From the IMG/VR virus record IMGVR_UViG_3300046171_000015, positions 1 through 29,876 of that record: DNA of 29,876 bases. One strand, given 5' to 3'. Position 1 is the first letter of the stretch; every line of letters begins with the position of its first letter. Positions 1 through 29,876 of the stretch are shown piece after piece. The position numbers were made by a program, and so were the translations under genes. The DNA comes from a virus. Under the pieces are notes generated by a model. It worked only from the letters and a program-made list of their open reading frames with translations. It did not search any database and was not told the DNA's origin.

Positions 1-1
1 T

Positions 2-1249
2 GAAAACCCAAAACAAGCTATAAAAGATTTTGCTAATTTAATTAAGCAAAACATCACAAATAGGTTTGAGGGTTTACTTGAGTTATTGCCAAAACTTGGT
101 AAAGCAGTTAGCCTTTTATTTAAAGGAGAATTTAAAGAAGCTGGTAAGGTTGCCACAGATGCTGTTGGTAAGGTAGTATTAGGTGTTGATAGTGTTACTG
201 ATAGCGTAAATGGTGCTATTGAGGCTGTAAAAGAGTTTGGCAAAGAGGTTGCCTCAGATGCTGAAAATGCAGCTAAGATAGCAGATGCAAGGGCAAAGGC
301 TGAGAAAATGGCAAGGAACTTAATTGTAGAAAGAGCCGAAGCAGAAAGAAAGATAGCAGAGATAAGAGAAAAAGCAGCAAACAAAGAAAACTTTACAGCA
401 GCAGAAAGGATAGAACTTTTAAAAGAAGCTGGTGCTATAAGTGAGGACTTGGCAAACAAAGAAAGCAAAGTAGCAAGAATTAGATTAGAAGCTATTGAGT
501 TAGAAAACTCTTTAGCTAAAAGCAATAAACAAGCCTTAGATGATGAAGCAAACGCAAGGGCGCAAGTAATACAATTAGAAACAAACAGACTTAGACTACA
601 AAAAGCCTTAACAGCAGAGGTTACAACTGCAATACGAGAAAACAATGCAGAGCAAAAAGCAATAGCAGACCAAAAAGCAGCAGAGGAAAAAGAATTTATA
701 AAGGAAATGATAGCTGCAGAACAAGAGCTACTAAAAGAAGAAGAAGCCGCAGCAAAAGCAAAAATAGATTTAGACAAAAAAGTTAAAGATGCAAAAATAG
801 CCAATGCCGAGCAAGTAAGTGGTGCTATTGGGCAATTAGCAGCTATTGCTGGAGAAGGTACTGCTGCTGGTAAGGCTTTAGGAGTTGCTTCTGCTACTAT
901 TGACACTTATGTAGGTGCAAACAAAGCCATAGCGCAAGGTGGGTTTGCTGGTATTGCTCAAGCCATAGCAATTATTGCAACTGGTTTAACAAACGTAAAA
1001 ACAATTTTAAGCACAAAAGTACCCCAACCAAATGTAGCTGGTATAAGTAGCGGTGGCGGTGGTTCTACACCATCTGTTCCGCCAGCACCACCAGCTTTTA
1101 ATATAGTAGGTGCAAGTGGTACAAACCAATTAGCCGATGCAATAGGTGGACAAACACAGCAACCAGTTCAAGCGTATGTAGTAGCAAATGATGTTACTTC
1201 TGCACAGTCTTTAGATAGAAATATTGTAGAGGGTGCTTCTTTAGGATAA
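2..1249 (+). CDS. Tape measure protein, C-terminal part (continues from window end)
   Basis: The open frame has no start of its own near base 1 and continues the protein begun at 29464 across the circular junction; a TTG at 86 is an internal codon. The first part (ENPKQAIKDFANLIKQ, then LFKGEFKEAGKVATDAVGKV) matches what I recall of tape measures in Bacteroidota phages. A long Ala/Glu/Lys-rich coiled coil spans roughly bases 240-820. A hydrophobic Ala/Gly/Ile-rich segment follows at about 820-1010, then a Gly/Ser/Pro-rich tail. The product acts in the tail lumen as a ruler and probably contacts the host envelope during DNA entry. The stop at 1247-1249 is followed by a short intergenic gap holding the TTATATATTA element. 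Confidence 0.85.
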   Translation, partial: ENPKQAIKDFANLIKQNITNRFEGLLELLPKLGKAVSLLFKGEFKEAGKVATDAVGKVVLGVDSVTDSVNGAIEAVKEFGKEVASDAENAAKIADARAKAEKMARNLIVERAEAERKIAEIREKAANKENFTAAERIELLKEAGAISEDLANKESKVARIRLEAIELENSLAKSNKQALDDEANARAQVIQLETNRLRLQKALTAEVTTAIRENNAEQKAIADQKAAEEKEFIKEMIAAEQELLKEEEAAAKAKIDLDKKVKDAKIANAEQVSGAIGQLAAIAGEGTAAGKALGVASATIDTYVGANKAIAQGGFAGIAQAIAIIATGLTNVKTILSTKVPQPNVAGISSGGGGSTPSVPPAPPAFNIVGASGTNQLADAIGGQTQQPVQAYVVANDVTSAQSLDRNIVEGASLG

Positions 1250-1250
1250 A

Positions 1251-1283
1251 TACAAAATAAATTAAAAACTATTATATATTAAT
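1251..1283 (+). promoter_or_regulatory. Late-gene element, copy 1 (before protease)
   Basis: tacaaaataaa at 1251-1261, a 10-bp spacer, then ttatatattaat at 1272-1283, directly abutting the ATG at 1284. The same two-block layout with the same spacing precedes the genes at 2746 and 5298. It is likely a late promoter or translation-initiation element. Because the box touches the ATG, a classical -7 role would put the transcription start inside the gene, so the mechanism is open. Confidence 0.6.
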
Positions 1284-2453
1284 ATGCGAATTGTAGAACT
1301 TATTTTAGACGAAGAACAAGAGATAGGGATTGAAGCTATTAGCGTAGTAGAAAACCCAGCAATAGAAGAAGATTTTATTGCACTTAAATCACAAGAGTTT
1401 AAACTTGCAGAGGTAGATAAAGAAAAGCGAATACTTATGGGTGCTTTACTTATACCAAACAAGCCTATATACAGACGCAACGGAGAAGATGAGTACTACA
1501 TATATTTCTCAAAAGATACTGTCTTAAAAGCCTCTCAAATGTACTTAATGCAAGGCAAACAAAACAACTCAACCTTAGAACACCAATACCAAATAAACGG
1601 ACTTAGTTTAGTAGAAAGTTGGATAGTAGAAGATAAGGTACACGACAAATCTGTAAAGTACGGAATGGACTTGCCACTTGGTACTTGGGTAGGTGCTGTA
1701 AAAGTAAACAACGAACAAATCTGGAACGAGTTTGTAAAGACTGGTAAGGTCAAAGGCTTTAGCATAGAGGGTTACTTTGCTGACAAAATGGAACGCCCAA
1801 AAGAAAGCATAAAAGACGAACTTGCCAAAATAGAAGAAGCAGAAGCAGAATATTTACTTGCACAAGTTAAAGCTATTATTAAAAACGATAAGCGTGTTAA
1901 GGGCGGTAAGAAGATGGTTCTTGAAAGTTATAGCGATTACCCAAGCGGAGTTAAAAACAACGCTAAAAGAGGCTTAGAATTAAACGAGAAAGTAAACAAC
2001 AAGTGTGCTACACAAGTAGGAAAAATAAGGGCGCAACAATTAGCACAAGGTAAGCCAATCTCTAAGGAAACTATTAAGCGTATGTATTCTTATTTGTCAA
2101 GAGCAGAAGAATACTACGACGAGGGCGATACTAAGGCTTGTGGCACTATCTCTTATTTATTGTGGGGTGGTTTAGCTGGTAAGCGATACGCTGCTAAAAA
2201 ACTAAAAGAGTTTGGGGAGTTAAGCCTTGCTTCTATGACTGTAAACGAGGACTATGCTATTATTGACGATAGACTTGCTTACTCAACAGAAGAAAAAGCT
2301 AAAGAGATGTCCTCAGATTTAGGTTGTCAAGGAATACACACACACGATTACGAGGGTAAAACTTGGTATATGCCTTGTGAACAGCATAGCGTTGATATGT
2401 ACGACAAATGCCCAAAAGGTTACAAGAAAAAGGATGGCAAATGCGTAAAGTAG
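1284..2453 (+). CDS. XkdF-like prohead protease with C-terminal extension
   Basis: This is a putative capsid maturation serine protease that would cleave scaffold and capsid proteins inside the procapsid. The N-terminus (VELILDEEQEIGIEAIS, then ENPAIEEDF) and the motifs STLEHQ (His100), LVESW (Ser112), LGTW and KGFSIEG (158-163) follow the pattern of XkdF-like S78-type phage proteases. After about residue 200 comes an extra domain (DYPSGVKNNAKRGLELNE, KRMYSYLSRAEEYYDEGD, SYLLWGG), and the protein ends in a Cys-rich tail (CPKGYKKKDGKCVK). This makes it longer than a bare protease (389 aa). It sits just upstream of scaffold-like and capsid genes, the usual place. The start ATG follows the late element directly. 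The catalytic assignment is inferred from motif spacing; the role of the extension is unknown. Confidence 0.8.
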   Translation: MRIVELILDEEQEIGIEAISVVENPAIEEDFIALKSQEFKLAEVDKEKRILMGALLIPNKPIYRRNGEDEYYIYFSKDTVLKASQMYLMQGKQNNSTLEHQYQINGLSLVESWIVEDKVHDKSVKYGMDLPLGTWVGAVKVNNEQIWNEFVKTGKVKGFSIEGYFADKMERPKESIKDELAKIEEAEAEYLLAQVKAIIKNDKRVKGGKKMVLESYSDYPSGVKNNAKRGLELNEKVNNKCATQVGKIRAQQLAQGKPISKETIKRMYSYLSRAEEYYDEGDTKACGTISYLLWGGLAGKRYAAKKLKEFGELSLASMTVNEDYAIIDDRLAYSTEEKAKEMSSDLGCQGIHTHDYEGKTWYMPCEQHSVDMYDKCPKGYKKKDGKCVK

Positions 2454-2569
2454 CGACACAAATAGAGAAAAAGAAAATAAGGCGCAAAGGAGTACACGCT
2501 AAAAGCAAAACAAGTAAACTAAAGTCAAGTAAGAACTATAAAAAGTTAAACAGAGGGCAAGGATGCTAA
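2441..2569 (+). CDS. Small basic conserved phage protein (42 aa)
   Basis: The ATG lies inside the 3' end of the protease gene (13-base overlap), and the ORF ends in a taa that overlaps the next small ORF. The product is strikingly basic: KKKIRRKGVHAKSKTSKLK, then SKNYKKLNRGQG near the end. Similar short Lys/Arg-rich proteins ending in KNYKK-x(2)-RGQG are, from memory, common between protease and capsid genes in Bacteroidota phages. The charge suggests nucleic-acid or scaffold binding, perhaps as a minor head protein, but no function is known to me. Its overlap with both neighbours argues that it is really translated, by coupling to the protease gene. Confidence 0.65.
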   Translation: MRKVATQIEKKKIRRKGVHAKSKTSKLKSSKNYKKLNRGQGC

Positions 2570-2709
2570 AAAGAATTAAAAGATTTATAACACCAAGTAA
2601 AACAAGTCCTAAGGGTAGTCGTAGAGGTGGTTGCTTGTGTGCTGATAACACTTACAAAACCAAGTGCTGTGATGGAAGTCTAAGGGCGCAAGGTATCGGT
2701 AATATTTAA
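2563..2709 (+). CDS. Small Cys-rich conserved phage protein (48 aa)
   Basis: It starts 7 bases before the end of the preceding 42-aa gene. The product has a basic N-terminus (MLKRIKRF) and a cysteine cluster, GGCLCADNTYKTKCCDGS, followed by LRAQGIGNI. I recall the C-x-C...CCDGSL-x-AQGIG signature from small ORFs in the head region of other Bacteroidota phages and prophages. Four closely spaced cysteines could bind a metal ion or form disulfides in a virion protein. The function is unknown. The gene is probably co-translated with its neighbours and transcribed with the protease. It ends 36 bases before the next late element and ATG. Confidence 0.65.
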   Translation: MLKRIKRFITPSKTSPKGSRRGGCLCADNTYKTKCCDGSLRAQGIGNI

Positions 2710-2712
2710 AAA

Positions 2713-2745
2713 TGCAAAATTAATTTTTAACACTTATATATTAAT
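2713..2745 (+). promoter_or_regulatory. Late-gene element, copy 2 (before scaffold-like gene)
   Basis: tgcaaaattaa at 2713-2723, a 10-bp spacer, then ttatatattaat at 2734-2745, abutting the ATG at 2746. The 12-mer and spacing are identical to copy 1. Confidence 0.6.
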
Positions 2746-3366
2746 ATGAATACAAATGATATGATATCAAAAATCAAAGAAGTTGTAGGCTTGTCCGAAG
2801 AGATTAAGCTTGAGCAACAAACTTTAGAGAACGGTGCTATCTTGGAAGCTGAAAGTTTTGAGGCTGGTCAAGAAGTTTTTATCGTTTCTGAAGATGAGAA
2901 AATTGCCGTACCGGTTGGGAGATACCAAATGGAAGACGGACGTATTTTAGTAGTAGCTGAAGAAGGTCTTATTGCTGAGATTAAAGCAGAGGAAGAAGAA
3001 GAAGAAGAAGAAGTAGAGGCACAAGAAGAACTTGAAGAAGAAAAAGAAGAAATGGGATACGCTACTAAAGAAGAACTTGCTGAGGTTAAAGAAATGATTG
3101 AGGAAATTAAAGCTATGCTTGAGCCAAAGGAAGAAATGGGCGAAGAGTTAAGTGCTGATGACTTAGGCAACCTTATGACTGAGGAACTTGCTAAACACGA
3201 GAAGTTAAGCGAAGTACCAGAAGAAGTACAAGAGGAACTAAACCAACCCGCTGCTGAGCCAATTAAGGCTAACCCAGAGGTACAAACAAAACAAAATTTC
3301 AAGTTTGCTAACAATAGAAAACAAAGCACACTTGACAGAGTATTAAACAAAATAATTAACAACTAA
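2746..3366 (+). CDS. Acidic scaffold-like protein
   Basis: A 206-aa, very glutamate-rich protein immediately upstream of the major capsid gene. Residues about 80-105 are almost a pure Glu run. The N-terminal third looks folded (EAESFEAGQEVFIVSEDE, VPVGRYQMEDGRILVV). The C-terminus is basic (FANNRKQSTLDRVLNKIINN). A folded or acidic coiled region with a short basic C-terminal helix is the architecture of many phage scaffolding proteins, in which the basic helix binds capsid subunits; the neighbouring protease would then degrade it during maturation. Similarity is by composition and position only, so a decoration or assembly-factor role is possible. It carries its own late element directly before the ATG. 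Confidence 0.65.
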   Translation: MNTNDMISKIKEVVGLSEEIKLEQQTLENGAILEAESFEAGQEVFIVSEDEKIAVPVGRYQMEDGRILVVAEEGLIAEIKAEEEEEEEEVEAQEELEEEKEEMGYATKEELAEVKEMIEEIKAMLEPKEEMGEELSADDLGNLMTEELAKHEKLSEVPEEVQEELNQPAAEPIKANPEVQTKQNFKFANNRKQSTLDRVLNKIINN

Positions 3367-3377
3367 ATTTAAATTAA

Positions 3378-4037
3378 ATGGCTAATCCAACAATTACCGC
3401 TTCCAGTTATGCTGGAGAATTTGCTGGGAAGTACTTAGGTGCTGCCCTATTATCTGCATCAACGCTTGACGCTGGTGCTGTAACAATCTTACCGAACATC
3501 AAGTATAAAGCTGCTATGAAAGTAGGTGCTTTTTCAAACTTGGTACGTTCTGCTGATTGTGATTTTGACAGTACTACTTCTGGTCTTACATTGACTGAGA
3601 AAGTACTTACACCAACTGAACTACAAGTAAACCTACAAATCTGTAAAAAAGAATTACACTCAGATTGGGAAGCTGCTCAAATGGGTTTTAGTGCCTTTGA
3701 CGAGTTGCCACCTTTATTTTCTGACTATGTTATTTCAAGAGTAGCTGCTGAGGTTGCTAACGCAACTGAAACTTCTATTTGGCAAGGTGCTGCTGGAGAG
3801 GGTTCTTTTGATGGCTTTGATGCTTTACTTACTGCTGATGGTGGTGCTGACGTTGCAGAAGGAACTGTAACAAGTGCTAACGTAATTGCTGAGTTAGGGA
3901 AGATTGTAGATGCTGCACCTTCAACTATCTTAGGAAAAGAAGATTTAACGCTTTACGTTTCAAATAACATTGCAAGAGCATACATTCGTGCTTTAGGTGG
4001 CTTTGCTGCTACTATTGGCGGTGCATGGTGTAGATAA
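3378..4037 (+). CDS. Major capsid protein, N-terminal part (frame broken)
   Basis: The 219-codon frame covers the first two thirds of a HK97-fold-type major capsid protein of the Bacteroidota phage kind: TILPNIKYKAAMKVGAF near the start, then LQVNLQICKKELHSDWEAAQ, WQGAAGEGSFDGFDALL and SNNIARAYIRALGGF. It ends in TIGGAWCR and a stop, exactly where homologues as I recall them continue with a Gly-rich loop and then GVDNKGTTWYNG. That continuation lies in the +1 frame from about 4020. A net frame change (2-base deletion or 1-base insertion) near 4020-4028 explains this; an intact gene would be about 307 aa. The capsid protein is essential, so this is an assembly error, a real mutation, or, less likely, recoding. 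Confidence 0.85.
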   Translation: MANPTITASSYAGEFAGKYLGAALLSASTLDAGAVTILPNIKYKAAMKVGAFSNLVRSADCDFDSTTSGLTLTEKVLTPTELQVNLQICKKELHSDWEAAQMGFSAFDELPPLFSDYVISRVAAEVANATETSIWQGAAGEGSFDGFDALLTADGGADVAEGTVTSANVIAELGKIVDAAPSTILGKEDLTLYVSNNIARAYIRALGGFAATIGGAWCR

Positions 4038-4299
4038 CAAAGGAACAACTTGGTACAATGGTGGCGAGTTATCTTTTGAGGGTATCAACATCTTTGTGGC
4101 TAAAGGACTTGCAGACAATAAAGCTGTATTGGCTCAGAAGTCTAACTTGTTCTTTGGTACTGGTCTTTTAGATGACAGAAACGAGGTTAAGGTTATTGAT
4201 ATGGCAGATATCGATGGTTCTCAAAATGTACGAGTAGTAATGAGATATACTGCTGGGGTACAATACGGAGTTAGAGGCGATATCGTACTTTATTCTTAA
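3997..4299 (+). CDS. Major capsid protein, C-terminal part (frame broken)
   Basis: This open frame carries the last third of the capsid protein: GVDNKGTTWYNGGELSFEG, then NIFVAKGLADNKAVLAQKSN, LFFGTGLLDDRNEVKVIDMA and MRYTAGVQYGVRGDIVLYS. The GTG at 3997 is only the first possible start in this frame; the first residues (ALLLLLAVH) are shadow sequence, and genuine capsid homology begins at about 4024. There is no leader of its own. It is very probably not an independent gene but the continuation of the frame starting at 3378. It is followed by a strong terminator, as expected for the end of a highly expressed capsid transcript. Confidence 0.8.
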   Translation: MALLLLLAVHGVDNKGTTWYNGGELSFEGINIFVAKGLADNKAVLAQKSNLFFGTGLLDDRNEVKVIDMADIDGSQNVRVVMRYTAGVQYGVRGDIVLYS

Positions 4300-4323
4300 T
4301 AAATTAATTAACTAACATAAAGA

Positions 4324-4351
4324 GGGTGGGCAAAACTGCCTACCCTTTTTT
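4324..4351 (+). terminator. Rho-independent terminator after the capsid gene
   Basis: Stem gggtgggc (4324-4331), loop aaaact, stem gcctaccc (4338-4345) with one G-T wobble, then six T. Only 25 bases after the capsid stop. Read-through or a separate start must feed the next gene at 4367. Confidence 0.85.
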
Positions 4352-4366
4352 ATTAAATCTAAAAAT

Positions 4367-4906
4367 ATGGCTTGTGCAATAACAAAAGGTAGAGGGGTTG
4401 GATGTAAGACCGCCTTTGCTGGAATTAAAAATATTTACATCTTAGATTATAGTTCTGCTATTGCTGGGTTGTCAGATAGTGCTGGAACTGTAACACTACC
4501 TACTGATGCTTCTGCTGAGTTTTTTAAGTTTGAAGTAAAGGGTGGTTTAAGTTCTTTAGAAACTACTGTAACATCAAGTAGAGAAAACGGAACTACTTTT
4601 TACGAAAGTACTTTAAATGTTACCTTTCAAAATTTAGACGTAGCGACACAAGAAGAAATTAAACTCTTAAATAGAGGTCGTGCGCACTATGTAGTAGAAT
4701 TATATCCAGATGGTGCTGGCACTACTAAGTATTTACTTTTGGGTAAAGACAACGGTGCTGAGATTACTGGTGGAACTATTGTAACGGGTGCTGCCCCTGG
4801 AGATTTACAAGGCTTTACGATTACTGCTGTTGCAACTGAGGTGTTTCCACCTTTCTTTGCTACTGCACCAGACGTAAGTGCTACAACTTCTATCACACCA
4901 GCATAG
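4367..4906 (+). CDS. Putative major tail tube protein
   Basis: A 179-aa, beta-rich protein of the size of siphovirus tail tube subunits. It begins MACAITKGRGVGCKTAFAGI and contains KFEVKGGLSSLETTVTSSRE and STLNVTFQNLDVATQEEI, followed by ELYPDGAGTTKYLLLGKDNG, with a Ser/Thr/Pro-rich C-terminus. Proteins of this type directly follow the major capsid gene in Bacteroidota phages as I know them, and no other tail tube candidate appears in the window. It lies between two strong terminators (4324-4351 and 4929-4956), so it forms its own transcription unit or depends on read-through, consistent with separate dosage control of an abundant structural protein. The assignment is by context; a structure prediction would settle it. 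Confidence 0.6.
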   Translation: MACAITKGRGVGCKTAFAGIKNIYILDYSSAIAGLSDSAGTVTLPTDASAEFFKFEVKGGLSSLETTVTSSRENGTTFYESTLNVTFQNLDVATQEEIKLLNRGRAHYVVELYPDGAGTTKYLLLGKDNGAEITGGTIVTGAAPGDLQGFTITAVATEVFPPFFATAPDVSATTSITPA

Positions 4907-4928
4907 TAGTTTGTTTATGTTTAAAATT

Positions 4929-4956
4929 AGCCTTTCTTTTTAGAGAGGCTTTTTTT
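4929..4956 (+). terminator. Rho-independent terminator after the tail tube gene
   Basis: Stem agcctttct (4929-4937), loop tttt, stem agagaggct (4942-4950) with one wobble pair, then six T. It closes the capsid/tube block just upstream of the independent one-gene cassette. Confidence 0.85.
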
Positions 4957-5016
4957 ATGCTCAACAGATAAGAAATAAAAAAAATAAAAAAAAAATAAAA
5001 AAAAACTTGTTAATTA

Positions 5017-5049
5017 TTTGTTTATAACAATAAATGTTTTGTATATTTG
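5017..5049 (+). promoter_or_regulatory. Bacteroidota-type promoter for the 45-aa gene
   Basis: TTTG at 5017-5020, a 21-bp spacer, then tatatttg at 5042-5049, which fits the Bacteroidota -33/-7 consensus (TTTG, TAnnTTTG). A poly-A/T tract precedes it. The layout and much of the sequence (acttgtt..., tttgtttataa, A-rich leader) match the promoter at 19211-19243. Confidence 0.7.
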
Positions 5050-5074
5050 AAATGTAAAACAAAAACTAAATATT

Positions 5075-5212
5075 ATGTACACAAGACAAGAAATCAAATT
5101 AGCAATAGAATACTTAAACCCAACTGATGAAGAAATTACAATGATTAAGAACATTACAGAAGATGAAGGATGCTCAATACTCGAAGCTTCTCAGTTGGTA
5201 TTAGATTACTAA
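5075..5212 (+). CDS. Small acidic protein in a self-contained cassette (45 aa)
   Basis: A 45-aa ORF beginning MYTRQEIKLAIEYLNPTDEE and ending ILEASQLVLDY. It is predicted to be helical and acidic with one cysteine. I do not recognise it. It has its own host-type promoter (5017-5049), an A-rich leader and its own terminator (5237-5263), and it sits inside the late structural block immediately after another terminator. That promoter-gene-terminator unit is the classical layout of a phage moron, an accessory gene expressed independently of late genes. Since its promoter resembles the one driving the early small-gene cluster at 19269, it is probably expressed early. Candidate roles such as host takeover or counter-defence are guesses. 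Confidence 0.65.
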   Translation: MYTRQEIKLAIEYLNPTDEEITMIKNITEDEGCSILEASQLVLDY

Positions 5213-5236
5213 AATTAAAAAATATAATAAAACAAT

Positions 5237-5263
5237 ACCCTCACAAATAGTGGGGGTTTTTTT
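5237..5263 (+). terminator. Rho-independent terminator of the 45-aa gene cassette
   Basis: Stem accctcac (5237-5244), loop aaata, stem gtgggggt (5250-5257) with one wobble pair, then a T run to 5263. The late element before the next gene begins 2 bases later. Confidence 0.85.
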
Positions 5264-5264
5264 A

Positions 5265-5297
5265 TACAAAATAAAATAGTTTTGTTTATATATTAGT
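5265..5297 (+). promoter_or_regulatory. Late-gene element, copy 3 (before 118-aa gene)
   Basis: tacaaaataaa at 5265-5275 (identical to copy 1), a 10-bp spacer, then ttatatattagt at 5286-5297, abutting the ATG at 5298. It lies directly after a terminator, so the downstream portal operon needs a new transcription start here. This makes a promoter role attractive. Confidence 0.65.
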
Positions 5298-5654
5298 ATG
5301 AAGATTATAACAACAAGTGGCAGTAAAACTTTCAATGTTATTCCACGTCAATTTATTAGCGGTACTGTTGATGTTTTATTAATAGATAATGAAACTGGGA
5401 GAAGCTTTAAAAATACCCCTACCGCTGAAACTGTTGGCAATTATATGACTTTCACAGTTGCTTTTGGTACTTTAACTGAGGGCAAATTTTACACATTTGA
5501 GGTTAATATAAACCCTAATGGTGCTAACCTTTACAAAGACAAGGTGTTTTGTACAGACCAAACTATAAACCAAGCAACAAATAATTACTACTCTGTTAAT
5601 GATGGAGAATACACCACAGAGAATAGTTTTGATAACGATTACATTATTTTATGA
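5298..5654 (+). CDS. Conserved small structural-region protein (118 aa)
   Basis: A beta-strand-rich 118-aa protein (MKIITTSGSKTFNVIPRQF, LTEGKFYTFEVNI, Asn/Asp-rich C-terminus) with no catalytic motif. The stop overlaps the portal start by 4 bases (ATGA), so it is translationally coupled to portal. Small beta-rich ORFs in this position occur in related phages; a head-decoration or neck role is possible but unproven. It is the first gene of a transcription unit that must start between the terminator at 5263 and the ATG, giving strong reason to place a late promoter there. Confidence 0.6.
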   Translation: MKIITTSGSKTFNVIPRQFISGTVDVLLIDNETGRSFKNTPTAETVGNYMTFTVAFGTLTEGKFYTFEVNINPNGANLYKDKVFCTDQTINQATNNYYSVNDGEYTTENSFDNDYIIL

Positions 5655-7483
5655 ACGATTTAAGAATAGTTAATTTAAGCAGTTACACAAGTCCAGAGAT
5701 TGTAGAGAAGTCTAACAAACAATGGGTAGCTTATGGTAGTGATAATAATTACTTTGGTTACTTAATAGACCGATACAATGGAAGCCCTACAAATAACGCT
5801 ATTATTAATGGTGTTAGTCAAATGATTTACGGAAAAGGCTTAGATGCTTTAGATAGCAATAGAAAGCCAGAGGCTTACGCTAAAATGATTACTTTATTTA
5901 AAAAGGATTGTGTACGCAAGTTGTGTTACGATTTAAAGCTTATGGGTCAATGCTCAATACAAGTTATTTACTCAAAGGATAGAAAAACAATAGCGCAAGT
6001 AGAACACATCCCAGTAGAGAATTTAAGAGCAGAGAAGTGTAACGAGAAAGGCGAAATAACTGGCTACTATTATAGTGATGACTGGAGTAATGTAAAACCA
6101 AGAACAGAACTAAAACGCATACCAGCTTTTGGCACATCAAACGAAAGTATTGAGATTATTTACGTTAAGCCTTACAGAGCTGGTTATAAGTACTATTCAA
6201 GCCCAGACTATCAAGGTGGTTTGCAGTACGCAGAGTTAGAGGAAGAAATATCTAACTACCACTTAAACAACATCCTTAATGGTTTAGCACCATCAATGTT
6301 AATTAACTTTAACAACGGTACACCAAACGCAGAGGAACGCCAAAACTTAGAAAACCGTATTTACTCTAAATTTAGTGGCTCAAGTAATGCTGGTAAGTTT
6401 ATACTTGCCTTTAATGATAACGCAGAGAGCCAAGCTACAATAGAGCCAATACAGTTAAGTGATGCACACAACCAATACCAATTCTTGAGTGATGAGAGTG
6501 GCAAAAAGATTATGGTAGCACACCGAATTGTTTCTCCTATGCTTTTAGGAATTAAAGACAGTACTGGTTTAGGTAATAACGCAGACGAGTTACAGACTGC
6601 TTCTGTGCTTATGGATAACACCGTTATTAGACCATTTCAGCACCTTTTGATAGATGCCTTTGATAGCATACTTGCTTACAATAATATCTCTTTAAAACTA
6701 TATTTTAAGACCTTACAACCGCTTGAGTTTACAGACCTTGAAAACGTAGAGGATGAAGAAACAAGAGAAGAAGAAACTGGCGTAAAGTTAGCCAAAGACT
6801 TACCAAAGGAATTAGGTAGCGATATAGCAGATGCCTTAATAGACTTAGGACAAGACGAAGCAGACCTTTTAAGCGACTTTGACCTAATGGATGAACGAGA
6901 AGTAAACTACGACCAAGAAGATGGCTTAGACGAACTTATAACGGACTTGAACAAACCGAATACCGAAGAAAAAGAAAAAAGCACACTTGCTAAAATCTGG
7001 GAGTTTGTAAGTACTGGAAGCGCAAAGCCTTTTAGAGAAAGCGAACAAGATGGAGAAAGCAAACAAGAAGCTGAAGAGGGTAACACTTTTTTAGTTAGGT
7101 ATATGTATTCTCCACAAAGATACAGCGCAAACTCAAGACCTTTCTGTAAAAAGATGGTAGATGCTAAAAAGGTTTACCGTAAGGAAGATATTATCTCAAT
7201 GGATACAAAAGTAGTTAATGCTGGCTTTGGTAAGGGTGGAAGCGATACTTACTCAATCTGGTTATACAAGGGTGGTGCAAGATGCCAACACAAATGGCTC
7301 AGAAAGACGTATGTACGCAAAGATGGTGCTAAAGGCTTAGGCGATGCAATTACTACAACAGAGGCAAGAAAAAGAGGTTTTAAACCAGAAGCTAACGCAC
7401 AGAAAGTACCAGTAGCACCAAAGGATATGAAGTATAAAGGTTATACCGCTGAATATTGGAACAAAATAGGATTTAAGAACTAA
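5651..7483 (+). CDS. Portal protein with C-terminal extra domain
   Basis: This forms the ring at the capsid vertex through which DNA is packaged and ejected. Residues 1 to about 360 match portals of Bacteroidota siphoviruses: WVAYGSDNNYFGYLIDRYNG near the N-terminus, a helical stem region (EERQNLENRIYSKFSG), and HRIVSPMLLGIKDSTGLGNN followed by ELQTASVLM. An acidic low-complexity linker covers about 365-475. A further conserved-looking domain follows at 478-565 (FLVRYMYSPQRYSANSRPFC, KVYRKEDII, CQHKWLRKTYVRK) with Cys499, Cys545, His547 and Trp549. I recall this extension in other Bacteroidota phage portals; its function is unknown, perhaps connector or minor-head. The stop overlaps the next ATG by 1 base. 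Confidence 0.85.
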   Translation: MNDLRIVNLSSYTSPEIVEKSNKQWVAYGSDNNYFGYLIDRYNGSPTNNAIINGVSQMIYGKGLDALDSNRKPEAYAKMITLFKKDCVRKLCYDLKLMGQCSIQVIYSKDRKTIAQVEHIPVENLRAEKCNEKGEITGYYYSDDWSNVKPRTELKRIPAFGTSNESIEIIYVKPYRAGYKYYSSPDYQGGLQYAELEEEISNYHLNNILNGLAPSMLINFNNGTPNAEERQNLENRIYSKFSGSSNAGKFILAFNDNAESQATIEPIQLSDAHNQYQFLSDESGKKIMVAHRIVSPMLLGIKDSTGLGNNADELQTASVLMDNTVIRPFQHLLIDAFDSILAYNNISLKLYFKTLQPLEFTDLENVEDEETREEETGVKLAKDLPKELGSDIADALIDLGQDEADLLSDFDLMDEREVNYDQEDGLDELITDLNKPNTEEKEKSTLAKIWEFVSTGSAKPFRESEQDGESKQEAEEGNTFLVRYMYSPQRYSANSRPFCKKMVDAKKVYRKEDIISMDTKVVNAGFGKGGSDTYSIWLYKGGARCQHKWLRKTYVRKDGAKGLGDAITTTEARKRGFKPEANAQKVPVAPKDMKYKGYTAEYWNKIGFKN

Positions 7484-7983
7484 TGGCAACAGCACTATTT
7501 ATAAACAGAACGGACTTAGTAAAAAACTCTATCATTGATGGTAATGTAGACACAGATAAGTTTATACAATTTATTAAGATAGCACAACAAATAGACATAC
7601 AAAATTTGTTAGGTACAGACCTTTACAATAAGATAAGTGCTGATATTGTTGCTGGTACTTTGGCTGGTAATTATTTAAGTTTAGTAAATACTTACGTTCA
7701 GCCTACTTTAATATGGTTTGCACAGATGAATTACATACCTTTTGCTGCATATCAAATAAAAAACGGTGGGGTGTTTAAGCACACAAGCGAAACAGCACAG
7801 AACGTAGATAAAAACGAAGTAGATTACTTAGTGGCAAAGGCGAGAGAATACGCTAACTACTATTCTACAAGATTGGTAGATTACCTTAGTTTCAACGATA
7901 ACTTGTTTCCAGAGTACAACAGTAACACAAACGAGGACATTGACCCAGACACAGACACAACTTATAAAGGCTGGGTGCTATGA
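7483..7983 (+). CDS. Putative head-tail connector (DUF6712-like)
   Basis: A 166-aa mostly helical protein: MATALFINRTDLVKNSIIDG, then QQIDIQNLLGTDLYNKI, QPTLIWFAQMNYIPFAAYQI and NKNEV-like acidic helices, with an Asp/Thr-rich tail ending YKGWVL. The pattern of alternating helices with an LLGTDLY motif matches the DUF6712 proteins found beside portal genes in Bacteroidota phages and thought to be head-tail adaptors. The start overlaps the portal stop by 1 base and the end overlaps the next small gene by 4 bases. The family call is from memory of its sequence pattern. Confidence 0.65.
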   Translation: MATALFINRTDLVKNSIIDGNVDTDKFIQFIKIAQQIDIQNLLGTDLYNKISADIVAGTLAGNYLSLVNTYVQPTLIWFAQMNYIPFAAYQIKNGGVFKHTSETAQNVDKNEVDYLVAKAREYANYYSTRLVDYLSFNDNLFPEYNSNTNEDIDPDTDTTYKGWVL

Positions 7984-8078
7984 GATATAAGGTAAAACAA
8001 ACAAACCTTAGTAAACTAAAAAAATATATTATTGAAACCTTGAAAAAGGAAGAGATAAAAAACAAAAAGAATGAGTAA
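7980..8078 (+). CDS. Small basic protein (32 aa)
   Basis: A tiny Lys-rich ORF (MRYKVKQTNLSKLKKYIIET, KKEEIKNKKNE). It starts with ATGA overlapping the stop of the connector gene, and its end overlaps the start of the first fibre gene by 8 bases. I do not recognise it. The tight coupling on both sides, with no intergenic space left otherwise, supports real translation; it may also serve mainly to carry ribosomes across to the fibre gene. Confidence 0.5.
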   Translation: MRYKVKQTNLSKLKKYIIETLKKEEIKNKKNE

Positions 8079-9324
8079 GCCAACTTTAGCATTAATACCA
8101 AGCGGATATAAGTCTGAAAAGGTGTATTCTATACTGCCTAATAATGGTAGTGGAGATTTCACTTTTGATAGGGATACAGTAGCCACACGAGTACGTAAGG
8201 ATGGACTTATTGAAGAGGTCGCAGCAGACATACCAAGACTTGATTGGTTTAACTCTAATTGTCCTAATTTACTTTTAGAGCCATCCAGAATAAATCTTGC
8301 ACACTATTCAGAGCAAATAGATAATGCTTATTGGAATAAAACTGGTCTTAGCGTTACTGCAAACCAAATAACTTCTCCAGATGGAACTTTAACTGCTGAT
8401 AAACTACAAAGAACATCAACAAGTTCATCATTTGTTTCAAAGGCTTTTACTAAGACTGCTTCTGAAGTTCAAAACTTTTCGCTTTCTGTATTTGTAAAAA
8501 AAGGAGATAGCAGATATGCTACATTATCTTTACAAGGAGATTACCCAGACAGAGCCTACTTACAATATGACTTTGAGCAAGGCACAATAAACGCTTCTAT
8601 TGATTTTGAAGATTTTACAATATTAAGCACAAAGGCTGAAAACTACAATGATGGATGGGTTAGGTTGTCTTTGGTATTATCAACAGATGCTCACAGTTCT
8701 GTTACTGTTTTAATATCTCCAAAAAATGATGCAGTTACAACCGCTTTGTCTGATAGTTCAGATAGTTGTTTTATGTATGTATGGGGTATCCAATTAGAAA
8801 AAGACACTTATTCAACTTCGTACATAAAAACAGAAGGCGGTTCAGCAACAAGAAACGCAGATGTTTGCACAGATGCTGGAGATGTAAATGTATTCAACGA
8901 TAACGAGGGTGTACTCTATGCAGAGATAAGTGCTTTCGCGAATGATGGTACTTATAGATTTATAAGTGTTTCTTCTGGTGCTTATGCTAACAGTGTAAGG
9001 ATTGGTTATTTTACAACTACAAATGTTGTTGAATTTAGAGTGGTAAGTGGTGGTGTAAGTCAAGGAAGTTTATTATATACTTTGTCAGATGTTACAGATA
9101 TTATAAAAATTGCTGGTAGATATAAACAAAACGATTTTCAATTATGGGTTAATGGAACTAACGTAGTAACAGACTTAATTGGAAATGTACCCGTTGGCTT
9201 GAATGAATTAGCTTTTGACGATGGAAATACTACAAATAATTCGCCTTTTTATGGCAGATGCAAAGATTTAAGATATTACGATACAGCATTAACAGATGCA
9301 CAATTAACAGAATTAACAACATAA
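8071..9324 (+). CDS. Lectin-like fibre or spike protein 1
   Basis: A 417-aa beta-rich protein, the shortest of three tandem paralogues. Shared modules, in order: DFTFDRDTVATRVRKDGLIE (about 29-48), PRLDW, NLLLEPSRINLAHYSEQ (about 69-85), a jelly-roll-like domain ending WGIQLEKDTYSTSYIKTEGG, ADVC, then a C-terminal LamG/ConA-like domain (EGVLYAEISAF, KQNDFQLWVNGT, GLNELAFDDG, YYDTALTDAQLTELTT). The SATRV...GLIE...LLLEP module set is common in putative receptor-binding head-fibre or tail-spike proteins of aquatic phages. It probably binds surface glycans. It starts inside the preceding small gene; 1 base separates it from paralogue 2. Confidence 0.75.
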   Translation: MSKPTLALIPSGYKSEKVYSILPNNGSGDFTFDRDTVATRVRKDGLIEEVAADIPRLDWFNSNCPNLLLEPSRINLAHYSEQIDNAYWNKTGLSVTANQITSPDGTLTADKLQRTSTSSSFVSKAFTKTASEVQNFSLSVFVKKGDSRYATLSLQGDYPDRAYLQYDFEQGTINASIDFEDFTILSTKAENYNDGWVRLSLVLSTDAHSSVTVLISPKNDAVTTALSDSSDSCFMYVWGIQLEKDTYSTSYIKTEGGSATRNADVCTDAGDVNVFNDNEGVLYAEISAFANDGTYRFISVSSGAYANSVRIGYFTTTNVVEFRVVSGGVSQGSLLYTLSDVTDIIKIAGRYKQNDFQLWVNGTNVVTDLIGNVPVGLNELAFDDGNTTNNSPFYGRCKDLRYYDTALTDAQLTELTT

Positions 9325-9325
9325 T

Positions 9326-11842
9326 ATGGCAAACGAAATATATCATAGAAGTAATTGGGGTAATGCAGTAAACGATATTGCTTGGGGCGATACTTACGAG
9401 AAGTTTGATGCGACTAACGAAATGTTTGTACGTTCAGACAATTACGAGAATAGCAACGAAACAGACAAGCTAATGGCTGCTATAAACCCTAAGCCAAGTA
9501 TATTACTAACACCAACAGCTTACGATAATGGCTCTTTACATAGTGTTAAGCCTGTTCAATCTTTTGGAGATAATTTAAACACTAATTTAGATTATACAAC
9601 ATTTGGTGTTAATTCTGGAATTAAAACAGTTACAAACGGAGTTGCTAATATAAGTTCAACTGGTGCGAATAATTATACTATATTAAGTTATCAAAATCAG
9701 GGTCTTACATCTAAAGGATATAATCAAAAATATAAAGTAAGTGGATTTATAAGAAATATATCTGCTACAAACGTTTATGTTGCATTTTATAACGGCTCTA
9801 CTCAAGGTAATATTGTAAATGCTTATAGTGGAAATGAATTTTTATATTTTGAAGTAATTATAACAACTGGTTCAAGTGGAAATCAAGAGTTAAAATTTAA
9901 TTCTTCTGTTACTGGTGCAAATCAAGAAGTAGAGTTTAAGGATATATCTATACAACTTATTAATGACGCAGACTTTGACTTTACAAGAGGCTCATCAGCC
10001 ACAAGAGTAAACGAACAAGGACTTATAGAAGATGTACAGATATTAAGTGGGGAATTAGTACAAAACGGAGACTTTGAGGAAGAAGGTTCGGAGTTGGTTA
10101 CTAATGGCGATTATAGTTCAGGAAGTACAGATTGGGTAACTTCTTCAGGTTGGACTTTTAACAATATAAATGCTAGTTTTGATGGTCTTGCATATAGCCC
10201 TATAAGACAAGATGTAGGTCTAGTTACAGGTAAAATATATAAAATAACATTTACTTTAAACATAAGTAGTGGTAATATGTTCTTTCAAGTAGGTGGTGGT
10301 AGCACATCATACACAACAAGTGATACATATACTATTTATGAAGAAGCTACATCACACGCAACACTATCTGCATTTATAAGTATTTTTTCAACAGTAAGCT
10401 CGGTATTTACAATAGACAACGTATCAGTCAAAGAGGTCGGACAGAATTGGATTTCTTATGATGGTAATGTTATTTTTAAACAAGGTAGCGTTCAAATTGA
10501 CACAAACGGAGCTGCTTATACAGAATTTAGAGCAGGTAACGATTTTAATTCTCCTGATGCAATTTTAACAATAGGTAATAAGTATAGATTAACTTATACT
10601 ATATCTGAATCAAATAGTGGTGGAATTAAAACAAATTCTTTAATAGCTAATGACACAATATTAACATCTACTGTTGGAACTCATACTATTGAAGGTTTAG
10701 CAAATTTAACATCATTAGGTATTTTAAGAAATGGAGATACTGATATAACAATAACAAACATATCAGTAATAGAAATAACAGAAGACACTAATATCCCTAG
10801 AATAGATTATACAAATGGAACTGGGAGTTTGTTGTTAGAGCCGCAGAGGACTAATCTTATTAATTATAGTGAGGATTTTAGTCAATCAGTTTGGGTTAAA
10901 ACTGGATTAACAGTTAATGAAAATAAAATACTATCTCCTTCTGGAAGTTTAGATGCTGATGAAGTAGATATAACGGCTGCAAATGCTCATTATTTATTTG
11001 ATACAATTTCAGTAAGTGCATCAACTAACTATACATTTACTTTTTATGTAAAAAAAGGTACTGCAACAGATGTTTCATATAGTATATTAAATGCAACAAA
11101 TTTTACAAATATTGTTAATACTACATCTTATTTTAACGAAATATCTGATACAGATTGGACAAGAATATCCGTTGAATTTACAACACCATCTGGTTGTACA
11201 TCTATTAGAACTTACCCTTTAAGAGATGGCTCAAGCACTGGAACTGTTTATATATGGGGCGCACAATTAGAAGAAGGTAGCTACGCGACTTCCTACATAC
11301 CAACAAACGGAAGCATAGCAACTCGTTTAGCTGATGTATGCAACAATTCTGGTAGTAGTGATTTAATAAATTCAGCAGAGGGAGTTTTATATGCAGAGAT
11401 AGCTGCTTTGGTTAATGATTCTAACTATAAAGCTATAAGTGTTTCAGATGGAAGTCATAGCAATAGAGTACAATTTAGTTTGAGATTAAATACTATTGCA
11501 GCTTTTGTTAGTGTTGGTGGTTCAAGTCAATATAGTCACACAGAAACAGTTGCAAATATATTAGATTATCATAAAATAGCTTTAGTTTATAAACAAAATG
11601 ATTACAAATTATTTGTAAATGGAACTTTAGTAGATAGTTCTGCAAGTGGTAATACATTTCCACAAAACACTTTAACAGAATTATCTTTTACTGATGGAAT
11701 TGTTAGCAATTTATACGGAAACGCTAAATGCGTAGCAGTATTTAAAGAAGCATTAAACAATGACCAATTAGAAAGACTAACGGGCGAGGGGTACGAAACA
11801 TTCAACTTATTAGCACAAGCAAACAACTATACAATAATATAA
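9326..11842 (+). CDS. Lectin-like fibre or spike protein 2 (largest)
   Basis: 838 aa. A distinct N-terminus (MANEIYHRSNWGNAVNDIAW, then FDATNEMFVRSDNYE) probably anchors it to the particle. Next come one carbohydrate-binding-like beta domain, the shared module DFTRGSSATRVNEQGLIED, and one or two CBM4/9-like repeats beginning GSELVTNGDYSSGSTDW. PRIDYTNGTGSLLLEPQRTN and YSEDFSQSVWVKTGL follow, then WGAQLEEGSYATSYIPTNG, ADVCNNSG and the LamG-like C-terminal domain (EGVLYAEIAAL, KQNDYKLFVNGT, LERLTGEGYETFNLL). The extra binding domains relative to paralogue 1 suggest growth by module insertion. The likely role is host recognition. It is 1 base from both flanking paralogues. Confidence 0.75.
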   Translation: MANEIYHRSNWGNAVNDIAWGDTYEKFDATNEMFVRSDNYENSNETDKLMAAINPKPSILLTPTAYDNGSLHSVKPVQSFGDNLNTNLDYTTFGVNSGIKTVTNGVANISSTGANNYTILSYQNQGLTSKGYNQKYKVSGFIRNISATNVYVAFYNGSTQGNIVNAYSGNEFLYFEVIITTGSSGNQELKFNSSVTGANQEVEFKDISIQLINDADFDFTRGSSATRVNEQGLIEDVQILSGELVQNGDFEEEGSELVTNGDYSSGSTDWVTSSGWTFNNINASFDGLAYSPIRQDVGLVTGKIYKITFTLNISSGNMFFQVGGGSTSYTTSDTYTIYEEATSHATLSAFISIFSTVSSVFTIDNVSVKEVGQNWISYDGNVIFKQGSVQIDTNGAAYTEFRAGNDFNSPDAILTIGNKYRLTYTISESNSGGIKTNSLIANDTILTSTVGTHTIEGLANLTSLGILRNGDTDITITNISVIEITEDTNIPRIDYTNGTGSLLLEPQRTNLINYSEDFSQSVWVKTGLTVNENKILSPSGSLDADEVDITAANAHYLFDTISVSASTNYTFTFYVKKGTATDVSYSILNATNFTNIVNTTSYFNEISDTDWTRISVEFTTPSGCTSIRTYPLRDGSSTGTVYIWGAQLEEGSYATSYIPTNGSIATRLADVCNNSGSSDLINSAEGVLYAEIAALVNDSNYKAISVSDGSHSNRVQFSLRLNTIAAFVSVGGSSQYSHTETVANILDYHKIALVYKQNDYKLFVNGTLVDSSASGNTFPQNTLTELSFTDGIVSNLYGNAKCVAVFKEALNNDQLERLTGEGYETFNLLAQANNYTII

Positions 11843-11843
11843 T

Positions 11844-13673
11844 ATGGGAGTAAAATTAGGAAACGGTAAGTGGGCAATAAAAGAAGATAAGCTATTAGCA
11901 TATAACGATAATAGTGGTAGGTTCTTTAATAAGGAGTTTGATTTTTCAAGAGGGTCAAGTGCTACTTATGTGGCTAAAGATGGTTTAATTAAGACTGCTG
12001 GACTACAAGCAACTAATCTTGTAAACAACGGAGATTTTAGTGAACTTGGGTCAGAGCTGGTTACTAACGGAAACTTCGATACTGATAGTGATTGGACTAA
12101 AGGAACTGGATGGACTATTAGTGGAGGTGCTGCAGTAGCTGTTGCTGGAACTTCGTCAAAATTAGAACAACAAATTTCTGGACTAAATGGTAAAACTTGC
12201 AAAGTTAGCCTTACATTGTCTAACTATGGAGGAAGCGGTTCTATGTATGTAGATTTTGGAAATGTTAATTCTTCACTTATAAATACAAATGGAGAACATA
12301 TATTGTATGGTACTTTTAGCCAAAATGAACTTGAGTTATTTAAAGGTGGAGCTTTTTCTGGCTCAATAGACAACGTATCTGTTAAACAAGTAGACCCAAA
12401 CGATTATTGGACTTTAGGAACTGGATGGAGTATTGGAGATGGTGTAGCAATTTGTGATGGCACAGATGGTGTTAATCTATCTCAAAATGGTGTCATTGAA
12501 AATGGTAAAACATATAAAATAAAATTAGATGTTAATTTAACAAGTGGTATTTTATTATTAAGAGTAGGATTATCATATTCTACAGACTTAACAATAAATG
12601 AAAGTGGAAGTTATCAAATTATAGTGGTTTCAGATGGAACTAATTTTATATTAAGAAGTGGAGTTTTTAATGGCTCTGTAACAAACATATCAATACAAGA
12701 AATACAAACAGACACACCAAGAATAGACTTTAGTCATTCAGTTAAAGGTGCATTACTTTTAGAACCACAGTCAACTCAATTATTACAGTATAGCGAGGAT
12801 TTTAGTCAATGGATTAAAACAAGTGAAGTTGCTATTACATCAAATTATGGAATAAGTCCAGATGGTACTAAAAGTTCTTCAAGAGTTTTATTTTATTATG
12901 CTTCAGAAATTTTAAAATTAAATTTTACTGCAACAAATGATGTCATTGCTTCTATTTATATAAAAGGAACAGAGGGAGAAACAATTAGGTTTGGCTTACA
13001 AGATGGAGAAACTAATTTTACTTTAACTGGAGATTGGCAAAGAATTAATAGATACAGAAGTGGTGGACATACTGGAGGTAGTGAAAATATAAACATTAAT
13101 ACTTATGGTGGTGTTACTGCAAGAGATATAGAAGTTTGGGGTGCAATGGTTGAACAAAAATCTTTTGCCACTTCGTATATTCCTAATCACGGAGTTAGTG
13201 GTGGTGTTACTCGTTTAGCAGACGTATGTAATAACTCTGGTTCAGCACAAGACTTTAATTCAGAAGAAGGTGTATTGTATTGCGAGATAGCTGCTTTAGC
13301 TGATGATGAAACAAATAGAAAAATAGCTATTGGAAGTTCAACAAATAGAATAATTTTTGGATATAGATATGGGTCGAATAAAGTTCGAGTAGAAATAATA
13401 TCATCAGATTCAGTTGTTTTTGATAACACACAGATAATTGATAATATAACTACATTTAATAAATTTGCTGTTAAATACAAACAAAATGATTTTTCTTTAT
13501 GGATAAATTCACAAAAGGTTTCTGTTGACACAAGTGGCAATACACCTATTGGCTTAAATGAATTAGCTTTTGATGATGGGTCTACAAATCCTTTTTACGG
13601 AAAAGTAAGAGAACTACAAGTATTTACAGAAGCATTAACAGACGAACAATTAGAAAAATTAACACAAGTGTAG
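11844..13673 (+). CDS. Lectin-like fibre or spike protein 3
   Basis: 609 aa, with the same module order as the two upstream paralogues. It has a short N-terminus (MGVKLGNGKWAIKEDKLLAY) and FDFSRGSSATYVAKDGLIK. Two CBM4/9-like repeats follow (GSELVTNGNFDTDSDWTKGT, then YWTLGTGWSIGDGV), each closing with a NVSVKQ/NISIQE strand. Then come PRIDFSHSVKGALLLEPQS, LLQYSEDFSQW, WGAMVEQKSFATSYIPNHG, ADVCNNSG and the LamG-like C-terminus (EGVLYCEIAAL, KQNDFSLWINS, GLNELAFDDG, LTDEQLEKLTQV). It probably binds host surface glycans. It ends the fibre block; 111 non-coding bases follow. Confidence 0.75.
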   Translation: MGVKLGNGKWAIKEDKLLAYNDNSGRFFNKEFDFSRGSSATYVAKDGLIKTAGLQATNLVNNGDFSELGSELVTNGNFDTDSDWTKGTGWTISGGAAVAVAGTSSKLEQQISGLNGKTCKVSLTLSNYGGSGSMYVDFGNVNSSLINTNGEHILYGTFSQNELELFKGGAFSGSIDNVSVKQVDPNDYWTLGTGWSIGDGVAICDGTDGVNLSQNGVIENGKTYKIKLDVNLTSGILLLRVGLSYSTDLTINESGSYQIIVVSDGTNFILRSGVFNGSVTNISIQEIQTDTPRIDFSHSVKGALLLEPQSTQLLQYSEDFSQWIKTSEVAITSNYGISPDGTKSSSRVLFYYASEILKLNFTATNDVIASIYIKGTEGETIRFGLQDGETNFTLTGDWQRINRYRSGGHTGGSENININTYGGVTARDIEVWGAMVEQKSFATSYIPNHGVSGGVTRLADVCNNSGSAQDFNSEEGVLYCEIAALADDETNRKIAIGSSTNRIIFGYRYGSNKVRVEIISSDSVVFDNTQIIDNITTFNKFAVKYKQNDFSLWINSQKVSVDTSGNTPIGLNELAFDDGSTNPFYGKVRELQVFTEALTDEQLEKLTQV

Positions 13674-13784
13674 CAATTACACCTATGATAAAAACAAGGG
13701 TAAATCTTTACATAAGAAACACAATAAGATAAAAAAAATAAAAAAACTATACATATAAACACTAACAGCTTTAACAACATAATT
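13674..13784. other. A-rich intergenic stretch before the lysis block
   Basis: 111 bases with A-runs (aaaaaaaataaaaaaa) and a small dyad gtaaa-tc-tttac (about 13705-13716). No TAnnTTTG box, TTATATATTA element or terminator stem is visible. Confidence 0.5.
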
Positions 13785-14150
13785 ATGAAAATAGGAAAAT
13801 ACGAATTTGCTGATAAATCAGCTTGTGATAAAAAAATAAAATCTCTTGGAGTAGACACAGACGAAGATGGTAACGAGTACCCAACACACAGACACGCTAT
13901 TGTAAAGTTAGGACATATTGTTTTAGAGCAAGGCGAATACGATGAAGAGGGCAACGAAACCAAAGCACCAGTATTAAGCGACAAATACCACTTAGACGTT
14001 ATGTGGAGATTAGAAGATACTGTTGATGAAGAGGGTAATGTTATTGTAGCAGAGCATCCTTACGGTTGGAAGTCTGCTGCTGTTGGTAATATAGATGGTA
14101 ACGGAGTACACAGCTTTTACGGTGTGGACTATCAAGAAAACAAAATGTAA
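13785..14150 (+). CDS. Hypothetical protein (121 aa)
   Basis: An acidic soluble protein (MKIGKYEFADKSACDKKIKS, DTDEDGNEYPTHRHAIVKLG, YHLDVMWRLEDTVDEEGNVI, YGWKSAAVGNIDGNGVHSFY). No catalytic motif that I recognise. It lies between the fibre genes and the lysis cassette, where a small fibre-associated or chaperone-like protein is often found in Bacteroidota phages. A 111-base A-rich stretch precedes it, so it could be the first gene of a lysis transcript, though no clear promoter box is visible there. It ends 1 base before the small membrane protein's ATG. Confidence 0.65.
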   Translation: MKIGKYEFADKSACDKKIKSLGVDTDEDGNEYPTHRHAIVKLGHIVLEQGEYDEEGNETKAPVLSDKYHLDVMWRLEDTVDEEGNVIVAEHPYGWKSAAVGNIDGNGVHSFYGVDYQENKM

Positions 14151-14151
14151 A

Positions 14152-14325
14152 ATGAGTTTAGAGGATATCAAATTGTATATATTTAACATAATCACTTTAG
14201 GTGTTAGTTTTACTGCTGTTGAAAATAGTTTAAAGATTATACTTCTTTTGGCTTCTATTGTTTATACGCTGCAAAAGATATACGCAACTTACAAGAAAAA
14301 GAATGAAGCTGACAAAGAACTTTAA
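14152..14325 (+). CDS. Small membrane protein, holin candidate (57 aa)
   Basis: The start at ATG 14152, directly after the previous stop, gives MSLEDIKLYIFNIITLGVSF and then SLKIILLLASIVYTLQKIYA, followed by a charged tail KKKNEADKEL. One clear transmembrane helix (about residues 26-44), a moderately hydrophobic segment before it and a Lys-rich C-terminus are typical of small phage holins or spanin-like lysis proteins. It is immediately followed, with 23 bases of overlap, by the endolysin gene, supporting a lysis role. An upstream GTG at 14095 in the same frame would add 19 residues inside the preceding gene and is not preferred. Confidence 0.65.
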   Translation: MSLEDIKLYIFNIITLGVSFTAVENSLKIILLLASIVYTLQKIYATYKKKNEADKEL

Positions 14326-14719
14326 GCTAAAAGAGTTTGAGTGCAAAGGCAACCTTGAGGGTTGTTATTGTAGGATGCCAGATGATGTATATAGAAACAT
14401 CAAAGAACTTGCAGAAAACCTACAAATTGTCAGAGATGAATTACAAGAGCCTATAACAATAAATAGTGCTTACAGATGTGAGGCTTGGAATGGTATTAAT
14501 GGTGGTACATTAAAATCACAACACTTGCAAGGTAAAGCAGCGGACATAGTTGTAAAAAACCTAACACCAGACGAAGTTGCTACTGCACTTGACAAATTAC
14601 AACAAGGTGGCTTTATAAAATGTGGTGGCTTGGGCAAGTATGACACTTTTACCCACATAGACATAAGAGGCACAGAAGCACGTTGGGATTATAGAAAAAA
14701 TAATGAAAAAGAAGTTTAA
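14303..14719 (+). CDS. Endolysin, M15-type peptidase
   Basis: A 138-aa zinc peptidase that would cut peptidoglycan cross-links or stems at the end of infection. The motif SQHLQGKAADI carries His74 and Asp81, and THIDIRG carries His118 and Asp120; together these are the zinc and catalytic residues of the Peptidase_M15_3 family. NSAYRCEAWNGINGG precedes them as in the family. The start at ATG 14303 (MKLTKNFKLKEFECK) gives the usual family N-terminus; a possible start at 14258 would lie inside the holin gene. There is no signal peptide, so export needs a holin, consistent with membrane-protein genes on both sides. The stop region overlaps the next gene (ATG 14703). Confidence 0.88.
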   Translation: MKLTKNFKLKEFECKGNLEGCYCRMPDDVYRNIKELAENLQIVRDELQEPITINSAYRCEAWNGINGGTLKSQHLQGKAADIVVKNLTPDEVATALDKLQQGGFIKCGGLGKYDTFTHIDIRGTEARWDYRKNNEKEV

Positions 14720-15152
14720 AGATACAACAGTAGGAAAGCTTTTACTTGGTGCTGCAAAGGTAATTAACCCAGCACTTGGCAATGTGCTTGAGGGTGTTAT
14801 ATCTCCAGGCGAAGCAATTAAAGAAATTACAAAGGCTGACATATCGATAGAGGACAAGATAAAACTTCAGCAATTAATACACGAACAACAAAACAAAGAG
14901 ATAGAAGAAACTACTAAGCGATGGGTAAGCGACAATGCCACAGACAGCTACCTTACACGCAATATAAGACCCCTTACACTTGCCTTTTTAACACTTACAC
15001 TATTTATATACATAATATTAGATAGTTCACTACAAGGCTTTAAAATAGACCCTAATTGGATTGACTTACTATCTTCACTATTACTACTTGTTTACGGTGG
15101 TTATTTTGGTATGCGTTCTGCTGAAAAAATAACTAAGAACTGGAAAAAGTAA
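14703..15152 (+). CDS. Two-helix holin-like membrane protein
   Basis: 149 aa. An amphipathic N-terminal half (VGKLLLGAAKVINPALGNVL) is followed by a charged helix (DKIKLQQLIHEQQNKEIEET). Then come RNIRPLTLAFLTLTLFIYII, a predicted membrane helix at about 90-107, a short loop, and a second one at about 118-136 (WIDLLSSLLLLVYGGYFGMR), with a basic end KITKNWKK. The RPL...F...YGGYFG.R pattern matches the 3TM/GTA-type holin family often found beside M15 endolysins. It overlaps the endolysin by 17 bases and is the last gene of the late block; 203 non-coding bases follow. Confidence 0.7.
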   Translation: MKKKFKDTTVGKLLLGAAKVINPALGNVLEGVISPGEAIKEITKADISIEDKIKLQQLIHEQQNKEIEETTKRWVSDNATDSYLTRNIRPLTLAFLTLTLFIYIILDSSLQGFKIDPNWIDLLSSLLLLVYGGYFGMRSAEKITKNWKK

Positions 15153-15194
15153 ACTAAAATTAATTTACTATTTTTTTTTCTAAAAATTAATTAA

Positions 15195-15202
15195 TAACTT
15201 TG
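15195..15202 (+). promoter_or_regulatory. Possible -7 box of an early promoter
   Basis: taactttg matches the Bacteroidota TAnnTTTG box. No good TTG -33 element at 19-23 bases upstream; a T9 run lies there. It would give a leader of about 150 bases, carrying the direct repeats, before the nuclease gene at 15356. Confidence 0.35.
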
Positions 15203-15248
15203 AGCCATTTATTATAAAATTATGGTATGCTTAAATAGATATATATTT

Positions 15249-15285
15249 AGGGAAACATAAACAGATAAACAAAGGGAAACATAAA
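15249..15285 (+). repeat. 13-bp direct repeat, two copies
   Basis: agggaaacataaa at 15249-15261 and again at 15273-15285, start-to-start distance 24 bp (about two helical turns), so a dimeric protein could bind both on one face. Confidence 0.6.
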
Positions 15286-15297
15286 ATACTAAAAAAT

Positions 15298-15319
15298 AGT
15301 TATAATAAAGTTATAATAA
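15298..15319 (+). repeat. 11-bp tandem repeat, two copies
   Basis: agttataataa occurs twice in perfect tandem, period 11 bp (about one helical turn). It is close to the ATG at 15356, so it could be an iteron pair or an operator. Confidence 0.55.
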
Positions 15320-15355
15320 ATTAATGACCTTTGGGGTCTATTCTAATTTGAGGCA

Positions 15356-15754
15356 ATGCCAAAAAAAACACAAAAATATTGGAAGAATAAGATAGATAAA
15401 GTATTCCACGAATACATAAGGCGTAGGGATGCAGATAACAATACTGGTTATTGTGGGTGTGTAAGCTGTGGTAAAAAAATACATTTTTCTGAAAGTGATG
15501 CTGGACACTTTATAAGTAGAAAGTATTTAATCACAAGGTATGACGAAAGGAACGTACACGCACAATGCAGAAAGTGTAATAGGTTTGAGTATGGTAGGCA
15601 GTATGAATACAGCATAGCTTTGGGGCAAGAACTATCACAAGAACTATTACAGACGTCAAGAAGTATGGTAAAATTTACAGATGCAGATTGGCAAGAAATA
15701 TTTGAAGAATTTAAACACAAATTAAATGAAATAAAAAAGAAGCAAAACTTTTAG
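15356..15754 (+). CDS. NinG-like HNH/zinc nuclease
   Basis: 132 aa. It resembles lambda NinG (Rap), a recombination nuclease acting on branched DNA. A zinc-finger-like pair YCGCVSCGKK (Cys33, 35, 38) and HAQCRKCNR (Cys71, 74) frame the conserved block SDAGHFISRKYLITRYDERN, with His51 as the likely catalytic His. The N-terminal basic segment (KKTQKYWKNKID) and C-terminal helices are usual for the family. It is the first gene after the repeat region and heads the DNA-metabolism block. With the RecE-type exonuclease, annealing candidate and SSB it would complete a phage recombination set. The function is inferred from family motifs. Confidence 0.8.
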   Translation: MPKKTQKYWKNKIDKVFHEYIRRRDADNNTGYCGCVSCGKKIHFSESDAGHFISRKYLITRYDERNVHAQCRKCNRFEYGRQYEYSIALGQELSQELLQTSRSMVKFTDADWQEIFEEFKHKLNEIKKKQNF

Positions 15755-15771
15755 ATTAAGTATATATTGGT

Positions 15772-15855
15772 TATCTTTGTTTGTATATTCTATATGTTTT
15801 TGTTTTTTTCGGCTAACCAGCCCAATTAAGCCACCTTTCTAAAGGTGGTTTTTTT
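15772..15855 (+). ncRNA. Possible short non-coding transcript (leader or small RNA)
   Basis: A TAnnTTTG box (tatctttg, 15772-15779) lies 18 bases after the nuclease stop and about 50 bases before a strong terminator (stem 15831-15848), with no ORF between. If active, it would make an RNA of about 70 bases from about 15785 to 15855 containing a second small hairpin ggct-aacc-agcc (15811-15822). No clear -33 TTG is present. The alternative is simply the 3' untranslated end of the nuclease transcript. Confidence 0.35.
15828..15855 (+). terminator. Rho-independent terminator after the nuclease gene
   Basis: Perfect stem ccacctt-tcta-aaggtgg (15831-15848), extendable by g-t and a-t pairs, then a run of T to 15855. 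Confidence 0.85.
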
Positions 15856-15874
15856 GTTGTTTAAGTGTTTACAT

Positions 15875-15916
15875 TTTGTTTATTATTTTTTTTATTAAAT
15901 TTTTTTTTATAACTTT
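15875..15916 (+). promoter_or_regulatory. Probable early promoter before the 71-aa gene
   Basis: taactttg at 15909-15916 is a TAnnTTTG box, followed 28 bases later by the ATG at 15945 through an A-rich leader. A TTTG at 15875-15878 followed by tttat resembles the -33 part of the other promoters, but the spacing (30 bp) is longer than usual. It lies just after a terminator, so a start is expected here. Confidence 0.5.
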
Positions 15917-15944
15917 GGGTTATTATTAACATAAAACAAAGACA

Positions 15945-16160
15945 ATGACATATAAAACAATTACCTTACTTGATAGGCTTAAGCCACATTACAGCGAGAA
16001 ACTTTCTGACAAAAACATACAACACCCTACTGTGGTAGGTCGTATTATTGATGCTTTAGAAAGTAATAATTTTGTATTAGATTTAAGATACTCTGCTGTA
16101 TTAGATTTATATTTTGTTTTAGGGAGTAAAGACCCTTTTGTATATTTTAAAGACTTATAA
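15945..16160 (+). CDS. Hypothetical early protein (71 aa)
   Basis: MTYKTITLLDRLKPHYSEKL, then HPTVVGRIIDALESNNFVLD and LDLYFVLGSKDPFVYFKDL. A small mixed alpha/beta protein with no recognised motif. It is the first gene after the terminator at 15855 and behind a TAnnTTTG box with an A-rich leader (ataaaacaaagacaATG), so it leads the early operon. Leader genes of such operons often act on the host, but nothing in the sequence shows what this one does. Confidence 0.6.
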   Translation: MTYKTITLLDRLKPHYSEKLSDKNIQHPTVVGRIIDALESNNFVLDLRYSAVLDLYFVLGSKDPFVYFKDL

Positions 16161-16161
16161 G

Positions 16162-16296
16162 ATGACAAGAACAGAAGATATAATAAGAGTAAGAAGCATA
16201 GATGCTAACTACTTAAACGCAAGGATAGAAGCCTTAGAGAATAGAGTACAATACTTAGAACAAATAATAGAAATAGAATATTTAAACGAAGAATAA
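16162..16296 (+). CDS. Small coiled-coil protein (44 aa)
   Basis: It starts 1 base after the previous stop, and its own stop overlaps the next ATG by 1 base. The sequence MTRTEDIIRVRSIDANYLNA then ARIEALENRVQYLEQIIEIE shows heptad-like spacing of Leu/Ile with alternating charges, i.e. a short coiled coil that could dimerise or pair with a neighbour product. Not recognised otherwise. Real translation is supported by the tight spacing on both sides. Confidence 0.6.
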   Translation: MTRTEDIIRVRSIDANYLNARIEALENRVQYLEQIIEIEYLNEE

Positions 16297-16703
16297 TGAA
16301 CAGAGATAAACTAAAAGAACTTTACGAAAAATACAACTTAGACAAATCAGACTTTTTTAAGCACCAGCACTACACCATCATTACAAGGCAAGGTATTGAC
16401 AAGATACAAGCCTTAGAACAAATGGTAGTTAATTTTGAAGTTATAAAATGTGAGCCTAACTTTGCAGTATTTAAAGCACTTGCACAAAAGAACGGTAAAA
16501 GCATAGAAACCTTTGGTAGTGCCTTAAAGGGCGATAACTACAAAGATGGTAACACTAACTCTTGGTACGTCGCTGAGATGGCTGAGAAACGAGCAATGAG
16601 TAGAGCAGTCCTTAAACTAACTGGCTTTTACGAGTTAGGGGTGTTTGGCGAAGATGAAAGCGAAAGTTTTAAGAAACCCAAAACAGAATACAAAACCTTA
16701 TAA
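16296..16703 (+). CDS. Possible single-strand annealing protein
   Basis: 135 aa. N-terminal helix (DKLKELYEKYNLDKSDFFKH), then HYTIITRQGIDKIQ, a central beta-type region (VVNFEVIKCEPNFAVFKALA, IETFGSALKGDN) and a helix WYVAEMAEKRAMSRAVLKL followed by TGFYELGVFGEDE. The A-E-KRA-x2-RA-x(5)-G signature near the C-terminus resembles that of phage annealing proteins of the Rad52-like/Erf group. Its position before an SSB-like gene and in the same block as a RecE-type exonuclease fits. Similarity is short and remembered rather than searched, so a general replication accessory protein is an alternative. Confidence 0.45.
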   Translation: MNRDKLKELYEKYNLDKSDFFKHQHYTIITRQGIDKIQALEQMVVNFEVIKCEPNFAVFKALAQKNGKSIETFGSALKGDNYKDGNTNSWYVAEMAEKRAMSRAVLKLTGFYELGVFGEDESESFKKPKTEYKTL

Positions 16704-16732
16704 ACATAAATAAACAAATAAATAAATAAACT

Positions 16733-17029
16733 ATGAGTGCATTAATAAACTTTAATTTAAGAGTAGATAAACTTCCAAAGGAGAAATTTATTGCTGGGAA
16801 AGAGGGCGCAGTATATGTGAACCTTACAATGGCTGTAAACGATGAAACACGATACGGAAATAACACCAGCGTGTATGTGGCACAGTCAAAAGAAGAAAGA
16901 GAGGCTAAGAAGCAACGCCAATACTTAGGCAACGGAAAGGTCTTATGGACTGACAATAATATTGTCTTGGCAGAAAGAGAGCCACAAGCAGAGCCAGTAA
17001 CAACTGAGAAAGCAGATTTACCATTTTAA
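16733..17029 (+). CDS. SSB-like single-stranded DNA-binding protein
   Basis: 98 aa. Strand-rich start LINFNLRVDKLPKEKFIAGK, then GAVYVNLTMAVNDETRYGNN and TSVYVAQSKEEREAKKQRQY, with GNGKVLW resembling strands of an OB fold. The tail after about residue 80 is flexible and ends EKADLPF, like the acidic -PF tip with which SSBs bind partner proteins. It would protect ssDNA during replication and recombination. It is separated from the annealing candidate by an A-rich 29-base gap (aaataaacaaataaataaat repeats) and followed by a strong terminator, suggesting a short abundant transcript. Confidence 0.6.
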   Translation: MSALINFNLRVDKLPKEKFIAGKEGAVYVNLTMAVNDETRYGNNTSVYVAQSKEEREAKKQRQYLGNGKVLWTDNNIVLAEREPQAEPVTTEKADLPF

Positions 17030-17031
17030 TT

Positions 17032-17061
17032 AAAAGGGGGTTTTTTAACCTCCTTTTTTTT
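17032..17061 (+). terminator. Rho-independent terminator after the SSB-like gene
   Basis: Stem aaaagggggtt (17032-17042), loop tttt, stem aacctcctttt (17047-17057) with one wobble pair, then more T to 17061. The next gene starts 36 bases further; taccttta (17063-17070) could be a weak -7 box for it. Confidence 0.85.
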
Positions 17062-17096
17062 ATACCTTTACAAAAACAAAAACAAACATATAATAA

Positions 17097-17960
17097 ATGA
17101 CTGAACAAGAAACAACACAAGCTATGCTGATGGAACTCATAAAGGAAGAGTGTGCTATTGACACTACTGAAGTTATGGAGTACCCACCAACAGCTTTGAG
17201 TTATGGAGAGAAAACAATACAAACCACAAAAGGAGATATTACGTTCCCTATACCTATTGGAACTTATGGAAACTTCTCATTTGTACAAGCACCACCTAAA
17301 AGTAAAAAAACCTTTTTTGCCTCATTATTAGCTTCTGTATATTTAAGCGGTGGTAATAACTTTGGTGGTAACATACGAGGACACAGAGATGGTAAGTGCC
17401 TTTTACACTTTGACACAGAGCAAGGACACTGGCATAGCCAAAGAGTGTTTAGAAGAGTTTTAGATATGGCTAACGTGCAAGACGTGGGGTGCTACCAGAC
17501 CTATGCACTAAGAACAATAAACTACAAAACAAGGATAGCGTTTATAGAACACATACTAAAAGAAAACGGAGATAAAAACGGTTTAGTTATCATAGATGGT
17601 ATTGCTGACTTAGTAAGTGATGTAAACAACTTAGAGGAAAGTAATTTATGTGTTCAAAAGATAATGGAGTGGAGTGCCAAGTTTAACTGCCATATAGTTA
17701 CTGTAATACATAGCAATTATGGAAGCGAGAAGCCTACTGGACACTTAGGCTCGTTCCTTGAGAAAAAGACAGAAACCCAAATACAATTAGAACTTAACTC
17801 AGTACACAAGGATAACATAACAGTTAAATGTAAAAGGTCAAGAGGCTATGCGTTTGAAACCTTTAGCTTTAGTGTAAACGAGTTAGGACTTCCATTTGTA
17901 GTAGGCGAGATATACGACCCCTTAAAATACTTTATAACAACCAAAGAGAAATTAGGTTAA
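17097..17960 (+). CDS. RecA/RepA-fold ATPase (AAA_25-like), putative replicative helicase or recombinase
   Basis: 287 aa. A P-loop region at 65-72 reads APPKSKKT, a degenerate Walker A in which the usual Gly before Lys-Thr is Lys. LLHFDTEQG (102-110) is the strand carrying the conserved acidic residue, LVIIDG (163-168) is Walker B, and VTVIHSN (201-207) followed by GHLGS (215-219) corresponds to motifs 3/4 of RepA-like ATPases. Such proteins act as hexameric helicases or as RecA-like recombinases in phages. It lies after the SSB gene and immediately before the sigma-like gene (1-base overlap). Which of the two roles applies cannot be decided from sequence. Confidence 0.75.
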   Translation: MTEQETTQAMLMELIKEECAIDTTEVMEYPPTALSYGEKTIQTTKGDITFPIPIGTYGNFSFVQAPPKSKKTFFASLLASVYLSGGNNFGGNIRGHRDGKCLLHFDTEQGHWHSQRVFRRVLDMANVQDVGCYQTYALRTINYKTRIAFIEHILKENGDKNGLVIIDGIADLVSDVNNLEESNLCVQKIMEWSAKFNCHIVTVIHSNYGSEKPTGHLGSFLEKKTETQIQLELNSVHKDNITVKCKRSRGYAFETFSFSVNELGLPFVVGEIYDPLKYFITTKEKLG

Positions 17961-18454
17961 TGAAATCACTTGTAGAACTTGCTTACGACAAGCACAAAAA
18001 TTGGATAGGTATTGTAAAATCCTTTGGCTGTAAACCAAGCTTGGCTGAGGATGTGGTACAAGAAATGTACATCCAGCTGATATGCGATGTTCAAAAAGGC
18101 TTAGACCTTTGGTACAATAACGACATCAATACTTATTACTGCTATAAGGTGCTTAGGGGAATATACTTAAACACCCACAAGAAAGAGGCACGAATGATAA
18201 AAACATACATAGAGGACATAGATGGGGAAGTAAAGCAGATAGATGACTTGGGCATAGACGAGGTACAATATGCAAAGGATAAAACTAAAATAGATAACTT
18301 ACTTGCAGAGATGCGCTGGTACGATAGCAAGGTATTTACTTTAGTAGCTTCTGGGCAAAGTGTAGCATCACTAAGCAGAGAAACAAAGATAAGTTATTAC
18401 AGCCTTTACAATACTTACAGAAACGCACTAAAACACATAAAAGAAAATATATGA
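17960..18454 (+). CDS. Phage RNA polymerase sigma-like factor
   Basis: 164 aa. Residues about 1-45 resemble sigma region 2: a helix with SLAEDVVQEMYIQL, the AEDxVQExY signature of sigma-70 family region 2.1/2.2. Residues about 119-160 (WYDSKVFTLVASGQSVASLS, ETKISYYSLYNTYRNALKHI) look like region 4 with its helix-turn-helix. Spacing and length match minimal ECF-type sigma factors. It would redirect the host polymerase to phage promoters, the obvious candidate being the TTATATATTA element before late genes. It overlaps the ATPase gene by 1 base and the next gene by 4 bases (ATGA). A DNA-binding regulator without sigma activity is an alternative. Confidence 0.65.
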   Translation: MKSLVELAYDKHKNWIGIVKSFGCKPSLAEDVVQEMYIQLICDVQKGLDLWYNNDINTYYCYKVLRGIYLNTHKKEARMIKTYIEDIDGEVKQIDDLGIDEVQYAKDKTKIDNLLAEMRWYDSKVFTLVASGQSVASLSRETKISYYSLYNTYRNALKHIKENI

Positions 18455-18594
18455 AATTAGGAGATTTAGTTTACTACATTACATACTACACGGGGATAAG
18501 ATGGGTAGTTAAAAAGATATGGGGAGAAGATTGCGGATGCGACCAACGTAGAGAAGAGTGGAACGATATAGATTTAGACTTATGGAACAAATAG
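18451..18594 (+). CDS. Small CGC-motif protein (47 aa)
   Basis: ATGA overlap with the sigma-like gene. The product starts MKLGDLVYYITYYTGIRWVV and continues KKIWGEDCGCDQRREEWN. The combination of a GD-x-V-x(2)-I-T...GI start with a GEDCGC-x-(Q/K)RR-x2-WN end is, from memory, a recurring small protein of Bacteroidota phages. The two cysteines with adjacent Arg and Trp suggest a metal or nucleic-acid binding site. The function is unknown. It ends 13 bases inside the next gene. Confidence 0.6.
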   Translation: MKLGDLVYYITYYTGIRWVVKKIWGEDCGCDQRREEWNDIDLDLWNK

Positions 18595-18773
18595 ATAAAA
18601 AAGACTGGAAGCAGTTTAAAGCTGATGTTAAGGGGAAGCTATCACAAGAGCAGTATAAGTTATTGTGTAGGCTTCATTCCAAGTATTACAATCACAAATA
18701 TTACGAGCCTTGCAGTTGCAGTCCTAAAAGGCTTTTACAATGGATTGCAGACATAGACAAAATTTATGATTAA
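18582..18773 (+). CDS. Hypothetical protein (63 aa) with C-x-C motif
   Basis: The start is taken at ATG 18582 (MEQIDKKDWKQFKADVKGKL), overlapping the 47-aa gene by 13 bases; a start at 18558 in the same frame lies deeper inside that gene and is less likely. It is mostly helical, with HSKYYNHKYYEPCSCSPKRL near the C-terminus, a His/Cys-rich patch that could bind zinc. The end overlaps the nuclease gene start by 8 bases. Not recognised beyond being a typical small ORF of this phage group. Confidence 0.55.
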   Translation: MEQIDKKDWKQFKADVKGKLSQEQYKLLCRLHSKYYNHKYYEPCSCSPKRLLQWIADIDKIYD

Positions 18774-19179
18774 AAACATACACAAGTGGGAGAAAGCTGT
18801 AATACTATTATTAAATGCTGATGGCTGGAACTTAACACATACTGGAAAAGGCTTTGAACATTACGACGCTATTGGTACAAGTCCTAAAGGCACAGAAGTA
18901 GTAATAGAGTTTAAGTTTAGAAACAAATACTACAAAGAGAAAATGCTTGAGGTTTACAAGTACGACAAGCTGATAGAAACTGGTAGGATAGCTTTGTATT
19001 TTGTTAATGACCCTAAAGGAAATTATATGTTCTGGCTAAACAACCTGGAAGATTTAAAAGTGAAAGATATGTACTGCCCAGATACTACACTATGGACTAA
19101 AAAGAAAGTATTAAAGCCTTGTTATTTGATTGACGAGAGCCAAGCATCTATAATTAATTTAAACGGATTTAAGAAGTAG
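18766..19179 (+). CDS. PD-(D/E)XK-type nuclease, resolvase-like
   Basis: 137 aa. The core motif is FEHYDAIGTSPKGTEVVIEF followed by KFR: Asp34, then Glu48-x-Lys50, separated by a hairpin, as in PD-(D/E)XK nucleases such as Hjc-type Holliday junction resolvases and VRR-NUC proteins. The N-terminal helix (KWEKAVILLLNADGWNL) precedes it as usual. The C-terminal half (IALYFVNDPKGNYMFWLNNL) supplies further strands. The likely role is processing branched DNA before packaging or degrading host DNA. It is the last gene before an 89-base gap containing a strong promoter. Confidence 0.6.
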   Translation: MIKNIHKWEKAVILLLNADGWNLTHTGKGFEHYDAIGTSPKGTEVVIEFKFRNKYYKEKMLEVYKYDKLIETGRIALYFVNDPKGNYMFWLNNLEDLKVKDMYCPDTTLWTKKKVLKPCYLIDESQASIINLNGFKK

Positions 19180-19210
19180 AATAATTTTTTTTAAAATAAC
19201 TTGTTTATAA

Positions 19211-19243
19211 TTTGTTTATAATAAATATTTTTATATATATTTG
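19211..19243 (+). promoter_or_regulatory. Strong Bacteroidota-type promoter with TTGTTTATAA repeat
   Basis: TTTG at 19211-19214, 21-bp spacer, tatatttg at 19236-19243, then an A-rich leader (aaaacaaaaacaaaATG). ttgtttataa occurs at 19201-19210 and again at 19212-19221, an 11-bp period that could form an operator overlapping the -33 element. The layout is almost the same as the promoter at 5017-5049. Confidence 0.75.
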
Positions 19244-19268
19244 CGTATAACTTTAAAACAAAAACAAA

Positions 19269-19421
19269 ATGACAACACAAGTTAAACAATTCTACAAAGG
19301 AAACCTTTACACATTAACAGTAAGACGAGGGGAAATGATTTATGCTCAATATGAGGACGGATACGAGGTTTATAACCCTGCCTTACAAGATGCTTTAGAA
19401 AAAGTTTGGAAGCACTCATAA
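19269..19421 (+). CDS. Small early protein (50 aa)
   Basis: First gene after the strong promoter at 19211-19243, with an A-rich leader. MTTQVKQFYKGNLYTLTVRR then GEMIYAQYEDGYEVYNPALQ and a helical end ALEKVWKHS. A small beta-hairpin-plus-helix protein seems likely. Not recognised. Its promoter is the strongest-looking host-type promoter in the genome and heads a run of six very small genes, so it is a good candidate for an early host-takeover product, though this is inference only. Confidence 0.6.
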   Translation: MTTQVKQFYKGNLYTLTVRRGEMIYAQYEDGYEVYNPALQDALEKVWKHS

Positions 19422-19442
19422 TTAAACAACAAAACTTAAACA

Positions 19443-19544
19443 ATGGAAACACTTACAGAAACAGAAAAGGCTTGGATAACTATGATGGTTCAAGCCTATG
19501 GAATGAACGAGCAAACTGCACTATCTTATATTCAAAACTTATGA
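19443..19544 (+). CDS. Very small protein (33 aa)
   Basis: METLTETEKAWITMMVQAYG followed by MNEQTALSYIQNL. The leader is A-rich (aacaacaaaacttaaacaATG) and the stop overlaps the next ATG by 4 bases (ATGA). Two short helices with an Ala/Tyr turn, in shape like a minimal three-helix UBA-type fragment. Slight resemblance (ITM near the middle, then acidic helix) to the 45-aa cassette protein at 5075. The function is unknown. Confidence 0.5.
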   Translation: METLTETEKAWITMMVQAYGMNEQTALSYIQNL

Positions 19545-19684
19545 GAACGCAGCTTGACGATTTAAACAAAGAACTTAGGGATATAAACAAAACCCTTAAG
19601 ACCGAAATGCCTTACGAGTTTAGGGCAAGGCTATTGAAACGTAAAGAATACGTTAGAAGCATAATTTATAACATACAAGATTAA
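19541..19684 (+). CDS. Small coiled-coil protein (47 aa)
   Basis: The start at ATG 19541 overlaps the previous stop (ATGA), giving MRTQLDDLNKELRDINKTLK and EFRARLLKRKEYVRSIIYNI. An upstream TTG at 19406 in this frame would run through two other genes and is rejected. The product is a single charged helical hairpin. Not recognised; it may be a partner-binding or DNA-mimic-type peptide, but nothing shows it. Confidence 0.55.
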   Translation: MRTQLDDLNKELRDINKTLKTEMPYEFRARLLKRKEYVRSIIYNIQD

Positions 19685-19688
19685 TAAA

Positions 19689-19877
19689 ATGAAAAAGACA
19701 AAAACTGGATTACACATTCAAACACGCAAAAATAGAATAGAGGTTTACACACAGAAAGAGTTGGAAGCCAAAGAACTTAAAAGAGAACTGCAAAGAGAAA
19801 GAATTATACAAGGTGCTATTATATTTATGTTAGCCTTGTGTGTGGCTTTTGGTTACTTAATTGGTTCTGCAAGTTAG
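19689..19877 (+). CDS. Small single-pass membrane protein (62 aa)
   Basis: A basic N-terminal half (MKKTKTGLHIQTRKNRIEVY, LEAKELKRELQRERIIQG) is followed by one hydrophobic helix GAIIFMLALCVAFGYLIGSA at about residues 42-61 that ends at the C-terminus. This is a tail-anchored topology with a long cytoplasmic charged region. In an early operon such proteins can block superinfection or target host envelope proteins; this is a guess. There is a 4-base gap from the previous gene and 1 base to the next ATG. Confidence 0.6.
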   Translation: MKKTKTGLHIQTRKNRIEVYTQKELEAKELKRELQRERIIQGAIIFMLALCVAFGYLIGSAS

Positions 19878-19878
19878 A

Positions 19879-20133
19879 ATGGACTTACTACAAAAACAAT
19901 CTTACGGACTGTGGTACTCATACTTAATTGAGAAACTTATTGACTGGCAAGAGGCTAAACCTAACAACAAAGATTTAAAGAACTGTGTAAAAGCTATTAC
20001 AGAAATAGGGATACTCTCAAGCCAGTTAATTACAGAGGTAGAGATACTAACCAAAAAAGTAGACCACATAAGAAACGAAAAAAACAAAGAGATACAAAAA
20101 TTAAAACAAGAACTAAAACAATACGAGATATGA
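19879..20133 (+). CDS. Helical early protein with C-terminal coiled coil (84 aa)
   Basis: Start at ATG 19879, 1 base after the previous stop. The N-terminal part is MDLLQKQSYGLWYSYLIEKL then IDWQEAKPNNKDLKNCVKAI; residues about 50-84 form a long charged coiled coil (VEILTKKVDHIRNEKNKEIQ, KLKQELKQYEI). A start at 19861 would lie within the membrane-protein gene and is rejected. The function is unknown. The stop overlaps the zinc-ribbon gene start (ATGA). Confidence 0.55.
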   Translation: MDLLQKQSYGLWYSYLIEKLIDWQEAKPNNKDLKNCVKAITEIGILSSQLITEVEILTKKVDHIRNEKNKEIQKLKQELKQYEI

Positions 20134-20240
20134 ACTATTGGGAAACACCAGACGAGATAACCTATTGTAGAACGTGCGAAACGCCAACAAACGGAGAAAC
20201 CTACTGCTGTCGTGATTGCTATAATTATGACCTTGAATAA
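20130..20240 (+). CDS. Tiny zinc-ribbon-like protein (36 aa)
   Basis: ATGA overlap with the previous gene. MNYWETPDEITYCRTCETPT is followed by NGETYCCRDCYNYDLE. Two C-x2-C knuckles (CRTC and CRDC, with one extra Cys) about ten residues apart form a minimal zinc ribbon or rubredoxin-like knuckle pair. It ends 1 base before the exonuclease ATG. Such tiny ribbons may bind DNA or a host protein. Overlaps on one side and abutment on the other argue for true translation. Confidence 0.6.
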   Translation: MNYWETPDEITYCRTCETPTNGETYCCRDCYNYDLE

Positions 20241-20241
20241 T

Positions 20242-21015
20242 ATGGATAAGATAAAACTATTAGACAACAAGTATTACGACAAAGCAGAACTGCTTAAGCG
20301 TATGGAAGATGACACTTTTTACTATGGGGAACTAAACACCCTTGCCCTTAGTAGTAGTAGCCTTAAACAGCTTCTATCAAGTCCTAAGACGTATAACTTT
20401 AGCTTGAAGTATGGGGGTGGGGATAGCGCAGCTTTAAGGGCTGGTGCTTTGTTTCATTGGGCAATACTTGAGCCAGAGAAGTTTGCCTCTCAAAAGTTTG
20501 TAGAGGTACAGAGCAGAAACACAAAGAAGTTTAAAGAAGCCAAAGAAGAGTTTGGAAGTGTTTACACCGCAAAGGAACGAGGCGAAGCAGAAAGGCTTGT
20601 AGATGCGTTCTACCGAAACGAACACGCAAAGGAACTAATAACTAAAGCAGAGTTTGAAATACCAGCAATAGACAACGTCTTAGGCTTTCCCTTTAGAGGT
20701 AAAGCAGATGTATTAGCCACTAATAGGATAGTGGACTTAAAAACCACCACAAACATCAAGGACTTTAGCTGGAGTGCCAATAAGTACGGATACGATGTAC
20801 AATGCTATTTATATTGCAACCTATTTAACAAAGAATACAAAGACTTCTATTTTCTGGTGTTAGACAAAGGTAGCTTAGACATAGGTATCTTTAACTGTTC
20901 AGAAGAATTTTATTACAGAGGCGAAGAGAAAGTAGAGAAAGCACTTGACTTATACAACAAGTTCTTTATAGAGGGTGCAGATTTAGATAACTATTGCTTA
21001 ACTGGGGAATTATGA
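20242..21015 (+). CDS. RecE-type PD-(D/E)XK exonuclease (DUF3799-like)
   Basis: 257 aa. The motifs match the RecE/YqaJ-like exonucleases of phages that chew 5' ends for strand annealing: LSSSSLKQLLSSPKTYNF near the start, ALRAGALFHWAILEPEKF (66-83) with the conserved His72, then FRGKADVLATNRIVDLKTT with Asp156 and Asp165-x-Lys167, and YGYDVQCYLY with Gln187. The start is taken at ATG 20242, 1 base after the zinc-ribbon stop; an earlier ATG at 20212 lies inside that gene. It would work with the annealing candidate (16296) and SSB-like protein (16733) in recombination-dependent replication. The stop overlaps the next gene (ATGA). Confidence 0.8.
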   Translation: MDKIKLLDNKYYDKAELLKRMEDDTFYYGELNTLALSSSSLKQLLSSPKTYNFSLKYGGGDSAALRAGALFHWAILEPEKFASQKFVEVQSRNTKKFKEAKEEFGSVYTAKERGEAERLVDAFYRNEHAKELITKAEFEIPAIDNVLGFPFRGKADVLATNRIVDLKTTTNIKDFSWSANKYGYDVQCYLYCNLFNKEYKDFYFLVLDKGSLDIGIFNCSEEFYYRGEEKVEKALDLYNKFFIEGADLDNYCLTGEL

Positions 21016-21140
21016 AACAAAAGAAACACACACAGATACAACGCATACTAAGACTTGAAAACATAGTTGCTCAAATGTATGTACAGATAGAAGCTATTAA
21101 AGTTACATTAGAAAAAAAAGATGAAGAGAAAAAAGATTGA
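21012..21140 (+). CDS. Small coiled-coil protein (42 aa)
   Basis: ATGA overlap with the exonuclease. MKQKKHTQIQRILRLENIVA then QMYVQIEAIKVTLEKKDEEK. A single amphipathic helix with heptad-like Leu/Ile positions and charged ends. It overlaps the next gene by 20 bases in another frame. Not recognised; it could be an exonuclease partner, given coupling, but no evidence beyond position. Confidence 0.5.
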   Translation: MKQKKHTQIQRILRLENIVAQMYVQIEAIKVTLEKKDEEKKD

Positions 21141-21546
21141 CTACATAAGCGGAACAGAAAGTGCTTACACAATGACAGAACAAGAAGAGTTAGCCTATGA
21201 AGAGCAAAAGGCTGGTGTTTATGACGAGCCAAACAGAAAAGAAATGCCAGTATTTAGCGGAGTACTTAAATACTTTCCAGATGCAATAAGAGAAGTAGCC
21301 AAAACATCTTGGATAGGCAACCAACAGCACCACCCTGACAAACCTTTACATTGGGATAGGTCAAAGAGTGGGGATGAGTTAGATGCTTTAACAAGGCACT
21401 TAATGGAAGCTGGAGAGATAGACACAGATAAAATAAGACACTCAGCAAAGGTATGCTGGAGAGCCTTAGCCAACTTACAAAAAGAATTAGAAGAAAATGG
21501 GGAAGCACCCCTTAGTGAATATAATTTAAACAAAGAACAATGGTAA
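21121..21546 (+). CDS. dATP/dGTP diphosphohydrolase-domain protein (DUF5664-like)
   Basis: 141 aa. The block FSGVLKYFPDAIREVAKTSW (46-65), GNQQHHPDKPLHWDRSKSGD, LDALTRHLMEAGEID (88-102) and IRHSAKVCWRALANLQKELE follows the pattern of the N-terminal domain family annotated dATP/dGTP diphosphohydrolase in phages: a helix before the His-Pro loop, a D-x2-x-RHL helix and a final H-x-AKxxxxALxxL helix. It would alter cellular purine dNTP pools. There is no PurZ- or PolA-like gene in the window, so use of 2-aminoadenine is not indicated. The acidic residues in the RHL helix are present; the enzymatic call rests on family memory. Confidence 0.6.
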   Translation: MKRKKIDYISGTESAYTMTEQEELAYEEQKAGVYDEPNRKEMPVFSGVLKYFPDAIREVAKTSWIGNQQHHPDKPLHWDRSKSGDELDALTRHLMEAGEIDTDKIRHSAKVCWRALANLQKELEENGEAPLSEYNLNKEQW

Positions 21547-21656
21547 TACACAACTACATATTTGACAGTTACAGAATAGAACAAGAAAAAATAAAGGAAG
21601 CGATACAACTCCTAAAAGAAAACGGATACACTATATACAAGAAAGAAGAAGTATGA
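21540..21656 (+). CDS. Very small protein (38 aa)
   Basis: It starts 7 bases before the end of the diphosphohydrolase-domain gene and overlaps the methyltransferase start by 4 bases (ATGA). MVIHNYIFDSYRIEQEKIKE then AIQLLKENGYTIYKKEEV: a helix followed by a strand of the kind seen in small two-layer alpha/beta domains (ALxxLKENGYTI pattern). The function is unknown; the overlaps support translation. Confidence 0.5.
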   Translation: MVIHNYIFDSYRIEQEKIKEAIQLLKENGYTIYKKEEV

Positions 21657-22312
21657 AGATACTAAACTTATACGCTTGTTTAGGTGGTAATAGATATAAG
21701 TGGGATGAAGTAACAGACGTTGAGGTTACTGCTGTTGAGTGGGATGAGGAACTGGCAAGATTATACCAGGAACGCTTCCCACAAGACACAGTAATAGTAG
21801 CAGATGCACACCAATATTTATTAGACCATTATAAAGAGTTTGATTTTATCTGGAGTTCTCCACCTTGCCCAAGCCATAGCAGAGCAAGAGGATGGAATAC
21901 AAAACTTGAAACCAAATACCCAGATATGAAGCTGTATGAAGAAATAATAATGCTTGAAACAGTTGCAAAAGGAGAAAACCCAAGATTTAAAGGGAAGTAT
22001 GTAGTGGAGAATGTTATACCTTACTACCAACCTTTAGTGCCAGCACAAAAAAGAGGCAGACATTTGTACTGGACTAATTTTATGCTGCCTTTAAATATAA
22101 ACGAAAGGGAAAACCCACAACTTGGACACACTAAAAATGAGGTAGATGCTTTGTCTGATTTTCACGATTACGATTTCAGAAAGTACAAAGGGAAGCAAGC
22201 TATGAACAAAATAGCAAGGAACTTAGTAGATTATGAAGCTGGTAAAACAATACTTGAAACAGCGATAGGAGTAATAACAAAACAAAATGCAAAACAAACA
22301 GAACTATTTTAA
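21653..22312 (+). CDS. DNA (cytosine-5) methyltransferase, compact
   Basis: 219 aa. Motif I is LNLYACLGGNRYKW (4-17), where the usual F-x-G-x-GG is replaced by A-C-L-GG. Motif II/III is the AVEWDEELARLYQERF and ADAHQYL region. Motif IV is SSPPCPSHSRARG with catalytic Cys72. Motif VI is VVENVIPYY (Glu119-Asn-Val), and motif VIII-like is QKRGRHLYW (132-140). The target-recognition domain is very short. It methylates C5 of cytosine in a short DNA sequence, most likely to protect phage DNA from host restriction, since no partner nuclease lies nearby. It is followed directly by the DnaA-like gene. Confidence 0.8.
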   Translation: MKILNLYACLGGNRYKWDEVTDVEVTAVEWDEELARLYQERFPQDTVIVADAHQYLLDHYKEFDFIWSSPPCPSHSRARGWNTKLETKYPDMKLYEEIIMLETVAKGENPRFKGKYVVENVIPYYQPLVPAQKRGRHLYWTNFMLPLNINERENPQLGHTKNEVDALSDFHDYDFRKYKGKQAMNKIARNLVDYEAGKTILETAIGVITKQNAKQTELF

Positions 22313-22313
22313 T

Positions 22314-22826
22314 ATGAACTTAGACGAACTAATAAAAGAACTAAACACCCTTTACGGATTTGATATAACACAAAGGGTAAGACAAAGACAATACTCGTAT
22401 GCAAGAAAGGTATATTGTAAACTGGCTAAGGAAGTAGGACACACATTACAATTTTTAGGCGGTAAAATAGGCGTATCACACGACTGCGCAATATATCACG
22501 TTAGAACCTTTGATACAATTACACACAGCGATAAAATAATATTTAACAAGATAGTTAAGAAGTTTAGGTTGGATGTAGAATTATGCAAAATGCCAAGAAA
22601 GAAAAAGGTAGTGAAGCAAACAAAACTTAAACCACAAAACAAAGAACTAATAAAAGAAATAACACAAGTACTAAGCAAATGGGAAACAGAAAACCTTATG
22701 CAATTTATAGGTACAAGGCTGATGCCATACGATAAGCTAATAAAAGCTACAAAACCACAAATACGGTCACAAGAAATAAAAGGTGCTAAATTAAAAAGAC
22801 AAGTTAAAAACCCAGTACTGTGCTAA
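22314..22826 (+). CDS. Replication protein with DnaA-like C-terminal DNA-binding domain fold
   Basis: 170 aa from ATG 22314, 1 base after the methyltransferase stop (a possible ATG at 22287 lies within that gene). Residues about 20-70, RQRQYSYARKVYCKLAKEV then GHTLQFLGGKIGVSHDCAIY, follow the pattern of domain IV of DnaA: a basic helix with the R-x-A signature, then L-x-x-IG-x-x-x-GVSH-x2-V/IYHV corresponding to the DnaA signature helix-turn-helix. There is no AAA+ domain. A Lys-rich linker and a helical C-terminus follow. It probably binds a phage origin, perhaps the repeat region at 15249-15319. It is the last gene before the late block. Confidence 0.6.
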   Translation: MNLDELIKELNTLYGFDITQRVRQRQYSYARKVYCKLAKEVGHTLQFLGGKIGVSHDCAIYHVRTFDTITHSDKIIFNKIVKKFRLDVELCKMPRKKKVVKQTKLKPQNKELIKEITQVLSKWETENLMQFIGTRLMPYDKLIKATKPQIRSQEIKGAKLKRQVKNPVLC

Positions 22827-22870
22827 AAAAATAAAGTTATGTTTATATATTAGTAATTCAGTTAACTAAT
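22822..22870 (+). promoter_or_regulatory. Late-gene element, copy 4 (before small terminase)
   Basis: gctaaaaaaat at 22822-22832, 10 bp, then ttatatattagt at 22843-22854. Here the ATG (22884) lies 29 bases downstream, leaving room for a conventional start. An inverted repeat attagt/actaat (22849-22854 and 22865-22870) overlaps the element. Confidence 0.6.
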
Positions 22871-22883
22871 TAAAAACTGATTT

Positions 22884-23156
22884 ATGGACAAAAGAAAATT
22901 TAACAAAGGTACAAAAGGAAACAAAGGAGGCAGACCTACTAAGGCTGCTGAGCAAAAACTAATAGAACGCTTAGATAATATAATAGACAAAGACGAGGCA
23001 ATAGAAACTTTAGGTAAGTTAGTAGCCAAAGGCGATATGAGAGCCTTACAGACCTATTTAAGCTATCGTTACGGAAAGCCTAAAGAAAGTATGGACATCA
23101 ATAGTTCTGAGGGCTTAAACATCAATTTTAGAGATTTAATTAAGTTCGTTGATTAA
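22884..23156 (+). CDS. Terminase small subunit
   Basis: 90 aa. The N-terminus is basic and Gly-rich (KFNKGTKGNKGGRPTKAAEQ, with GGRPTK), followed by helices (LIERLDNIIDKDEAIETLGK) and MRALQTYLSYRYGKPKESMD. This matches small terminase subunits of Bacteroidota phages, which bind the packaging site and load the large subunit. It overlaps the large terminase gene by 8 bases. It has its own late element and leader, so it begins the first late operon. Confidence 0.8.
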   Translation: MDKRKFNKGTKGNKGGRPTKAAEQKLIERLDNIIDKDEAIETLGKLVAKGDMRALQTYLSYRYGKPKESMDINSSEGLNINFRDLIKFVD

Positions 23157-24357
23157 AGTAAAAAAGAAATATATGCCTATTATCGAGAATGATAGTAGGT
23201 ACTTTATTGTTAGTGGTGGTCGTGGGTCTGGGAAGTCATTTTCAGTAAACGCCCTTTTAGTTATGCTTACCTATGAAGCTGGACACGTTATACTATTTAC
23301 ACGCTATACACTAACCTCAGCATACATTTCAATTATACCAGAGTTCTTAGACAAGTTAGAACAGTTTGGGTCAATAGAACACTTCCACATTACTAAAGAC
23401 GAGATAATAAACAAAAAGACTGGCAGCAAGATAATCTTTAGAGGTATCAAGACTTCAAGTGGCGACCAGACAGCAAACCTTAAATCTCTGCAAGGTATTA
23501 CCACTTGGGTAGTAGATGAAGCTGAGGAACTAACAGACGAGCAAAAGTTTGACACCATAGACCTAAGTGTAAGGCAGCAAGGCAAACCAAACAGAGTAAT
23601 ACTTATATTAAACCCTACAACCAAAGAACACTTTATATACAGACGCTTCTTTGAGGAACGAGGGGTACAAGAAGGAAGCAATACACAGAAAGAAAACACA
23701 ACTTACATACACACCACTTACATAGACAACATAGACAACCTATCTAAAAGCTACATAGACCAAATAGACCAAATGCGTAAGCGCAGACCAGAGAAGTACA
23801 AACAACAAATGCTTGGTGCTTGGATGAGTAAAGCTGAGGGTGTTATATTTAGCAACTGGAGTATAGGGGAATTTAAAAGAACAAGCGTAAGTGTGTGGGG
23901 TCAAGATTATGGTTTTGCAGCAGACCCAAGTACCTTAGTAGAGGTAAACATAAACACCAGCACCAAAACAATCTATTTAAAGGAATGCTTTTACTTGCCA
24001 AGACTAACCACATCACAAATTGCAGAACTAAACCTTAAACACGCTAATAGTGGGTTGATTGTAGGCGATAGTGCAGAGCCAAGACTACTAAGCGAAATAA
24101 AAGCCAAAGGGTGTAACGTAAAGCCAAGCATAAAAGGGCAAGGAAGTGTAACATACGGAATAAGCCTACTACAAGACTATGACCTGGTGGTAAGTCCAGA
24201 CAGTACAAACCTTATCAAAGAACTAAACAACTACCGCTGGTTAGAACGCAAAAGCAACACACCAATAGACAAGTACAATCACTTAATAGATGCTATTAGA
24301 TACGCAGTAGGCTACCAGTTACAAAACCCAAATAGAGGTAAGTATATAGTTCACTAA
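23149..24357 (+). CDS. Terminase large subunit (packaging ATPase-nuclease)
   Basis: 402 aa from TTG 23149, which gives IKVKKKYMPIIENDSRYFIV, the usual start of this family (PBSX/Terminase_3-like); an ATG at 23173 would drop eight residues. Walker A is GGRGSGKS (23-30), Walker B VVDEAEE (121-127) and motif III ILNPT. The nuclease domain carries GQDYGFAADPSTLVEV (Asp253), IVGDSAEPRLL (Asp307) and HLIDAIRYA (Asp381), a complete RNase-H-like acidic triad. It drives DNA into the procapsid and cuts it. The circularly permuted assembly fits a headful (pac) mechanism, although permutation can also come from assembly of cos ends. Confidence 0.9.
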   Translation: MIKVKKKYMPIIENDSRYFIVSGGRGSGKSFSVNALLVMLTYEAGHVILFTRYTLTSAYISIIPEFLDKLEQFGSIEHFHITKDEIINKKTGSKIIFRGIKTSSGDQTANLKSLQGITTWVVDEAEELTDEQKFDTIDLSVRQQGKPNRVILILNPTTKEHFIYRRFFEERGVQEGSNTQKENTTYIHTTYIDNIDNLSKSYIDQIDQMRKRRPEKYKQQMLGAWMSKAEGVIFSNWSIGEFKRTSVSVWGQDYGFAADPSTLVEVNINTSTKTIYLKECFYLPRLTTSQIAELNLKHANSGLIVGDSAEPRLLSEIKAKGCNVKPSIKGQGSVTYGISLLQDYDLVVSPDSTNLIKELNNYRWLERKSNTPIDKYNHLIDAIRYAVGYQLQNPNRGKYIVH

Positions 24358-24385
24358 AATAATTTAAAATTGTTTATATATTAAT
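24353..24385 (+). promoter_or_regulatory. Late-gene element, copy 5 (before tail chaperone)
   Basis: actaaaataat at 24353-24363, 10-bp spacer, then ttatatattaat at 24374-24385; the ATG at 24398 is 12 bases downstream. Confidence 0.6.
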
Positions 24386-24397
24386 AAGTAAAGTAAT

Positions 24398-25054
24398 ATG
24401 AAAGTTAATTTAAGAATACCAACAAGCCTTAACGAAATAACACTTGGACAGTACCAAGAGTTTGCTAAGTTAGATGGCAAGTTAGAAGATACACACGATA
24501 CAGCGATACAACTTAAGATTGTAGAGATATTTTGCAAAGTGCCAGAGATAGTAGTACGCAATATGAAAGCCACAGACATAGCTGAGGTATGCGAGATAAT
24601 AAATACTATGTTTGACACTAACCACCAGCTAATAAATAAGTTTAGTTTAGGTGGTGTAGATTATGGCTTTATTCCAGAACTTGACGATATGACCTTTGGC
24701 GAGTATATGGACTTAGACACTTTTATAGGCGATAACGACAACCTACACAGAGCAGTAAACGTACTATTTAGACCAATAGAACACAAACGAGGTGCAAGGT
24801 ACACCATAAAGGAATACAACCCAGACACAAGCGATACCGCTAAAGACTTCCCCTTAGATGTAGTATTAGGTGCTATTGTTTTTTTTTACAGTTTAGGCAA
24901 GGACTTATCTATGGTTATGCTGAACTCTTTGGACAAGAAGAACGAACAAGCTTTAGCACAGCATCTAATTTCACAGCCAAGTGGGGATGGTTTAACGCCC
25001 TCTTTGGCATCGCTCAAGGCGATATTACACGATTTGAAAATATCACTAAACTAA
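24398..25054 (+). CDS. Tail assembly chaperone, short form
   Basis: 218 aa. MKVNLRIPTSLNEITLGQYQ then EFAKLDGKLEDTHDTAIQLK; this opening (RIPTSL-x-EITL-x-QYQ) I associate with the tail assembly chaperone position of Bacteroidota siphoviruses. The middle has LGGVDYGFIPELDDMTFGEY and FLxRPIEHKRGARYTIKEY-like segments. The zero frame ends with YSLGKDLSMVMLNSLDKK and ILHDLKISLN. A run of nine T (24879-24887) with codons GTT TTT TTT TAC lets ribosomes slip to -1 and extend into the overlapping frame, as in lambda gpG/gpGT. It is first of the tail genes and sits far upstream of the tape measure. Confidence 0.75.
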   Translation: MKVNLRIPTSLNEITLGQYQEFAKLDGKLEDTHDTAIQLKIVEIFCKVPEIVVRNMKATDIAEVCEIINTMFDTNHQLINKFSLGGVDYGFIPELDDMTFGEYMDLDTFIGDNDNLHRAVNVLFRPIEHKRGARYTIKEYNPDTSDTAKDFPLDVVLGAIVFFYSLGKDLSMVMLNSLDKKNEQALAQHLISQPSGDGLTPSLASLKAILHDLKISLN

Positions 25055-25140
25055 ACGTACATCAATGCTTAACATATTTAGAATACACTAAAGAAAAAAA
25101 CGACATAGAAGCAGCACAAATTAAAAACAAATTTAAATAA
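24886..25140 (+). CDS. Tail assembly chaperone, frameshifted C-terminal extension
   Basis: The -1 frame is open from 24844 to 25140 and lacks a sensible start. After a slip on T TTT TTT (24880-24886) it reads LQFRQGLIYGYAELFGQEER, TSFSTASNFTAKWGWFNALF, GIAQGDITRFENITKLNVHQ, CLTYLEYTKEKNDIEAAQIK. KWGW...GDIxKF/RFexxxKL...CLTYL is strongly protein-like and resembles chaperone C-termini of related phages. The fusion would be 247 aa (163 + 84), the counterpart of lambda gpGT. The exact slip site is inferred, but the T9 run is the only clear slippery sequence in the overlap. Confidence 0.7.
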   Translation, partial: LQFRQGLIYGYAELFGQEERTSFSTASNFTAKWGWFNALFGIAQGDITRFENITKLNVHQCLTYLEYTKEKNDIEAAQIKNKFK

Positions 25141-25145
25141 CGATA

Positions 25146-25616
25146 ATGAGCCAACAAGGGATAAGAGGTTTTTACCAAATAACAGAAACAATAGAAACAC
25201 AGCTTTTAGCGGATGTAAATGTAAACACCGTTACAACTGGAGATATCTTTGACATAGACTTATCAAAACAAAGCATCTTTCCTTTGGCGCATATTATTGT
25301 AAACTCTGTTACACTACAAGAACAAGTAATGTCTTTTAACATAACTGTTATGGCTATGGATATTGTAGATGAAAGCAAAGAAGCTACTACTGATATCTTC
25401 AGAGGCAACAATAACGAACAAGATGTACTTAACACACAATTAGCAGTTCTTAATAAACTAATTATGGTGCTTAGACGAGGCGATTTATATAGCGACAAAT
25501 TCCAACTTGAGGGCGACCCTACACTTGAGCCTTTTTACGAAAGGTTTGATAACCGCCTTGCTGGTTACGCTGCTACTATGGATGTAGTAATACACAACGA
25601 TATTGATATATGTTAG
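25146..25616 (+). CDS. Putative tail terminator or tail completion protein
   Basis: 156 aa. MSQQGIRGFYQITETIETQL then LAHIIVNSVTLQEQVMSFNI and TVMAMDIVDESKEATTDIFR; the C-terminus is PFYERFDNRLAGYAATMDVV. The pattern of strands around FNIxVxAMDIVD and a final ...AGYAATMDVVIHN beta-hairpin looks like the tail terminator fold found beside HK97-gp10-like proteins. It starts 5 bases after the chaperone extension and overlaps the following gene by 7 bases. The assignment is by position and predicted strand pattern. Confidence 0.5.
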   Translation: MSQQGIRGFYQITETIETQLLADVNVNTVTTGDIFDIDLSKQSIFPLAHIIVNSVTLQEQVMSFNITVMAMDIVDESKEATTDIFRGNNNEQDVLNTQLAVLNKLIMVLRRGDLYSDKFQLEGDPTLEPFYERFDNRLAGYAATMDVVIHNDIDIC

Positions 25617-26119
25617 CAGATGAATATTTAAGGGATGAACTAAACAAGTTTGCTAAGTATGTTATACAACAATCACGAAGCAACTTATCTAAGGGCAAAA
25701 AGAACGCTTCTAAGGAACTTTATAACTCTTTAGGCTACCAAGTATCAAAAAGCGCAGAAACAACGTCTTTAGCCTTTAATATGGCTGACTATGGCAAATT
25801 CCAGGACAAAGGGGTAAGCGGAACAGAAAAGAAATATAACACGCCCTATAAGTACACTAACAAGATGCCACCTACAAAGTCTTTAGACAGTTGGGTAGTT
25901 AGAAAAGGAATAGCACCAAGGACATCTGGCGGTAGGTTTGCAAAACGTGAGGGGATAAAATTTGCAATAGCAAAGGCAATAAAAAAGAAAGGTATAAGAC
26001 CAAGTTTGTTTTTTACCAAACCATTTGAGGCAGCTTTTAAAAGACTACCAGACGAGTTAGTAGAGGCTTACTCAATAGGCTTAGAAAAACAGATACAAAT
26101 AAACATTAACAAGAAATGA
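25610..26119 (+). CDS. HK97 gp10-like neck or tail-completion protein
   Basis: 169 aa. N-terminal helix (LRDELNKFAKYVIQQSRSNL) rich in Lys, then NASKELYNSLGYQVSKSAET, a central ADYGKFQDKGVSGTEKKYNT, TPYKYTNKMPPTKSLDSWVV with RKGIAPRTSGGRFA, and GIRPSLFFTKPFEAAFKRLP near the end. The helix...DYGxFQDxGVSG...F(F/T)KPFE arrangement matches HK97-gp10/tail-component proteins that join head and tail. It overlaps its neighbours by 7 and 4 bases. Confidence 0.6.
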   Translation: MLADEYLRDELNKFAKYVIQQSRSNLSKGKKNASKELYNSLGYQVSKSAETTSLAFNMADYGKFQDKGVSGTEKKYNTPYKYTNKMPPTKSLDSWVVRKGIAPRTSGGRFAKREGIKFAIAKAIKKKGIRPSLFFTKPFEAAFKRLPDELVEAYSIGLEKQIQININKK

Positions 26120-27270
26120 CAAAGATAAACGCAAGAAGTCCTTTTTACATAAAGGTAGAGAAAACCAGTATGACTTCAGTAGAGTTAAAGCTGTACATCT
26201 ACACGGGTACTTTTACAGCCAACGCAAGTGTAAGTAGTGGCACATTAAGGTACACAATAACTAAAACCCCTTTAACTGGCAAAGATTATGTAGTTTATGA
26301 GGTATCTGAACTTATTAGAGATTACTTAGATATTGAATTTGATGGGTCTTATACATCACAAGTAGTATGGGTTAATGCTATTGCTACTGTTACTGGTGGT
26401 TCTGGTAGTGTTACCGTTACACCAGATAACACAAACGGTTATTTAGGCTTTGATGGTTATGGATATTTTGAAGAGGGTATAAACCCAGCTTTAAGCGGAA
26501 CTGTGCTACAATCTAATAACACAATAGTAAGGGTAAACGATGGTTCTGTAAGGCTTCCCGTTTACACCGAAAACACTACAAGGGTTACGTTTTTAAACAA
26601 CGGAGAGCAGCTACAAACAACCGCTATAAGCAGTTCAACAAACACTAACGCACAAATACAATACGTCGCACTATCTTACAACTCTGAGGATAGTTACAAA
26701 GAAAGGGTTTTAGCAGATAGCGGTACTATTGAAGAAAGCGACTGCCTTACTGCTTACTTAAATTCCTTAGACGTAAACCAAGTAGATGAAGTGCAAGTAG
26801 TATCAAGCACGGGTACAGAAGTCTTAAAGGTAAAAACCTTAGAGTGTTCTAAATATACTCCTTACAAGATAACCTTTGTAAACAAGTTTGGTGCTTTACA
26901 AGATATGTGGTTTAGCTTAAAATCAACAGAAAGCCTAAACACTAAAGGAGAGCAGTTCAAGTCAAACGTAATAAACTTTGACACATTAACCTACAACACT
27001 TACACACCTCAGCAGTCGCAGTTTATGAAAACTGGCAAAGAAGCCATAACACTAAACACAGACTACATACCAGAGGAAAATAACGAAGTGATTAAGCAGT
27101 TAATGATGAGTGAGCAAGTGTATTTAACAAAGGTAGGAGATGAGGAGTTAGTGTTGGGGGTAATACCTAAAACAAGCAACGTAACATACAAAACAAGTTT
27201 AAACGATAGGCTTGTACAATACACCATAGATTTTGATTACGCTTTTGACAAAATAAACAACGTAAGATAG
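26116..27270 (+). CDS. Minor tail protein (distal tail candidate)
   Basis: 384 aa, strand-rich: MTKINARSPFYIKVEKTSMT then VELKLYIYTGTF, IRDYLDIEFDGSYTSQVVWV, SVTVTPDNTNGYLGFDGYGY and a long C-terminal half (CSKYTPYKITFVNKFGALQD, MWFSLKSTESLNTKGEQFKS). RSPFYI...and FVNKFGALQDMWF are recurrent in Bacteroidota phage tail proteins. From its position before the larger tail protein and the tape measure it is likely a tail-tip or distal tail component. The stop TAG overlaps the GTG start of the next gene by 1 base. Confidence 0.55.
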   Translation: MTKINARSPFYIKVEKTSMTSVELKLYIYTGTFTANASVSSGTLRYTITKTPLTGKDYVVYEVSELIRDYLDIEFDGSYTSQVVWVNAIATVTGGSGSVTVTPDNTNGYLGFDGYGYFEEGINPALSGTVLQSNNTIVRVNDGSVRLPVYTENTTRVTFLNNGEQLQTTAISSSTNTNAQIQYVALSYNSEDSYKERVLADSGTIEESDCLTAYLNSLDVNQVDEVQVVSSTGTEVLKVKTLECSKYTPYKITFVNKFGALQDMWFSLKSTESLNTKGEQFKSNVINFDTLTYNTYTPQQSQFMKTGKEAITLNTDYIPEENNEVIKQLMMSEQVYLTKVGDEELVLGVIPKTSNVTYKTSLNDRLVQYTIDFDYAFDKINNVR

Positions 27271-29336
27271 TGCAAGTAATACAACTTTACATAGAGGATA
27301 GTCCAGTAGAATTATTTAAGGATGAGAGCATAAGCATAACTGACAGTATAAAATCTGTTAAGGATATTGCTAAAGTGTTTACTGCCTTTACTAAGACCTT
27401 TACTGTACCAGCTTCTAAAAACAACAATAAAATTTTTAAGCACTATTACAACTTTGACATCATAGATGGGTTTGATGCCAGGACAAAAAAAGCTGCTAAC
27501 ATAGAACTAAACAACCTACCTTTTAAAAAGGGAAAAATAAAGTTAGAGGGTGTGCAAATGAAAGGCAATAAGCCCTACGCATACAAGATTACGTTCTTTG
27601 GCGAAACAGTAGACTTAAAAGACTTAGTAGGAGAAGATAAACTAAACCAATTAACTTCACTAAATAGTTTAAGTTTAGATTATAACTCTGCAACGGTAAA
27701 ATCAAAACTATTAGCAGACCCAACAAGCACAAACATAATAGCACCACTTATAACACACACAGAGAGGCTTTATTATAGAAGTTCTGCAAATACTGGTACA
27801 GATGGCAACTTATGGTATCACACGGGCGGTGGGCAAGTACACGAACACGGTGTATTATGGAGTGAATTGAAATACGCTGTAAGGGTTAATAGTATTATTG
27901 ATGCAATAGAAGTAAAATATGGTATATCTTTTTCAGATGATTTTTTTACCTCAACAAATGCACCTTACTACAATTTGTTTATGTGGCTGCACAGAAAAAA
28001 AGGTAATGTAGAAAGTGGAACTGGTTTGGCTTTTACTAATTTAATCAATGGCTGGAGTAATGCTACTGGCACAGTATCAAGCATAATAAACACAGACACA
28101 TTAAGGCTTGACGGTGCTACTGGCAAAACAATTACAAGCGTAGCAGTACAATTAAACAGAACAGAAACACATCCTTACGACATAGCGATAAAAAGAAACG
28201 GACAAGTAATATTTAACCAAAGTGGTGTAACGGGAACATCTGAAAGTTTTGCTGTGGATGCCTCTTTAATTACGGTAGGTGCTGAATTTACAGTTACGCT
28301 AAGTTACGCACAAACATTAAATTTTACTTCTATAATATGGTCAGTTGTTTACATAGACGAGGGGTTAGGTGGAACTGATACTTTTAATACTGGGAGTTAC
28401 CAAGCAGATGGAAGCTTTGAGTTTGTAATTACATCACAATTACCAGAGATTAAAGTAATAGACTTTTTGACTGGTTTATTTAAGATGTTTAACCTTACTG
28501 CTTTTGTAGAAGAAAGAAACTTAGGTTTAGGGGTAGGTAATGTTATTGTGGTGCAAACCTTAGACGACTTTTACAGCACTTATAACACTTACGACATTTC
28601 TAAGTATGTAGATACAGAAGCGTCTAACGTAAATGTAGCACTACCCTACAAAGAAATAGTATTTAAGTACGAGGACACAGATACGTTTTTAGCAGCCACA
28701 CACGAACAGTTATTTAACTATCAATGGGCAGCTGAAGATTACAAACAAACCGATGATGATGGTAATAATTTAGATGGTGGTATTTATACTGTTAAAGCAC
28801 CTTTTGGACACTTAAAATACGAAAGGCTTTTAGATGATGACGATGCTTCTTCTACCACGATACAAGTAGGTTATAACGTAGATGACAACCAAGAGCCTTA
28901 CATAGGTAAGCCAGTTTTGTTTTACCCTATAAGGCTAACAAGTTCTACAACCCCAGCAAGTACAACCATACAATTTAGAGATGACTTATCAAGCCATAGT
29001 GCAGTAACGTCTTACAACCTACCAAGTAATTCGGTAGCCTTAGACCCAAGCACATCAACAAACAACATAAACTTTAAAAACGAGTTTAACGAGTGGACTG
29101 GTACAACAGAATTTACAAACACACTTTTTCAAGCCTATTACTCTAATTACATTACAAGCGTATTTAACCAAAAGAACAGACTTACTAAGGTCAAGGCTTT
29201 TTTGCCTATTAGAATACTTAGAAGCTTAACTCTTGCTGATAGACTTGTAATAAACAACAAGCAATACAAAATAAACAGCATAAAGACTAATTTGCTTAAA
29301 GGCGAAAGTGATATAGAACTATTAAACGACCTATGA
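27270..29336 (+). CDS. Large tail protein, tail-tip or hub candidate
   Basis: 688 aa from GTG 27270 (TAGTG overlap with the previous stop). The N-terminus (MQVIQLYIEDSPVELFKDES, DIAKVFTAFTKTFTVPASKN) and NNKIFKHYYNFDIIDGFDAR form a domain I know from the largest tail gene of several Bacteroidota siphoviruses. A galectin-like or carbohydrate-binding insertion may lie at about 240-370 (NLINGWSNATGTVSSIINTD). The C-terminus ends NNKQYKINSIKTNLLKGESD. It probably forms part of the tail tip with host-adhesion function. The stop overlaps the 46-aa gene (ATGA). Confidence 0.55.
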   Translation: MQVIQLYIEDSPVELFKDESISITDSIKSVKDIAKVFTAFTKTFTVPASKNNNKIFKHYYNFDIIDGFDARTKKAANIELNNLPFKKGKIKLEGVQMKGNKPYAYKITFFGETVDLKDLVGEDKLNQLTSLNSLSLDYNSATVKSKLLADPTSTNIIAPLITHTERLYYRSSANTGTDGNLWYHTGGGQVHEHGVLWSELKYAVRVNSIIDAIEVKYGISFSDDFFTSTNAPYYNLFMWLHRKKGNVESGTGLAFTNLINGWSNATGTVSSIINTDTLRLDGATGKTITSVAVQLNRTETHPYDIAIKRNGQVIFNQSGVTGTSESFAVDASLITVGAEFTVTLSYAQTLNFTSIIWSVVYIDEGLGGTDTFNTGSYQADGSFEFVITSQLPEIKVIDFLTGLFKMFNLTAFVEERNLGLGVGNVIVVQTLDDFYSTYNTYDISKYVDTEASNVNVALPYKEIVFKYEDTDTFLAATHEQLFNYQWAAEDYKQTDDDGNNLDGGIYTVKAPFGHLKYERLLDDDDASSTTIQVGYNVDDNQEPYIGKPVLFYPIRLTSSTTPASTTIQFRDDLSSHSAVTSYNLPSNSVALDPSTSTNNINFKNEFNEWTGTTEFTNTLFQAYYSNYITSVFNQKNRLTKVKAFLPIRILRSLTLADRLVINNKQYKINSIKTNLLKGESDIELLNDL

Positions 29337-29473
29337 TAAAAAATATACTTGAACTTTTAAAACACGCAAACGGAGAAACGGAAACAATCCGCATAGCACA
29401 AGGTAAAAACAAACTACCCTTGACACTAAAAGAGGGGTACAAAGCACTTAAACAAGAGATACAATGGCGATAG
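29333..29473 (+). CDS. Small protein between tail gene and tape measure (46 aa)
   Basis: ATGA overlap with the large tail gene; its end overlaps the tape-measure start by 10 bases. MIKNILELLKHANGETETIR then IAQGKNKLPLTLKEGYKALK and QEIQWR. Helix, short basic loop, helix. Not recognised. The overlaps on both sides mean ribosomes move from tail gene to this ORF and then to the tape measure, so it is probably translated. Confidence 0.55.
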   Translation: MIKNILELLKHANGETETIRIAQGKNKLPLTLKEGYKALKQEIQWR

Positions 29474-29876
29474 AGAAAACAATTAACATAGATGTAAATT
29501 CTAAGAAAGCACAAAAAGACGTTAAGAATTTAGAGAAGTCTATTGAGGGTGTAAACAAAGAAGTTAAAGATACAACACAATCTACACAAGCTATGAGTGG
29601 AACGCTTGACAAAGCTACTGGTGGTGCTGTATCTAAGTTTAACGGTCTTAAGGGTACTTTAAAAGGCGTTATAACGAGTTTTAAAAGTCTTAGGATTGCC
29701 ATAATTGCAACTGGTATAGGTGCTTTACTTATAGCTGTTACTTCTTTAGGGCAAGCCTTTACAAGAAGCGAAGAGGGGCAAAACAAATTTGCTAAGATAC
29801 TTGGTGTTATTGGTAGTGTTGTAGATAACCTTTTAGACTTACTTGCTAATTTAGGGGAGAGTATAATAAGCGTATT
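29464..29876 (+). CDS. Tape measure protein, N-terminal part (runs off window end)
   Basis: This is the first 137 codons of a tail tape-measure protein, which sets tail length and passes through the tail tube. The ATG overlaps the end of the upstream 46-aa gene by 10 bases. The N-terminus is Lys/Glu-rich and helical (KKAQKDVKNLEKSIEGV). A hydrophobic segment follows at about residues 76-95, as is common in siphovirus tape measures. The frame is open to the last base; the final two bases (tt) join the first base of the window (t) to make a Phe codon, and the frame then continues at base 2. Joined length is 553 aa, short for the family, implying a tail of very roughly 80 nm at about 0.15 nm per residue. 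Its place after tail chaperone and tail genes fits. The join is seen in the sequence; the function is inferred from position and composition. Confidence 0.85.
   Translation, partial: MAIEKTINIDVNSKKAQKDVKNLEKSIEGVNKEVKDTTQSTQAMSGTLDKATGGAVSKFNGLKGTLKGVITSFKSLRIAIIATGIGALLIAVTSLGQAFTRSEEGQNKFAKILGVIGSVVDNLLDLLANLGESIISV

Follow-up and report, generated by a model that had tools for sequence, protein, structure and literature searches.

The window, by which we mean the whole stretch of DNA analysed, corresponds to a virus record in IMG/VR, 29,876 bases long; the host of the virus is probably a marine flavobacterium. Its features are listed in Table 1. Early-type genes, encoding among others a NinG-like protein, an AAA protein, a sigma factor, an exonuclease and a methylase, span 15356-22826. 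The operon headed by the 118-aa gene and the portal gene continues through tail-type genes, endolysin and holin.

Table 1. Genes, predicted promoters and other signals in the window
Feature	Coordinates	Strand	Remarks
Predicted late promoter 1	1252..1283	+	A-rich -35-like block (acAAAATAAA) and box TTATATATTAAT; predicted start 1284 = A of protease ATG
Protease (Peptidase_S78_2)	1284..2453	+	opens late unit 1
Predicted late promoter 2	2714..2745	+	predicted start 2746 = A of ATG
Late protein of unassigned function	2746..3366	+	opens late unit 2; PHROG 24921 common to protease
Terminator-like hairpin	5237-5257		immediately 5' of promoter 3
Predicted late promoter 3	5266..5297	+	predicted start 5298 = A of ATG of the 118-aa gene; portal next
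118-aa gene	5298..5654	+	head of portal/tail/lysis operon
Portal protein	5651..7483	+	
Terminator-like hairpin	15828-15851		
Host-type -7 box TAACTTTG	15910..15917	+	upstream of early ORF 15945; leader ~20-25 nt
Terminator-like hairpin	17032..17057	+	separates sigma operon (17097-18454) from upstream genes
ECF-type sigma factor, 164 aa	17960..18454	+	region 2 = residues 1-84; region 4 = residues 100-164
Host-type promoter TTG-N21-TATATTTG	19212..19243	+	upstream of early ORF 19269; leader ~20-25 nt
Predicted late promoter 4	22823..22854	+	upstream of terminase operon; predicted start 22855; leader 29 nt
Small terminase-like protein (TerS)	22884..23156	+	DUF5681-like
Large terminase (TerL)	23149..24357	+	Terminase_3
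Predicted late promoter 5	24354..24385	+	upstream of ORF 24398; predicted start 24386; leader 12 nt
Late protein of unassigned function, 218 aa	24398..25054	+	PHROG 32199

A repeated element before late genes

A preliminary description of this DNA had reported a 12-mer repeated on the coding strand, always before structural genes. A search of both strands of the window recovered exactly five copies of this 12-mer (TTATATATTAAT/GT), at 1272, 2734, 5286, 22843 and 24374. All five lie on the + strand, which is the coding strand, and none on the - strand. The genes that follow the copies are all late (packaging or structural), as had been proposed, but the label 'tail chaperone' given to ORF 24398 did not stand, there being no clear match. 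Over 200 simulated windows the expected number of exact copies of the 12-mer was only 0.02 per window (maximum 1), against the 5 observed; chance does not account for the repeat. The full element, the 12-mer with AAAA 14 bp upstream, did not occur in any simulated window.

The A-rich block that had been noticed upstream of at least four copies proved to be present at all five, with AAAA at -18..-15 relative to the 12-mer and the register identical in each. The blocks at copies 1272 and 5286 share the identical 11-mer tacaaaataaa, again as described. Taken by itself the A-rich block is a weak motif, given the AT-rich DNA (~65% A+T). The whole element was scored with a weight matrix derived from 75 sites in relatives, the window being excluded. 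The five sites scored 28.1-36.9 bits, the best non-element place in the window reached 9.4 bits, and the maxima in Markov sequences were 5-16. The signal is therefore all-or-none, since the next-best score in the window sits at the level of random sequence.

Profile scanning of the window detected no element before any early gene, in agreement with the earlier report, and none before genes inside operons; the early-type region as a whole contains 0 copies. A repeated element before late genes with none before early genes is the pattern that characterizes late promoters of phage sigma factors. The 12-mer touches the ATG in 3/5 copies (1272, 2734 and 5286), confirming what had been noted; the ATG lies 12 nt beyond it at 24374 and 29 nt beyond it at 22843.

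Host-type boxes were found before some early genes, where they come with ordinary leaders, in contrast to the predicted late promoters. Compared with the primary promoter of the host (TTTG...TAnnTTTG), the 12-mer lacks TTTG and no TAnnTTTG -7 box is located at the element. Scans with the sigma-70 consensus gave 66 and 58 promoter-like sites, where shuffled sequence gave 50.5 and 44.3, and are uninformative in AT-rich DNA with a consensus that is wrong for Bacteroidota. An Rfam scan of the window gave no match.

The phage sigma factor and the box classes of relatives

We retrieved 1.51 Mb of relatives via sigma or TerL. Of the copies of TTATATATTA in this set, 243 are on the late strand and 5 on the opposite strand. 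The consensus of 149 distinct sites followed by an ORF is CTAAAAwAAwwTAAwwwtGT-TTATATATTARTR, and AAAA stands at exactly -18..-15 in 97-99% of the sites. The element of relatives is thus a 32-bp bipartite sequence, CTAAAAwAA-N11-TTATATATTARt, of fixed spacing. The pattern AAAA-N14-TTATATATTADT is present in 2-5 copies in 25/25 TerL-clade records, on one strand per record, and the reversed control pattern in none of these 25. The sigma gene is carried by 9/9 TerL-clade records of at least 24.5 kb. Sigma-less TerL-clade records are shorter fragments, three of which reach far enough upstream for doubt: one starts immediately downstream of the expected sigma position and two within the same early region. 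The preliminary description had proposed looking in related phages for the motif with its spacing and for its co-occurrence with homologues of the sigma-like gene; both searches came out in its favour.

When viral contigs were scanned for the touching DNA pattern alone, at least 71 new contigs were added. Among the matches listed, all encode homologues of proteins of the window phage, and the touching elements are all at homologues of its late genes. In many relatives the element at TerS ends 22-37 nt before the ATG, and at orthologues of ORF 24398 it either touches the ATG or lies 12 nt from it.

The sigma-like gene that had been noticed at 17960-18454 held up under profile and structure comparison. 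Its 164-aa product matches PHROG 1740 (4e-5); as a single sequence it matches Pfam Sigma70_r2 and r4_2 weakly, below the cut-off. A PDB profile search with 19 sigma relatives matched SigR region 2 and SigL (E 2e-4) and, weakly, SigW, SigE and RpoE. An AlphaFold2 model (pLDDT 84.5) consists of two helical domains, residues 1-84 and 100-164, with a linker (89-98) of low confidence. Its N-terminal domain superimposes on RpoE/sigmaE region 2 (Z 9.6, rmsd 2.6, 80 residues), and its C-terminal domain on E. coli sigmaE region 4 bound to -35 DNA (2h27; Z 9.2, rmsd 2.7, 65 residues). A short protein with regions 2 and 4 only, a linker between them and sequence kinship to ECF sigmas corresponds to the ECF group (group 4) of the sigma-70 family. 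Judged by profile and modelled fold, the 164-aa protein is an ECF-type sigma with regions 2 and 4. A tblastn search of the named phage collection with the window sigma gave no match; phages P12024L/S were found via TerL and their sigma via annotation.

Promoters with TTATATATTA are found only with sigmas 56-100% identical to the window sigma, and CGTTATATA, CGATATATA or ACTATATA boxes only with sigmas at most 52% identical. Where the sigma is 34-52% identical, the orthologous genes are preceded by ACGTTATATA, ACGATATATA or ACTATATA boxes. With a sigma of ~24% identity or less, P12024L/S and contigs L165-L170 have tAAAACAAA...CGTTAATA, and in the Nonlabens phages P12024L/S this CGTTAATA element touches the ATG of late genes. 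In some class-A relatives the box carries one change (TTATATATAAGT). A signal for ACTATATA at 24 nt in class-A loci was discarded, as it lies mostly inside coding sequence and reflects coding conservation.

Six contigs (L225, L224, L075, L076, L211 and L212) encode a TerS 84-88% identical to class-A TerS together with a sigma only 39-48% identical, and each has the box of its own sigma class. In the TerS tree classes B and C are nested inside A. In this comparison, which counts related phages with few independent switches, the box follows the sigma region and not the gene after it. The element thus both co-occurs and co-varies with sigma across a highly divergent sigma family, supporting the proposal of a dedicated late promoter. 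Another early gene inherited with sigma, such as the adjacent ATPase gene (17097), could track box class equally.

Transcription start site

Counting from 0, a T at position 11 and a purine at position 12 are present in 79/79 leader-containing copies in relatives, and the same T-then-purine step in 37/37 distinct leader contexts from three box classes. Since bacterial transcription starts prefer a pyrimidine-purine step, this invariance points to a start at position 12. The likely start is therefore the base after the 12-mer, which is the A of the ATG in the touching copies. With such a start the box TTATATAT would occupy -12..-5. The -7 box of F. johnsoniae (TANNTTTG) is likewise at -12..-5, with the start 4-5 nt beyond it (PMC6847099). 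The geometry is thus ordinary for the phylum and the absent leader is the unusual point, which answers the earlier objection that an element in contact with the ATG is hard to reconcile with a usual -7 box.

A start on the A of the ATG predicts leaderless late mRNAs, and both the box-ATG geometry and the T-purine initiator step agree with this at the level of sequence. Leaders longer than 10 nt are found on 87% of the predicted transcripts of F. johnsoniae (PMC6847099), and leaderless mRNAs make up only 5.5% of those of F. psychrophilum (PMC9723704). Of the three options left by the preliminary description, a start-overlapping promoter and a leaderless mRNA come to the same thing here; the third, a translation signal, is disfavoured (see below).

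Sigma-dependent transcription might instead start a few bases off the ATG, giving short leaders, or inside the ATG, with a later codon used for initiation. Such a sub-variant, compatible with the main claim, is possible though rather unlikely. The position of a start may shift by 1-3 nt; in phiEco32 and 7-11 transcription is initiated 6-9 bp away from the promoter box (PMC8948821), and some copies of the P12024 group have the ATG at 14-15 instead of 12. Against an offset stand the T-purine step, invariant at exactly 11/12 in leader-containing copies, and the distance of 12 nt from box start to ATG, which is the commonest in every box class. The N-termini of ORF 24398 orthologues moreover align from residue 1, at 39-52% identity. 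A start displaced by a few bases would make the mRNAs near-leaderless or truncate their AUG. An RNA hairpin in the TerS leader was considered and rejected: it suits some copies, and in others its 5' arm precedes the predicted start site.

Predicted late promoters and their alternatives

The element with its spacing, strand, position and conservation, the T-purine step and the parallel change of box and sigma class are features of the sequence itself. They make it likely that the five copies are late promoters read by host RNA polymerase with the phage ECF-type sigma (17960-18454); transcription would start after the 12-mer and three of the mRNAs would be leaderless. Early genes, the sigma gene included, would be driven by host-type promoters. 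Newly made phage sigma would then steer the host polymerase to CTAAAAwAA-N11-TTATATATTARt late in infection. The TA box (about -12..-5) would be contacted by region 2 of the sigma and the A-rich block (about -32..-24) by its region 4. RNA would begin at the base following the 12-mer. In 3/5 copies this first base would be the A of the ATG, and these mRNAs would be translated without a leader; the terminase unit would receive a leader of 29 nt and the 24398 unit one of 12 nt.

Alternatively, the late promoters might be served by a sigma of the host, ECF or primary, perhaps helped by a phage activator (such as the AAA protein at 17097 or the HTH-like protein at 22287), the phage sigma being incidental. 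Host ECF promoters of F. psychrophilum with a CGT box (PMC9723704) do resemble classes B and C, and the AAA gene adjoins the sigma gene. However, the box class tracks the phage sigma over a wide range of identity, every long element-bearing record has the sigma gene, and the window box lacks TAnnTTTG; we regard this explanation as improbable.

A translation-initiation signal of flavobacterial mRNAs (Kozak-like or an enhancer), with no promoter involved, would account for the three copies that touch the ATG, and flavobacterial genes have no Shine-Dalgarno sequences, with a preference for A-rich bases upstream (PMC6847099). This is nevertheless very unlikely: the distance from the first base of the element to the ATG can be 24-49 nt, operon-internal genes lack the element, touching copies have another block at a fixed position, 30 nt before the ATG, and the box changes with a phage transcription factor, yet the translation machinery is the host's. 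Chance repeats, conceivable in DNA of ~65% A+T for a 12-mer made almost wholly of A and T, can be dismissed given 5 copies where 0.02 were expected and the 243 to 5 strand bias in relatives.

The preferred reading, late promoters served by a phage sigma, has precedents. Phage phiEco32 (gp36) and phage 7-11 (gp47) encode sigmas with their own middle/late promoters (PMC8948821). In both, as predicted here, a strongly diverged phage sigma directs late genes by way of a short element present in repeated copies (tAATGTAtA; GTAAtg-16-aCTA); related phages, whose sigmas share ~15%, use different promoters. Unlike here, the hosts are Enterobacteria, the element sequences are unrelated and 6-9 bp separate the box from the start of transcription (PMC8948821). 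A -35 element is absent in phiEco32 (PMC8948821), whereas the window phage has a sigma with regions 2 and 4 and an ATG 12 nt after the start of the box. Flavobacterial ECF promoters with a CGT box (motif SM6; PMC9723704) are ECF-type, as predicted here, but belong to a host regulon. Leaderless middle/late mRNAs, as predicted here, are made by phage phiYS40, according to a review (PMC3594737); its host is Thermus, and the passage on these transcripts mentions no tie of this kind between a phage sigma and a box. Leaders in phage AR9 measure 26-491 nt (PMC5312081).

The closest named relatives are the Nonlabens (Persicivirga) phages P12024L/S of genus Inhavirus, which share the late-gene order of the window (TerL 54%). 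Like the window they have an annotated sigma-70 region 2 protein and a start-touching element before late genes; they differ in the box (CGTTAATA), in an upstream block (AAAACAAA) ~4 nt further off and in a sigma only 24% identical. A search of the open literature, which omits most subscription journals, found no promoter work on P12024L/S and no description of late promoters in the group of the window phage. Late promoters of phage sigmas have been described before, in phiEco32 and 7-11, and so have late phage mRNAs without leaders, in phiYS40; no description of the two combined, with visible sigma-promoter co-evolution, was found in the open literature.

We lean towards a broader interpretation, that widespread phages of marine flavobacteria join sigma-specific late promoters to start codons, producing leaderless late mRNAs in hosts whose own mRNAs nearly all have leaders. 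The box would have re-evolved with sigma in at least five classes while the 12-nt distance from box to ATG was kept, leaving a natural record of co-evolution. It is usually difficult to deduce the promoters of a phage sigma from sequence; here five box classes match sigma classes in hundreds of related contigs, and TerS genes common to several classes provide natural controls. A joint change in the specificity of sigma and promoters becomes directly testable, and an isolated phage pair, P12024L/S, exists. Leaderless late mRNAs predicted in a phylum where such mRNAs are rare suggest that phages may exploit or alter host initiation. The sigmas and their boxes are also candidate orthogonal promoter-sigma pairs for flavobacteria. 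Finally, a scan of genome contigs identified one distant sigma, located in a Bacteroidia MAG.

Half-sites in the TerS leader

Between the late promoter and the start codon of the small terminase-like gene (TerS), most relatives carry three half-sites of the form nTTGA-N4-TCAAn-N5/6-TCAAn. The window's own leader holds a variant of this pattern, TCAGT...ACTGA. The half-site pattern was found in 29 of 37 distinct leaders, as against 17% of shuffles, and its outer letters covary among orthologous leaders (CTTGA/TCAAG, TTTGA/TCAAA, ATTGA/TCAAT). Such pairing could reflect an RNA hairpin or a DNA site, either an operator or a packaging site. Since the first arm lies upstream of the inferred start site (the base after the 12-mer) in several copies, the sequences favour a DNA site. 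Across sigma classes, TerS similarity often starts only from residue 15; the first ~14 residues and the leader look as if they vary jointly, as one cassette.

Coordinates of the features discussed
Feature	Record	Position	Remark
TerS leader	window	22855-22883	orthologous leaders, e.g. L018, L021, L008, L225, L245
TerS 5′ end	window	22884-22925	also in orthologues
Host-type promoter TTG-N21-TATATTTG	window	5018-5049	in late region
Late element AAAACAAA...CGTTAATA	L006 (NC_018272.1)	3031, 5412, 24771, 26011, 27612	

Packaging genes and the promoter system

In L245, L243, L238, L230 and similar contigs, the sigmas are 41-44% identical to that of the window. Their large terminase, where one was found, is just 26-31% identical to the window's, but the element directly abutting the ATG is retained upstream of the orthologue of ORF 24398, a late gene. 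The packaging module seems, from these comparisons, to have been swapped around the promoter system. A separate late element that also touches the start codon, and that seems not to have been annotated, is present in P12024L/S, two Nonlabens phages in culture; its positions in L006 (NC_018272.1) are those in the table above.

Record ends and a host-type promoter

Both window ends (1 and 29876) fall within ORFs (2-1249 and 29464-29874), and gene order agrees with that of P12024L, the late region continuing across the ends; the window is therefore probably a permuted, incomplete genome. The host-type promoter is intergenic, flanked by two terminator-like hairpins, and lies upstream of a short ORF at about 5074.
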